A stretch of 64,000 nt of DNA from Cafeteria roenbergensis (lineage: Eukaryota; Sar; Bigyra; Bicosoecida; Cafeteriaceae): assembly GCA_008330645.1 (NCBI GenBank), contig VLTN01000016.1:372001-436000 (forward strand), written 5' to 3'. This document shows positions 1 through 64,000 of this stretch, piece by piece. The first letter of the stretch is position 1. Each line of letters starts with the position of its first letter. Both the position numbers and the translations under genes were made by a program. The notes below the pieces were generated by a model. That model was not told the DNA's origin. It made no database searches and worked only from the letters and a program-made list of their open reading frames with translations.

Positions 1-1312
1 AGCGCAGGTCTTCTCCGTGAGCTTGAGCTTCTGGATCTCCGTGCGGGCGCTGCGGGCGCCCTTGCCGACGGCCGTGCCCCAATACCGCTGCGGGATATGT
101 CAGAGCGAGCGCGCAAGCAGAAAAGAGGGGGCGTTGGCCATGGGGCGCGGGGTGAGCCGCTGTCAAAGGCTGAGCAAGCCCGCGCACCGATGGTATGCGA
201 GCCCGCACACGCTGGCCCTGCATCCAGGTGCAGCTCGCAAAAACGTGCGGCAGGTCGGGACCAGATGAAAGGGGTTGACGACTCGCTCACCGTCACGGTG
301 CCGTCCAGCTCGCAAAGGTACAGCTGGCTCTCCTTGTGGTCCTCGTCGTACCCGCACACCAGCGCGTGCGCGCCGAACGGCCGGTACGCCGCATACGAAG
401 TGTACGCGTAGAGGATGTCGCCAAGCTGCTGAGCAAGCACCCCGGGCGCGATGCGCTCTCCGTAGTTCTGCTTGTACTTGTGGGCGATGTTTTGTGCGAG
501 CCCAACGATCGACTTGCCGTCCGGCCCGATGCCGGAGTACGCCTGCGAAGGCAGGGAACGCAGGGCGTGGGCGCGGGGACAGTGGGGGGGATGGTGCGAT
601 CGCTTGTGCGCCGGCGGCTGCCCCGGCAAGCAAGGCGGCGTGTCCAAGTCAAATGCGCTGCTGCAACGCCGTGCCGGGCAGTGGCAGCTCTGGCCCCAGG
701 CTCACCACGCCGATCTGGTCGTCGACCTTGTGCACGACCTTGCAAGTGGAGTCCACGAGCATCTTCGACATCATGAGCTTCTCCGAGGCGAGGATCACGC
801 CGTCCTTGCACTGCACACCGACGGTCGTCCTGCGGGAGCCGCGGGCAGGAGAGGCGAGGGGCAAGCCAGGTGGTACTGCCCGCGCGGGGCTGCTCACGAA
901 TGCGCCTCAGAAGCGGCCCGGGCAACCACTGAAGCCCGGCTGCTGGGGCTGGGCGCGATGGCAGCGCTGGTTCGCCCGGGAACTGCCCTGCCTCACCCGC
1001 TGGATTCGACGGCCTTTGCGGCGTACTCGAGCTGGTACACCTTGCCCTCCGACGAGATCACGTTGGTGGCATAGTCGTACTGCGGGTCGAATGGCGGCAG
1101 GGAGGCAGCGGCGTGACAAACGGCGCAGTTTGAGGCTGGGCTTGCAGGGCAAGCGTCCGCTCGCGCTGCTCTCCGGCCGCCCGGCGCGCCCGGCGCCAGC
1201 ACGGGGCGGGAACCGCAGCCCAAGCTACGCAGCGCCCGGGCAGCACGCGAAGCGCTGCGCCGCGCGCAAGGCGGGGGCGCGGGGGAAGGGAGGGGCTCAC
1301 TCCCGCCGCCAT
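1..1312 (-). CDS. PSMA3: 20S proteasome subunit alpha type-3 (PSMA3-like), 3' end outside the window
   Basis: This is an alpha-ring subunit of the 20S proteasome core, which degrades ubiquitinated proteins in cytosol and nucleus. Five exons were read on the minus strand: 1312-1301, 1079-997, 829-706, 542-291 and 87 to beyond position 1. All joins keep frame and use GT-AG introns of 163-221 nt. The first exon is only four codons (MAAG). It joins YDYATNVISSEGKVYQLEYA, the N-terminal helix H0 signature of alpha subunits. Later segments CKDGVILASEKL and AYTSYAAYRPFGAHAL, and RYWGTAVGKGARSARTEIQK at the edge, resemble alpha-3 more than other alpha types. The 186 codons present are roughly three quarters of the usual 250 residues. 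The gene lies head-to-head with RPN2, another proteasome gene. Family is secure; the alpha-3 subtype is judged from remembered homologues. Confidence 0.93.
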
Positions 1313-1424
1313 GGCTGCCGCCCTCGCGAGTGGCCGCGGTGAGGGCGCCCGGCGGTCTGTGCGGCGCCTCTGCCGGCAGGCCGGCCCGCGGCGCCCGTCA
1401 GCACAGCCGCCGCGCCGTGCGGGG
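1313..1424. promoter_or_regulatory. Shared upstream region of the divergent PSMA3 / RPN2 pair
   Basis: Only 112 bp separate the two start codons, so both 5' UTRs and any bidirectional promoter must fit here or overlap the genes. The stretch is almost pure G+C with no TATA-like sequence. No known proteasome-control element could be recognised by eye. Confidence 0.5.
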
Positions 1425-4400
1425 ATGGCAACCGCAGCGATGAGCCTGCCCTCAGCGGCCGCGTCGGGCGTCCTGTGCATGCTCGAGGAGGACGACGCCG
1501 CGCTCAAGGTGCGTGGGCCCGCCCGTGGGTCGGCGCGCCCGCTCCCATTCGCTCCCGAACCTGCCGCCGCCTCAGCGACGCGCGCTGCGCTGCCCGCCAC
1601 GCCCTCCCCGCAGTCGTTCGCGCTTCGCAAGCTGGACGCCATCGTGGACGAGTCGTGGTCGGAGGCGGCCTCCAAGGCGTCCATGATCGAGGAGCTGTCG
1701 GAGGACAAGGCGTTTGCTGACCACAAGCTTGCCGCGCGCGTTGCCTCCAAGGTGAGCGCGCTCTGGCGCGGCCGGGCCCGCGTGCGCGCTGCGCCGGGGG
1801 TGCCACGCGCATATCGACACTGGCCCAGCGGCGGTGGTGCTGGGGGAGGGCGGGTGGCTGTCGTCGGCGGCCCGCGCCGCGCTGCTGCGCGCGGTTGGCT
1901 CGCGCAGGGCGGCGGCTGCGCGCCTGGCGATCCTTCACCGCTAGCCTCCCTCGCCCCTTCCGGCCCGCCGTCGATGTGTGCGCAGATCTTCTACCACCTG
2001 GAGGCCTACCCCGAGGCGCTGCACCTTGCCCTGGAGTCCGCTGAGCTCTTCGACATCAACGAGCGCTCCGAATACTCGGAGAAGATGATCGGCCAGTGCA
2101 TCGACGAGTACACTCGCGCCCGCAACGAGGCAGCCAAGAATCCGGACCACGGGGGCCCAGACCCGCGCATGGAGGCCATCGTCATGCGCATGTTTGAGCG
2201 CTGCTTCACCGACGGCGCTTGGAGCCAGGCTGTGGGAATCGCAGTCGAGGCCCGCAGGCTCGACGTGGTCGAGGACGCCGTGTCCCGGGCAGGCCGCAGC
2301 ACCCGCGCAGCCAAGGCCATCCTGGCAGACGCGTACGACGCGGCCCTTCGCTTCGTCTCCACGCGAGAGTACCGCACGTCGGTGTTTGAGCTCCTGCGCA
2401 CCGTGAGTAGGCGGCCAGCTGCTTGCCCAGCGCGCCCCCGCCCCCCCTCGCGCCCTCCCTCTGGTATGATGCCGAGCCCGTTGCGGCGCTGTGGCCCCAG
2501 CGGGCGGCGGCCTGGCTACGATTCCCAGTGCAGATTTTTGCGGCTGCGTGTGCGTCCCCTCCCGCCGTGCGCGCCGTGGCTGACCTGTTCCCGTCGGGGG
2601 CCGTCTCTCGTGCCCACCGTGCCTGCCTTGTGACCCGCAGCTTCACCAGGAGCAGAGCCCTGTGGACTACATGGGCCTCATGCGCTGCCTGGAGGGGCTG
2701 GGCGACACCAAGACCACGGCGCGGCTCCTCGTCGACCTGCTCAAGGCTGGCGAGGACGGGTCAGGCGCAGCCGCTGCGTCGTCCCCCGCCAGCTCTGCGG
2801 TGGTGTCCTCTCGCACCGAAGAGAAGCACCTCATGGCCCTGCAGATCGCCTTCGACCTCGCCGAGGCCGACGACCAGCGGTTCCTCGCCGGCGTCGCCAG
2901 CGCTCTCCCCAACGCCCCCGACACCCCCGAGGGCAGGGCCGCTGCCGCAGCGGCAGCGGCCACTGCCGCGGCTTCCGGCACCGGTGCCGACTTTGGCGGC
3001 CTCCCCGCCCCTGAGAGCGGCTTCTGGCAGCGCCTCATGGAGGTTCGGCAGGTGCTCCGCAGGGAGACGACCCTCCGCCTCCAGATCCACTTCCTCTTCA
3101 AGGCGTGCAAGGCCGATCGCGGCATCCTCAAGCGCCTCAAGGCCGCCCAGTCCAAGGCCCGGTTTGACCCGGTCGCCCACCACGCCCTCATCGTGTCCGC
3201 AGCCCTCATGCACGCCGGCACCACTCTGGACTTCTTCTACCGCGACAACATCCAGTGGATCCGCCAGGCTACCAACTGGGCGCGGTTCTCCGCCATCGCC
3301 TCCGTCGGCGTCTACCACAAGGGCAACGTGGAGAACGCCATGCGTGTCTTGGACCCCATGCTGCCCAAGCCCGACGCCCCTCCCCAGAGCCCGGAGGTGG
3401 CCGGCGGCAGCCTTTACGCCCTCGGCCTCATCCACGCCAACCGCGGCGCGATCGAGGGAGACACCACCCTCCCCTTCCTCCTCGAGCACCTGCACTACCC
3501 CGACGAGATCATCCAGCACGGCGCCTGCCTCGGCCTGGGTCTCGCCGCCATGGGCTCCTGCAACGAGCTCGTGTTCCAGCAGATGCACTCCGCCCTCGAC
3601 CACGAGTCTGCCGTCGCGCAGGAGGCTGCCGGCCTTGGCATCGGACTCGTCCTCGTGGGCAACGGCCCCACGTTCACCGGCGTGGGCAGCGACGGCATGC
3701 AGGCCGTCATGTCCCTGCTCACCAAGGCCGCCACCTCCCCTCACGAGAAGACTGTCCGCGGCGCCACAATGGGCGTGGCCCTCTCCTGCTACGGCCTCGA
3801 AGAGACGGCCGACGTGGTCATCGAGCAAATGGCTCGCGACAAGGACCCCATCGTTCGCTACAGCGCCCAGTTTGCCCGCGGTCTTGCCTTCTGTGGCTCT
3901 GCAGCCAGCTCTGCCGTCCGCAGCCTGCTCCACAGCGCCGTGTCGGATGTGTCAGACGACGTGCGCCGCGCCGCCGTGATGGCGCTCGGCTTCGTCCTCC
4001 ACCGCAAGCCCCGCGAGCTGCCCAAGCTCGTCGGCCTGCTTGCCGAGTCCTTCAACCCCCACGTGCGCTACGGCGCCGCGATGTCCCTCGGCATCGCCGC
4101 CGCGGCCACCGGCATGCCTTCCGCTCTGCACATCCTCCAGCCCCTCCTTGACGACCCCGTCGACTTCGTCCGCCAGGGCGCCTTCATGGCCACCGCCATG
4201 GTCCTCCAGCAGGAGAGCGAGGCGCGCACCCCCATGGTGAAGAAGTTCCGCGAGCGCGTCATGGCGGACGCTTCCAACCCCTTCAAGCCCGCCATGGCCC
4301 GCATGGGCGCCATCATGGCCGCCGGCATCCTGGACGCAGGCGGCCGCAACTGCGTCGTGTCCCTCACGTGAGCCGTCTCCCACAAGGCCAGCTTGCCTTC

Positions 4401-5442
4401 CTCGTTGCCGTGGCTGCTTTCGTCGCGCGCACCGCTCTCGCTCTCTCTCGCCCTCGCTCTCCTTCGCCCAGCCCAGCCCATTCACCCTGCCCTTGCGCTG
4501 CCACCCTCGCCGTCGTGCCCTCGCAGCACGCCATCCGGGTTCACCAAGCCCACCGCCGTCATCGGCATGGCCCTCTTCACCCAGTACTGGTACTGGTTCC
4601 CCCTCGCCCACTGCCTCTCCCTCGCAACCCACCCCACCTCCGTCGTGGCCGTGGTGCCAGTCAAGGACAAGCCCGGAGAGTTCCGCCTCCCCTCCTCCTT
4701 CGCCCTCGACTGCCGCTGCCGCCCCGGCCTCTTTGCGTACCCCGACATGCTCACCGAAAAGACGGACGACAAGTCCAAGCAGGTCACGAAGGTGGAGCTG
4801 TCCACGGCTTCTCGCACCAAGGCCCGCTCTCGCCAGCGCCAGCTCATGCGGCTTCGCTCGCAGCGGTCCGATGGCTCCCGCCTCAGCCGCAGCCAGTCCC
4901 GTGCCCTCGGCGGAGCAGCCTCCAGCACGCCCGGCGCAGCGGCGGGCGCCGCGTCGCCCTCGCCGGCCGCAGCGTCGTCGTCAGGGGCGGCTGCGGCCAG
5001 CGCAGCAGGAGCAGCCGGCGCCGGCAGCGCCGCGGCGGCTTCTGAAGCCGCCTCGGCGGCTTCGGCAGGACCAGAGGACAAGCCGAAGCAGGAGGCAGCC
5101 GCAAAGGAGGCGTCCCGTTTCCAGGTGCCCAATGCCTCGCGCGTTGCCCCTCCCCAGCGCAAGTTCCTCGCCCTCGTGGAGGGCCAGCGCTGGGCGCCAG
5201 TCCGCAGGGACGTGACCGCCCACGCGGGCGTGCTGGTTGTCCGGGACACTGCGCGCCTCTCTGGCTCAGGCCTTGCCGACGCCACCGACGGCGACCTCGA
5301 GGAGATCAAGCGCCCTCGCGTGGGAGAGGACGCCCAGGAGCCCGAGCCACCCGCGCCCTTTGTGTTCGAGGTGCCGGGCGACGAGTGGGATTCGGCCCAG
5401 GCGAGCGCCGAGGGCGGCGCCTCGGCCACGAAGCGTGCCTAG
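1425..5442 (+). CDS. RPN2: 26S proteasome regulatory subunit RPN2 (PSMD1)
   Basis: This is the largest base subunit of the 19S regulatory particle. It scaffolds substrate receptors and deubiquitinases on the 20S core. Five exons, 1425-1508, 1614-1751, 1986-2402, 2641-4367 and 4527-5442, join in frame to give 1,093 residues; human PSMD1 is about 950. Landmarks in order are IFYHLEAYPEALHLALESAE, the SEYSEKMIGQCIDEYT segment, FYRDNIQWIRQATNWARFSA, and proteasome/cyclosome repeats with GLGLAAMG, VSDVSDDVRRAAVMALGF and NPHVRYGAAMSLG. The C-terminal FTQYWYWFPLAHCLSLA motif follows. An Ala/Ser-rich insertion at 4900-5100 explains the extra length. The ATG at 1425 was chosen because it directly precedes the conserved LEEDDAALK; a second in-frame ATG at 1440 is possible. 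Confidence 0.95.
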
Positions 5443-5680
5443 GTGTGAAAATGCTGCATGTGTGCAGGCTTCGCTCTTGCGGCAACGTGATGGGCAGCCG
5501 CAGGCCCGATTCGCCCGACTGCCGGCCCAGCATGGGAGTCACTGCAAGTTCGCTGGCCAGTTAGCGCGCACAAACCACTCAAAGCACTACACAGTCTGGC
5601 AATGCCAGGATCGCTTGGGGCGCTGGCTCGCAGCCAGCACCTCCAGGCAAAGACGCCAGTGCTGCTGCTGCTGCCGCTGC

Positions 5681-5717
<37 letters not shown>

Positions 5718-5738
5718 GCTGCTGCTGCTGCTGCGGGC
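5443..5738. other. Convergent intergenic region with a CTG/CAG microsatellite
   Basis: This is the 3' junction between RPN2 (+) and the long low-complexity gene (-). The only obvious structure is an interrupted (CTG)n tract from 5661 to 5734. It begins directly after the minus-strand TAG stop (5741-5739) and would lie in that gene's 3' UTR. Confidence 0.5.
5661..5734. repeat. Interrupted (CTG)n / (CAG)n trinucleotide tract
   Basis: About 25 triplets are present, mostly CTG with a few CCG interruptions. Read on the minus strand they are CAG/GCA triplets just downstream of a stop codon, so they are probably untranslated despite resembling a poly-Ala or poly-Gln tract. Confidence 0.85.
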
Positions 5739-8700
5739 CTACGCCCGTGGAGGCTGCCCAGAGGAGCGCTTGCCGCTGGCGCGCACTTGCTGCCAGCGCT
5801 GCCCATCACCGTCCCCAGGGTCGGCTCCTGCCCCAGGCGCGCTGGGCCCGAAGCGCTGCCTCCGCCTGCCTCCACCGGCCCCCTCCCCGCTTTGTGCGTC
5901 GCGTGCGGCGGCACCAGCGCCCGTGCCGCGCTTCCGCCGCCCCCCTCGTCGGGTCCGACCCCTGTCTCCCTCGCTCTGTCGGCTTGATGTCCTGCTTCCA
6001 CGCCTGCCAGAGTCTCTGGAGGCTGGCGCCCCGGCCCGGCGAGCAGCGTCTGCCGCCGCCGCCGCCGCAGCTGCTCCAGAGGCTTCCTCCGCTGGCCAGC
6101 CTCCGAGCGCAGGGTCGCCGTGCCCGGCCGCAGCCCCGCCCACCAGAGGCCCGGAGCCGGGCCCGCCGAGGCCAAACTTGGCGTCGTCGTGGAAGGAGAA
6201 GATGCTGCCAGTGGCAGGGTCGTCCTCCTCCCAGAGCGCCGACACCCCCGCGGAGGAGGGCACAGCAGCGCCCGAGTCGGAGCCCAGACCGCGCGTCAGG
6301 CTGCCGTAGCCGAGGGGCCGGTCGCCGGCCGCGGCCTGGCCGCTCGGCCCCGGGCCCAGCACCGCGAGCGTCACTGCGCCTGCCGGGATGGGGACTCCTG
6401 CCGCTACGCCGAACACGTCCGGATCGTCGTTCCCGCCGCCCCCGCCCGGTCCGGCACTGGCGCCACCGACGGCAGCCGAGGGCGACTCGCCTGGCCCGCC
6501 GGCAGCCCCGCGGTGGCCAAGCGGGCCTGCAAGCAAGGCGGAGCCGCCTTCCCCAAGCGCCAGCAGGGAGTCGTCCGCACCAGCCAGGCCGCGGACCGCC
6601 ATTGCAAAGCGCTCCAGGTCGGGCGTGCCCGCCAGCCCGAGGCCAAGCGCCGATGGCGGAGCCTCCACGCCGTGCCCGGCGGGCGTCAGGGGCAGCCCGC
6701 CGACCTCCTGGCCGAGACCCAGCGCCAGCGGGCCGACGGGGAACACCGTCCCGGACAGGCCAAGCCGGCGCGGGCGCAGCGAGTCCTTGGCGGGCGTGAG
6801 GCCGTGGGGCGCCTCCTGCTCCGGGGCTCGGCAGGCGCTGGGGGGCTCCGGGCTGGACCGTCGCCCGCCCTCGGGCCTCCCCTGCTGGCCGAACGTGCGC
6901 CGCTCTGCGTCGCCCGCGCTGCTGCCATGGACGTCCCTCGCCGTGCTGGGCGGCGGGTTTGACGCCCGTGAGTAGGCTGCGGCCGCTGCTGCCGCCGCCG
7001 CGGCAGCCGCCTCGGGTGCCCCCAGCGGCTCCAGCCGCAGCCTGAATGCCTCCAGCTCTGCAGCGAAGGCGTCGTCATCGCCAGACGCGATGGCCCGGCC
7101 ACGTGCCTCGTAGTCAACGGGGTCTGTTCGGCCGGCGACGGGGTCGCAGCGCGCAGAGCGGCGCCTAGTGGACGGCTCCGGGACGGTGTCACCGGCCGCT
7201 GCCGCCTCCCGCATAGCCCGGGCAGAGGCGGCATCTGCGATGGCGCGGCGGGCAGAGGCCGACACTGCTGAGACGGGCGGGGGCTCGGTCGGGGCGTCGT
7301 CCTCGCCGTCCTCCTTCGCGGCCCGGCGCCGGTCCTTCTGCCTCGCCCGGCGCCGACGCCGCTTCTCGCGGAGGCGCTCCGTGGCCGTGGTGTTGGTCCC
7401 CGTTGTGGAGCCCAAGTCGCTGGTGTCGGCGGACCCCGCCGCTGCGCGCTTAGCGGCATCGCCAGCGGCGGCCGCCGTTGGGGCGTCCCCGCCCGCGCCG
7501 CGATCCAGCAGCGTGGCCGCCGGTCTCTCCTTCCGACGCGCCGCCTCTCGGCGCAGCTCCGAGGGGATGAAGAGCCCGTCGCCGTGGTGCTCCTGGTCGT
7601 CCAAGTGCTCAGCGTAGCCGGGGCCGGCGACGGCCGCGGACGCAGCGGCAGCCGCGACAGCGGCGACCTGCGCTGCGGCGGCTGCGGCTCCCAGCCCTGC
7701 CATGCTTGGCAGGAGGCTCGGCACAGCCCCGGCTGCAACGGCGCCTATGTGGCGCGCGATGCTCTCCTCGAACCCGGCCAGACGGTTGGCGTGGGCCGCA
7801 GCGTCGCCCTTGTCGCCGTCGGCGGTGGCGGCGGCAGCGGCGTAGATAGCGGCCAGCTGCCGTGCGACCGCGCGAATGCTGGGCGCAACGTCGGCGGAAG
7901 GCGGCATAGCGTGCGCCTGCGCGGGCGGTGCGTCCGCGGCCTCGGCTTGCGGGGCAGCGGGCTGCGCGACCGCTGCGAGCGAGACAAGCGCCGCGGCAAC
8001 ACTTGCGGGCTCCGAGGCATCGAGCGGGCGCTGCGCTTCGACGGGGTCGGTGCGCGGGCGGCCCGCCACCCCCACGGAGGCAGCCAGCACAAAGGGGTCC
8101 GCGGGGCCGCTGTCGGCGGGGCTGACTGGGGAGTGGTCCGCCTGGGCCGCGCCCGCGGCGGGCGTGGCGGTCGCCTCCTCGTCGTCACCGCCGCCAAGGG
8201 GCGCGACTGCTGGCGAGGGGGGGTCGGGCGCCGGAGCATCCGTTGCGTCTGACGCTTCGGGCGCCGGCGGCAGGAGCATCGCATGCAGAGCGGTGCTGGG
8301 GCCGGCCACGACTGGCTGGGTCGGGGAGCCAGGCCCGCCGTTCGGGCGCTCGCTGGCGCCCGCGGAGGAGACGGAGGCAGTTGCTGCCGGTGTTGCGGTG
8401 ACCGACAGCGGCGCCACTGAGGCCGACGCGGACGCGGACGGTCTGTCGGCAGCAGCTGTGGCTAAGCGGCCTCCATCGGCCTGCGGGCGCCGGAGGGCAG
8501 CCCGGCTGAGCACCGATCTCGCGTAGGCGAAAGGGTCACCGCCGACGCGCAGAGGGCCCCCGGAGCCGCCCACCGGCGAGCAAGGCCGCGAGGAGCGGAG
8601 CGGGACGCCCAGGCGCGAGGCCCTGCCGCCAGCGCTGGACACGGAGGGGTCTGGTCCGGGCAATCGCAGGGCCAGGTGCAGGCCACTGCGCACCATGCCC

Positions 8701-11700
8701 GTGACGGCGGAGCGGACTCCCCTGCCCGCGTCAGTGGCAGACTCGCTCGCCGAGCCGTCTGTGTCGGCTGCCGCCGAAGCGGCGCTGCCGGGGCGGGGGT
8801 TGGGCCTGCGGTCCCTGCCTCCAAACGCGGCGTCGGTTGCCTGCCCCCCCCCACGCCCAGCCTTGAGCAGCTCCAGGCGCCGACGCCGCGCTGCCCCTGT
8901 GTCGTCCTCCCCCTCGTCCTCGTCCTCGTCCGCGTACCCGTCGTCCTCCTCGCCGGCGCTCCGTCCGCCCGGCGCTGCAAGCGACACAGCCGTTTCGCCG
9001 GTTTCAGCCCGCTCCCTGCGAATGCGCTCGGTGGCGGCTGCTGCAGCAGCGGCTGCCACAGAGGAAACGCTCTCGGAGCGACGGCGAAACCTGCACCCCC
9101 CGGCAGCGAGCGACACTGGGGCTTCGCCCCCCGCAGCGCGCGCCTCCGCCTTGGCGCCCCCTGCGCCTGTCTTCCCCGCATCGCCCCCAGGAGGGGCCTG
9201 CCCCACGCCAGGAGCCGCCCCGGGGACCAGGGCGACCCCAGCAGCCCGCCCTGCCGAGCTGGCGGGCCGGCGGCCCCCTCCTCCGCCCGCGGTCGGGCCG
9301 CCTTCGTCGTCCTCGCTGTGGTCGTCTGCCGCCTCGAACTCGCCCCCCGGCATGCCCAATAGCCTGGCCGGCTGCTGGATCAGCTGAGAGCGGGGCCCCG
9401 TGATGTCGCCACCCTGAAGCGCCGGCCTGCCGTCGTCAGGGCGAGCCTCTGCCTCTGCAGCTGGCGCGCGGAACCCGCCTCCCTCGCTGGCCAAGCCGGA
9501 GGCTCGAGCAGCACTCGCACTGACCACGGCGCCGCTGCCGCTGCTTCCGCCGCCCTCACCCCCGCCCCCGCCCCCGCCGGATGCGGGCCGGTCGGCAGAG
9601 TCAGCTCCAGCGCGAGGGTGCGCCGACGCCGCGCCTCTGGCCAACTGGTCCTCCAGCTCGAAATCGAACTCGTCGACGTCCTCCTCGCCCTCCTCCTTCT
9701 CGTCCTCGCTGCCGTACCCGGAGTCCCCGTCGGGCTCCTCCTCCACCCAGGCAGGGATGCGCCACCTCGACGTCACGTGGGGAGACAGGGACAGAGTCGA
9801 CAAGGCCGCGGCCGCCATCGTCGCCGCTGCTGCCGCCCCCCGCTCGGCGGTTCCGGTGCTGGCGCCGGCTCCGGTGTATTCGTCGTCCCGCGGGAAGGCC
9901 CCCTGGGCGCTGGCGGGCACATAGTGGATCGACGGCAGGGCTGCTGCCGCAGATCCTTCCGCTGAGAAGGGCCCGTCTCCGTCCCGCGGATCGGCTGTCG
10001 CGGGTGCAGCCGCCTCTGCCGGCGCCGTGTCCATGCGGGCCGCCCGAACGGCGGCAGAGGCAGTCGCCGCTGCCAGCCTCGCAGCGGCCGCAGGTGTGGT
10101 GGGGAAGAACCGCGACCCGTGATCGAGGAGCGCGTGGCCCCGACCGGCCTCGCTCGCCCCTGCGTCGCTCGCGCCGTCACCGGCGAAGGAGCCTGCGGCC
10201 CAGCTTGGGCCGTTGGCGCCGCCGCCCGCGCGCCCACGGTGCCACACCGCGCGGCGCCGAGCCGGCGATGCCGAGCTGACGCTGTCAGCTGCGCTGGGGC
10301 CGGAGGCGTAACCGAAGCCGCTCACCGACGCGGCGGAGGACAGCCACCCGCCACTCCCGTCCGCCGTCGGAGCCCCGCGCTGCCGGCCCGCCGTCGTGTC
10401 CCCCAACGGAAGCGCGGCATGGGAGGGCGCGCCCTCCGGCCCCGAGCCGGCGTGATTGGCGGCGCCTGCGGTGGCGGCTGCACCCTCGCCCAGCTCGCCA
10501 GCGCCACGGTCCGCATGCCGCGAGTCCGCCCCAGTTGCGCCAGGCGCAGGAGCCCCGGCCGTCGGCCCCGCCGCCCCGTGCCCGTGGCCCGAGCGCGACC
10601 CGCTGCGCCGCCGCTCCCGCGTCGCCAGCCTGTCGGTGTCCGCCGCGCCCGACGCCCGGGCCTTCTGCCTCCTCCTGGCATCGGACCGGGGCGTGAGGGG
10701 CGGGACCCAGTTGGCTGCCCCCAGCGGGTCGATGACTACAGGCGCGCCGGCCGCGCCGCCCGGACCGGCAGCGGGAGCTTCGTCGATGCCGCACCATGCC
10801 GCATCGTCGACAATCGCCGACGGCGTCGATCGGTATGGAAGGCTGTGACCCGCTGGCAGCGGCACGGCATGCCCATGCTGCTGGTGCTGGTGCTGATGCT
10901 GGTGCTGGTGCTGGTGCTGGCGTTGCTGAAGCGATCGGGCTTCGACGCGCTCCCTCGAGCTCGGGTCGACGCCAGCGCCGCCAGCGTGTGCCTCGGCTGG
11001 CTCGGCAAGCGCCGTTGCGGTCGCTGCAGCAGTCTGAAGGGCGGTGCTGGGCGGCCACGCCGGCTCCTCCAGGCCGAACCTGCCCCTGGCAGCGGCAGCA
11101 AAAGTTCGCTGTCGCCTGTCTGCAGCGGCTGCCAGGGCTGCCGCCGCCGCGCCCCCGACAGCGTGCTGAAGGCCCCTGAGCGCCGCGGCGGGAGAGCGCC
11201 CCGCCTTGGGCCGTGCCCGGAGGTAGCCGTCGGCAGTGAGGCGCCTCGACGCAACGACCACGGCCCGAAGGCCGGTTGCCCCTACGGCCGCCCAAGCGTC
11301 CGACGACTCCGCGTCGTCCTCGTCCTCGTCAGAGTGGTCCGACGCGGCAGGGACGGAGCGGGCGCGGCTGGGACAGCGCCGCGCAGTCGCGGCGCCTTGG
11401 CGAGGCGCAAACTGCTGGTTCTGAAGCTGCTCGAGCCGCTGCTGCCGCGTCGGAGCCGCTGGGATGAAATGTGCCTCCGCCTGCATGTGGCAGGGCCCGC
11501 CCCCGGCGGTCCCTGGCGCTCCTGAACTGGGTGCCAGCGGTGCTGGCGGGCTTGGCATCTGCGCTGAGGCCGCTGCGGCACCTGTTGCTGCGTCTGCGGG
11601 CGTGCGGGCGGCGGGAAGCGCCGGCGGCACGGGAGGGCGCACCGGCTCTGCCCCGGCCAGCGCCGCCATGACAGCCCGGCGAGACAAGGCCCGCGCTCCC

Positions 11701-12855
11701 TCGTCAAGCCAGCCGCCCCGGAAGGCCTTGGCGGCACCGGGCCCATCGGCGGCCCTCGGAACGCCCGCTGCAGGCATGAAGTCTGCATACTCAAGCGATG
11801 CTGGAACAGAGCCGGCTCGGCGCCTCTGCGAGTCCCGCGGCTTGGCTCCCGCCGCGTAGCCCTGTGCGGCCCGCGAGTCGGTGCCGGCCTTGGTCGGCGG
11901 AGCAGGCGTTCCGACCTCCAATGGCAAGTCGCTGTGCGACGCCCCCCACAGCCCGTCACCGTGCCCGGGTGCGCGCATGCCGATCCAGGCAACGTCGGCA
12001 GCCGCTGAGGCGATCGCGGCCACGCCATGCATCCCAGAAGCAGACGCAGCGGCGGCCAGCTGAGGCAGACGGCCTGGCGGAATGTCCGCGAGGTATGCCA
12101 TGACCGCTTGTTCCCTCAACGCGATCGGCTGGCCGGTGGTTGCCTTGCGCACTCTGCGACAACGGAGGCGGGGGGGGGGGATCGGAGAGGGGAAGGCGGG
12201 AGGGCGGGTGACCGAGTTGCACATGACCGGAGGAACGGAGCGCGATTCGCGGCAGCCGGGCTGCCCCCGCCCGCCGCGCGCGCCAGGCCTGCAGCACGGG
12301 CACGTGGCCCCATTGCTTACACCCAAAACTCCAACAGGCACCGGAGGCCGGCCCGGGTCGCCCCAGCGATGGCCACCTCGTGACTGAATACGTCGGCAAT
12401 TCCAGCACCTGCGAGAGGCGGCGAGACGGACCACGTCGGAGGCGCCGCGAGCGGGTTCGAGCCGGAGCACGCCCTGGCCAAGCGCAGCCACTGGGTTCGC
12501 AGCACAGCCCGGCCCGTCGCTCCGGGCCCGCCGGTCGTCGCGCGCGTCCGGGCTGGGGCGCAGCGGCGAGGCCGTGCCTCACTCGCAAGCTGGGGCCAAG
12601 GAAACGCTGCCGCCTCCTCCCCCGAGAGATGCAGCTTCCCGTCGTCACACTGCGAGGACACGGGGCGTCGCTTGTCGGCCGCGCGCAAAACGCCAGTCGC
12701 CCAGTGCGAGGCGCGCAACGGGAAAGGGCGGAGATGCCGTGCGGTCAGCGACTTGCTTCAGCCAAGGCGCGGGGGAAAACGCTTCTACTCACCGACACCA
12801 GCCGTGGGTGGGTGCCGGGCACATCCGCCACGGCCGTCCCTCCCCGCGCGGCCAT
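5739..12855 (-). CDS. Very long low-complexity protein, function unknown (about 2,210 residues)
   Basis: No family was recognised. Four exons fit: 12855-12793, 12649-12583, 12408-12321 and 12153-5739. All three introns (143-174 nt) are GT-AG and the phases match (0, 1, 2), which supports a real gene. The start context encodes MAARGGTAVADVPG, followed by a short ordered-looking region containing ADVFSHEVAIAGATRAGL and REQAVMAYLADIPPGRLPQL. The remainder is one continuous reading frame of 2,138 codons. It is dominated by Ala, Gly, Pro, Ser, Arg and acidic runs, with an HQ dipeptide run near 10875-10925 and a basic C-terminus ending QPPRA. A scaffold or nuclear disordered protein is possible, but nothing in the sequence assigns a function. 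Parts of the long exon could still contain unrecognised introns. Confidence 0.6.
10872..10925. repeat. Hexanucleotide-type repeat coding for alternating His-Gln
   Basis: The plus strand shows repeated CTGGTG units with small changes. On the minus strand this is (CAGCAC)n in frame, encoding an HQHQHQ run inside the long low-complexity protein. Such repeats are prone to length change. Confidence 0.8.
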
Positions 12856-13552
12856 CTACGAGAGCGAGCGCGCTCGCGCCCCGGCCCAGACCCTGCCACT
12901 GCCCGGGAGCGTGTGCCCGCCCTGCTGGAGTCGTCACTGCAGCAGGCTGAACTAGGCGGCAGTGACTCTCGCTCCAACTCTCGCACACAAATACGCGGCC
13001 AGCAGGCAAGCCGCGCCGCAATTGGAACTGCAGCTTTGGCGCGGCCGCACTCTAGGCCTGGCGCGTAGCGGTTGCACGCAAGGTCGAGTGGGTGATGGCG
13101 TGTGACGGCGCTTGGCATCGGCTGTGGCAGAGGTTGCTTGCCAGTGTTGAGGGAGCGCAGCGCAGAGCGTGTCGGGCGCTCTGCCCACACGGACATCAAC
13201 TCGTGGCATGGAGAAAAACTGGGGAGGGGAGAGGCCGGCTGCAGGCCCAGCAGCAGCGGCGGCAAAGGCGGCAAAGACGGCCTTCATCGGCACAAGGGCA
13301 GGGGCTGCCGCGCACACCCAGAACTTGCCAGGGTTGCCACGCGCGCCCCGGCCCGCGAGCGATGCAATGCCGCCCCGCCCCGCCCCGGCCCCAGCCCCGG
13401 CCCGTCAGAGGCGCGCGGAGGGAGAGAGAAAGGCGCCCCCCTCTGACGAGCCGGGTGCTGGCACGGGCCCGCAGCCGGAACGCCAGGCCGCTGTTGGCAA
13501 CCGAGCGAGGATGCGGAAGGCAGCGACAGGATGGGCCCGGGGCGCGGTGCGC
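12856..13552. other. Intergenic region between UQCRC2 and the long low-complexity gene
   Basis: This 697-bp region holds the 3' flank of UQCRC2 and the upstream region of the next minus-strand gene. An ATTGG/CCAAT pentamer occurs near 13020, about 165 bp upstream of the start codon at 12855. No RNA gene or convincing additional reading frame was seen. Confidence 0.4.
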
Positions 13553-15783
13553 TCACTGGAACTTGGAGGCGAAGCGGTCGAAGCGGGGCACGGACTCGAG
13601 GGCGCCGCGCACGCCGAGGGCAGGGTCGGCGGCGAGGCCGGCCTTGGCGACGGCGGCCACGTCAGCGGCGGTGATGCTGTCGTACTCGGCCAGGGTGGCG
13701 GCGACGGAGCCGGGGGTTCCAGTGGCGAGGACAGACTCGGCGATGATGTCCCGGCGGCCGGCGCGGGTGTCGGCGCGGGCGGCAAAGGCCATCTTGCAGG
13801 CGGCCACGGCGCGCTTCACCTCGCGCTCCTCAACGGCGCCTCCGGCGATGGCCTTGATGACGTCGGCGGCGATGTCAATGGCGGACGCCACGGCGGCGCT
13901 GGAGCCGGCGACGGCCTTGATGCCGAAGAGGCCGGAGTCGGAGTGGGAGAAGTTGAATGCCTCGAAGCCGGTGATGCCGGCGGCGGCGCCGCGGGACATG
14001 ACCTCGACAGCCTTGCAGCCGAACATGCCGACCTCCTTGCCCTTGACGGGGGCGCGGCCGATGATGGCGGCGAGCACCTCAGCGGCGCGGGCGGCCTTGG
14101 AGTTGGCCGCGGCGCCCTTGAGGCCCACCATCACGGTGGTGGCGCCGGGGGCGCGCACCAGGTTGGAGCCGCCCTCGAAGGGGCTGGGGGTGGCGTGAGA
14201 CTCGCCCGAGGGGAGGCCGAGGAAGGTGGCATCCATCATGTCGACGAGGGGCTCGTGGGGCACGTTGTTGGCCACGATGACGGCGTTGCCGGACACAAAC
14301 TGGGCACCGAGGTAGGAGCGGAGGGTGTCGGCGGTGAGGGCGCCGTAGTTGGCCTCCTCGGCGGCGAAGGCGTGGCCGAGGGGGGAGGCCAGGCCGTAGG
14401 CGGCGGCGTGGATGAGGTCCTCGTCGGCGGTGGAGCCGAGGCCGGCGGGGGTGCCGGTCTCGAGGTCGCCCGCGAGCACCTCCGACACCTCCCAAGCGGT
14501 GATGCGGGGCTGCATCACCGCCTCGGAGAGGGCGTCGGCGGCGAGGGGGAGCTCGTCGCGCAGGCACTCCATGCCGTAAGCGGTGCCCTCGCGGCCGGCG
14601 GTGGCGGAGAAGGAGCCGCCGAAGTTGTCAATGTCCCGGCGCAGCTTGTACGTGGAGCGGGCGCTGGTGCTGCGGAAAGCCATGGCCTGGAGCACGTGGG
14701 CAGTGCCGTGCACCACGTCGGCGCGGGACCCGGCGCCGACATAGAAGCCGAGGGAGGCGTTGTTGCCGTGGGTGTCCAGGGACACCACGCGCAGCCCGTT
14801 GGCCAGCTTCGTGGTCTTCACCTCGGTGGGGGCCAGCGCCGGCTGGGGGGTGGCCTTGGGCGTGCTGCGATGGGCGCGGAATCGCGAGCACGACATGCAG
14901 GGGCCAACGAGGGTGGAAAGCAGCGGAAAGGCGCACAAAGCGACCGGGCTCACGCCCACGACGAGCGCAGGGCCGTGGCGGGCACTGGAACGCGCGCGGG
15001 AGGGGGGTGGGGGGAGGCGGGGGGACCGGGGAGCCGCGGCGCCGCGCGACGACCGAGCATTGAACGAGGCGAGGTCAGTGACGAGATCCCCGCTCCGGCC
15101 ACGCCGCCCCTCCCCCTCCCGCCGAAGAGGGCCTGCGCGGGCCGGAGCCGGACCGCTCCGCCAGCAGGAGCCCCCCAGAGGCCAGCGGTGTACCCACGGG
15201 ATGCTGGCAAGCGGCACGGGGGTGGGGCGGGGCTGCGCGCGCGCGCGGCAAGGCCGCAGCTGCCGGGCACCTCGGGCGGCTCGCAGCTGCGCCGCTGGCG
15301 TCCGGCTGCGCGCGCCGTCCCCCCTGGCGGGCCTGGCTTCCCCCGCTCCCCCCGAGCGCCTCGGCCGGGCCCTTTGTGGCGGCCTGGGGGAGGGTGCGGC
15401 GCGGGCGCGGCCGGGGGAGGGCGCCGGCTTGCGTGTCACGCTCGCATCGCGCGGTGTTTTTGTGCGAGCCTCACCCCGGGAAGACCTCGTCGAGCGAGTT
15501 CTGCTTGGGCAGGTCGAAGAACCGCGCCATGGCGCCGGCGGCCTTGGCGTCCTGGGAGCGCACGGCCACCTCGGTGGACATGTGCCGGGCGGCGTTCTGC
15601 GGGGCGACGCGCGGGGGGGGCGGAGGAGCGGCGGGCGCGAGGCGGTCAGCACTGCGCACCTGGCGCCTCGAAAAGGGGCACGACGGCACGGGCTCGCCGC
15701 CGCGCGCGCGCGCTGGTGGCTCCGCGCCGCTGCGCGGCGGCCCGCTGGCCACTCACGGCAGCGCGGGAGGCGGCAGCCCTCAT
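13553..15783 (-). CDS. UQCRC2: Cytochrome bc1 complex core protein 2 (UQCRC2-like, M16 family)
   Basis: This is a core subunit of mitochondrial respiratory complex III. Exons 15783-15757, 15596-15475 and 14864-13553 join in frame to give 486 residues; the human protein has 453. The 27-nt first exon gives MRAAASRAA, the start of an Ala/Arg-rich mitochondrial presequence that continues to NAARHMS. The mature part contains KLANGLRVVSLDTHGNNASL, the M16 helix GTAHVLQAMAF, GMECLRDELPLAADALSEAV, the YLGAQFVSGNAVIV segment and FNFSHSDSGLFGIKAV; the last is close to core protein 2. The zinc site HxxEH of active processing peptidases is absent at the equivalent helix, as expected for core 2. MPP-alpha is the main alternative. 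Intron 2 (610 nt) is the longest intron in the window. Confidence 0.88.
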
Positions 15784-16580
15784 GATGCTCCTCTGCTCGT
15801 CCGCTGAGAGGGGGTGAGCGCAGCGTTGCGAGGCGCCATGCCTGATCGCAGCCGGCAGAGGCGCAGGCAAAGCGAGCGACGGACCGGATCCGGCAGAGCC
15901 GCGGCCAGTTTGGGACGCCCGCGCGGGCCCCCGCGGCCGCGGGGCTGGAGGCAGCGCCCGTGGCGCCCGTGAAGGCGGCGGGAGTCAGCGATGCGCGCCG
16001 ATTGGGGCGGGATTGGCGGGCTGGCGCGCGGCCAGTGCGGCCGAACGCTGCGCGCGGTCGTGCTGGGGAGCTGCAATATTTGCCTCGCGGCCCAGTTGCA
16101 GCCGGAGCGACGCCAAGCCCGGGTGCCGCAGCACTCGCTCAGGCGGCCGCAAGCGCAGCTCCTGCGCAGGCTCCGAGGCTCCAGGCAGGTTGTGAGTGCG
16201 GAGACCCTGGTGGGTGGGCTTGCCCCGTGGTCCAGGGAGTTGCGCCTGCCCCGAGGGCTGGCGAACGGTCTCCTCGCGGAGTCGCCCTGCCGGCAATCGC
16301 TCCACACCCTGGCGCTCCCGCGGTGGAGGCTGGGCGTCGCCCCCGCGCGCGCGCGCCAGCCGGGTCCCTCATGTGCGGGCGCTGCGCCGCTTCCAGTGTG
16401 CGCTGCCCGGGAATCGCGGGCCGCCCGCGGCCTGCGAGGGCGCAGGGCACGCGAACGCCCTCTTGATCGTCGGCGGCCTCACATGTCCTCCGTCGGCGCT
16501 GCCCCGCCCGTCGCTCCCGCAGACAGCCCGCCCGCTTCGCCGCCGGTGCCCGACCGGACAAGCTTGCTCTTTCGCCAGGC
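15784..16580. promoter_or_regulatory. Shared upstream region of divergent UQCRC2 and the CaaX-protein gene
   Basis: These 797 bp lie between divergent start codons. Two ATTGG (inverted CCAAT) pentamers lie close together near 15998-16015, and an AT-richer patch containing CAATATTTGCC lies near 16075. No RNA gene or supported coding region was seen. Assignment as promoter is positional inference. Confidence 0.4.
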
Positions 16581-19500
16581 ATGGACTTTTTCCGGCCGCA
16601 GCCTTCCCCTCGCGGGTCTGCTGGCGCCGCCTCTGTCGGCTCGGTTCGCGGCTCCCACGGAGGGAGCGCCATGGGCGCACCCAGGGGGCGCGTCGGGGCG
16701 CCCCCGCTTGCCAGGCTCCCCGAGGACGAGGCGGCCGCCCCGTCGGACCCGGTCGAGGCCCTCTCCCAAGCCGCCAAGTCCGACTTCGCCGCAGGCAGCG
16801 CGCTCATGAGCCTCCTGCCGCTCTCGGCCCGCTCCACCACGATCCGCATCCGAGGCATGATCGAGGAGATGATCAAGCAGAAGTCTGCCGCCGAGGCCCA
16901 GCGGTCCGAGGCCGCCCAGGCCCTCGCGATGCAGCGGGCGGACGCGAGCGCCGCCGGCTTCGACCCTGACGAGGACCCCGAGAAGCTCGCGGCTGACATT
17001 GCAAAGGCTGCCGCCCAGGTCAAGGAGTTCAAGGCCAAGCAGGAGGCGCAGAAGCGCAAGGCCGCAAGGGCCGCGGCTGGCAAGGGCGGCGGCGCCGCCG
17101 TCCCGGCCGACGAGGCCGCAGCCGAGCCAAGCGCCCGCGCCCTGGCCATCCAGCGCCTCCAGCAAGCGGTCTTCCGCCTGCGCCGCGAGGTGGCCTCCGC
17201 CAAGGCAGAGCAGTCCGAGCTCGGCAACGCCCTCATGCGGTCTGCCACCCGGCTGGAGGACGCTCGCTCCACCGCCTCCTTCGTCGTTTCGAAGCGCCGC
17301 GCCGCTGACGAAGAGCTCCACCTGGTCAAGCGCGCGTGGGCGCAGCGCTCCCTGGAGACCCGCCGCCTCTTCCCCCTCGTGGTGGCCACCGCGGCGCAGC
17401 TGCACGAGCTGGAGGCGTCCTCCGAGGCCGCGCTCAACGCCGCCGTCGTCAGCGCGGCCCACGGCGCCTCCGGCGCTTCTGCCGCCAGCTCAGCCGGAGC
17501 GACGCGCTCGTTGGCAGGGTCCATGACCGACCCCGATGCGGCTGCCGGCTCCACGGCGGAGAGCCTCAAGAACGTGCTGGCCAAAATTGTGTCGGCGCAG
17601 GCCCAGCACGAGCCCCCGGCGTCGCCTAGCGGCACTGAGGGCGCAGGGGACGGCCAGCAGCAGAGCATGGTGCACGCCTTGTTCCACGCGCTCGGCTGGA
17701 GCGACATGGTGGACCAGGCGCCCGGGGCCGCCGCTGCGGCCGCTGCCGCTGGAGGAGAAGGCGGCGGCAAGGACGCCGTCACTATGGTGAGCGACAAGTC
17801 GGGCGACCTGCTTCGCTTCCTGGACGGCCTGGGTGCCGGCAGCTCCGACCTCTTCGCCACTGGCGACGAGTCTGCTCGCGAGGCTGCGGCCGAGGGCGAT
17901 TCCGAGAAGAAGGACCAGTCCCCCGAAGACTGGAAGCGCCGCCGCAACGACGTCTTCAAGCTGCTTTGCCAGCGCGCGGACGCGCTCATTCAGTCGATGG
18001 ACCCGCCCCCCGCCAAGCCGGCAGACCAGCCGCCCGCGTCCGGCCCCCAGGGCAGACAGGGCCGCGGCGGCAAGGGGGCGCGCTCCCAGCGGGGCGCGGC
18101 GCCCGCCGCCGCCGCCGCCGCCAAGCCCAGCGCCACGCCCGACCACGCGGAGGTGCAGACGAGCAAGGGCCTGAGCGCGGCGGACCGCGCGCTCGGAACC
18201 TCCCGCGCCGTCGGCACCGCGAAGGAGCTCAACGGACAAATCGCAGTGGAGGCGCTGGCCTGGACGGCGCTTGCGTTTGCGGCGCCGGCGAGTCTCTCGG
18301 CGGCCATCGCGGAGGCGCTGCCGAGCACGTCGTGGGCGATGCCCCGGTCGTCTGCCGCGTTTGAAAAGGTGCAGGCCCGCTGCGCAAAGGCCGCCGCCGA
18401 CGTGCGGGCGCGCGGGGAGCCGGAAGACGCTGCGCTTGCAGCCTCGGCGGAGGCGCGCGTTGCCGCCACCGCCCTGGACGTGGCGACCGACCTTGTCGGC
18501 TGGGCGGAGGGCCTCAACGCTGAGCCCATCGAGTCTGGGCGCACGGTGACCCCGGTGGTCGCCGGCGTGCTGGGCGAGGAGGGCTCCGGGCCGGGCTGGC
18601 TGCTGGCGTGGGCGCCGTGGCTGCCGCTTCCCTCGCGCCTGCACCGGCAGGCCATGTCTCTCGTGGTGGCCGGCAACGTGTCGGTGGTGTCGCGCTTCAA
18701 CCGCAGCGTGGCGCTCCAGGAGCTGCAGGAGGCGAGGGTGGCGGGCGCGCCGGCGGGCATGCTGCTGGACTGGATCCAGGGGTGCGCCGCCGCGCGCAGC
18801 AACACCAACGCCGTGTTCCCGGCCGGCACGCCGTACGACGGCGTGGCGAGCACCGCCGGGCTCCTCGGCAACCCGACAACGCCCGAGGCGCGGCTTCCCG
18901 AGGGCGTGGCCGGAACGCTGGGGCGCGTCGGCTTCCAGGCCGACAGCGCGTGGAAGGTCATTGGCCGGCATATCATCGGGAACGGCGCCTCTGGCCGCGG
19001 CATCGGGCCCCAGGGCACCGTTGCGGGCCCGGCGGGCGCCTTCGTGGCGATGGCCGTTCAGGCGCCCATGAGCTTCGCCCGCAAGGTTGTGAGCATCGGC
19101 ACGGAGCTCGGCATCGTCGTGGACAAGGCCACGGGGGCGCGCGACGGCGGCGGCGGAACGCTCCCGGGGGGCAAGCAGCTCCTGCCGGGGGCGCGCCGCG
19201 TCCCGGGGGCGCAGCGCAGCTCGGACCTCGTGACCCACGCAATGGTGGCGTTCGCCAGCCACTCGGCACCGCTGCGCGAGGCGTTGCAGGTGGCCGCGGA
19301 CGACGGGGAGAGCTGGTCCGAGGTCCACAGCAAGGCCCAGCCGGGCGCCTCGGGCATCATGCTCCCGTCCACCATCGGCGCCGAGCTCTGCCTGGCTGCG
19401 CGCGACGAGGTGACCGGCCCCCGCGGCGCAGCGGCTCTGCTTCACGCGCTCAACGTTGCCCGCGGTCGCGTCGTGGCCGGCGGAGGCGGGTTCGCCACGA

Positions 19501-21923
19501 CCGCCGGCGACGCTCTCCCGTGCCCCAGCTCCTACCTGGTGCCGACTCCCGCCGCGCTGGCCGAGACTCGCGTTCTCTTCCCCATGGCGGAGACGATGCA
19601 CAACGCCCTCTTCGACTCCATCGCGGACAGCCTGGTGCGCGCCTCCCTGCCCGCCGATGCCTCGGAGCAGGCCTTCACGGCGGCCGCGGGCGAGGCCCGG
19701 CGCGTCGGCCTGCCCCTCGGCCAGCTTCGCACGGCTCTGCCGGAGGTGTACCACGTCCTGCTGGCGTGCCCGGAGTTCACCCTGACCGCCGTCTCGGTCG
19801 ACCCCGCCGCCGACGCCATCGTGGAGTCGGAGGGGCGCCTCGCCAACACGGTCCTTCCCGTCCCTGCCGCGGGCCGCACCGTGAGGCAGGCCGCCGAGGA
19901 CCTGCTGGCCGCCCTGTGCCCGGAGGAGGACGGCGCCGGGGCGGCGTCCGCCTCCAAGCCCGACCAGGAGGTCGCCTCGGCCTCGGCCACGCTGACCGAG
20001 GCCGCGGAGCTCGCAACCGGGATCGCCGCCGCCATCGTCGGCGGTCGCTGCATGACGGGCCGCGCCAACGAGCACGCCCGCTTCGCCGTGCTCGCGCTGC
20101 TGCGGCCGGACCTCTGCCGCGTCACCCGGGACTCCTTCCACCTGTTCATGCGCGAGGTGGCCCGCTCGTCCGGCCTGGGCGAGCGCATCGACGACAGCGA
20201 GGCATGCCACCAGCTCCGCTTCGCCACGCCCAGCGAGGCCATGCTCCGCGCCCTCGCCGCCCAGGTGGCCGACACCCGGCCGACCCGGGCAGAGCTGGAG
20301 GCGGGAGCGAGCGCGACAGGCAACAACGCCGCCATCGCAGCCCAGACGGCCCTCCGCTCGGCCGAGGCGGCGGAGCAGGAGGTGGTGGACGTGCTCGCGG
20401 CTCTCAAGAAGAGCGGCGGCGCCGTCGACGGCGAGGCGGCCAGCCAGCCCAAGGCGGAGGACGAGCCCTCTGACGTGCTGTCCGTGCCCAGCGGCGCGAT
20501 GCGGTTCATGGTCGAGGCGCTGGAGGCTGCCAAGGCGGCGGCGAGCGCGTCTGCCCGCGCCGCGGCGGCAGCCAAGGACGTGGAGCGCGTCACTGCTCCG
20601 GGCAGCGGCGACAAGGCTGCGTCCAAGGAGCAGCTGTCCTTCGTCAGCGCGGCGGCCGCACGCGCCGGGGACGCTGCCGAGGCCGCGATGGCCGCCTTCA
20701 GGCGCGCCCAGGCGGCCCAGGCGTCCGCCGAGGCTGGCCGCGTGGACGCGCGGCTCAAGGCTATGAACAACGAGGTGGCGCCCGAGTGGCTGTCCGACCC
20801 CGTCGAGGTCGTGGCCAACCGCTACGCCTCCCTCGCCTTCCTCCTGCAGCGCGCCGCCGGGCACTTGCTGGTGCAGGCGTCGTCGTCGTCGTCGGCTGCC
20901 CGGCCGTCGCTGGCTGCCGCCGCGGAGCGCGAGGCACGCAAGCTGGCCGCCGCAGGTCCGGGCGCCGGCGTGGACCCTGCCCTGGTCTTCCTGGCTGCCC
21001 ACCGCATGAGCGCGGGATGGAGCCAGGACGAGCACGCCAAGCGCCTCGCCCTGGTCCGGGCGCAGGACGCCCAGCGAGTCAGCGCGGCGGGCCGCGGCAG
21101 CGAAGTGGTCGGCTCTGCCGCACCCAGCCAGGGCCCGTTCAAGGCGCCCGCAGGCAAGCCCTCAGCAGCCGCAGCTGCCTCTGCCGCCGGCCACGGCTCG
21201 GGGGCGTTCCTGGGTGACGGCGGGCTCAGCAAGCAGGCGGACCCGCAGCAGGGCACGCCGCCCGACGCAGCCGCCTCCGCGGCTGGGTTCGACGTGACGT
21301 CGTGGATCGGCGGCAGCTGCCTGGGCTACTCGGCCGCCGAAGAGGACCCGACGGCGGCGGGCGGCCGCAAGGCCGGCCGCGGAGGCAGCTCCAGCGCGCT
21401 GAACCGCGACCTCATCATGCTTTCCAACCCCGGCGGCCAGGACGCGGAAGCCGGCGACCCGGAAGAGGCGGACCCTGCGGACATGCTCCCCGGCGGAGGC
21501 GGCGGCGGCGGCGGCAGCGCTCGCAACGACCCGTCGCGAAGCACCATGCTCGATGGCTCCGCTTCGCTCCCGGCGTCGGTGGCCGGCCGTGGCTTCGTCT
21601 CCGACAAGGTCGGGTTCCAGACTATGCCAGGGCACGGGGGCGAAGGTCAGCTCTCCTCCAGCGAGCTCGCCAAGGCCGATGCGAGCCTGACGGCGGAGGA
21701 AAGGGCAGCTGTGGAGGTCGAGCGGGCGCTGCGCCGCGGAGAGCAGCAGAAGCGTCTCCAGGCTGCTGCCTGGTCCAACGCCGACATGCTCAAGATGCAG
21801 GAAGACGCGCGCCTCGCCCACCAGGAGCGGGAGTACCGCGCCAAGAACCCAGACCACGGTGTTCCCCTCAGCGGCGTGCGCAGCGTGTGCGCTTCTCCAG
21901 AGGAGTCCTGCTCAGTCATGTGA
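16581..21923 (+). CDS. 1,780-residue helical protein of unknown function with C-terminal CaaX box
   Basis: This is a single uninterrupted exon and no known family was recognised. The N-terminal third (about residues 60-260) is Ala/Glu/Lys-rich with heptad-like segments such as IRGMIEEMIKQKSAAEAQRS and AQVKEFKAKQEAQKRKAA, suggesting coiled coil. The middle contains hydrophobic ordered-looking stretches, including GPGWLLAWAPWLPLPSRLHR and LRPDLCRVTRDSFHLFMREV. Another Ala-rich helical region follows, then a disordered tail with a Gly run. The last four residues are CSVM, a textbook prenylation motif; terminal Met favours farnesyltransferase. Membrane attachment is therefore inferred. Long frames on the opposite strand (for example 17490-21035) were judged to be shadows. 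Confidence 0.75.
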   Translation: MDFFRPQPSPRGSAGAASVGSVRGSHGGSAMGAPRGRVGAPPLARLPEDEAAAPSDPVEALSQAAKSDFAAGSALMSLLPLSARSTTIRIRGMIEEMIKQKSAAEAQRSEAAQALAMQRADASAAGFDPDEDPEKLAADIAKAAAQVKEFKAKQEAQKRKAARAAAGKGGGAAVPADEAAAEPSARALAIQRLQQAVFRLRREVASAKAEQSELGNALMRSATRLEDARSTASFVVSKRRAADEELHLVKRAWAQRSLETRRLFPLVVATAAQLHELEASSEAALNAAVVSAAHGASGASAASSAGATRSLAGSMTDPDAAAGSTAESLKNVLAKIVSAQAQHEPPASPSGTEGAGDGQQQSMVHALFHALGWSDMVDQAPGAAAAAAAAGGEGGGKDAVTMVSDKSGDLLRFLDGLGAGSSDLFATGDESAREAAAEGDSEKKDQSPEDWKRRRNDVFKLLCQRADALIQSMDPPPAKPADQPPASGPQGRQGRGGKGARSQRGAAPAAAAAAKPSATPDHAEVQTSKGLSAADRALGTSRAVGTAKELNGQIAVEALAWTALAFAAPASLSAAIAEALPSTSWAMPRSSAAFEKVQARCAKAAADVRARGEPEDAALAASAEARVAATALDVATDLVGWAEGLNAEPIESGRTVTPVVAGVLGEEGSGPGWLLAWAPWLPLPSRLHRQAMSLVVAGNVSVVSRFNRSVALQELQEARVAGAPAGMLLDWIQGCAAARSNTNAVFPAGTPYDGVASTAGLLGNPTTPEARLPEGVAGTLGRVGFQADSAWKVIGRHIIGNGASGRGIGPQGTVAGPAGAFVAMAVQAPMSFARKVVSIGTELGIVVDKATGARDGGGGTLPGGKQLLPGARRVPGAQRSSDLVTHAMVAFASHSAPLREALQVAADDGESWSEVHSKAQPGASGIMLPSTIGAELCLAARDEVTGPRGAAALLHALNVARGRVVAGGGGFATTAGDALPCPSSYLVPTPAALAETRVLFPMAETMHNALFDSIADSLVRASLPADASEQAFTAAAGEARRVGLPLGQLRTALPEVYHVLLACPEFTLTAVSVDPAADAIVESEGRLANTVLPVPAAGRTVRQAAEDLLAALCPEEDGAGAASASKPDQEVASASATLTEAAELATGIAAAIVGGRCMTGRANEHARFAVLALLRPDLCRVTRDSFHLFMREVARSSGLGERIDDSEACHQLRFATPSEAMLRALAAQVADTRPTRAELEAGASATGNNAAIAAQTALRSAEAAEQEVVDVLAALKKSGGAVDGEAASQPKAEDEPSDVLSVPSGAMRFMVEALEAAKAAASASARAAAAAKDVERVTAPGSGDKAASKEQLSFVSAAAARAGDAAEAAMAAFRRAQAAQASAEAGRVDARLKAMNNEVAPEWLSDPVEVVANRYASLAFLLQRAAGHLLVQASSSSSAARPSLAAAAEREARKLAAAGPGAGVDPALVFLAAHRMSAGWSQDEHAKRLALVRAQDAQRVSAAGRGSEVVGSAAPSQGPFKAPAGKPSAAAAASAAGHGSGAFLGDGGLSKQADPQQGTPPDAAASAAGFDVTSWIGGSCLGYSAAEEDPTAAGGRKAGRGGSSSALNRDLIMLSNPGGQDAEAGDPEEADPADMLPGGGGGGGGSARNDPSRSTMLDGSASLPASVAGRGFVSDKVGFQTMPGHGGEGQLSSSELAKADASLTAEERAAVEVERALRRGEQQKRLQAAAWSNADMLKMQEDARLAHQEREYRAKNPDHGVPLSGVRSVCASPEESCSVM

Positions 21924-22265
21924 GCGCTCTTTGGCAAAAACGCGGCTTGGTGCTTGGTGCGTCGTGGGGACTCGGCCTCGTGCGACTTGGCCGTTCAGGG
22001 ACTGCGCTTGTGTGGGGGACGTGTTCAACTTTGCAACGTGCATTGCGCTCGCGCTGCCCTTGGTGGCGCCGCAGCGCGCATTCGCACGCGCACACATACA
22101 CATGCACATACACACACACACATGCATTGCGAAGCTCGGTGGGCCGGTTCATCTCACCGGCCTCAACAAGCAGGCTGCACGACCGCTTCTGCAATGCCCT
22201 GCACAAGTCAGTGAGGAAGAGGGCGCTACTCGGCCGTCAGTTTCGACAGCAGCAGCCGTGAGCTG
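21924..22265. other. Convergent intergenic region with CA-rich repeat
   Basis: This is the 3' junction of the CaaX-protein gene (+) and the DMT transporter (-). It contains a CA/CACA-rich tract at about 22079-22126. No gene was seen. Confidence 0.5.
22079..22126. repeat. (CA)n-rich microsatellite
   Basis: Alternating CA with ATG interruptions on the plus strand, in a convergent 3' flank. Similar CA/TG tracts lie near 24151-24193 and 32189-32208 and a shorter one near 44941-44960, all outside coding exons. Confidence 0.8.
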
Positions 22266-23843
22266 TCACTCGTTGCCGCGAGCTGGCATCACAGCCGCCA
22301 GAATGTCGTACGGGACCAGCTCGACCTCGTCCGCTGAGCCGCCCCCCCTGCCCGAGCCAGGCCTGCTCGTCGACGACGTTGAGGGCGACCAGTCCTGAGA
22401 CACCACTTGGATCGCCGCAGACTCCCCGAGCAGCGCTCCGCGAAGTTCTGTGCTGTCCGGCTCAGCAGTCTGCTTCGCGAGGAAGTTTCCGCGAAGGTAG
22501 GCGGCCAGTGCCAGCCCGACGATTGCCACTGCCGCCCCCTTGGCCCAGCTGAAAGCTTCGCCCAGAACTGCAACGCACGAGGGGAGCCTCTGGGGACGAG
22601 GGGATTGCACTGCACCGGCGTGCAAACTGGCTGCGCGAAACAATTTCCCGCTGCATGAAGTGAGCTCAGCGTCAAGCAGCCCTCACCAACGTATGCCGCC
22701 ATAGCCGTCGCCAGGCGCACCGCCGAGTTGAGCATAGCGAAAAAGAAAGCGCTCTTCTCGCGAATGACGACGAAGCGTCCCGTCCGGGACACAAGCTTGG
22801 ACATGACGGCCCCGCTGCATACCATCGCGAAGGCGGCGGTGGAGCCGTGAAGGCCGACGTTGCCCAGCACGGGCCCCCATTGCTTCCACTCGCCCGTCGC
22901 CATCACCAGGATGGGGGTGAGGACGGAGGGCACAATCGAGTAGAACATGGCGAGCTCCAGCGCCCCGAACATGCCGGGCACCTTCTGGTCTTTGAGGACG
23001 CACTCAGCCAGAACGGCGTTGGCAGCAACAAGCGCCGCGGCGACGACTGTGCACGCGAGGCCGGGAAGCAAGCTGCTGTGGCAAGGCGGCGCGTGGCAGG
23101 CCGAGCTGGGCTTGGAGCCTGCTGCGACGATCGACATTCCAACCGTGGCAAGGACCGCCGCGGTGTAGTGCCAGGCTCCGAAGCGTTTCTTCAGGAACAA
23201 GCGCGAGAACAGGATGTTGAACACGATGTCAGACGAGCTGGCCACGACGAAGATCGAAGCGGGCAGCATCGACAGCGCCAGGAGCCGCAGCGTGTTTGCG
23301 GCAGTGGTCACCACCCCCAGCACCATGTAGGCGCGCAGGCGCGGCCACGGGATCCTGCGGGGCGCGGGTGGAGCAGGTCGAAACGTGGGGGCGCCTCGCT
23401 GTCGCGCTCGATCCGTCGAGCACCGCGGCAGCAAGGGCCCACCTGAAGCCGCAACCGCGCGCGCGTCGCGGCGCCTTGGCACAAAAAGACCAGTGGCTCA
23501 TTTCTGGCGCCATCGCCAGGGCTTGCGCCCTTGCATGCGCGCGCGCAAAGCCTGGTGCCGCAGTCGCGAGTTGAAGATGCGGTGTTGCCGTTTGCCGCTG
23601 GTCGGCGCCGGCTCACGAGTAGCAGCGGTTGTCCGCGGCGGCCTTGCGCGCAGCCATAGGGCCCCACGCACCCACTGCAACAAGGGGCCAGTACGACTGC
23701 ACTAGGAAGGCGCTGAAGAGCGCCAGGTCAACGCCCCAAAAGCGCATCGACTTGACGAACAGCACCTCGCCCGATGCTCCCACCAAGACGCCCAAGATCG
23801 CGGCGGCGAGGCCCAGCTCCTTCCAAGGAAGCCACCCCAGCAT
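22266..23843 (-). CDS. Drug/metabolite transporter superfamily membrane protein (SLC35/EamA-like)
   Basis: Exons 23843-23617, 23354-22687 and 22567-22266 join with matching phases to give 398 residues, the usual size of a ten-helix DMT permease. Exon 1 begins MLGWLPWKELGLAAAILGVL, the first hydrophobic helix. Exon 2 carries RLLALSMLPASIFVVASSSD and FNILFSRLFLKKRFGAWHYT, then AAVLATVGMSIVAAG. This helix-loop-helix with charged LFLKKRF is typical of nucleotide-sugar and related SLC35-like carriers. Exon 3 carries the last helix (AKGAAVAIVGLALAAYL) and a hydrophilic tail. Substrate and membrane (Golgi, ER or plastid) cannot be told from sequence. A chloroquine-resistance-transporter-like protein is an alternative within the same superfamily. 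Confidence 0.82.
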
Positions 23844-24259
23844 CGCGTTTCCCTTGGCCTTCGGGCGAACGGGGGTGCCCTCGTGCGGCGCCAGGCTGAC
23901 ACGCCAATTGCTCTGTCGGCGGTTGGCGACTCGACAATCGCCGGGCCGACAGATGAAAGGCTTACCGGTGCTGCAAACGCAGGGGCACCGCTGCTAGGGC
24001 GGTTCGTGGCAGAAGGCCCTCGACGAACAGCTGCCCCCTCCCGCCCCCCCACCTTGCAACGTCGCAGTTCACCTGGTTGCGCTCCGTGACCAAAGTTGCT
24101 TGCGACCCAGTGCTGGGCAGAATCTGGCAAGTCTCCGCCAACCACCCCGGCACACACACGCACACACACGCGCATACATGCACACACGCACGGCCGGGTG
24201 CTGAAAGGCTCTATCACGCAACACTGTCTACGGGCGAGCCCGCCCATTCTCCGAGGGCC
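23844..24259. other. Intergenic region between GT61 gene and DMT transporter
   Basis: These 416 bp hold the GT61 3' flank and the DMT upstream region, both genes on the minus strand. A CCAAT motif in minus-strand sense lies near 23907. A CA-rich tract spans about 24151-24193. No further gene was seen. Confidence 0.4.
24151..24193. repeat. (CA)n-rich microsatellite
   Basis: Repeated CACA units with G or T interruptions on the plus strand, downstream of the GT61 stop codon. Confidence 0.75.
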
Positions 24260-26149
24260 CTACGGACTGTTGACGCGGGTGCCAACGTCAAAAGCGGGTT
24301 GCCAAGCGAGCTCGGCCGGGACTGGCAGCGGATCTCGCTCCAGGTCCGACAGCGCATCCCACCCCCCGTTGGCCGCCGCGTGGTCCTCAAGCAGCTGACA
24401 AAACCGGCGCGCCTCGTGCAGACCCCGCCGTACCGCGCTGACCACAAAGCCGACGTCGGCCTTCGTGCCTTGCCAGGGCTCCGCCTCTGGCGAGGTGGCC
24501 CTCCACCTGTAGTAGGCGAGGCCGGTGTGGGAAGCCACGTTTCCCATGCCCTTGGGGGGCGCCTTGCCGTCGAGGTACTCGTGCAGCTCCACCATGGCGC
24601 CGCCGGGCTCCATGAACATGGACCACGTGAGCGCGGCGCCGTGCATCCCCAGAAGCACGGTGGTGTTGTGGATCACACGCATCTGGTCCGGCCACGACAG
24701 CGCGGACAGGTCTACCGCCTGCACGCGGACGCCCTTTGGCAGTTCTCTGCGCAGGCCAGCAACGACCTCCGCTTCGTTTGCAAGCTGCCTCTGAATCCCC
24801 AGCTTTTTGTACACCGCAGACTTGACGCGGGATGCAATTGTCACCACCGGGCCGGACCCATCCGGCAGGGGGGTGTCGGGGATTGTGCAGCCGTCTCCGA
24901 AGCGACGCCTCACCGTGGCGAGCGAGTCGGCCGGCCCCCGCTTCAGCGCAGAGGCGAACATTAGACCGCGCAGCTCCAAAAAGAGCGGCGATGCGCGCTT
25001 GCACGGCGTGAACTTCCAGTAGTGGTGCCACAGCGGGCCCGCCGGGTTGGCCATGGGCACCAGCAGCGAGCGAAACCGGGGCATGGGCCACGTCGCGTCC
25101 AGGAGCATGGCCTGCCACTGGGCGGAGGAGTGGACGCCCGCCCCGCCGATGGACCTCCACAGCTCCGCGTACGGCCCCAGGTCGAATCGGCCGGTGAGGA
25201 CGATGCGCACGCGCCTGGGGTCCGCGCCCGCGCCCCGAATGGCCAGGTAGGCGGACACGATGTCCGCGGTGCAGTGGAAGGGGGTGTAACGGGGCGGGCC
25301 GCAGTCGCGGTGCACAGTGAGCAGCCACTCGTCCGCGTCAGAGTCGCCAGCGGCGTCGGACGGGTGCGGGCCCGTCACGGGGCGGACGGGCAGCACGGCG
25401 AACTTTGCGCTGGACGTGAGCACCTCCGGAACGAGAGAGCAGCGGGGGAGCACGAACGGGGCGAAATCGCGCGTGAGAGCGCGCTCAATCACGGGCCGGA
25501 TCACCTCGCAGTACTTCACGGCCTGTCCGGGGCGCTGCATGCAGTAGGCGCCCACGCCCGCCGGCCCGACGATGGAGGGGTCCGCTCGACACAGGACCGT
25601 CGGCTGCGCGCCGCTGATCGAGGTGCCGAGGAAATCCTGGCTCACGCACGCAGGCTCGGGCTGGGTTGCGAGCAGCGGGTCCCACAGGCGGCGCCACGGC
25701 TCTGGGTTGTACGCCAAGCCCTCCACCGGGCTCCTGCGGCTTTCGTTGCGCGCTCCCGCTGTGGAGTCGCCGGCGCTTCCTGGAGCCCCCACAGCGTCCC
25801 GCTGCACTTGCGCCACGGGACCGACGGAGGTGTCCGGCCGCGGTTCGGGCGACTCTCTCGGCTGGCCTCGCAGCGCGGGCTCCGGTGGCGGTGGAGAGGG
25901 AAGCGCAGTCGCCGCTCCCGGCACCTCGCCCTCGTTCCGGACCTTTGGGCCGCGGGCTGCCCACGATTGCGTCCTGGCTCCGGTGACGGAGCCTGTCCAC
26001 CGATCGGCGGCGCTGTTTCGCTAGGCGACCCCGGCCGCAGCGGCAAGCACGCCCAGTCCGACAAACACAAGCGCGACTGACTTGACCGTCGAGCTCTGGC
26101 ACGTTGTGCGTGCGGCCGTGGCAGGCCGCCTTCGAGTGCCCACGGCCAT
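24260..26149 (-). CDS. Family GT61-like glycosyltransferase with one in-frame TAG after the membrane anchor
   Basis: GT61 enzymes transfer sugars such as xylose or GlcNAc in the ER or Golgi lumen. The catalytic region is a continuous frame containing ADIVSAYLAI, VLTGRFDLGPYAELWRSIGG, a Cys-rich FTPCKRA segment and the family hallmark TVLLGMHGAALTWSMFMEPG, followed by GLAYYRWRATSPEAEPWQG. Upstream in the same frame, an ATG at 26149 starts a short basic N-terminus and a hydrophobic segment (SVALVFVGLGVLAAAAGVA), ideal for a type II signal anchor. A TAG at 26023-26021 separates the anchor from the catalytic frame. I could not find a GT-AG intron of normal size that removes it in frame. The choices are a sequence error, an unusual intron, readthrough or a recent pseudogene. 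The first in-frame ATG after the TAG would remove conserved sequence. Confidence 0.75.
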
Positions 26150-26546
26150 GGCTCCGCCGCCCGTGTACCCTCCCCTCCTCCGACCGGTGAGCTTGCTCGC
26201 AGCGTCGTCCCGCTGAGGCAGGTGGCGGGAATTGTCCCCGACCTGCCGGCCTCGCCCGCCATATTTGCGATGCGCGAATATGCTTGGCGGCGGCGCAAAG
26301 CACCCTGCGCATCGCTGCGCTGGCTGCGGCGATTCAGGCTCCGACCAAGCAGGGCCTTGGGTTCCAGCTGCGCGGCTTTCCATCGCAGGCGCGTGCGCCT
26401 GGCAGCGCAGAGTGCTCGCCGCGGGCCAGTTTGCGGGCTCAACGCTCGGCGTCTGCAACCGACCGCCTTTGGCGGCGCGAGCGTCCCGCGCGCCTCAGCC
26501 ACGCAACGGGCGAGCCCCAGCGATTGGTCTGCAGCCCCATTGCAGC
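26150..26546. promoter_or_regulatory. Shared upstream region of GT61 and LRR genes with a palindrome
   Basis: These 397 bp lie between divergent starts. At 26260-26282 there is an AT-richer imperfect palindrome with arms CATATTTGCG and CGCGAATATG, one mismatch and a 3-nt spacer. An ATTGG pentamer lies near 26523, about 24 bp before the LRR start. The regulatory role is inference. Confidence 0.4.
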
Positions 26547-29500
26547 ATGGAGACCGACGTAGTCGGCATCATGATCGACGAGCAGCGCCGCCTTGCCGGC
26601 CTTCCGGCGGACGAAAAGGCAGGAGCGAGTCCCGGTCGCCCGATTTCGTTGTCCCGGGGGCCGGGCAAGCTCTCCAAGCCCGACCCGGCCCGGTACAACC
26701 GCATGCGCCCGCGGGTGCTGGTGGCCGCGTCTCCCCCGCGGCGCGCCCTTGCGGACACGGGGCCGGGGGGCTTTGCGGCCGGTGCCGCCTCGGCCTCCGC
26801 TGAGCGCGCGGCATCGCACGTCCGATACGAGCGCATCTTGACCAGGGACAGGAAGCCCCGCGCGTCAGAGGTGCGGGGCCGCGTACAGCGCGAGCTGGCG
26901 GGCGAGGAAGGCTGGACGCCGGCGCGGGCGCGACAAGCACTCGCCAGCTCAGACGAGTCCAAAGCGTCCTCGCGCGGCCGCAGCCCTCCCTCGCGCCCCC
27001 ACCGTCCCGAGGGCAGCGCCCGCCCTGGAGGCGGCGCCCGCCCGGACTCCCCCTCCTCCTCCTCGTCGTCGTCGTCGTCGTCGGAAGGCGGCGACTCCAG
27101 CCACTCGGCAGCTGCCCCCGCCGGGCCGGCTTCGGGGCCGACGAAACCGGCGGAGGACCTGCTCCTGCCGCTGTGGGCATACCTCTCCGCCTGCGACGCG
27201 GCCAGACACCCGCCGATGCGGAGGATAACGGCAGGGCTGCGCGCCGCCGCGGAGGCCGGGGAGGCGGAGCTGGACCTGAGAGGGGAGGCCCTCGCCGACG
27301 TCGACGCGAGGGCGCTGGCCGCGGCGCTGCGCCGCGCGCCAGCACTCACAGCCCTGCGCCTCTGCGGCTGTGGCATGAGCGTGGAAGGGTCCGCCACGGT
27401 CATGGCGGCGCTCGCGGACTCACTTCGCGTGCTGGCAGAGCTGGAGCACACACGTGGCCTAGGCTCCTGCGCACGGGGCAGAGCCGTTCGCCGCAGCCTC
27501 CAGCCCACGATACCGCCGCTGGCGACGCAGCGCGTGGGACAGGCGGCCCTGCCCTCGCCCCGACCCCCGCACTCCCCTACCCGCGGCAGAGCTGCCGCCG
27601 CAGGGGCCGCCCCGGTGCCCTCCCCTCGATTTGCAGCCGCCTCTGCCGCCTCCGCTGCTGCTGCTGCTGCCACCGCCGCCGCCGCCGCCGCCATCACCGG
27701 CGCCGGGGCTCGACAGCCCTCCTCCCACTTCTCTGGCCTGCGTCCTGCCGCCATGGCGCTGCAGCCAGGCTCCCCTTCGCGGGCTGCAGCCACGCCCCCG
27801 GCACGGGGCGCCCACACCGACCCCGGCCTCCCGGGCGCCAAGCCTGCCCGCAGCCCCCGGAATGGGCCCGGGTCGGCATCGCCCCGGCGATCCGGACTCG
27901 CCCCAAGGCAGAGCCCGCGAAGTGGAAGAGCTATCGTGGCCCGAGCAGGGGCGTCTCTCACCACGGACGCCGTGGGCGAGGCCATCCGGGCAGAGCTGCT
28001 AAGCCTATCCGCAGCCGGACGGCACGGGGCGGAGTCGCGCTCCGGCGGCGGCCGCCAGCTGACGCCGTTTGCAGCCGCGGGCAGGCCCGGCAGCGTGCTT
28101 CGGCTGAGCAAAAGTGGAAGCGCGTCGGGCACGCGCGGCAGCCCTGCGCTCTCGGGCGCTCGCAGCGGCAGCGGCGGCGGCGTGGTCGGCGGCGGCGGCA
28201 GCGGCGCTCCTGGCGGCAGCGGGGCGGGGTTCGGTGGGGCAGGGGGCGGGGCTGCGGGGGGGGGAGGCAGCGGCTCTTGGGCCCTCTCTGACGACGCGCC
28301 TGCTCTCCCTCTGCTGGCCATTCCGCTGGTGAGCGACTCGCCGACGCGTCACTCCGCCTTCTTCGCGTCGGCTGGGCCGTCGACGCCCTCCCGCCGGAGC
28401 GCCAGTCTTGCCGTCAAGGCGGGCAGGGACGGCTCTGCAATGCAAGTTGACCTCAAGTCGTCCCTGGCAGAGCTCCGGTGCATCGACCTGAGCTACAATG
28501 ACCTTTGCGCCCGAGGAGAAGCGGCAGCAGCGTGGTCGTTCGTCGACGTGGTTTGCTTTGCGCCGGAGCTGGAGTCGCTGCGGCTGCGCCGCACGGGCGT
28601 GCCCCCCGCCGTGCTGGCCGCCCTCTCGGCCACGCTGCTCTCCGGCCTGCAAGCATCTCGAATTCCCAATCCCGCGGCCAGGCCTAACCGCGGCGCCGTC
28701 CGCAGCCTCGAGGACCTCCACCTCTCTGCGCTCTGCAGCCGCACCTGGCCGCTGCCGCTGACGGAGCTGGACCTCGGGGGGTGCCCACTGGGCGAGGCGG
28801 GCCTGGGCTCGCTGGTGTCCCTGCTGGAGCAGCCCACGATGCGCCTCCGCAGCCTGACGCTTGCGGGGTGCGACCTGGGAAGGGCATCCCCTGCTGCGTC
28901 GGAGCGCGCAGGCGCGCCAGCCAGCGCAGAGCGCGCAGGCGCGCCAGCCAAGGCGGAGCACGGCAGAGCCAGCGGCAGCGCCGGGGCGGGCGCCAGCAGC
29001 AGCGGGGCCGGGCGCGCCGGCCAAGGCGGGGGTCACGCTGGGCGCGTGCAGGCGCTGCTCGGCCTGCTTGCGGGGCCAGCAGGCAGCGAGCTGAGGCTTC
29101 TGGACCTGAGCGAGTGCGGGCTGTCCGACGCCTCCACGGCAGACGCGCTGGCCAGGCTGCTGCGGAGCGACGCGCCTTTGAGATGCCTGTGTCTGGCGGG
29201 CAACAGGCTGGGCATGGCGACGGCAGTGGCTCTGACGGGGGCCCTCCCTGCCGCCGCGGACCTGTGCGAGCTAGACGTTGGCCGCAACCCACTTGGTCTG
29301 GAGGGCACCGCGCTCGTCCTTGCGGCTGTGGGCGCGGCGCAACTGCACACGCTGCGGCTCGACTGCACGCTCGGCGCCCTGGACTCGTCGCCCGTCACCC
29401 CCCCTGCAGCCGAGGCGGCACTGCTCGGCGCCAGGATCGGAGGACCTCCCGGGCCCGCTGGGCCTGCCGCGGCCCCCGCCTCCCCGGCTGGATCTGGATC

Positions 29501-32167
29501 TGGATCTGGAGCCACCGCCACCGCCACCGCCACCGCCACGGCCGCAACAGCATCAGCAGCATCAGCAGCGGGCCCGGGCAAGGGCAGCCAGGCCACTCGC
29601 CCCCTCAAGAAGGCGGCCTCTTCTCCGGCTCGCCGACCAAGGGCGCCCGCTCCCCCTGCAAAGCGGTCGGCGCCCAAGCCCGTCCCGCCTGTCCCGGCCC
29701 CGACCGACCAGCCTGCAGCTGCCAGCCCCCGCACCGCATCGGCGCCGCACTCGCCAGAGCGCCCAGGCGGGTCCCCGGGTCTCGGCCCGGCAGAGCCTGC
29801 AGACCTCGCTCCTCTGCTGGCGCGGCTCCACGGTGGCGCTGCGCTCCGGTTCCTGGCCTCGCTCAGCAGGGCGGTGGCGCTGAGGCGGGCGCAGGCGAAC
29901 ATCAATGCCAGGATGCCGCGCGTGGAGGCGTCGTGGGCGGAAGGCGACTGGGAGGCGGCGCAGCCGGGCGGACGACAGTCGGCGCCTTGGGGAGTTTCGC
30001 CCCGGGCTGTTGACGCTGGCAGGATCGTGGAGGACGCAGCAGTGGAGGCCGCCCTTGCAGCAGCAGCTTCGTCAGCGTCTCCTGCTGCTGCACCAGCTGC
30101 TGCTGCCGCGGGTCGCGCTGCGCCGGCGCTTCCCGCCGGACTAGCCTTGCCAGGCACCGTCGCGGGGCAGCAGGAGGGCGACGCAGCGGCGGTGGAGGCC
30201 GAGGGCGAGGAGAACAGCCCCCGGCACACCGGTGTCCTGCGGAGGCGCCCCGAGACGGCCAGCTCCGGGCGGATGCTGGACGGGCCGAAGCACGTGTTCG
30301 CGGCCTTCAACGCTGACTGGCTTGCGATGCAGCTCGAGAGGGCGGTGCCGGACAGCACCACGCTCTCCGCGATCAGGGACACGATTGAGAGCCGGTACAT
30401 TTGTGTCAGCGACGCGTTCCTCTTCTACAGCGCCCTCGGCGGCGCCCATGCGTCCACCATGAGCGAGCACGTGAGCCCACGCCGTTCCCCGCAGCGACCC
30501 GCTTGCGTTTGCTCGTTGTTTGCGTCGTGGAGCGCGCAGCGCGGCGGCGAGTCGGGCGCGCTGCCGCCATCTGGGCGGTCGCCGCGCGGGACCCGCTCGC
30601 CGCGCTTTGAGCAGCCGCGACCCACCTTGGCTTGCTTCCCTGCCTGCTGCCGCCGCGCTCGCAGGTGTTCCGGTGGCTGCTGCTCCGCGTCGGGCTGGCC
30701 AGCGGGGAGTCCAGCCCCGTGTTCCGCTCCTTCCACGGGGCGGCGCTGCTGCTCGAGCGGGTTGCGGCCCTGCGGGCAAGGCGGATGTCCAGCTCTCGTG
30801 GCTCGATTTCCCAGTTGCAGGCGCATTCCCAGCGCCGCTCGAGTGGGGCCAGCATCAACAGTGGCAGCACCGCCGCCGCAGCTGCAGCTCCGCCAGGAGG
30901 AGCGACGACGCCAACAGCAACCGCTGCCGCCGCTGCTGCTGCTGCTGCTGCTGCCGGCCAGGACCGTGACCCGAAACGAGGCTTCTTCCAAGGCCGAACG
31001 GAGACCACGGCAGCCGCGTTGGGGTCACGGCCGGGCGCCGCCCATGGCCTGGGCCGAGCGAGGTTCACCGAGGCGCTTGTCACCGCCTCGCTCGTCAAGT
31101 CGGGCGGTCGCCTGCAGCTGGTGTCGACCGCGGCCGCAGGCCTGCGGGAGGTGCTGGACGACGGGCTGCTGCCAGCCCTGCGGGCAGACGCCGGTCCGGC
31201 AATGCCTGGCTCCATGCCGCTGGCAGACGCTTTCAGGCGCGATGTCGCGCTGCTGCGCCCCGTTGAGACGGAGCTGTTCCGCAGCATCCCAACGCTGATT
31301 CGGCTGCTTGAGGCGGCAGAGCTCGCTTCGGCGCCCAGGGCCGCGGGCAGGAGCCACGGAGCCGCCTCAAGGTCGGCTCGCTTCCCAGGCGGAGCCGACG
31401 CCTCTTCAGCGCCCCGGCCTGGGCTGCCAGCAGTGACCATGGCGGGATGGGTTCGCTTCTTGCGAGGCTGCGGCATGTTCCGAGCGCAGGACCGGCGGTG
31501 GGGCATGACGGTGTCTGAAGCGAAGTGGCACTTCGTTTCCGTGCAGAGCCCGTCGCTGGACACGTCCCCCCCTGAAGACGAGGACGACGACGCGCCCGCG
31601 CCAGCGCAGGGCGCCCTGAACGGAACGGGGTTTGCGGAGGCACTCGTGAGGTTGGCGGCCAGTCCGGGGTCGTGGCACCTCACTCCCGTGCGGGCGCTGC
31701 GCGTGGACCGCGAGATCAACGCCTCCAGCCCGACCACCGAAGGCGCCGGCAGCGACGGCGGGCGGCCCAGCGAGGAGGATGGGCTTGCGGCCGCGCAGCC
31801 TGCCGAGGGTAGCCAGACAAGCGCCGGCGCCGACTGCGCTGACAGCATCACGCCGGCGGCTGCCCCAGTGGCCGCGCAAGCCCATGGCGGCTCGCTGCGC
31901 GCCCTTGCCACCCTGTCGCTGGCCGAGAGGGTAATGTGGCTGCTGCGCGTGCTCGAGCACAGCGTGAGGCACGGTCAGGCGCACTGGCAGCTGGTGAGCG
32001 CCGCGGCGGCGGACGAGGCGGCCGCAGAGGTGTATGCCAGGCGGAGGGAGCTGCCAGCAGCGTGGATGTCGCTCTTTCACGCGACGGAGGCGTTCCGGAG
32101 ATGCGAGACTGAGCTGGCAGAGCGCTCCCCTGGACACGCCGGCTTCCAGCTGGCACCCATCGCCTGA
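26547..32167 (+). CDS. Large leucine-rich-repeat protein with protist-type C-terminal region
   Basis: Two exons, 26547-30470 and 30665-32167, join in phase 0 to give about 1,808 residues. The N-terminus begins METDVVGIMIDEQRRLAGLP. LRR-type segments occur near 27270-27420 (AELDLRGEAL, ALTALRLCGCG), 28470-28600 (LRCIDLSYNDL, LESLRLRRTGV) and 28700-29380 (LTELDLGGCPLG, LRLLDLSECGLS, LRCLCLAGNRLG, LCELDVGRNPLG). Long Ala/Pro/Ser-rich linkers separate them. The C-terminal part has SRYICVSDAFLFYSALGG and later VTMAGWVRFLRGCGMF. These resemble a paired helical region I recall in large LRR or IQ proteins of algae and other flagellated protists; this is a memory-based comparison. Function is unknown and a scaffold or ciliary role is only a guess. 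More introns in the linkers are possible. Confidence 0.75.
28902..28955 (+). repeat. Two 27-bp in-frame tandem units within the LRR gene
   Basis: Units start at 28902 and 28929. Each encodes a nine-residue ERAGAPA-type block, giving ERAGAPASA then ERAGAPAKA. They lie in a linker between leucine-rich repeats. Confidence 0.8.
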
Positions 32168-32416
32168 GCCTCTCGGCGATCCCAGGCGTGTGTGCGTGTG
32201 TGTGTTGTGGGCACGCCTGTGAACGGATCGCCGGGTCAACAAGTGGCTGGTTGCTCGTGCCGACTTCGCCCGACTTGCTCCTCCCTGCAAAGCCTCCACA
32301 GCGCGCACACACGCACCCGTGAGAACGTCCCCCCCGCCACCCTTTCCCCCCGACCAGAGACCGAGCCAGCCCACACCGCGAAAGGCGGCCTTCTTGCAAC
32401 GACGTATGCCCCTGGC
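32168..32416. other. Convergent intergenic region, TG-rich at its left end
   Basis: The 3' flank between the LRR gene and the next minus-strand gene contains a GTGTGTGCGTGTG-type tract near 32189-32208. No gene was seen. Confidence 0.45.
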
Positions 32417-34624
32417 TCACGCCAAGCGCGCAACCGCGCGGGCTGCCGCCGCTGTGATGGCCTCGGCCGCAACGCTGTCGCACCCGCCCCCTGCCTGCAC
32501 TGCCGCCGCTGCCAGCTCCACGTCGGCAAGCATCAGCCGCTGCTCGGCAGAGCCGATGCCCGTGGACGACTCAACGGCCTCCGAGAGGGCCCACGCGAGG
32601 GCCCCTCGCAGGTCCCCCGCTCTGACGAGGCAGCGGTGCATTGCGGCCACGTGGGGCGCCTCGAGCGACCAGCCCGTTGCCCTGGCCGCCCTCACAGCCT
32701 CCGCCGCAAGCGCTGGGTCCCGCAGGGCCTCGGCAGTGAGCAGCATCTGGAACAGGGGGGCGCCGTGCTGCTCGTGCAGCTGCACCCCGCAGGCCGAGAA
32801 GGCCCCCGCAACCGCGCGCACCTCCGGGGCAGAGCAGCGCCCCAGGCTGCGCATCGCGGCTACGCTCTCCGCAAACAAGGAGGCAGTCACGTGGCCAGTC
32901 ACCGCCCTCGACAACGACGCGGCGGCGGCTCTCGAGATGCTGGGGGGGAGGGGGGAGGCAGCGCCCCAAGCCGCAGCCTCGCGGATGGCGCCTGCCAGCC
33001 CCATTGAGGCCAGTACGGCCCACGCAGTGCGGTGCGCCGCAGCCTCTCCCACGGCTGCTCGAAGGCACGCGGCGAGCGCGAACGACGCGCGGGGCGGGCT
33101 CGCAGGGGCTCGGCGCAGCACCGCTTCCACGAGGCTCTCGCCGGGCGCGGGCGCCCCAGCGCCTGCAGCCGCCTGCTCCAGCCCGCCCACAGCTCCAGCA
33201 CCCGCACCAGCTCCAGCTCCAGCTCCAGCACCAGCACCAGCAGGAGCGGCGCCAGTGTCCACCCCGGCCGCCCTGGCCATAGCTGCCACTGCCCGCGGGG
33301 TTCGAGCCGCGGCGGCCATGGCGGCCCACAGCGCTGCGAGAGCCCTCAGCGGCCCCGCCTCGCTGCCCGTCTCTGCCGCAACGGCGTTGGCTTCCAACAC
33401 CGATTCCAGGGCCGCGACCAAGCGCTCATCAGCCCGGTCACCGCCCCCCCTGCGCTTGCTCCGGGAGCCACCCGCGCCCTGTCGCAGCCGCGCCAGCGCC
33501 GCCTCCGCGTCCGCCGTAAGCGGCGTCTGCATGCTGGCAGCCAGCTCCAGCAGCTCCACTACATCAGCAGGCAGCCCACCCAATTCATCGGTGGGTCGCC
33601 CCGCCCCATCCGCCTCCGCCTCTGCCAGCGCCTCCGCCGCTTTCGCGGCAGGCGCCGCCGCCCTTCCCGACGCTGCCAGTGCCGTCCTGAGTGGCTCCAC
33701 CACCGCGCCAGTCGCAGCGCGCAGCGTGAGCGCCGCGGACAGGCCCCACCCGTCCCCAGCCAGCAGCTCCACCGGCTCCCCGCCCGCCGCGCTCCACAGC
33801 TCCGTGACCACAGCAAAGGCCTCTGCATCGCCGTCCGCGGCAGCTCGTCCCAGAGCCCGCAGTGCGGCCAGCCGGACGACATCGCGACAAGCCGCCGCGT
33901 CCGTGCCGTCTCCGGCAGAGCTGTTCGCAAGCAGAGCCACCTCGTCAACACAGCCCCTCGCGGCTTCCAGCGGCGGGGGCGGGTCGCCGGACCTGGGCGC
34001 ATGGGAGGGGTCCAGAAGGACCGCCTCGGCGGCAGAGGGGCTGTTTGGGGCGGCTGCGCCCGCTGTCGCGGCACGGCCCTCCTTGGCAAGGCTGAGCGCG
34101 GCTTGGCAGAGCAGGCGCACGGCCAACCGCACGCCGCCCTCTGACGCCGCAGCAGTCTCCACACACGAAAACAGCAAAGATGTCCTGATTGGAAAGCCCG
34201 ACGCGATGGCTTGCTCGAGAGTGGCCTCCGCCGCGGCCGCGAGCAGCGCGGGTCTGGCCGAGCCACAGCTCTGGCCCTCGGGCGAGGCCGGCGCCGACCG
34301 CAGGCTGTCCAAGGCTTTGGCGACCGCGGCGTTGGCCACCCGCTCGCCGTGCGCCCCAGCCTGCGCCACGTCCGCCCCTGGGGCGCTCCGCAGCGGCCGC
34401 ACCTCCAAGACGGCGCGCCTGACGAGCTCCCGTGCTTCTGCATCGGCGCTGGCGGCAGACGAGGGCCGCCACTGGCTGGCCTGGTCCAGAAGCTCACGCG
34501 ACGAGCGGGCCGCCCCCCAGGTCGTGCCCGACCGCTGGAAGCAGGCCAGCGGGGCGGCAGCGCGCGCAAGGCAGCTCGCCGCGGCTATTGCCACTCGCGC
34601 GCCCGCTGCCCGAGCCATCGCCAT
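32417..34624 (-). CDS. Alpha-helical repeat protein with mitochondrial-type leader, possibly PPR-like
   Basis: This is a single exon of 735 codons. The start at 34624 was chosen because it yields MAMARAAGARVAIAAASCLA, an Arg/Ala-rich leader without acidic residues, typical of organelle import; an ATG at 34618 is equally possible. The body is almost entirely predicted helix and Ala/Leu-rich. The C-terminal segment FQMLLTAEALRDPALAAEAV then HVAAMHRCLVRAGDLRGALA resembles the paired helices of pentatricopeptide or related repeats, but no clean PPR consensus is visible. A GAGAGA run is encoded by a CCAGCT-type repeat near 33185-33245. The role is likely organelle RNA metabolism if PPR-like, but this is inference. 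The competing plus-strand frame (32319-34853) lacks recognisable features. Confidence 0.6.
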   Translation of the reverse strand: MAMARAAGARVAIAAASCLARAAAPLACFQRSGTTWGAARSSRELLDQASQWRPSSAASADAEARELVRRAVLEVRPLRSAPGADVAQAGAHGERVANAAVAKALDSLRSAPASPEGQSCGSARPALLAAAAEATLEQAIASGFPIRTSLLFSCVETAAASEGGVRLAVRLLCQAALSLAKEGRAATAGAAAPNSPSAAEAVLLDPSHAPRSGDPPPPLEAARGCVDEVALLANSSAGDGTDAAACRDVVRLAALRALGRAAADGDAEAFAVVTELWSAAGGEPVELLAGDGWGLSAALTLRAATGAVVEPLRTALAASGRAAAPAAKAAEALAEAEADGAGRPTDELGGLPADVVELLELAASMQTPLTADAEAALARLRQGAGGSRSKRRGGGDRADERLVAALESVLEANAVAAETGSEAGPLRALAALWAAMAAAARTPRAVAAMARAAGVDTGAAPAGAGAGAGAGAGAGAGAVGGLEQAAAGAGAPAPGESLVEAVLRRAPASPPRASFALAACLRAAVGEAAAHRTAWAVLASMGLAGAIREAAAWGAASPLPPSISRAAAASLSRAVTGHVTASLFAESVAAMRSLGRCSAPEVRAVAGAFSACGVQLHEQHGAPLFQMLLTAEALRDPALAAEAVRAARATGWSLEAPHVAAMHRCLVRAGDLRGALAWALSEAVESSTGIGSAEQRLMLADVELAAAAVQAGGGCDSVAAEAITAAAARAVARLA
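33185..33245. repeat. CAGCTC/CAGCAC repeat coding for Gly-Ala run
   Basis: Short CCAGCTCCAGCACC-like units repeat on the plus strand. In the minus-strand gene they encode alternating Gly-Ala. Confidence 0.7.
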
Positions 34625-34992
34625 CACGACCTCGTGCCTGCCTCCGCCACAGGCTGCGCCAGTTGCAGGCGCACGCTGGGCTGGCCGTCCTCCTCCCCTG
34701 GGCCTCCTGCAAGCAGTGGCACTGCGGGCGCAAGCGCCCTTGGCCCTGCCGCAGCAGAGCCGTCGAGTTCCACTGATCCCGGTCCGCACTCGAGGCGCGG
34801 CGCGCCGGGGTTGGGCGCCATGCCGAGCAGCGACCCAGACATGGAGTCCATGAGCCACCCCTTGAGCCCCGGCGCAGTGAGTGCGGGCGCTCTGCGCGCG
34901 CCGCAGGCCGCGACGCGCGCCAACGCCCTCTCGGGTTCGCGCCGGCCTTGAGCGCCGGCTGATGTTGCTGCCGCAACTGCTCCCCGACCCGC
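34625..34992. promoter_or_regulatory. Shared upstream region of divergent helical-repeat gene and presenilin
   Basis: These 368 bp lie between divergent start codons. The sequence is GC-rich and no motif stands out. The long minus-strand frame extends into it but without supporting features. Confidence 0.3.
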
Positions 34993-36357
34993 ATGCGCCC
35001 GCAGGACAGCGCTGCACACGACCCTCACGACGAGGCTGGGCTTTACCGGGACGAATTGACGAACCTTGCGGCGGTGATCCGTCCCGTGGCAATCTGCATG
35101 GTCCTTGCCTCGCTGGTGGTCGCGTACGTCCGGGACCAGACCTTTGACGCAGCCCTGTCGTCGGGGCTGTCCACGTATCTCGTCATCAACCAGGATGCGG
35201 CGTCCTCGGCGGGCAAGGACGAAGGGACGCTGTTCGGAGAGGGGCTTCTGAACGCGCTGGTGATCGTGGGGGTTATCATGGCGGCGGCCTTTGTCATGGC
35301 GCTGTGCCTCTACTTCCGCTTGACCTGGCTGCTCGCCGGCTACATCATGTTTGCCATGACCATGCTGCTGGGCTACACCGGCGGTTTCATGCTGTTCACC
35401 ACGCTCACAGCCTACCGCGTGCCCATGTCCTACCCGACGATGGCGGTGCTGATGTGGAACTTTGCAATCGTGGGGGTCATCTCCATCTTCTACCAGCGCG
35501 GCGTGCCCCGGTCCCTCACCCAGTGGTACCTCATCGCCGTGGGCAGCATCATGGCCTGGACCCTCAGCAAGTTCCCTGAGTGGACGTCCTGGGCCCTGCT
35601 CCTCATGCTCGCCCTCTACGACCTCTGCGCCGTCCTCACCCCCTGCGGGCCGCTTCGCTGCCTCATCAACCTCATGCAGACGCGCAACGTGTCCATGTCC
35701 GGGCTCGTGTACGAGGCGGACGTGGCGCCCGCCGGACCCCCCGGCGCAGCAGTGCCGGAGCACCTGCGCGCGTACACGGGGCAGCGCGACACGCTTGCGG
35801 TGGGCCGCCCGGCAGTGGGGAGGGCGGCCGCTCAAGAGGGCCGCCCGGCCAGCGCCACCGCGCCCCCCGCGCCCGGAGCCAGCACCACCGCTGTGGCGCC
35901 GGCGCCGTCGCCGCCCGCCAGCAGCAGCAGCAGCGCGCCCAGAGGCGAGCCAGCGGACCCAGCCGCCTCCTCGGCTGGCGGGCACCATGTCCTCACGGAG
36001 GGCGTCTCCGAGGGCGCCCCCATCGGCGACGAGCCGGCCTCCGGCGGCCGCCCCGCCAACGAGCTGGAGGCCATGGGAGACGCCATGAGCTCCAGCATCA
36101 AGCTCGGCCTCGGGGACTTTGTGTTCTACAGCGTGCTCGTGTCCCGGGCCGCGCTCGCCGGGCTCACCACCTTTGCAGCCTGTTTTGTTGCCATCCTCTG
36201 CGGGCTGGCAGGCACCATTGCGCTCCTAGCCGTGCTGCAGCGGGCCTTGCCGGCGCTGCCAATCTCCATCTTCCTCGGCCTGGTCATATTCTTCGTGGTG
36301 CGGCTGGCGCTGGTGCCGCTCGTCGTCCTCTTCTCGGCCAGCGGGATCGTGGCCTGA
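34993..36357 (+). CDS. PSEN: Presenilin, catalytic aspartyl protease of gamma-secretase
   Basis: Presenilin is an intramembrane aspartyl protease that cleaves transmembrane stubs in ER, endosomal and plasma membranes. This is a single exon of 454 residues, close to the usual 400-470. Hydrophobic helices are clear, beginning VIRPVAICMVLASLVVAYV. The catalytic motifs are present: YD in LALYDLCAVLTP with Asp210, GLGD in LGLGDFVFYSVL with Asp375, and the PAL motif in LPALPISIF at about residues 420-422. Between the two aspartates is a large hydrophilic loop rich in Ala, Pro and Ser, as in other presenilins, where autoproteolysis usually occurs. The start at 34993 gives a short cytosolic N-terminus. 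Other gamma-secretase subunits are not in the window. Confidence 0.96.
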   Translation: MRPQDSAAHDPHDEAGLYRDELTNLAAVIRPVAICMVLASLVVAYVRDQTFDAALSSGLSTYLVINQDAASSAGKDEGTLFGEGLLNALVIVGVIMAAAFVMALCLYFRLTWLLAGYIMFAMTMLLGYTGGFMLFTTLTAYRVPMSYPTMAVLMWNFAIVGVISIFYQRGVPRSLTQWYLIAVGSIMAWTLSKFPEWTSWALLLMLALYDLCAVLTPCGPLRCLINLMQTRNVSMSGLVYEADVAPAGPPGAAVPEHLRAYTGQRDTLAVGRPAVGRAAAQEGRPASATAPPAPGASTTAVAPAPSPPASSSSSAPRGEPADPAASSAGGHHVLTEGVSEGAPIGDEPASGGRPANELEAMGDAMSSSIKLGLGDFVFYSVLVSRAALAGLTTFAACFVAILCGLAGTIALLAVLQRALPALPISIFLGLVIFFVVRLALVPLVVLFSASGIVA

Positions 36358-36861
36358 GAAGGCCCGGTCGCCAGGAACTTGACCTGGCGGCCAGCAGCCG
36401 CGGCGCCGGCGACCGGACGAGGGGCAGCGTGCCTCGGGGGGCTTCGCGTGCGTGGCGGGCTGAAGGGGCAGCTGTGTGCCAGACAGGCGAGTGCATTCAA
36501 ACATGTGTGTTGGTTCGTGTTCGGCCAACGCGGCTGAACGTGTCCCTTCCTTGGAGAGGAGGGGGGGGGGGTGGGGGGCACTCCACGAAGCAACTTTGGA
36601 AGCATTCACATTCGCATTCGCACGGTTCATGCAACGGCGCTTCTCAACCCCCTCCCTATGTGGTGGTGGTGGGGGGGGCGGGAGGCGGTCTGACGCACAA
36701 AAGCTGGCTCAGGCGGGACGACCACGGCCGCAGGTACGGCCGCGGCCACGTGCGCTGTTGGCCGACGACTGCAAGATGTCTGGGGGGCGGGAGGAGAAGC
36801 CCCCCATCCTCGCCCCACGCACGCCCACTGGCACGCTGCCTTCCCGGCACCGCCCGGCAGC
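36358..36861. other. Convergent intergenic region between presenilin and SERINC
   Basis: These 504 bp are 3' flank for both genes. They hold two G-rich runs, near 36561-36577 and 36660-36680. No gene was seen. Confidence 0.4.
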
Positions 36862-38596
36862 TCATTCCACCACCGCCCCGAAGCGGCCCGGGCACAGGCA
36901 GGGCGCGACGAGGATCCACAGGTATATGACCCAGCTGGCGTACTGCGTGCCCATGCGCGCCCACATCGACGCGTCGCTCGCCTCCGGGAAGGCCGACGTC
37001 GCCGTGGTCTTTGTGTCCGCAGTTCCCCAGTTGCTCAGCAGCATCGCAAGGTAGCAGGAGCCCAGGAGCATCACCAGGTGGAAGAGGTAAGCGCCCTTGT
37101 CCGCCTCGGCGGCGGAGGCAGGGGCGCCGTCCTCCGGCTCTGCCACGGCGCCGTAGCGTCGAGCGGCGGCGGCGGTGCTGCCTCCCTGCTCGGCGTCGCT
37201 CAGCGGGCTGCTTGCGGCCGCAGCGTGGCCAGCCGAGCTGGAGGTTGCGGCGTGGGGTGCGCTCGCGGGCTCGCCGATGCTCTCGTGGTCCTCCTCCTGC
37301 TCGGCCTCCTTCTCCGTGCTGACGAGGGTGTGCGACTGTCCCACCGTCGCCACGCCAGCGCCCTTGTAGGCCGAGGACAAGGTGACCCAGGTGATGGAGA
37401 GAGCGACGAAGATGAGCGACACGATGACAACGCCCACAGAGTCGGCGTCGGCGGCAAGGAAGGGGTTGCAGGCGGTGTCGGGGTTGTTGGAGAGGGCTCC
37501 CCAGGCGACGTAGACGGAGTTTGCCATGAGGACGGCAGGGGGAATGGCGCCGGGGTTGGGGGCCGTGACGCTCTCGGGGTACGTGACCATGATGGACGCC
37601 ACGAAGAGGACGAGCGACGCGACGATTGTGGTCGAGAGGAAGGCGTTGGTGGTGGCGCAGGACGGGAACGAGGCCCACATCGCTGCGAGGCCGACGATTG
37701 AGCCGATGACCAGCGTGAGCATGACCACCAGGTACACAACCTTCCAGCCGTTCTGGCACAGGCTCGGCTGCTCCCGCCCCTCGTCCACGCACTGTTGCTC
37801 GTAGCGGCCGATGCGGGAGCCAAGCCAGTCTTGCAGGTCGAAGGCGAAGTCGATCATGATGATGATCTGGAGCAGCACGAAGAGCACCGACATCACCAAG
37901 GAAAAGGTGGAGTACCAAACGAAAAAGTCTGCGCAGGGCGGGCGCCAGAAGCCTTGCGCAATGGGGTCGGGAGGTTGAGCGAGTCGTGCTGGCAAGGAGC
38001 CGACACTCGCGCGAACAATGCGGCCAGTCTGTGCGACTCACCGGCGGGGATGAAGAACGTGACCACGGCCAAGACCAAGAAATAAATGAGCTTCACGATG
38101 TGGAGGCTGGAGTGGAACCACTGCGCGAGGCGCGCGCGGATAGAGGGGCGGAGGGGGGGCGGGGGAGGGCAGCAGTTGTCGGCCGGGGAACGTTCGCGGA
38201 CAAGCCTCGCCAGCCCCCGACGGCACAAACGCCCGGCGAGCAGCCCGGCGCGAGCAAAGCACGCGCTCGAACACAGGTCCGCACGACCCGCCAGCAGTGG
38301 CTCACCGGCACGCAGACGGTCACTCCGGCCATGGTTGAGAAGAAGACGGCGAGGGCGAAGGACAAGCGGTAAGCGGCTTGCACCCCGTAGCAACGCTCGC
38401 CCGTGCACCCCAGCTTGAACGAGCTCAGCTCCACAAACGCATCTTGCCCGTAGAAGCGAAGGAGGAAGGCAACGACCACGGCGGAGGTGAAAATGAGGGC
38501 GTAGAAGAGCTTCAGCCGCTGGGTGATGCCCGTGAGCGAACCGCTGGCGCAGCGGCAGACTGAGCAAGCCATGCAGCCGACGAGGCCGCAGCACAT
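36862..38596 (-). CDS. SERINC: SERINC/TMS1 family multi-pass membrane protein
   Basis: SERINC proteins are ten-helix membrane proteins linked to phospholipid handling, originally described as serine incorporators. Exons 38596-38306, 38120-38042 and 37928-36862 join in frame to give 478 residues, matching the family. The Cys-rich N-terminus MCCGLVGCMACSVCRCASGS is typical. Later landmarks are AAYRLSFALAVFFSTMA, WFHSSLHIVKLIYFLVLAVV, LQIIIMIDFAFDLQDWLGSR, NSVYVAWGALSNNPDTACNP (equivalent to the family motif TWSAMSNEPDRSCNP) and AYLFHLVMLLGSCYLAMLLS. It ends VAPCLCPGRFGAVVE. It is divergent from VPS34 and convergent with presenilin. Confidence 0.96.
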
Positions 38597-39092
38597 GTCT
38601 GCAGGCGACTAGCGACGCTTGCGAACCACGCGGCAGCCGACGAGGCGGCCGGGACCGATCAGACCAGGTTGCGGAGTGGGGCCGCGGCGCTGGCTTTGCT
38701 CGAGCACATTTCCGGGCGGCAAGTCCAAGATCAAATAGCACGCCGGGGCAGAGTCAGTCGGCTGAATGCCGCCTGTGGCAGCAGCTCTCCTCGCCGACGC
38801 CGGAGCAGCGCGCACGCGGGGGCCGCAAGCATAGTCGCCGTGGCATTGGCCCTTTTGTGGCGAGGCAGCCCGGCTGGGAAGGCCCGACTTGGGTTGGGGC
38901 AGCGCCTCAGTCACTCGCCGTGTGAATTGGGACCGGATGACTGGGAATCCAATTCGGCCAGCCTTGGGGCTCTGCTGGCTGTGCTGCGCCCGAGAGCATG
39001 CGCACGCGTGAGCCGCCAGAGCGGGCCTCCCCTCGCCCCGCTCTGGCCTGGACGGCGAAAGGGGGTCCTGACGTCCGCGGGCCGGTGCCGCC
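38597..39092. promoter_or_regulatory. Shared upstream region of divergent SERINC and VPS34
   Basis: These 496 bp lie between divergent starts. Two short AATTGGG/CCAATTC motifs lie near 38927-38960. No RNA gene or supported reading frame was seen. Confidence 0.35.
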
Positions 39093-42000
39093 ATGGCCTC
39101 CATGTACGCGCACTACCGGTTCTACTCGTCGTCGGAGGTGCCTCTGGACCTCAAGCTGCACGTGACGTCGCTGGACTGCAAGCACCTGGCCCGCACCGCT
39201 GCGCTGGCGGGCCTGGATGAAGACATCGACCCGCAGGACCTGGTTGTGCGCGCGCACGTGTACAACGACGGGACCGAGAACGCGGAGCAGGGCGAGTATA
39301 CGCCGCAGTTACCCATGCTGCTCGGCTCCTCGGTGTTTTGGAACGGGTGGCTCACCCTGCCTCTGCGGATCCAGGACCTCAGCCGGGATGCGCAGCTTGT
39401 GCTCACGCTGTGGGCGCCGGGGGAGCTCCTCGTCGGGGGGTGCCGGATCACGCTGTTTGACGAGCGGTTGCGGCTGCGCTCGGGGGCGCACAGGCTCGTC
39501 CTGTGGCCCCGAATCCGGCGCCCGGCGACTCGAGACGACGGAAGCGAGGGAATGACGGCCACGGAGGCCGCGGCGGAGTTCCTCAAAGGCCTGCACGGCG
39601 TGAGGGCCGCCATCGGGGAGACCGACGATCTGGACGCGAGCGTGCAGGTGGCTGCGGCAGTGGCGGCCGGAGACGCGGCCGGCCCGCCGGTGGCAGAGGC
39701 ATCCCTGGTGCCGGGGGTGCCAGTGGAGATGACGCCAGAGGCCGCCAGGGCCACGCTCGCCGAGCAGGCCTCAGAGGAGGACGGCGCCACCCGCGGCGCT
39801 GCCAGCCGCGGCAGCAGGAGCAGCAGCGACGCGGACGGCGCCGCGGGGGATTACGCCGCCCCCGTCTCGGAAGGCACGGCGGCCGTTCTCCCCGGGGACA
39901 GCGCGTGGGAGGCCGAGCGGCTGGTCCGGGCCAAGGCCGAGTTTGACGCGGGCGAGATCCCCCACCTCCCCTGGCTCGACCGACTCACCATGAGGCAGCT
40001 TGCAGCGGACCAGGAGGCCGCGGAGGAGGAGGCCGAGGCGGTGGCAGAGGCTCTCGAGGCCGCAGAGGAGGCGGCCCTCGGCCGAGGGCCCGGTCCAACG
40101 CCACGCGGCAGAGCCGCACTCGCCGCCCGGCGACACCCCCTGTGCTCCTTCCTGACGGTGGAGTTTCCGGTGCTGCCCTTCCCCGTCGTGTTCGACAGCC
40201 CCGCCTACGCGGACGTCGCCGCGCCTCCGTCAGTGCAGGACGGCCTGGTCGGACCTTCTGCCCTCGAGGAGGTGAGCTCTCGCCAGACGGCGCCGAGCCT
40301 TCGTGGTCAGGGCTCGCTTTCGTTCCGTGGCTGCCTCGCGCCGCCCCGCCACTGCCCCCTCGCCCCGCCACTGCCCCCTCGCCCCGCCACTGCCCCCTCG
40401 CCCCCCCCCCCCCCGCGGGCTCACAGGACTCCAACGCCGCGCGGTGGATGGGCCGCCTCGTCACCATATTCGACCCGGACGCTGGCCTGGAGCACCCCGT
40501 GGAGGCCAAGGTCGCCAAGCTGGGCACCTCCGACGCGAGACGCGGGGTCGACCCGGGGGCGACGCCCACCCCTGCCGAGCGAGCGGCCATCGACGCAGTG
40601 CTCCACAACCCCTCCATCCCCGCCCGGGCCATCACGGACCTCCTCTGGCGCTACCGCCACACGCTGCTGCGCAAGCCCGCCGCCGTCGTCCGGTTCATCG
40701 ACTGCGTTGACTGGTCCGACCCGGAGGAGGTGGCTGATGCAACGGCGCTGCCCTGGGCCCTGGCGCCGCCGGAGGACGTGCTGCGCCTGCTCGGTCCCGG
40801 GTACCCCCACGACGTGGTTCGGCGGTACGCCATTCGCTGCCTGAGCGAGGCCAGCGCAGACGAAATCAGCCTGTTCATGCTTCAGCTCGTGCAGGCGGTG
40901 CGGTACGAGCCCGGGGTCCGAGAGACGGTGGAGCGCAACTCCATGGCAAAGGCTGCGGCGATGCGGGGCCCCCCGTCCACGGGGGGCGGGGCAACTCCAG
41001 GAGCGGCCCTCGTTGAAGGACTAGGCGAGCTGGGACCGACGCCGGCGCCCCGGGACCACGGCGGGGAGGCTGGCGACGACGTGGACGACGAAGACGCCGA
41101 CGACGGGGCAGCCGAGGGGGACGTTCGCGAGGCACAGACAGGCCGGACCCCCAGCCACCGCTCGCTGGCCACCTCCGCCGCGTCTGGAGCTGGAGGAGGC
41201 AGCCCGGCCGCGGGGGCGGCCTCCGCCTACGCGGCATCCGTGGACGGCAGAGCGTCCTTGCCGGCGGAGGAGGACGACGTTGAGATCTCGCCTTTGGCCG
41301 ACCTGCTCGTTCGGCGCGCCTGCACCAACCTCACTGTGGCCACGCAGTTCCACTGGTTCGTGTGCGTGGAGGCGGAGAACCAGGCCTTCGGCCTCGTCTA
41401 CAATGCAATGCTCGCGTCATTCATGGATCAGAGCGAGCGAACACCAGGTGAGACCGAGCCCGCGCGTCTGCCGCACGAGCAGCAGCGCTTGGCCGCTGCG
41501 GGGCTGTTGCCCGGACCAGCTGCATTCGCAAGCGCCTCTCCGGCTCCCTCTCTCTGCTCGCGTGTCTGCGTCCGATCGGTGCCGTCTGCGTCGCGCCAGC
41601 GCCAGCCCTGCTGCCTTGCCTTCCTGTGCTCCCACTTTTGCGCAGAGGGAGTCCGCCTCATGACCGAGGTGTCCAACCACGCATCGTACATCCGCAGCGT
41701 GCTGTCTGCTGTGGAGTCCGTGGTGTCGGAGCCCGGCCTGCGCGCAGACGGCAAGACGGCGAACCTCATCGCCGCCTTCAGCCCGGGAGGCGCCTTCAGC
41801 TCCCAGGCAGAGCTCTCTAGCCCGGTTATCCTGCCACTTGACCCGAGGGTGCGGGTGTGCGGACTGGTAGCGGCCGACTCTCGCGTGTTCAAGTCCAGCG
41901 TGAGCCCCGCGCGCATTCGCCTGGTGATTCACGACTCCACGGACCCTGGCTTCATAGCCGAGCGGTTTGGGGACGACGCTGCCCGCACACTGATTGGGCT

Positions 42001-43032
42001 GCGAGCAGCGAGGCTGCGGGCCGAGGCGAGCGCTCGCGCGGCCGGGTTGCCGCTGCCGGCCAAGTACGACAGCGAGGCAGCGATCCGCGCTCCCGGCGCA
42101 ACGCGCTGGACATACGACACGCTTTTCAAGATCGGCGACGACGTCCGACAGGACCAGCTGGTCCTGCAGCTCCTCGACCTGATGGACCGCCGATTCAAGC
42201 AGTTCGGCCTGGACCTCTCGCTGACCCCGTACAAGGTGCTCGCCACCACAACGACGACGGGCGTCCTAGAATTCGTGACCGGCGCCATGGCCCTCGATCC
42301 GATCAAGCGAAACATCCTCGGCTGGCTCAAGGGTCACCCCGGAAACGCCGACGTGGATGGCATGGGGGGCGTGCGTCTGGACGTGATCGAGCGGTACACG
42401 CGCTCCTGCGCCGGATACTGCGTCTGGACCTACATCATGGGCATCGGGGACAGACACCTCGACAACATCCTCATCACACCCGACGGCCGCCTCGTGCATA
42501 TCGATTTTGGCTTCGCCTTTGGCAAGTGAGTGGCCGGCCTCCTCCCCTGTCGGCTCGTTCCTGTTGTGGCTTCTGAAGCTGCTCCTGCTTGCTCCGTTGC
42601 CGTCGCCCAACCCGCGGGCGCTCCAACTCGGCGCACCTCACTGCCCCCGCTCCCCCCGCCCCCGCTCTCTTTGCGTATCACCGCAGAGACCCAAAGCCGC
42701 TTCCGCCCAAGGTGAAGCTGACGAAGGACATGGTCGAGGTGATGGGGGGCTACTACCCCAAGTTCCTCACCAAGGCGACCCGCGCCTTTGGCTTTATCCG
42801 GCAAAAGGCCGGCCTGTACCTGGATTTGCTTGGCCTGATGCGCGACTCGGGGCTCCAGAGCATGGCAGACGACCCTGAGCGGGCGATTGCATTTGTGGCT
42901 GAAAAGTTGCGACTCGACATGAGCGAGGAGGACGCTGAGCTGGTGCTGTTGGGAGCCATCAAGGACAGCGTCTCGGCCGTCTTCCCGCTATTCGTGGACT
43001 TCCTCCACACTGTCGCGACCCAGATGCGCTGA
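39093..43032 (+). CDS. VPS34: Class III phosphatidylinositol 3-kinase VPS34 (PIK3C3)
   Basis: VPS34 phosphorylates phosphatidylinositol to PI3P on endosomes and autophagic membranes. Exons 39093-40271, 40427-41447, 41646-42525 and 42687-43032 join with matching phases to give 1,141 residues; human has 887. The order is an N-terminal C2 domain (FWNGWLTLPLRIQDLSRDAQ, LPWLDRLTMRQLA), a helical PIK domain (VRRYAIRCLSEASADEISLF) and a kinase domain with FKIGDDVRQDQLVLQLLDLM, LTPYKVLATTTTTG and SCAGYCVWTYIMGIGDRHLD. GDRHLDN is the catalytic loop and HIDFGFAFGK the activation DFG region. The C-terminus DPKPLPPKVKLTKDMVEVMG matches the family. Extra length lies in an acidic/Ala-rich insertion in C2, one after the PIK domain and about 45 residues in the kinase N-lobe. 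Confidence 0.97.
40343..40414. repeat. Three perfect 19-bp tandem units plus poly-C inside VPS34 intron 1
   Basis: The unit GCCCCGCCACTGCCCCCTC repeats at 40343, 40362 and 40381, followed by a C run at about 40401-40414. The array forms the pyrimidine-rich part upstream of the intron acceptor at 40425-40426. Confidence 0.9.
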
Positions 43033-43073
43033 GCTCGCGCGCAAGCCCAGATGCGTGATTGCACCGTGCAACA

Positions 43074-44870
43074 ATGATGCAGAGCTCCGTCGTCTTCTGG
43101 CTCGCTTGGCACTCGGCCGCGCCGCGTCCGCCGACAATGCGCCCCGTTGCGGTGTTGCGCGACGGCGGGCACTGCTATAACCTTGCCTTGCGCGAGGACG
43201 AGGCGGGCACGCACCTTGCGGCCAGTTGCCGAGATGGGACAGTGCGCGTCGTGAGCGCAGCGGCGCCCGCGCGCAGCATGACGGTGGATGACGAGGCCGA
43301 GGTCCTGCGCGCTGCGTGGCACAGTGATGGGTCGGTCGGCACGGCGTCGGCGTCGGGCATCCTGGCCAGGTTCAGCGCCAAGGGCGTCAAGTCGGAGGCG
43401 GGCAGCCTGAAATGCGATGACCAGGTGTACGGGTACATTCCATTGGACGCTGCCTGCGGCTGCGGCCCCGACACCGCGGTAGTTGCATGGGGCTCGAAAA
43501 TCGGGTTGGCGTCCTCGTCGGGGCCTGAGGGGTCGGCTCTCGACACGGTTTGCGACATGAAGGATTTGATGAGCATTCTTGAGGGCGAAGAGGGCGCGCC
43601 GGACGACGAGCGCGACGGCGCTGAGGCGGACCCCATGGGCATCGACGAGACCGGCGGTGGCTCAGAGGGGGGGGGCGATGAGGAGGGCGAGGAGGAAGTG
43701 CAGGACGACGCCGAGGGCGACGCGGAGTCGTTTGGGATGGAAGAGCTGATGAATTTGCTCTGCATCGAGGACGACGGGGAGGAGGGCGAGATGGAGATGG
43801 GGGCGGAGGCAGGGACGGGGGGCTCTGGCCCGGCCGACGGGGCTGAGGAGGCAGACGCCGACGACGACGGCGCAGGCGGCGGAGGCGCCCCTGAGGCCGC
43901 AAGCGTGGACGTTTTCGACGTCGCGCTGGCGTCTGACGCCGGCAGCGGCATGCCAGGCGCGATGCTCGCCCTGGGTCTCTCCACCGGCGGCGCAACAGTC
44001 ATCTACGTGAGCCCTGCCACCGCGGGGGCAGGCGACGACGCCGAGGAGGGCGAGGCAGGGTGGGGGCTGCAACCGCTGTGGCACCACCCGTCCGCGCACT
44101 CTGGCCCTGTTATGAGCGTGTGCGCGCTGCTGGGACTCCGAGGCGCGCTCGAGGGCGCGGCTGGCGCAGCTGGGTCGGCCGCGCCGGAGTCGCACGGAGG
44201 AGCTGAGGCCGAGAGTGAGGGAGCCATCGGCGAGGAGGCGGACGAAGACGAGGGCATGGGAAGGGGCGAGACTGATGGAGATGCCGGGAGCGAGGACGAC
44301 GATGGGGGGGCGCTCGAAGGGCAGGAGGAGCCTGGCGCCGAGGCCGAGGGGTCTGACGAGGAGGAGTCTGACGAGGAGGAAGGGCCGGCTGGTCCGATCA
44401 TCGCCACAGGGGGGAGCGACGGCTACGTGTGCCTGTGGGACACACAGCTGCCCTGCACATCCCCCATTGCCCGGCTGAGCGGCATCTCCGACGCGGGATT
44501 CTTCGCGCTGTGGGCGCCCAGGGAGGGCGAGGCGGCGCCTGCGGCCTGCGGTGTTGATGCGGGACCGTGGGTGCTCATCGCCGTGTCGGGGAGCACCGTG
44601 GTCGCGTGGGACCTGCGGCCGGTCATTGGGCTGGCCAAGGCAGGCCGGGGCAGCCTCAGCGCGTTTGACGACGGGCCGCCGGCAAAGCTTGCTCCGGCGG
44701 CGTGGGCAGTGCTGCCCGGCTCAACGATCCACGCGCTGGCGGTGAGCGCCGAGGGCGTGTTTGTCGGTGGGGAGCTGGTTGTGGACGGGGCTCCGGCGAC
44801 CGTTGCAAAGGTTTCGCTGGCCGCCGTGCATGCAGCTTCGTCGCCGCCAGCTGCCGACTGGCTGGACTGA
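43074..44870 (+). CDS. Acidic WD40-repeat-like protein, function unknown
   Basis: This single exon encodes 598 residues from the ATG at 43074; a later ATG at 43137 is possible. WD-type blades are visible at both ends: YNLALREDEAGTHLAASCRD then GTVRVVS, AAWHSDGSVGTASASGIL, and IIATGGSDGYVCLWDTQLP then VLIAVSGSTVVAWDLRP. Between them lie two very acidic low-complexity regions at about 43580-43880 and 44200-44390, rich in Glu, Asp and Gly. WD40 proteins with acidic insertions often act as assembly or histone-binding factors, but nothing here identifies the partner. It starts 41 bp after the VPS34 stop on the same strand, so its 5' UTR and promoter must be minimal or lie in VPS34. Confidence 0.78.
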   Translation: MMQSSVVFWLAWHSAAPRPPTMRPVAVLRDGGHCYNLALREDEAGTHLAASCRDGTVRVVSAAAPARSMTVDDEAEVLRAAWHSDGSVGTASASGILARFSAKGVKSEAGSLKCDDQVYGYIPLDAACGCGPDTAVVAWGSKIGLASSSGPEGSALDTVCDMKDLMSILEGEEGAPDDERDGAEADPMGIDETGGGSEGGGDEEGEEEVQDDAEGDAESFGMEELMNLLCIEDDGEEGEMEMGAEAGTGGSGPADGAEEADADDDGAGGGGAPEAASVDVFDVALASDAGSGMPGAMLALGLSTGGATVIYVSPATAGAGDDAEEGEAGWGLQPLWHHPSAHSGPVMSVCALLGLRGALEGAAGAAGSAAPESHGGAEAESEGAIGEEADEDEGMGRGETDGDAGSEDDDGGALEGQEEPGAEAEGSDEEESDEEEGPAGPIIATGGSDGYVCLWDTQLPCTSPIARLSGISDAGFFALWAPREGEAAPAACGVDAGPWVLIAVSGSTVVAWDLRPVIGLAKAGRGSLSAFDDGPPAKLAPAAWAVLPGSTIHALAVSAEGVFVGGELVVDGAPATVAKVSLAAVHAASSPPAADWLD

Positions 44871-44991
44871 GTGCCGCTCTTTTGCTCCGGCGCTGCCGCC
44901 AAAGAAAGGCACTTGCCGAGCGTTCGAGGAAAGCCCCCCCACACCCACCCACACACACCCCTGCTCCGCTGTTTCGCCCGGCGGCACGCAC

Positions 44992-47580
44992 ATGCAACGC
45001 GCCTTCCGAAACAAGAGCATCAAGCTCAACGAGTCGTGGGATGTTGTGCTCGGGCAGAGCTGCCGCTTGCCAACCGCCGAGCGCGTCAGCCGCCCGCCAC
45101 CCGGCCCGCAGGAGCCGACTTCGGGTCGATTCGCCATGTCGCTGGCGCCCTCGCGGCCCGCTATTGGCTTCGTGGCCGGCATGGCCCTGACGGCGCTGGT
45201 CATCCGCGAGGTCGGGAACCGCACGGCCGACGTTGCTGTCCGCACGTCCAGGCCCTCGGCGCCCGAGCCTGGCACGCGCAGGCGGACCACGGGGCCAGAG
45301 GACGACGGGCGGCGAAGCTCATCGCGCACTGCTGCCCACGAGCGGGCGCTGTTTACCGCACGCATCCTTCGGCTGCTGCGGATCTGCGGCGGGCCTGCCG
45401 AGATCGGCATCGCCGCTGCAATCGCCGGCCTGCTGGCCGCCCGCACTGCCGCCGACCTCTTCGTCATCCGGGCGCAAACGTCCCTGGAGGCCGCCATCGT
45501 TATGGGAAAGCCCGGCGCCTTCGGCGAGCGCATGCAGAACTTTGTGGCCGCCGTGCTGCCCATCTCGGCTCTCAACGCCGTGCTCAAGTTTGCCCTCTCC
45601 GAGCTTCGCACGCGCGCGCGCGAGCGGCTGACGCACCACCTCACCCAGAAGTGGCTTCAGGGCCGCACCTTCTTTTTGCAGTCGCAAGACGACCGCATCG
45701 CGGGCGTAGACCAGCTCATCACAACTGACGCCAACAACTTTGCGCGCTCCGTCGTGGACCTCTACTCCAACCTCGCCAAGCCGGCGCTGGACCTGGTGGT
45801 GTTCGGGAACTTCCTGGGCGCCTCCATCGGGGTGGGCCCGCCCGCTGGCATGCTGGCCTACCTAGGCGCTGCCGGCGCGGCCATGACGTGGCTGCGGCGG
45901 CCCATGTCCGCCTTCGTGGCGAACCAGGCCCGGCTGGAGGGCGAGTTCCGCTTCGTCACGTCCCGCGTGGTCAACAGCTCCGAGATGGTGGCCTTCATGG
46001 ACGGCGGGGAGCGCGAGCGGACCGTGGTTGACGGCGTGTTCGACCTGCTCGCCGGCCACTCCCGGGCCTCTGCCGCCTTTGGCGCCGCCACCTCCTTCGT
46101 CGACGACGTCGTGACCAAGTACGGCGCCACGGCCATCGGCTTCACGCTCCTCTCCCGGCCATTCATGCCCGGCCCGGACGGCGTCCTGCCCGTCCAGCGG
46201 CTGGCCGGGTCCAGCAAGCCGCTGAGCCAGCAGGCCGTGTCAACGGCCTATTACTCGTCCGGCCGCATGCTCCTCAACATGTCCCAGGCCGCCGGCAGGC
46301 TTGTGTCGGCGGGGCGGGAGCTGACCCGCCTCTCGGGGCACACGAGCCGCGTGTCCGAGCTGCTTGAGGTGCTCGACGACCTGGAGAGCGGCCACTACTG
46401 GCGCACGATGGCCGCGGGGTCGCGCGTGTCTGCCATGGTTGTGCAGGAGGCGGCCAAGGACCGGGCCGCTGCTGCGACGGGCGCCGCGCAGACGGGGGCA
46501 GCAGACCCGCCGGCTGGCGCAAGCACCGCCGCCGGGAGCGCTCCTGCCACGTCATCCGATGGATCTCTGCCGTCCAGGACCGAGCCAGACCGCGCAGCCG
46601 AGCCCAGAACCGCTTCCGCGACGGCAGTCCCGACCTCGTCCGCCGCCTCTCCTGGCCAAGCCTCTGACTTCGACCGCATGCCGACAGCCATCACCACGGC
46701 AGTACGGGCACGCCTCCGGCACGTGTACGGCCGCTTGGTGGTCACTGGCGCGAGGTCCGGCCTCAAGATGTGCCGCAGCAAGTCAATTCCCGGAAGCTTC
46801 GCGGCAACGGCCTTCGGCGACCCGGACTCCCCGGAGGCAGCCCCGGGGTCGCCAGCCTCCCCCACCATTCGCTTCGAGGGCTGCCCTGTGGCCACGCCGT
46901 CTGGCGACGTCTTGCTCCGCTCGCTGACGCTCGAGGTGCCCCCGGGAACCAACGTGCTCGTGGCAGGTCCCAACGGGGCGGGAAAGTCGTCCATGTTCCG
47001 GGTCCTGGCCGGCCTGTGGCCGCTCTTCGGCGGAACGCTGGTCCGGCCGCCGCTGGACGAGCTGGTGTACGTGCCGCAGTCCTCCTTCATGCCCCTGGGC
47101 TCGCTGCGCGACTGCGTTGTTTACCCGCTCTCCCCGGACGAAGCGCGCGACGCCGGGGTCACGGACGACGACGTCCGGGCCGTTCTCGCCGACGTCAGCC
47201 TGGGCCACCTCGTGGAGCGGGAGGGCCTCGACACCGTGCGCTCCTGGGACGAGATCCTGTCGGGCGGCGAGCGGCAGCGTCTCTCCTTTGCCAGGGTGTT
47301 TCTGCGCAAGCCGGCCTACGCGATTGTGGACGAGGCGACCTCGCAGGTGTCCGTTGACGTGGAGGCCAAGCTCTACCAGCGTTGCTCCGACCTGGGAATC
47401 ACCCTGTTTTCGGTGAGCCACCGGCGGAGCCTGTGGCGGTTTCACGCCAAGATTTTGCTGCTGGACGGCTCGGGCGGGTACGTGTTCCGCGCCATCACGG
47501 AGCGGGAGCAGCGGGAGGCGGCCAGCTCGCCGGGGAGCGAGGGCGACCAGGGACGCGGACCGGTCGTGTTCGGCTCCTGA
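44992..47580 (+). CDS. ABCD-type (peroxisomal fatty-acyl) ABC half-transporter
   Basis: ABCD transporters import fatty acyl-CoAs into peroxisomes as dimers of half-transporters. This single exon encodes 862 residues from the ATG at 44992; an ATG at 45136 is an alternative. One membrane domain is followed by one nucleotide-binding domain. The membrane domain carries TRARERLTHHLTQKWLQGRT and NADQ-like DDRIAGVDQLITTDANNFA, both typical of ABCD proteins, plus an EAA-like segment SSEMVAFMDGGERER. The nucleotide-binding domain has Walker A GPNGAGKSS (residues 659-667), signature LSGGERQRLSFAR (from 756) and Walker B AIVDEATS with D780 and E781. A long Ala/Ser/Pro-rich linker separates the domains. 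The adjacent WD40 gene ends 121 bp upstream on the same strand. Confidence 0.92.
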   Translation: MQRAFRNKSIKLNESWDVVLGQSCRLPTAERVSRPPPGPQEPTSGRFAMSLAPSRPAIGFVAGMALTALVIREVGNRTADVAVRTSRPSAPEPGTRRRTTGPEDDGRRSSSRTAAHERALFTARILRLLRICGGPAEIGIAAAIAGLLAARTAADLFVIRAQTSLEAAIVMGKPGAFGERMQNFVAAVLPISALNAVLKFALSELRTRARERLTHHLTQKWLQGRTFFLQSQDDRIAGVDQLITTDANNFARSVVDLYSNLAKPALDLVVFGNFLGASIGVGPPAGMLAYLGAAGAAMTWLRRPMSAFVANQARLEGEFRFVTSRVVNSSEMVAFMDGGERERTVVDGVFDLLAGHSRASAAFGAATSFVDDVVTKYGATAIGFTLLSRPFMPGPDGVLPVQRLAGSSKPLSQQAVSTAYYSSGRMLLNMSQAAGRLVSAGRELTRLSGHTSRVSELLEVLDDLESGHYWRTMAAGSRVSAMVVQEAAKDRAAAATGAAQTGAADPPAGASTAAGSAPATSSDGSLPSRTEPDRAAEPRTASATAVPTSSAASPGQASDFDRMPTAITTAVRARLRHVYGRLVVTGARSGLKMCRSKSIPGSFAATAFGDPDSPEAAPGSPASPTIRFEGCPVATPSGDVLLRSLTLEVPPGTNVLVAGPNGAGKSSMFRVLAGLWPLFGGTLVRPPLDELVYVPQSSFMPLGSLRDCVVYPLSPDEARDAGVTDDDVRAVLADVSLGHLVEREGLDTVRSWDEILSGGERQRLSFARVFLRKPAYAIVDEATSQVSVDVEAKLYQRCSDLGITLFSVSHRRSLWRFHAKILLLDGSGGYVFRAITEREQREAASSPGSEGDQGRGPVVFGS

Positions 47581-48034
47581 GCGGGCGGCGAAGGGTTGCC
47601 TTGTGCGGCCACGGGCCGCCTTGTGCGGCGAAGGGCTGCCTTGTGCGGCCACGGGCCGCCTTGTGCGGCGAGCGGTCCGCGCAGCCGGGCGCCCTGGCAG
47701 GGCTTGCGCAGGGCTTGCGCTGCGCGCTGCGCGCTGCCCGGCACGCCCCTGCGCTGCTGGCTGCGCCGGGCGGTCCCCCCCGGCTGGGCGGGGTCTTGGT
47801 CTTGTTATTTTGTGTTTCCGTGGCGGGTGGCGCCTCTCCGTCGGCCGGTGCTGCGTGTGAGTGGTGTCGCGTCCCGTGGCCGCGGCGCGGCAAAGCGGCG
47901 GGCGCTATCGTCAGGCGGTGGCGCTCTCCCACGCTAGCATAAGGGCGCACACGGGCACACGCTCCCTCCCGCTGCCACCCCGCCCGCAGTGAAGCAGGTG
48001 GCGGCCGCGGGCGCGGCTGCCTCGCGGGGCGGGG
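47581..48034. other. Convergent intergenic region with 20-bp tandem repeats
   Basis: This is the 3' junction of the ABCD gene (+) and the bZIP gene (-). The left part is a tandem repeat at about 47585-47677. The rest is GC-rich with no gene seen. Confidence 0.5.
47585..47677. repeat. Tandem repeat, 20-bp unit alternating in two forms (40-bp higher period)
   Basis: Units begin at 47598, 47618, 47638 and 47658. Units 1 and 3 are GCCTTGTGCGGCCACGGGCC; unit 2 is GCCTTGTGCGGCGAAGGGCT, and unit 4 starts like unit 2. A partial copy precedes unit 1. The array begins four bases after the ABCD stop codon and would lie in its 3' UTR. Confidence 0.9.
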
Positions 48035-49633
48035 TCAGTAGCTCGGCCCGGTGCAGGGCGGCGCCTGCGCCCCTGCCCGCGGCGTGGAGGCCACCTCCGG
48101 AAGGGACGCCCCTGACGCCTCCCTCGCGATCATGACGGCGGCCTGCAGCTGCTCCTCTGCTCGGCGCGCCTGCGCGATGCCGTCCATCCCTGCGACGCTG
48201 GGGCCGTGCGCCGCGCGCGAGGTCTCCGCCGCAGCGGCGTCCGTGGATCGCGTTCGGCTCGCAGCGGGCATGAGGGTGCGAATGCGCTCCGCGTTGCGGC
48301 TGAGAAAGTCCTGGAAGGCGAGTTCCTGCGCGGGGGTCAGGACAGAGTGCACTGACGCGCCGAGCGCCGCTGCGGCCTCGGCCCTTTGGGCGATGGCAGC
48401 TCGAAGGCGGCGGTTCGCCACGACGGCCTCTCGCATCGCGGCCATGCTGGCCGCGCCCGTGCTCTGCAGCAGCGCGCGAAGGCTCTCGCTGCCGGCGTCA
48501 CTGAGCCACAGCTCGTTGGCGAGAATGCCCCAGAGGTCCGGGCGCTCGGTGTCCGGGGCGGCGGGAAGGGCAGACACGCTGCCCGATGCGATCCCTGCCA
48601 AGGCGGGCGAGGCCTCGAAGGCAGCGTCAGCGCGGGCCCTGGCGGCCTCGGCCCCAGCGACGCGCTGGTCGGACGTGGAGAAGAACTCCGGGCCCTGCTC
48701 TGCCATGTACGCAAGCACGCGCAGGTGGTGGGGCATGGCCGTGGCAGCGCTGTGCTCCAGCGCAAAGTCGATGAGCGCGCGGCGCTCCGACCCTGCGAGG
48801 CTGAACCGCTCCCGCAAGAGGGCCGGGAGCGCCGCCGCCGCCGCGGACGCGGTCTGCCTGCGCCGCTGCTTCGAATGGTCAGCCGCCCCAGCGCTGGACC
48901 CTCTCGCCGCGTAGTCGGAGGCCCCACCGTCGGGAATTGAGCTGGAGGCCGCGGCGGCGAGAGCGGCTCGCGCGGAGGCCACGAGCTCGGCCCGCCTGCG
49001 GTCCACGCCCGAAGCCGCAGTCTCGGCGCGCGCAAGCCGTTCCCTGTCTGTGTGCTCCGCCAGGGACGTCACTTTCCCCGCCAGCCCCTCCAAAAGTGCC
49101 TTGCGCTTCTTCCGGGACGCCCGCGCCGACGCTTTGTTCCGCTCCCGTCTGCAAGGGGCGAGGACGTGGCAGCACCGGCGCACCAGATTGCTGACCCGCG
49201 CCCCCGCGACGCCAGTCGAACGAGCCTGCTCCCTTCCCACGCAGCGCGCCCTGTGCGCAACGCGGCGAGTCACTCACCGGTCCTTGACCTTGTCAGCCTC
49301 GGGCTTGTCGTCTGACATGTCCTCGTCGCTTTCCCCTCCGGGAGTCGACCCAGCGCCGCCCCGCCTGCTGCCCGCCCCGCGGCCTGCAGACTCCGCCGAC
49401 TCCGCCCCCTGTGCGGCCCGGCGCCGGCGCGTGCCTGCATCGGGGGGCGCCCACGACTCTTGCTGCGGCACTTGCGCCCGGGAGGCCTCGAAGGCTGCTG
49501 TTGCCGAATGCGAAGCGGAAAAGCTCGGAAGCTCTTGCTGCGCCACCGAAGCGGGCAGCAAGTCCCCGAGGCCCAGGAACATGTCGTCGTCCATGCCCAG
49601 GTCGTCATCCGTAAAGTCCGGGAGCCCGGCCAT
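48035..49633 (-). CDS. bZIP transcription factor
   Basis: Exons 49633-49278 and 49148-48035 join in frame (phase 2) to give 489 residues. The splice junction falls at the start of the basic region: DR joins RERNKASARASRKKRKALLE, which fits the bZIP pattern N-x7-R (N123, R131) with the usual Ala/Ser spacing. Leu-containing heptads follow (GLAGKVTSLAEHTDRERLAR). The N-terminus, MAGLPDFTDDDLGMDDDMFL, is acidic and hydrophobic and looks like an activation domain. The long C-terminal part is Ala-rich helical, with SVHSVLTPAQELAFQDFLSR near the end, a segment that recalls LTP-Q motifs I remember from algal bZIP proteins. The target genes are unknown. Confidence 0.88.
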
Positions 49634-50216
49634 GCTTGTCTGGCCAGGTGCTGCCGCCCGGCCCACGATTGGGTGGCAGAGACGCCTGCATCCACGGGGC
49701 AACCCGCCTCCGGGCTCCCCTCGCGCGGCGCCTGGTGCTTTTGCCGGCACGCGCGCGGCTGTGCGCGGCAGGACACAGCCCGATGCCCCGCCGCAACACC
49801 CAACCACGCCTCCACACGTGGAGGGGGCGGGAAGGGGCGAAAGTTAGAGGCGAGCGGTTGCAGGCCCTGCAACGAAAGGGAACCCTCGGCACCGGTTTCG
49901 CCTTGACAGCCAAGCTGGGGCCCGATACTGCGCCGGCAGCGCCCATGGGCGAGCCCGTACTATGCAGTGCGTCGGCCGGCCCAGCCTCTCGCTCACAGGC
50001 TGGCCTGCTTCCAACGCGGCCTGCAGCAGCCGTGGCCGAGCGCGCGGTCCACGCCCTTTGCGAGCGGGCACATTGGCAGCAGCTTCCCGCCGTTGAGCAC
50101 CTCGCGAAACGGTCCGTGGCTAGGGTGCGTTCCTGCCGGACAGAGCGGTGCAATCGAGTCGACGTGAGCGGCTTTGGTCATCGGCCCTGGAATTCGACGG
50201 TTCAAGAGAGCAGCAA
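49634..50216. other. Intergenic region upstream of the bZIP gene
   Basis: These 583 bp hold the bZIP upstream region and the ALKBH7 3' flank, both genes on the minus strand. An ATTGG pentamer lies near 49668 (CCAAT in the bZIP sense), about 35 bp upstream of its start. No other gene was seen. Confidence 0.35.
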
Positions 50217-51107
50217 TCACACAACGGGAGCAAGCGCCGAGTCCGCCTCGTCCCTGACAATAAGAGAGATGCGCCTCCGACGCCGCACCTTGACTTCCTC
50301 GGGCCCGAACCGCTGCACGCCGCCGAGGACGGCGTGCTCATACCCGAACCGGCCCACGCCGTACATCACATAGGCTGACCGGCGCCGAAGCAGCACGTCC
50401 ACGGTCTCTCCTGGAGCGCCCGTTCCGGGGGCCGCTACCCACTCCGTCGTCGCCGCCCCAGGTGCCATGTCCCCGGGTGCGTCGGTGGCGCTCGCTGCCG
50501 CAGCTCCAGCAGCGTCCCCAGCCTGAGGCTTGACTTTTACGTAGCCCGCCCGCTCCTCCGTTCCCGCGTGCACCTCGTCCGGTGCCGCGCGCTTGAAGCG
50601 CATCACGGCCGGGCTGAGCAAGCACAGGCCGATCACGTGCTCGCCACAGAACTTGACCGAGTCAACATGCCCGTCGATGCGCCCGTGCGACTCGGACAGG
50701 TCGATGGCGTGCACCTTGCGCTGCACCTGGGCACCTGGCTCAAACAGCGACGCCAGGCGCTCCACCGCGGGGCGCAGGGCGGCAGGCAGCTCCTCCCACG
50801 CCATGAGCGTCTCGCGGTACGACACAATGACCGAGTCCCAGTGGCCCTCGCTGTACTGCTGCCCGCACAGCCGCTCGTGGAAATAGAGCGCCAGCGCCTT
50901 TTCCTCCTCCCGGGTGATGAAGTCCTCCTGCACGCGCAGCCATTTGCTCGCCATCAGGGGCAGGTCCACGCTCGGAGCAGCGGTCGCGTCGTACAGCGCC
51001 AAGCTGCCTGCCCCTCGGCGCGGCTCCACTGCTGGGCGAGGTGAGGAGCTGCAGGGTGCACGCGCAAGCCTAGCGCGCCCCAGCATCCGGCCCAGGCCCC
51101 GCCTCAT
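50217..51107 (-). CDS. ALKBH7: ALKBH7-like Fe(II)/2-oxoglutarate dioxygenase
   Basis: ALKBH7 is a mitochondrial member of the AlkB family, linked to programmed necrosis and mitochondrial RNA demethylation. This single exon of 296 residues starts with MRRGLGRMLGRARLARAPCS, a classic mitochondrial presequence. The dioxygenase core is clear: FITREEEKALALYF, HWDSVIVSYRETLMAWEE, HVDSVKFCGEHVIGLCLLSP and YEHAVLGG. Fe ligands are inferred as His147, Asp149 and His258, and the 2-oxoglutarate-binding Arg cluster is RRRISLIVR near residue 280. HVDSVKFCG is nearly identical to the human HVDSIKFCG. An Ala/Pro-rich insertion of about 55 residues separates the second and third Fe ligands. Confidence 0.93.
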   Translation of the reverse strand: MRRGLGRMLGRARLARAPCSSSPRPAVEPRRGAGSLALYDATAAPSVDLPLMASKWLRVQEDFITREEEKALALYFHERLCGQQYSEGHWDSVIVSYRETLMAWEELPAALRPAVERLASLFEPGAQVQRKVHAIDLSESHGRIDGHVDSVKFCGEHVIGLCLLSPAVMRFKRAAPDEVHAGTEERAGYVKVKPQAGDAAGAAAASATDAPGDMAPGAATTEWVAAPGTGAPGETVDVLLRRRSAYVMYGVGRFGYEHAVLGGVQRFGPEEVKVRRRRRISLIVRDEADSALAPVV

Positions 51108-51409
51108 GGTGTCGCTGGCGCTGTCCGGGTGACGGCTGCCTGGCGGTCAGCCCGCGCCGCCGCCAATATCGCCAGCCAGCAGAAGCCGTGGCGGGGGACG
51201 CCACAGAGATTGGGCAGCGAGCGGAGCGAGCGGAGCGGTGGGGGGCGCAGGCTGGCCTGGCCGCGGCCGGATGGCGAGCACAGACAGTGGCTTGCGACCT
51301 TGGCAGCGCTTTGCAGGCGGCCGAGGCGGACTGCCGGCAGAGCCGCGAGCGCCCGACGAACAGGCGGGGGCAACTCAAAGCTGCGCTCCCGCTCCACCGA
51401 ACCGAAGGG
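51108..51409. promoter_or_regulatory. Shared upstream region of divergent ALKBH7 and eIF3e
   Basis: These 302 bp lie between divergent starts. One ATTGG pentamer occurs near 51213, next to short GAGCG direct repeats. No gene was seen. Confidence 0.35.
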
Positions 51410-53417
51410 ATGGCAGCGTCCGCAGCTGCCGCTTCGGCGGAGGCTGGCGCCTCCGCTGCTGGGCCAGTCGACAGGAGTGAGCGCCGGTCTGCGAGCCCGC
51501 CCGCCGCCCGCCGCGGCCCAGGCCGCGCAGCGTCCGATTTCGCGCACACTTTGGGCGCCCCAGCACCCCCCCTGAGCACTGCGAGCCCGAACCCCCTGCG
51601 CTTGTGTGCCCCAACCGATGGCGCCCCGCAGAGTACGACCTGACAATGAAGATGGCAAAGTTCCTGGACCCCCAGCTGGTGCTGCTCATGCTGGACTTTC
51701 TCGAGGCCAAGGCTGTGAGATTGCCGGCGCCCGCCCAGCCACCGCGCTCCCGGCCTGCTCGGCCAGCCCCCCGCGCGGGGCACTCCGGCCGGCGCGGACC
51801 AAGGCCCGCACCGCCAGCGCCGCGAAACGGGCCCTCGTCGCGGCCTCGCTTGGCCTGCGGCGTGCCGGAGGCGCAGCAACCGGGTTGCGACGGCTGACCT
51901 CGCTTTCTCGCTCCGGCAAGCGGAATTGCCCCATCCTCCGCCGGCCACCTCGCGCCCGCGACCAGCGCGAGCCGAGACACGCATGCTCCGCCTAGCAGCG
52001 CCCGCGAGGGCCCTGCGACCCCGCGAGGCCTCGCCGTTCGCGACAAGTCGTCATCGTGCGCCTGCTGCGCTCTTGCCCGCAGATGTACGAGCCCAAGGAG
52101 CTGCTCCAGGCCCGCCTGGACATCCTGAAGCATTTGTCCCGCTCGGACGAGGCTGTTCGCGTGTACGACGCCATCCACGGGGAAGGCTCGGCCCCTGCGT
52201 CTCTCAAGAACCAGGCCAAGCACACTGCCATGATCGAGAGCCGTGGAAAGAAGGCCAAGGCCGTTGTTGACATCATCAACGCCATCAGCCAGGCCACGGA
52301 CGGGGAGGAGAGCACTGCCGCCATCTCCAAGGAGTCCGACTTCACTGTGGAGGCGCTGGCCGAGCTGGGCATCCACAAGCCCGAGCTCGATGCCCTCTAC
52401 CACTTTGCTCTCAGCCTCTACAGCGTGGGCGAGACGGAGGAGCTTGACGACGCCGCAAAGTTCCTGTTTTACTACCTCAAGGTGTGCCCTGGCGACTCGG
52501 AGAAGCACCTCTCCGCGCGCTGGGGCAAGCTGGCTGCGGAGATCCTGACCGGCCACTACGACGAGGCCGAGAACGATTGCAAGGCGATCCAGCAGGTCCA
52601 GGAGGAGCATGCCGCGGGCTCCAAGGCCATGCAGCTCCAGCAGCGCTGCTGGCTCGCCCACTGGCGCCTCTTCCCCCTGCTCAAGAAGGAGAGCGGCCTC
52701 GACGATGTGGTCAACTCCCTCCTCTCTGACGAGACCACGCTCAGCGCCATCGTCCTCTGCTGCCCGTGGCTCCTTCGCTACGTGGCCGCGGCCCTCATCC
52801 TCCGCCGCGAGCCCCCCACCTCCTCCCCGATGCGCGCCCTCCTCCGGGCCCTCGCGTACGAAGACGCGGCAAAGGACGACCCCATCCTCGACCTCCTCCG
52901 CGCCCTCCTCGTGCGCTTCGACTTTGACGACGCCGAGAAGCAGCTCGCCAAGTGCGCCACCGTGATCCGCTCCGACTTCTTCCTCGGCGGCCTCCGCGAC
53001 GTGGACGCCACCGTGACGGCCTTCCTCGAGTCTTCCCGCCAGCTCGTCTTCGAAACCCACTGCCGCCTCAACAGCTCCGTCAGCATCGGCTCCCTCGCCG
53101 CCCAGCTCGGCCTCGAGGCCGACAACGCCGAGGAGTGGGTCGTGGGCATGGTCCGCAAGGCGCAGCTCGACGCCCGCATCGACACCGAGCGCGGCCTCGT
53201 GGTCATGCGGGTCAAGGAGGGAGGCGAGTCGCCGGGCCGCCTGGTGCTGGACCGCACTGCGGACCTCGTTGCGCGCACTGCGGCGCTCCAGCGCAGCATC
53301 GAATCCGCCATGAAGGACGGAGGGCGCGGCGGAGACAGCGGCCGCGGAGGCGACGATCGCCGCGGCGGCGGAGGCCGCGGCTCGCGCCGCGAGAAGCGCA
53401 GTGGCAGGACCCACTGA
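51410..53417 (+). CDS. EIF3E: Translation initiation factor eIF3 subunit e (INT6)
   Basis: eIF3e is a PCI-domain subunit of the eIF3 complex, which organises the 43S preinitiation complex. Three exons, 51410-51476, 51632-51714 and 52083-53417, join in frame to give 494 residues; human has 445. Exon 1 encodes an Ala-rich leader (MAASAAAASAEAGASAAGPV). Exon 2 gives YDLTMKMAKFLDPQLVLLML, matching the eIF3e N-terminus. Exon 3 has EPKELLQARLDILKHL, LSARWGKLAAEILTGHYDEA, QQRCWLAHWRLFPLL, KDDPILDLLRALLVRFDFDD and the PCI winged helix AEEWVVGMVRKAQLDARIDT. The tail is Gly/Arg-rich. The exact start is less certain than the rest: the exon 1 join was chosen because a GTGAGC donor and CGCAG acceptor restore frame just before the conserved YDLT. 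Confidence 0.93.
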
Positions 53418-53645
53418 GCCCCGTGACTGCTCCCTCCCCCCGCCTCCTCCCCTCCCCTCCCTCCCCTCCGCTCATCTCTACCCGCTCGCGCGCGCGCGAG
53501 CCTCCTGCGTGCGTCTCGCTTGCTCGCGCTTGCGTGGATGCCGGCTTCTGTTCTGTGTCCAACTCTCCCGTTGCGCGCATTCGTGCCTCAGCTGCCTCCC
53601 CCACACAAGCACAACACCGTCTCGCCTTCGCCTCCACCCTCGCGC

Positions 53646-54928
53646 TTACTCCTCCTTGCGCGAAGCCGCCGCAGCGCCGGCAGCCCGCACGGTCACTGTG
53701 GCCGGAGTGCCCACCTCCGGGGCCTTGACCACCCCCGTGTCCACGTCGACGAGCCTGTTCGTGCTCAGGCCCAGCGGCACGCCGAGGAAGCGGAGCACCG
53801 CCGTGGTGGGGGTCAGGAACTTGCGGTAGGTGGCGGCCTTGGCCTCTGACCCGCGCCGGACAGGCAGCGCGCTTGCGCCTCGGATGCGGGGCACCATCCA
53901 GTCGGCCACGGTAGACGGCATGTCGGCAAGCACGTTGAACATCCAGAGGCCGCCCCGAGTGGGCTGCGGCACGCAGCAAACGGGGTGGCGAGGCCGGGAA
54001 ATGGGTTTGGGCGGAGGGGGGGGGGGGGGGGGGGGGGGCGCTGCTGCTGTTGTGACGCGAGCCATCGGAGCAGCAAGGGCACCGAACAGGGCCGAGGGCA
54101 GATTGGGAGCGATTGGGGCCCAGCCTGGTGCTGGCTGCCGGGCGGGGGGAACATCTTGCCTGTGGCGATCCAAGGCGCGGCTGCGCCCAGCGTTGCTTTG
54201 CTCACCGACTTGAGAAGCAGAGAGGTCATCACCATGCCGGGCGACAGCCCGTGGATGACCACGCCCGTGCCTTTGCACTCGCGGCGTAGGGAGGAGAGCA
54301 GCTGCGGCGTGCCGGCTTTGGTGAATCCATACGACGCGAACGTGGGCGTGGCCATGCCAGTGGCGCCCGCGCCGTCCATGAGGAACAGGTGTCCGCCGTT
54401 CTCTTGGGCGCGCATCGTGTTGATTGCCTCGCGGGCCACCAGCAGCGTGCCGAGGGTGTTCGTCCGCACCACGGTGCTGATGTCTGCGACGGGCGTTTCG
54501 GGCAGGTCAACGTTTTCCCGCTGCCCCGCGCCCGCGTTGTGCACGACCACGTCGATCTCCCCACCGAGCGCGATCTTGCATTGCACCATCATGTGGGTCA
54601 CGTCCTCGGCGTCGGTCACGTCGGCCTTCACAGCAGACAGCTCGTCTTTGCTGCTCGCGACGGCGCGCTCAAGCGCAGCAGCGTCCCGGCCCACGATGCA
54701 GACGTGGTCTCCCATTTCAGCGAAGCGAGTGGCCAGGGCATAACCGATTCCACGGCTTCCGCCGGTGATCACAACGCGGAGGCCCCGGGGCTTGGAGTCC
54801 TGCGCGTGGAACACGCCGAGCTCATCCGCGACTCGCGCGGCCGCACGAAGGGCCACGATTCCCGCCACGCCGCCGGCGACAGCCAGCACGCTGTTCGGCA
54901 CGCGAGTGTCTCCCGAGAACCATTCCAT
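53646..54928 (-). CDS. Short-chain dehydrogenase, chlorophyll b reductase-like (NYC1/NOL type)
   Basis: NYC1 and NOL reduce chlorophyll b to 7-hydroxymethyl chlorophyll a in thylakoids. Exons 54928-54206 and 53963-53646 join in phase 0 to give 346 residues. A hydrophobic N-terminal segment (SVLAVAGGVAGIVALRAAAR) precedes the Rossmann fold. SDR motifs are intact: TGGSRGIG cofactor loop, NAGAG, and YxxxK as YGFTK. The stretch GGHLFLMDGAGATGMATPTF then GLSPGMVMTSLLLKS is closer to NYC1/NOL than to other SDRs as I remember them. The C-terminal MFNVLADMPSTVADWMVPRI matches the same group. A general membrane SDR acting on lipids is the alternative. If the assignment is right, the organism has or had chlorophyll b. 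Confidence 0.78.
54016..54038. repeat. 23-bp poly-G run (poly-C on the transcribed strand) in an intron
   Basis: An uninterrupted G run lies within the single intron of the reductase gene. In transcript sense it is poly-C, about 50 nt upstream of the splice acceptor, and may serve as the pyrimidine tract. Length is likely to be unreliable in sequencing. Confidence 0.85.
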
Positions 54929-55251
54929 GCCTCCGCCAGGCAGTGTGCGGAGCCGCCCATGCTGCTCCGTCGCGCCTGGCCGGCAGAGCGGTGCGCGGGA
55001 CGCTCGGCCCTCCCGAGCCCGCCCCACTCGGAGCTGACGGCGACACCATGGCGAGGGGAGGCATCCCTCCAGAGGCTTTCGGCGTCCACCCGCCACGAGT
55101 GCCCATCGGACCTCGCGTTCTGCCTGTGAGCGCGCTGCCGCGGCAGTCAGGGAGAGTTCCTGGCGCCGGCGTTGCGTTGGGGCGCCACGAGCTGCCTTTG
55201 CAATCGCGCCCACGCCACGCCGTCTGAAGTGTGCGCGCCCCACAGGGAGAC
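54929..55251. promoter_or_regulatory. Shared upstream region of divergent reductase and FAM177 genes
   Basis: These 323 bp lie between divergent starts. They are GC-rich with no motif recognised and no additional gene seen. Confidence 0.3.
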
Positions 55252-55949
55252 ATGGAAGACGGTGACGAGGAGGAGGAGGCGCCCTACTACTGGGAGGCTG
55301 GAGGCGACGCCGACGTTTCGACAGCAACGGCGCTGGCGCACAACCTGCACTTCTGGGGCTCCTTGGCCCTCGCTGGTGAGGTCCGAGCTGCCCTGCCGTC
55401 TCCCCTTTTACCCGTGGCCATCCCTGGTCCGAGCAGCGATGGCAGTCTGGCGTGGAACCGGCGTCCGACGCAGCTGGCCCGCACCGCCAGCTCAGCATGC
55501 CCACCTGCCCTACCCCCCCCTCCTGCCCCGTTGCTCATGCTCTTCGCCTCGCAGGCGTTGACAGTGTCGGGAGCGTGCTGGCCAGCACGCTGGGACTGAC
55601 CCAATCCCGCTACCAGTTCGAGATCGACTACGCAGAGGGGCAGCGCGAGAACATCCGACGGCAGATCATCGCGCGGCGGCAGCGCGAGCTCCTGCAGAGG
55701 GAAGAGGCGCGCAGGGCCGTGGCGGAGCGCGCAGGCAGGCCCGTGGAAGGCGTCAGCGCAGCGCGAGCCGCCAGTGACGCCTACGCGCGCGAAGTTGCGG
55801 AGCGGGCCGCGGCTGGCCTTCCAGAAGTGGACGAGCCAGACGCGGCCACAGGGGGCGCGGCCGTGCCTGGCAGCAAGGCCAGCCGGTCCATGCCGCGCGC
55901 AGGATCCGGCAGGCCGGCGAGCAAAGCAGCGGAAGAGGAATCAGTGTGA
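55252..55949 (+). CDS. FAM177 family protein
   Basis: Exons 55252-55375 and 55555-55949 join in phase 1 to give 172 residues. The N-terminus is acidic (MEDGDEEEEAPYYWEAGG) followed by a hydrophobic patch. The core GVDSVGSVLASTLGLTQSRY then QFEIDYAEGQRENIRR matches the FAM177 signature, in which a short hydrophobic helix (human ASVLGISTPKYQYAIDEY) precedes a charged coiled coil. The coil continues as RRQRELLQREEARRAVAERA. FAM177 proteins are small and poorly characterised. The family match is by remembered sequence and was not tested by a search. Confidence 0.8.
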
Positions 55950-56190
55950 GGGGCCGGCGCAACGGGCTGCGGCCTGGCCGCTGCAGGCATGCGGCGGGGG
56001 AGGCGGCCGGCTGACGGTTTGCAAAGTGCTGGCTCGCTGCCTGCGTGTGGGGTGCGTGGTGCGATGCCAATCATGTGCCCGCAAGATAGACTGGATCGAG
56101 CGGCTTTGCGCCCGCAAATTTGAGAGGTTTGAGCGTCTTTCCGTCTGCGCCCGTAAGCCGCACAGCTGCCCATGCTCCCCACGGCCGTTC

Positions 56191-57637
56191 CTACCAGGAG
56201 CGCCCTGCCGCCGGACCCGCTCCCTGCGCTTGGCTCGCCCTCCCGGCAGAGCCATCCTGGCCGGTCTCCTGGCCTTCGCTCGGCGTGCTGAATGTGCGGC
56301 CTGCCATCGCGGCCAGAGCGTCCCGCTTCTCGATTTGAGCGATGCGGCGTCGCTCCCGCTGCCGCTCCTCGATCACCTCTGCCTCCTTGGCCCTCTGCGC
56401 TCGCAGCTGCAGCCGCTGCGCCGCGCGTCCGTCCTCCGTGTCCTCGGGCCCCCCGATGACGTCATACACGCCGTAGAAATCCCCCTCGAACTGCGAACCG
56501 AACAGCGCCAATGGATCATGCGAGACGGATGGGTGTGTGTGGATAAGTATATGTGTGGGAGGGGGGGGGGGCAGGCGGCGGAGGGTTCGCCCGACGGGCA
56601 TAAGCTGCGGCGTCCCCGCTCAAGAGAGCCCTCGGGCGGGTCTCGCCAAGCTAGGGGCCGGGCCGCCTGCCCAGCGCATTGCTGGCGTCTCACCTTGACG
56701 AACGTCGGCGCCATGTTGTACTGCAGCAGCGCCCGCACCCAGTCCTCCCGGGTGAGGAAGTGCTCCGCCAGGCGAGTGTAGGTCCAGTACTCGGGGTCTA
56801 GGCGGTGCTTGGCAAACATCTCGAAGATATCGGCCATGGAGACCTGGTCGTCAGCGTCCACTCCGTTCAGCATCAGCTGATCGCCAGGGCCCGTCTCAGC
56901 AGGGCGCATGGGAAAGATCTCTCCATGGGGCACCCGCCGGTTCATTCCCTTGGATGGAAGGAGGCCGTACTTGGGCTCCGCGGGCACCAGCTGGCCCTCC
57001 TTCCCGAGGGCGTGCTCCGGGGGAGGCAGAGCCAGCTGCGCCTCCTGCAAGGCCGCGATCTGGGACGAGTGCTTGGCACCCTCTGCCCCGTCCAACAGCG
57101 CGGGATTCTGCGGGGCGGCAGCACGCGCCAACCGGAGGACAGGGAGCAGCGCTGCAATGACGCGCATGTGGCCAGCGGCCGGGGCGCCAGCTACCATCGA
57201 GCGCGCCAGAGCCGGCACGTCGGCACCCCGCGCCCTCCCCGCGCCACGTCGACATCACTCACAGCGTGTAGGCGCGCGAATATGGCCAGCTGCTTTTGTC
57301 CGTACTCTGCAAACTCCATAGACACGCCACGGCCGGCCTCCTCGACCGTCCCCGAAAACTTTGGGTCTTTCTTGTGCGCCGCGTCCGCCTTGACGATTGT
57401 GGCAGGCTTCACCGCTGCGGGGCATCGCAAGCACACACCGGGGCTGGCGGCGATGGCTCAGACCCGAGCGAGGCTGACAGCGCCGGCAGGGCGTCTGACG
57501 AACGCAGTTCGGCACTCACCTTCTTTCCCTAGCTCCGCCACGGTCGGCCCGGCCCGAATTGGGGCGCGCACTCGTGCCGCACCAGCAGCAGCCTGCCCTC
57601 CCAGCCGCCTGCTAGCCTGAGACGCTTCGTTGCCCAT
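56191..57637 (-). CDS. Unknown conserved-looking protein with N-myristoylation-type start (MGNEAS)
   Basis: Four exons, 57637-57520, 57414-57263, 57107-56694 and 56490-56191, join with consistent phases to give 327 residues. I do not recognise the family. The protein begins MGNEASQASRRLGG, which meets the N-myristoylation pattern (Gly2, small residue at 6) with nearby basic residues that would aid membrane binding. Ordered-looking segments include MEFAEYGQKQLAIFARLHA, MADIFEMFAKHRLDPEYWTY, TRLAEHFLTREDWVRALLQY and FEGDFYGVYDVIGGPED, followed by a charged coiled coil (RAQRAKEAEVIEERQRERRR). The conserved style of the Trp/Tyr-containing motifs suggests a real family. Convergent with FAM177; tandem with the ankyrin gene. 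Confidence 0.75.
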
Positions 57638-57964
57638 GGGCTGCGTGTGGCTTGGGCGGCCAGCAGCAGTTCGCGCATATTGGGATCGGTTCATACATCG
57701 TCGTGCGTGTGTTTCGCCCTCCGGTGCGCCTTGAGCGCACTTCGATTCGGGGAGGTGAGCATGCCCTCCCGCCGTCGCGCACGCTGGAACCATCGCGTCC
57801 CGAGCCAGGGCACGGCGCATGCGACGAACTCGTCCGCTGTGCACCCCTGTCACGCAGTGCTGCCCGCGTCAAAATAGCTCCGCTGCACGACGACTGCGCA
57901 GCTTCCGCAACTCTGGAAGAGTAGCTCAAGGCGTGCACGTCGGGAAACGCAGGTCATGACTGCG
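57638..57964. other. Intergenic region between the ankyrin gene and the MGNEAS gene
   Basis: These 327 bp hold the upstream region of the minus-strand MGNEAS gene and the 3' flank of the ankyrin gene. The motif GCGCATATTGGG lies near 57674. No gene was seen. Confidence 0.35.
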
Positions 57965-60429
57965 TCAGCATCGGTGGGAGCTTGCGCTCAACCGGCTGCA
58001 GGCGCAGATTCTCCACATGGCAAGCCCCCGGCGGCGGTGCCAGCGCTGGATTCGCTCAGCGTTGCGAAGCGCCTGCCTGCAGGCTGCGTCGCTCCCGCGC
58101 ACCATGCTCTCAAAGTGGCCCTGCGCGAATCCATCGGCGCAGTGGTTAACATCGCAAGCGGTGTCGCTGACATTGGATGAAGCGGTGAGCGATGTGCAAC
58201 GAGCAGCGAGCGACCCTGAAGGCGAGGTCGCGGCGAGGGCACCATGGCGCGTGAGGGAGGACAAAATGGTCCTGCCTGCCGTATGTCAGCGATCGCGGAT
58301 AGCCATCAAGAGAGAGGGCGGGGCACAGACTCGATCGCTGCAACCTTTGAACCGCAGTGGCTGCAAACGGACTGACGTTGTAGTAGAACTCATACCTAGC
58401 GCCGCGCTCCAGAAGCAATGTCAGAGTCTCTGCCTTGCCGCAGCTGGTGGCCACCATAAGAGCTGTGTTTTTGAGCTGCGACGCCAAATTCCAAAGAGAC
58501 CGCAAGCCGCGCGCCCACACGCCTTGGCAAGCGTCGCCTCCTGGCAGCTCGCGGGTGCAGCACGCCCCCATGCGGTGGCGCTTGAGGTAAAGGCACTAGG
58601 CGTGCTTACCTCGCTCCTCGCCTCCAGCTCGGCGCCGCGGTCCAGCAGCAGACGCACGACACTGGTGTGACCACGGGCTGTTGCCTGGAGAAGCGCGGTC
58701 TCGCCGATCTGCGTGGCAGCACAGCTGACTTCCAGTACAAGGCCCCTGTTTCGTGGCCGCCAAACAGCAACGGGCGTCGCAGATGCCACAACGGCAGCGG
58801 GGGTGCACACCTGCGGCTGCCGGCTGAATGTGCAGCTCTCCGGCTTGGTCCGGTCCTGGCATCAGACTCACAACGTTCCGAGCCGCCACGGCGGCGCCAT
58901 GATCCAGCAGCACGCGTGTGACCTCCAAATTTCCCTCCGCCGCGGCATGAATGAGCGGAGTGTGCCAGTCCTGCGCAATGACGCGGATGGGGACCTCAAG
59001 CTGATTCTCGAGATGTGACGCTGCCGCTCAGCCAAGCTCCTGCGCTGCAGCTGCAGAGGGCCGTGCGTTCGGATGCCCCCCCCCCCCCCGTCCACCACGG
59101 GCACCCTTGCCGGCCAGCATGCCTTGCGATTGCGGCCGGTTGTCTAGCCATGCCTGCAGCCAGCCTGACCTCGTCTATCTCCTCAGTGTTCGCGCCGCGT
59201 TCCAGCAGGAGCTTTGCTGCCGGGACGTGTCCCTCCGCTACAGCCAGCGACAGGGGAGTCGACCAGCGCTGCAACACCAGCGCGAAAGTTAGTAGCCAGC
59301 AGACTCGGTCGCCCCAGCTGTGGCGCTCGGTGGCAGCTCAGTGTGCCGAGCCGCGAGCACGGCGCCCCTGGCTGCGCCAGCCCCAAACAGCTGGAGCCGC
59401 AGCTGGAAGCAAGGCCACTCTGCTGCGCCAAGGGCGATGTGCACCGCCTCGCACGGCCCACTGCGGCGTGCCTGCATGCGTGGCACGATGCCTCGCCGAG
59501 TCTCACGTCGTCCTTGATCGCAAACTCTGCCCCGCAGTCCAGCAACACGCGCGCCGCTCCCACATGGCCCTCCTCAGCGGCGAACATGAGAGCGGTCCTT
59601 TCTTCCTGCGGCAGCTCACATGCGACGCCCAGCATACTGACGCGCAATGGCTGTGTTGCACCATCTGGAAGGGCCTCCCGGCGTGGCCCCAGAGGCAGCG
59701 CCCGAGTTTCCCTTGCGGGAGAATCGCGCCCCTTCCTGCTTCAGCCATTCCTTAGGCCAAAGCGCCAGGGAGCCTCACCTCATTCTTGGCCTCAATGCTG
59801 GCGCCGCGGTCGATGAGCATCTGGACCATGTCAGCATTGCCTTGCTTCGAGGCCCACATGAGGGGCGTCTGACCGTACTGCGCGGTCACGTAAGCGAAGA
59901 GCGAAAGAACTTGCCCAGAACGATGTGCTGGCATCATGCTGCTTCGGCGACTCGGCGAAGCGCTCGGGCGTTGCAGTCCTTGCGGCGCAGCCCTCGCCCG
60001 GCGCGCTCCACGACCAGGCACTGCATCGTGCGACGCGGTGGGCTCAGTGGGCGGCAAAGGAAAGCCACACAGCCAGCACAGCCACATCGCCTGACCTCGT
60101 CCTTGGCCTCCAGGTCCGCGCCGCAGGCGAGCAGGAGGCCAGCAAGCTCTACGTTTGCCTCGAATGCTGCCGTGATGAGCACCGTCTGCCCGCCCTGCGT
60201 GAACACCAGCGCGGAAACACAGAAGCCCCGCCCTGTCAAACCCGGAGACACAGAATGCGCCGCAGGCGTCGCGTCTAAAGCAGCCCCGAGCCAGAAGGCT
60301 CACAGGGCTGCGCCACTCCAGAGGCGCGCCCGCGTCCAGCAGCCTCTTGACCTCGCCCGGGTCCCCCTGCTTCACAGCCTCCAAAAGGTCCAGCCCGCTT
60401 GGCGCAAGGCTCGCTGCCACGGAGGCCAT
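57965..60429 (-). CDS. Ankyrin-repeat protein in which each repeat is one 99-nt exon
   Basis: Nine exons were read: 60429-60304, 60194-60096, 59877-59779, 59605-59507, 59268-59170, 58970-58872, 58708-58610, 58475-58377 and 58120-57965, giving 324 residues. Exon 1 (42 codons) is a capping repeat with LDLLEAVKQGDPGEVKRLLD. Exons 2-8 are each exactly 33 codons and each holds one ankyrin repeat, for example QTPLMWASKQGNADMVQMLI, RTALMFAAEEGHVGAARVLL and ETALLQATARGHTSVVRLLL. Every repeat begins just before TPL/TAL-type residues and ends near AKDE/ARSE. All introns are phase 0; donors are GTGAG, GTCAG or GTAAG. Exon 9 is the least certain and is not ankyrin-like. Ankyrin arrays bind protein partners; the partner is unknown. 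Confidence 0.88.
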
Positions 60430-60623
60430 TTGCCCTTGCGGGGCGTCGCAGAGTGCGCCCGGACAACAACTGCCTCTGCCGTTCCGGGAGGATGAGCGAT
60501 GCGTGGTTTGCTCGCGCTGCAGCAAGAAGGGGCGTGTCGATCCACATTGACATCGCTGTTGCAAAACTGGGAAAAAGGCCGCTTGGACCTGTCCACGCAT
60601 ATGCGCCACCGCGCGTTCTCGGC

Positions 60624-62514
60624 TCAGCGACGCGCGTGGACAACCGACCCGTCCGCCTTGTTCACCACGCGGGTGAACCGCAACAGCAGGTCCACCAGCG
60701 TGCGACCGGGACCTGTGATGGGGTCCACGAATGGCTGGATTTGTTCCTTGGCCCACTCCGTCTGCTTCGTGAACAGGGCAGCGAAGCGCTCCTTGGCATC
60801 AAGTGGGAGCTCGTCCTCCGGGTAGCACTCCAGCAGCGTCTCGCCAGCCCTTTCGTGTCGTACGAACAAGCCCTCTAGAATGCTCAGCTTGGCCTCGAAC
60901 CCGTCCAGCGAGTATTCGCCCTGTTCATCCTCCAGGGCCTCAACATCGGAGTCGCTCGTGCCTGGGACCTGCTTGGCTGCCTCTTTGAGCGATGGCGGCC
61001 CGCCGAGCGCGGTCAAGTTCGCCACGGCCGCCGCCCATGCCGCCAGGAACTCCCCCTCCTCGATCAACTGCAAGCACACGAGTCGACGTGGGCGCCGTTC
61101 AACCTCTCAATCACTCGCAGGGCCGCGAGCCGAGCGTGCCAAGGCCAGGGGCTGCCTGCTCGCAGGGCAGCGCGCGACTGCATCAGACGCGTCTCACTCC
61201 TGCTTTGCCAGCCGCTTGCTGGCGAACGAGGTCCAGGAGCTGCCTGCCCAAGAAGCGCGCCGCGCGGCGAGCCGACACGCACCACTTGCCGGCCTGCGTC
61301 GGGTGCTCTCGGCCCAGCCTTGCAAGCGCGAACCGGACTGCGTATGCGGGGAAGCGGTCTCCAACAAACGCTGCAACGGAGGATGGCCGCACCGAGAGCA
61401 GCGGCATTGCGTTTTCTGCGATGGCGTCCAGAACTGCCCCGATGACGGCAGCTCGCAGCTCCGGAGAGATGAGTCGCTCGTAGCCTGCGAGACACGGCAA
61501 CCAGCTCAGCGACAAGAGGCAGGCGGGCGCAGGAAATCGCCGGCGGCTCCACCTTTGCCCTCCCACAGACAGCGCGCGAGCAGGCGCGCGTCGCTGCTGG
61601 CGCCATCCTTCCCCGCTCACCCTTCCGCCGCACCACCCCCAAGGCGGAGAGCTCCACCAAGATCTCGGCGCGGCTTGCTTGCACGCATGCTTCCAGGTCC
61701 CGAAGCGTAAAGTGCGTCGCGCGGTTGAGCGTGCGCGTCTCCGCGAGAGCGGCCTTCCCGGCCGGGGTCGCAGCAGCGCCGTCGTCGGCCCCCTTGACTG
61801 CCGACGCAGCAGCGGCGCTCGCGCTCTTGCTCGATGGCGTCTTGGGCGGGGAGACCGGAGCCCCTGCCGGCGGCGCTGGGGCCCCTGTCGCGACATCGGC
61901 GCCGCGCCCTCGCTTCCGCGGGGAAAACGTTCCGCCGTCCGCGTCGTCCTCGCCTGCGGCCGCGTCCTCATTGGCATCCTCTACAGTTAGCATGCTTCGC
62001 TGCAGCAGCGAATGCAGCAACTCCAGCCTGGGCGGCGTCGGCTTGGCCTCGAATGAGCTGCCGCACAGTCCCACGACCTCAATGTCTCGTCCCACGCGAG
62101 CAGCGCCACCAGCCGCCGCGGACTCGTCGCCGCTCAAGTCATCGTCGTCATCGTCATCCCCAGCAGCACCGAGCTGGGCCAGCAGCAGCGTGTTGGACGT
62201 CTCGACAAGTTGGAGCTCGAACGTTTTGGTTTCTGTGCAGACCACCGCATTGCTTCCTGCTGCCGCCTTGACCCACAGCCTGCACGGGAGAATAGGGCCC
62301 GAGGCAAGCACACGAGACCCATGTGGCGGCCAGCCCTGCTCTAGCGAGGCGCTGCTGCCGCCCAGGCCGAGGAATGATTTCAAACTCACGACTTGCCGGC
62401 CTCAATGTGCTTGAGAAGGTCGCCTTCCAGGGTCATCAGCTTGTACTCCGACTTGACCAGGCGCGGCGCAAACACCACGAGGCTGTTGTCCAGCCTGGCC
62501 TTGATGTCCTCCAT
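60624..62514 (-). CDS. DSCC1: Sister chromatid cohesion protein DCC1 (CTF18-RFC subunit)
   Basis: DCC1 joins CTF8 and CTF18 in an alternative clamp loader acting on PCNA during replication and cohesion. Exons 62514-62390, 62279-61621, 61484-61198 and 61067-60624 join in frame to give 504 residues; human has 393. Landmarks are the N-terminal YKLMTLEGDLLKHIEAGKS, CTETKTFELQLVETSNTLLL (human CSKDKTYDLKIADTSNMLLF), a short helical segment ASRAEILVELSALGVV, then GEFLAAWAAAV and the C-terminal ERFAALFTKQTEWAKEQIQP with SVVHARR, matching human ERFNSLFSLREKWTEEDIAP and YNSRR. Extra length is an Asp-rich run (GDDDDDDDLSGDES) and a Pro/Ala/Ser-rich linker. The ankyrin gene starts 194 bp downstream on the same strand. 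Confidence 0.9.
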
Positions 62515-63012
62515 GGCGCCGGACTGGCCGCCAGTGCTGCTGCAACCGGTGAGCGCACTCGCTGGCGATGGCAGAGCTCGACGCACTCCCGTCGCCAGCT
62601 CGACCGACCGGCTGTTCTGCTCCGCCCAGCATGACAGCGATGCGCGCACACACGCACGCACACCGGATCTCAAACGCGCACCGGGCGCATAGCAGAGTGG
62701 GCCTCAGCAGTTGCGGACGCGTGACAGCGATCCCAGCGCGGCGCCTCGGAACAGGCTGGGCCTCGCGTCAGTCGGTGCGGCGCGAGCTTGGGACACAACA
62801 CACATTCGCCCAGTCGATTGCGGCCACAAGGCGCGGGCGCGCCCGAGGCAGGAGCACGGGGCAGAACGCAACAAGCGGGCAGCGAGGCACCACGAACAGG
62901 AGCATCTGTCATCACATGTCCCGAGTGAGCGGCGCGGGCAGCGCGGCGCCGCGTGGCAGCGGGCAGCGCGGCGCCGCGTGGCAGCAGCCAGCCCCTCCTC
63001 GGCGCGACCCGG
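62515..63012. other. Upstream region of DCC1 with a duplicated 25-bp unit
   Basis: These 498 bp lie between DCC1 and the partial gene at the right edge, both on the minus strand. Apart from two perfect 25-bp copies at 62936-62985 nothing was recognised. An ATG-ACAC region near 62640 has ACACAC repeats. Confidence 0.4.
62936..62985. repeat. Perfect 25-bp tandem duplication
   Basis: Units at 62936-62960 and 62961-62985 are identical, each beginning GGGCAGCGCGG and ending GTGGCAGC. Confidence 0.9.
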
Positions 63013-64000
63013 TCAAGTGCGGAAGACCGAGGCGGCGGCCTCGAACCTCGCCAGACCGATGGCCACGCCCTGCAGGGCGCTGAACGGAAAGCGCACCTCA
63101 ATGATGGCCTCGTCTGGGTCCAGGGGGCGGCCTGCAACGGCGTCCATGCGCAGCGCGACGCGCAGCGGGTCTTTGGGGGTCGGGTTGACAGGCACGTAGC
63201 GGTTCGGCGCCACGGCCGACTGTGTCGGCGGCGGCTCCACGAAGGACAGCGCTGTGCCAAAGCCGCCTGCGAGGGCCTTTCTGCCGTCCGCCGCCACGCG
63301 CCTGAAGACGTCGGAGAGCGGGGCGTAGCGCGGCCGGGCGGCCCGTGTGGGGGTCGGCGGGTCGCCCTTGGGAGGGGGCTGGGCGCCAGGCGTGCCGTCG
63401 CTGCGACTGCCGAGGCTTGACCCGGACCCCCTCGGCTGCTTCGAGAGCAGGCCCGTCGGAGGGAGCATGGACCGGGGGTCCGGGTTGGAGCCCCCGCTCA
63501 CACGGGAGGAAAGCGGGGGATTGCCGGGGGGTGGGCAGGGCTGCCTTGGGACGCCGGGGCGGCCGGCAGCACCGTCGCTGGCGTTGCGTCTGACTCGCGA
63601 GTCGGCCAGACTGGCCACGCCCCCCGCCCCGAGCAATGACCCGTCGTCACTCAGAGGCAAGGAGCCCTCCCTCGCAAAGCCGCCGCCACCGCCTCCTCCT
63701 CCTCCTCCTCCTCCTCCGCCGCCTCTGCCACCGCCGCTGCTGCTGCTGCCGATGGCCCCGATGCAGGCTGGGGCCAGCGCCCGGCCATCGCCCAGAGCCG
63801 CCCCACCGACCGCGTCCGGACCCCCCGGCCCGCCCGTCGCGCCGGCGCCAAACGCAATCGCCACGGCGGACCGCGGGGACGGCTCTGCGCCGGCGAAGAC
63901 GGCGAAGTCGACCACGCCAGCGTCGTCAACGAACGCGGAGCCGATGGGCGGAGGGGAGGGCAGGGCCATCCGCTGCCGCTGCCGCCCGTGCACCGCCTCC
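63013..64000 (-). CDS. 3' part of an unknown protein, cut by the right edge
   Basis: A continuous minus-strand frame runs from the window edge to a stop at 63013-63015. An ATG at 63969 (MALPSPPPIGSAFVDDAG) could be the start or internal. The N-terminal part is low complexity, including a Gly run encoded at about 63679-63727. The last 110 residues look ordered: PLSDVFRRVAADGRKALAGG, APNRYVPVNPTPKDPLRVAL and DEAIIEVRFPFSALQGVAIG, ending SVFRT. No family was recognised. The beta-strand-like pattern of the tail suggests a folded domain, but nothing more can be said without the missing part. Confidence 0.55.
   Translation of the reverse strand, partial: EAVHGRQRQRMALPSPPPIGSAFVDDAGVVDFAVFAGAEPSPRSAVAIAFGAGATGGPGGPDAVGGAALGDGRALAPACIGAIGSSSSGGGRGGGGGGGGGGGGGGGFAREGSLPLSDDGSLLGAGGVASLADSRVRRNASDGAAGRPGVPRQPCPPPGNPPLSSRVSGGSNPDPRSMLPPTGLLSKQPRGSGSSLGSRSDGTPGAQPPPKGDPPTPTRAARPRYAPLSDVFRRVAADGRKALAGGFGTALSFVEPPPTQSAVAPNRYVPVNPTPKDPLRVALRMDAVAGRPLDPDEAIIEVRFPFSALQGVAIGLARFEAAASVFRT
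63679..63727. repeat. Poly-glycine coding tract (CCT/CTC/CCG-rich on plus strand)
   Basis: Repeated CCTCCT-like triplets on the plus strand encode a run of about 15 Gly on the minus strand in the partial gene at the right edge. Confidence 0.8.

What the first reader, a model, noticed from the sequence alone, without database searches (positions are those of the whole stretch)
57965..60429. Ankyrin gene with seven consecutive 99-nt exons, one 33-residue repeat per exon
Exons 2-8 are each exactly 99 nt, begin and end at the same point of the ankyrin consensus and are separated by phase-0 introns of 134-256 nt (109 nt after exon 1). This makes every exon symmetric, so repeats can be duplicated, lost or skipped without breaking frame. 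It points to growth of the array by exon duplication. It could also allow splice variants that change repeat number. The strict exon-repeat register across seven exons is unusual.
Basis: seen in the sequence. Interest (0 to 1): 0.8.

Follow-up and report, generated by a model that had tools for sequence, protein, structure and literature searches.

The report
Natural ankyrin-repeat binder library, exon by exon
A gene built from seven equal 99-letter exons, each one ankyrin repeat, is an old member of a family of roughly a hundred genes in a marine flagellate, and many of its relatives carry tandem exon-intron units whose introns stay similar while the predicted binding residues differ, as in an engineered binder library.

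Summary
In detail: exons 2-8 (minus strand, 60194-58377) are each 99 nt, phase 0, one ankyrin repeat each. Exon 1 is an N-cap; a ninth exon (58120-57965) is a C-cap with a 'QRWHRRR..L..W' tail. In this genome the arrangement is not rare. The assembly fits Cafeteria burkhardae BVI (inferred). A C-cap query has 106 matches (93 at E up to 0.001), an N-cap query 123 (98); about 70 places have both. In 25 sibling arrays a filter for 99-nt ankyrin exons found 267, many in tandem exon+intron units of about 270-341 nt. Units with similar introns differ most at codons 1, 3, 7, 8, 11, 12, 14, 32, 33. Positions that differ between repeats of a PDB DARPin exceed introns in 18 of 19 arrays (median 5.8-fold for five positions, 5.2-fold for six), core codons 1.3-fold. 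Two near-identical copies (C5, C90) differ by one repeat exon, with breakpoints in introns. So exon duplication is supported for the family; the window gene itself is old and saturated. Closest known kind: fungal NLR repeats under diversifying selection, but no NOD domain here. Recognition function is inferred; splice variants are untested.

The parts
60304..60429 (-). exon 1: start codon and N-capping half repeat (MASVAASLAPSGLDLLEAVKQGDPGEVKRLLDAGAPLEWRSP)
   Evidence: matched by the family N-cap query, E 0.00115
60096..60194 (-). exon 2, 99 nt, ankyrin repeat 1
   Evidence: AG|99 nt|GT, open frame
59779..59877 (-). exon 3, 99 nt, ankyrin repeat 2
59507..59605 (-). exon 4, 99 nt, ankyrin repeat 3
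59170..59268 (-). exon 5, 99 nt, ankyrin repeat 4
58872..58970 (-). exon 6, 99 nt, ankyrin repeat 5
58610..58708 (-). exon 7, 99 nt, ankyrin repeat 6
   Evidence: its 3' part has DNA matches across sibling arrays
58377..58475 (-). exon 8, 99 nt, ankyrin repeat 7
57965..58120 (-). exon 9: C-capping segment with tail ERIQRWHRRRGLAMW and stop codon
   Evidence: matched by the family C-cap query, E 3.1e-6

Best explanation
The window gene is an old member of a family of about a hundred genes for stand-alone ankyrin proteins built like DARPins: N-cap exon, a variable number of one-repeat exons of 99 nt, C-cap exon with a basic tail. Shown in sibling genes: tandem exon+intron units; one repeat exon present in one copy and absent from another, near-identical copy; introns and structural-core codons similar between units while codons at the predicted target-binding surface differ strongly. 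Inferred: the similar introns act as recombination handles; unequal exchange and conversion add, remove and shuffle whole repeats, and 99-nt phase-0 exons keep frame and fold intact; diversifying selection keeps new residues mainly at the binding surface. Also inferred, with less support: the proteins are intracellular recognition modules (variable concave surface, shared QRWHRRR-type tail that docks a common partner), plausibly against the giant viruses, virophages or bacteria this phagotroph meets. The window gene has left the exchange pool and is a fixed, diverged member.
For: Family: C-cap query 106 matches, all 106 candidates scored, 93 at E up to 0.001, on 55 contigs; N-cap query 123 matches, 98 at E up to 0.001; 71 N-to-C pairs, window gene included. 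Arrays: 267 exons in 25 arrays. Surface: positions that differ in all three repeats of DARPin chain 5leb_A (1, 3, 11, 12, 31, 33) diverge more than the preceding intron in 18 of 19 arrays (p 8e-5), median 5.2-fold; without 31, 5.8-fold; core codons 1.3-fold. Codon changes at the five positions 1593 nonsynonymous to 83 synonymous, core 700 to 379 (pairs not independent). Random codon sets reaching the observed mean: 10 of 237,336 for five positions, 175 of 1,107,568 for six. Held-out arrays: 0.263 at the top nine codons, 0.070 elsewhere, 0.046 introns. Codon-sharp profile over 12 arrays. In the 341-nt subfamily, 72 of 1262 between-gene unit pairs have introns at most 5% apart, mean 0.039, and differ 0.405 at the five positions, 0.018 in the core. 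Shuffling: 413 of 1744 codon pairs fail the four-gamete test. C5/C90.
Against: L024 (4 units, 3 pairs) shows no difference at the DARPin positions. Codon 31, a DARPin position, exceeds introns in only 7 of 19 arrays. Core codons exceed introns in 12 of 19 arrays and clearly so in some (L019 0.097 against 0.018; L034 0.173 against 0.061), so introns may be homogenised beyond the exons there and the ratios overstated. The window gene's own repeats show no recent exchange. The C5/C90 difference is one exon but net 242 bases, less than the 272-base unit, with 53 poorly aligned junction bases. No expression, binding or population data. Function rests on analogy only.
Confidence: 0.6

Rival explanations
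1. Ordinary ankyrin gene with an ancestral one-repeat-per-exon structure, as in animal ankyrins, kept for structural reasons; the window gene has a fixed cellular function and the sibling arrays are a separate story.
For: Window introns show no clear homology to each other, exons 40-59% identical; best PDB relatives are animal ankyrins 1 and 2. That animal ankyrin genes have many 99-nt exons is recalled, not found in a call.
Against: Matches the family's N-cap and C-cap queries (E 0.00115 and 3.1e-6) and has the same exon register as the sibling arrays.
Confidence: 0.22
2. Targeted hypermutation: the surface codons are changed by a dedicated mutator (retro-templated or deaminase-like) and not by selection on ordinary mutations.
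For: Codon-sharp pattern next to nearly unchanged introns: at mean intron divergence 0.0025 the nine variable codons differ 0.160 (29 pairs; 23 of the 29 from three arrays, L035, L031 and L019); codon 11 differs at all three bases in 24% of 586 pairs.
Against: No single base is the target: all three codon positions vary and the codon sets are mixed; changes at the five positions are overwhelmingly nonsynonymous. Neither a template repeat nor a mutator gene was searched for.
Confidence: 0.1
3. Parallel intron insertion into a pre-existing uninterrupted array (introner-type gain at the same site of each repeat), not exon duplication.
For: Introns sit at the same point in every repeat of the arrays; an uninterrupted relative with a similar tail exists (L043, 602 aa).
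Against: Introns are alignable between units of an array and an exon with most of an intron comes and goes between copies; in the listed rows of the genome DNA search no match lies inside a window intron, although some extend up to about 20 bases past an exon end (155 matches, not all listed).
Confidence: 0.05
4. Assembly artefact: collapsed or chimeric long-read assembly of repeats creates the apparent variation and the C5/C90 difference.
For: Repeats are hard to assemble; C5/C90 look like unmerged haplotypes or a recent duplication.
Against: Errors would not be expected to concentrate at DARPin surface codons, be nonsynonymous and spare introns.
Confidence: 0.03

Closest known systems
Podospora anserina NWD/NLR repeat genes (het-d, het-e; ANK and TPR NLRs), PMC1805685 and PMC4986451 (passages read)
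   Same: Gene family, near-identical repeats, repeat-number change, exchange within and between genes (WD), excess change at the interaction surface (concave face for ANK)
   Different: Here only ankyrin families in the window protein, no NACHT/NB-ARC; each repeat is its own 99-nt exon and the intron is part of the duplicated unit; a stramenopile, not a fungus
DARPins (engineered ankyrin binders), PMC8229355 and PMC8683736 (passages read)
   Same: N-cap, variable number of 33-residue internal repeats, C-cap; variable positions 1, 3, 11, 12, 33 in the exon register
   Different: Natural; variable also at 7, 8, 14, 32, and at 31 only in some arrays (7 of 19 above intron level); a distinct C-terminal QRWHRRR-type tail
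Animal ankyrins (ANK1/ANK2/ANK3)
   Same: Ankyrin solenoid; best PDB matches; 99-nt exons recalled
   Different: No stand-alone capped repertoire with surface diversification known to me (recalled)
Accelerated horizontal evolution of protein repeats, e.g. PRDM9 zinc fingers (PMC5120217, passages read)
   Same: Repeat copies diverge under positive or relaxed selection
   Different: Here introns give a yardstick inside each unit

Membership tests
Ankyrin repeat proteins (Pfam PF12796/PF00023) | 33-residue ankyrin repeats over the Pfam cut-off | tested here: met
   Ank_2 190.2 bits (cut-off 27.3), Ank 157 bits (cut-off 21.1)
NLR / NWD-type recognition proteins | NACHT or NB-ARC domain in the same protein | tested here: not met
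   Window protein has only ankyrin families. Siblings were not scanned with Pfam; in the seven whose upstream I read an N-cap start exon precedes the array, and 13 of 22 arrays show a C-cap downstream
NLR / NWD-type recognition proteins | Near-identical repeats with excess change at surface positions | tested here: met
   sibling arrays; not the window gene, whose repeats are diverged
DARPin-like capped ankyrin binders | N-cap, internal repeats, C-cap, variable surface positions | tested here: met
   binding itself not testable here
Introner elements | Intron sequence shared with introns of unrelated genes | tested here: inconclusive
   no match inside a window intron in the rows listed of 155; common words are skipped by that search, and sibling introns were not searched
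Exon-cassette systems with alternative splicing (Dscam-like) | Alternative inclusion of exons in transcripts | not testable with these tools
   no RNA data
Family of the window (caps + 99-nt exons) | N-cap, C-cap with QRWHRR..W-type tail, 99-nt phase-0 ankyrin exons | tested here: met
   the C-caps aligned had been picked by their RWHRR motif

The most novel reading that the evidence does not exclude
A germline-encoded natural binder library: a marine protist that hosts giant viruses and virophages carries about a hundred DARPin-like genes whose one-repeat exons are shuffled through similar introns and diversified at the binding surface, with a shared tail recruiting a common effector; an anticipatory recognition system analogous to, but built differently from, NLRs and lamprey VLRs, possibly extended by exon-skipping isoforms and by a codon-targeted mutator.
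Probability: 0.25. Interest if true: 0.92.

Novelty: new variant of a known kind. Interest (0 to 1): 0.74.

Why it matters
If right, evolution has arrived at the design of engineered ankyrin binder libraries: fixed scaffold, caps, variable surface, with exon borders at the repeat borders so that recombination in introns makes new binders without breaking the fold. It would give a stramenopile protist a candidate recognition repertoire in an organism with a laboratory giant virus and virophage (CroV, mavirus; PMC8547959, PMC10945749, passages read). The introns provide a yardstick inside each unit, so that the shares of selection, conversion and mutation in a repeat repertoire can be measured.

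Tried and rejected
Aligning the window gene's introns with each other: only short matches, best E 0.008. Light-harvesting genes to place the organism among algae: 0 matches, which turned me to a heterotroph. Exon-duplication literature: searches returned nothing; others (8 listed; 3 listed) nothing on point, judged from listings. One listed paper holds the words Cafeteria, bicosoecid and ankyrin (PMC7852580); I saw only the listing. Viral contigs encoding the C-cap: 62 pattern hits, none confirmed. Structure prediction was not asked for: a spliced protein is not given letter for letter by the DNA, as that tool requires. Pairing an exon with its following intron gives old first exons a young intron; I repeated the test with the preceding intron and lead with that. 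DARPin position 31 was left out of the five-position set after I had seen that it varies little; the six-position set is reported beside it. Rows dropped: 6 of 25 arrays (2 with fewer than 3 units, 4 with fewer than 2 pairs at or below 10% intron divergence). L042 was not entered as an array. The uninterrupted ankyrin genes were not analysed beyond L043. One C-cap match (C36:365228) was left out of the region list but is. My note says 17 of 22 arrays show the C-cap motif; a recount gives 13 (12 RWHRR, one QQWHRR).

Full report
Observation. The seven exons are real as sequence features. On the minus strand, exons 2-8 are each exactly 99 nt, open, flanked by AG and GT, phase 0, each one ankyrin repeat in the same register. 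With the filter of at least 7 of 12 consensus residues the region gives 7 exons and 200 Markov-1 sequences give none; with at least 6 they give 1 and with at least 5 they give 14 in all; the rest of the window gives none at 7. Exon 1 (126 nt) holds the start codon and an N-capping half repeat; exon 9 (58120-57965, 156 nt) is the last exon. The CDS is 975 nt, 324 aa. Pfam sees ankyrin families only; the best solved relatives are animal ankyrins. Of five nearby open frames scanned, three carry known families: one a short-chain dehydrogenase, two parts of Dcc1.

Organism. The assembly is 36,303,456 bases in 167 contigs, the window 65-77% GC in 2-kb steps, with no light-harvesting match. Cafeteria roenbergensis (named C. 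burkhardae in later papers) strain BVI is published as 36,327,047 bp in 170 contigs, 70.1% GC (PMC6972860, passages read). The identification is an inference from these numbers. That paper has no occurrence of 'ankyrin' in its main text, nor have two virophage papers on this host (PMC8547959; PMC10945749).

The window gene alone. Its exons are 40-59% identical in nucleotides, third positions 0.39 identical against 0.32 expected from composition, and its introns share only short matches. Its history is not readable from itself.

The family. A DNA search with the gene found many places with matches at fixed spacing. Twenty regions were fetched, later five more. A filter for AG|99 nt|GT frames with ankyrin residues found 267 exons in 25 arrays, with introns of 103-261 nt, median 210 (221 introns). 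The filter sees only 99-nt exons in this register, so exons of other lengths would be missed; two arrays with spacings near 700 nt hint at such. Units repeat with periods such as 278, 289, 308, 318 and 341 nt. In the seven array genes whose upstream I read there is a similar N-cap exon (that output was cut in its middle). A C-cap with a WHRR motif lies within 1.5 kb downstream of 13 of 22 arrays (12 RWHRR, one QQWHRR; several regions end sooner). The 13 C-caps aligned had been picked by the RWHRR motif, so its invariance there is by construction; the Trp nine residues after the first one was not part of the pick and is kept in 13 of 13. A C-cap query matches 106 places, all candidates scored, 93 at E up to 0.001, the window gene at 3.1e-6, on 55 contigs. 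An N-cap query matches 123 places, 98 at E up to 0.001, the window gene at 0.00115; some weak N-cap matches may be internal repeats. 71 C-caps have a same-strand N-cap within 15 kb and no other C-cap between, window gene included; by hand, about 68 if N-cap matches that begin at query position 10 or later are left out. Some of these places may be two haplotypes of one gene. A sibling with five such exons and a C-cap lies on the same contig about 9 kb left of the window (L039). An uninterrupted relative ending in LQRWFRRRHLVFW also exists (L043).

Diversification. Between units of one array, introns can be nearly identical while exons differ. At mean intron divergence 0.0025 (29 pairs) nine codons differ by 0.160 per site and the rest of the exon by 0.052; at 0.0067 (33 pairs) 0.204 and 0.051. 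23 of the 29 pairs come from three arrays and 21 of the 33 from one, L019. The mean profile over 12 arrays is sharp at codon level: last five intron bases 0.006, codon 1 0.167, codon 2 0.029, codon 3 0.168, codon 11 0.401, codon 12 0.331, codon 13 0.076, codons 25-30 at most 0.024. The nine codons were chosen from the data, so I used two controls. First, positions that differ in all three repeats of a DARPin in the PDB, read in our register from the alignment to chain 5leb_A: 1, 3, 11, 12, 31, 33; positions 4, 16, 27 and 29 differ in one of its three repeats. With the preceding intron as yardstick these six exceed introns in 18 of 19 arrays (sign test p 8e-5), median 5.2-fold; without 31, which I dropped after seeing that it varies little, again 18 of 19, median 5.8-fold; core codons exceed introns in 12 of 19, median 1.3-fold; codon 31 alone in 7 of 19. 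Of all possible sets, 175 of 1,107,568 (six codons) and 10 of 237,336 (five codons) reach the observed mean. Codon changes at the five positions are 1593 nonsynonymous to 83 synonymous, in the core 700 to 379; pairs are not independent. With the following intron it is 22 of 22 arrays, median 5.3-fold, for the five positions. L024 is the exception in the main test. In some arrays the core is well above introns (L019, L034), so introns may be homogenised beyond exons there. Second, nine positions chosen in half of the arrays and tested in the other half: 0.263 against 0.070 for other codons and 0.046 for introns, mean of 200 splits of 19 arrays. Between different genes of the 341-nt subfamily (55 units), 72 of 1262 pairs have introns at most 5% apart, mean 0.039, and differ 0.405 at the five positions and 0.018 in the core. 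Codon states are combined in mosaic: 413 of 1744 codon pairs fail the four-gamete test.

Exon gain and loss. C5 and C90 hold two near-identical copies: no mismatch in aligned blocks of 869 and 326 bases and 6 in the block of 2316. C5 has one ankyrin exon that C90 lacks; the net difference there is 242 bases, less than the 272-base unit, with 53 poorly aligned bases at the junction; both ends lie in introns. Further on, C90 is interrupted by low-GC DNA and the last three exons of C5 are not seen in the part of C90 that was fetched. They may be alleles or a recent duplication.

Mechanism. Shown: tandem exon+intron units; one exon present or absent between near-identical copies; intron and core similarity with surface divergence; mosaic combinations. 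Inferred: recombination runs through the introns, which make up about two thirds of each unit, so that whole repeats are exchanged in frame; selection keeps change at the binding surface. A mutator aimed at these codons is not excluded. Inferred with less support: intracellular recognition with a shared tail that recruits a common partner. The host meets giant viruses, virophages and bacteria, but nothing here tests the ligand.

Comparison. Fungal NWD/NLR genes show the same regime: internal repeat conservation, repeat-number change, exchange between genes and positive selection at the interaction surface, for WD and also, with signs of the same, ANK and TPR repeats (PMC1805685 and PMC4986451, passages read). 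The genes here work alike in that respect but the window gene is not an NLR: only ankyrin families in its protein. The architecture is that of DARPins (PMC8229355, PMC8683736, passages read). I call it a new variant of a known kind. My searches for a description in print (open-licence PMC library only) found none; this is not proof of absence.

Limits. No RNA, no other strain, no binding data. The arrays were found by similarity to the window gene and are not a random sample of the genome. Pair counts and four-gamete counts come from related units. Exon borders rest on sequence and on recurrence of the register.

Noticed in passing
L020 (C94:10001-20000) near 1538-1668; L042 (C90) low-GC end; 26 places in the genome: A palindrome of about 130 bases at the edge of low-GC DNA (36-46% GC) interrupts ankyrin arrays in C94 and C90; the C5 copy of the C90 array lacks it. 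The end sequence occurs at 26 places (52 matches); by hand comparison, eight lie within about 2 kb of an ankyrin-family match, which looks like more than chance but was not tested. It may be the end of an endogenous virophage or another low-GC element (not identified).
   Followed up: partly
C63 about 174600-191914 and C78 about 433-14374: Caps of several genes match in order between the two contigs with nearly constant offset, but one gene (C63 187751 region) seems missing on C78: haplotypes or a segmental duplication that differ in gene content.
   Followed up: no
L030 (C14:374001-384000), L037 (C38:247001-254000): Arrays with about 700 nt between most exons that my 99-nt filter finds, so units with exons of another length are likely.
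   Followed up: no
L031, L034, L035 downstream of the arrays: A stretch of up to 1500 nt, 96-98% identical, follows arrays of different subfamilies; a shared 3' region or a mobile element.
   Followed up: no
C28, C46, C45, C48, C86, C126, C162: Long uninterrupted ankyrin frames with many repeats; C126 and C162 give near-identical scores and may be copies with different repeat numbers.
   Followed up: no
window 60624-62389, minus strand: Dcc1 (sister chromatid cohesion) gene directly upstream of the ankyrin gene; short-chain dehydrogenase gene at 53813-55504.
   Followed up: no
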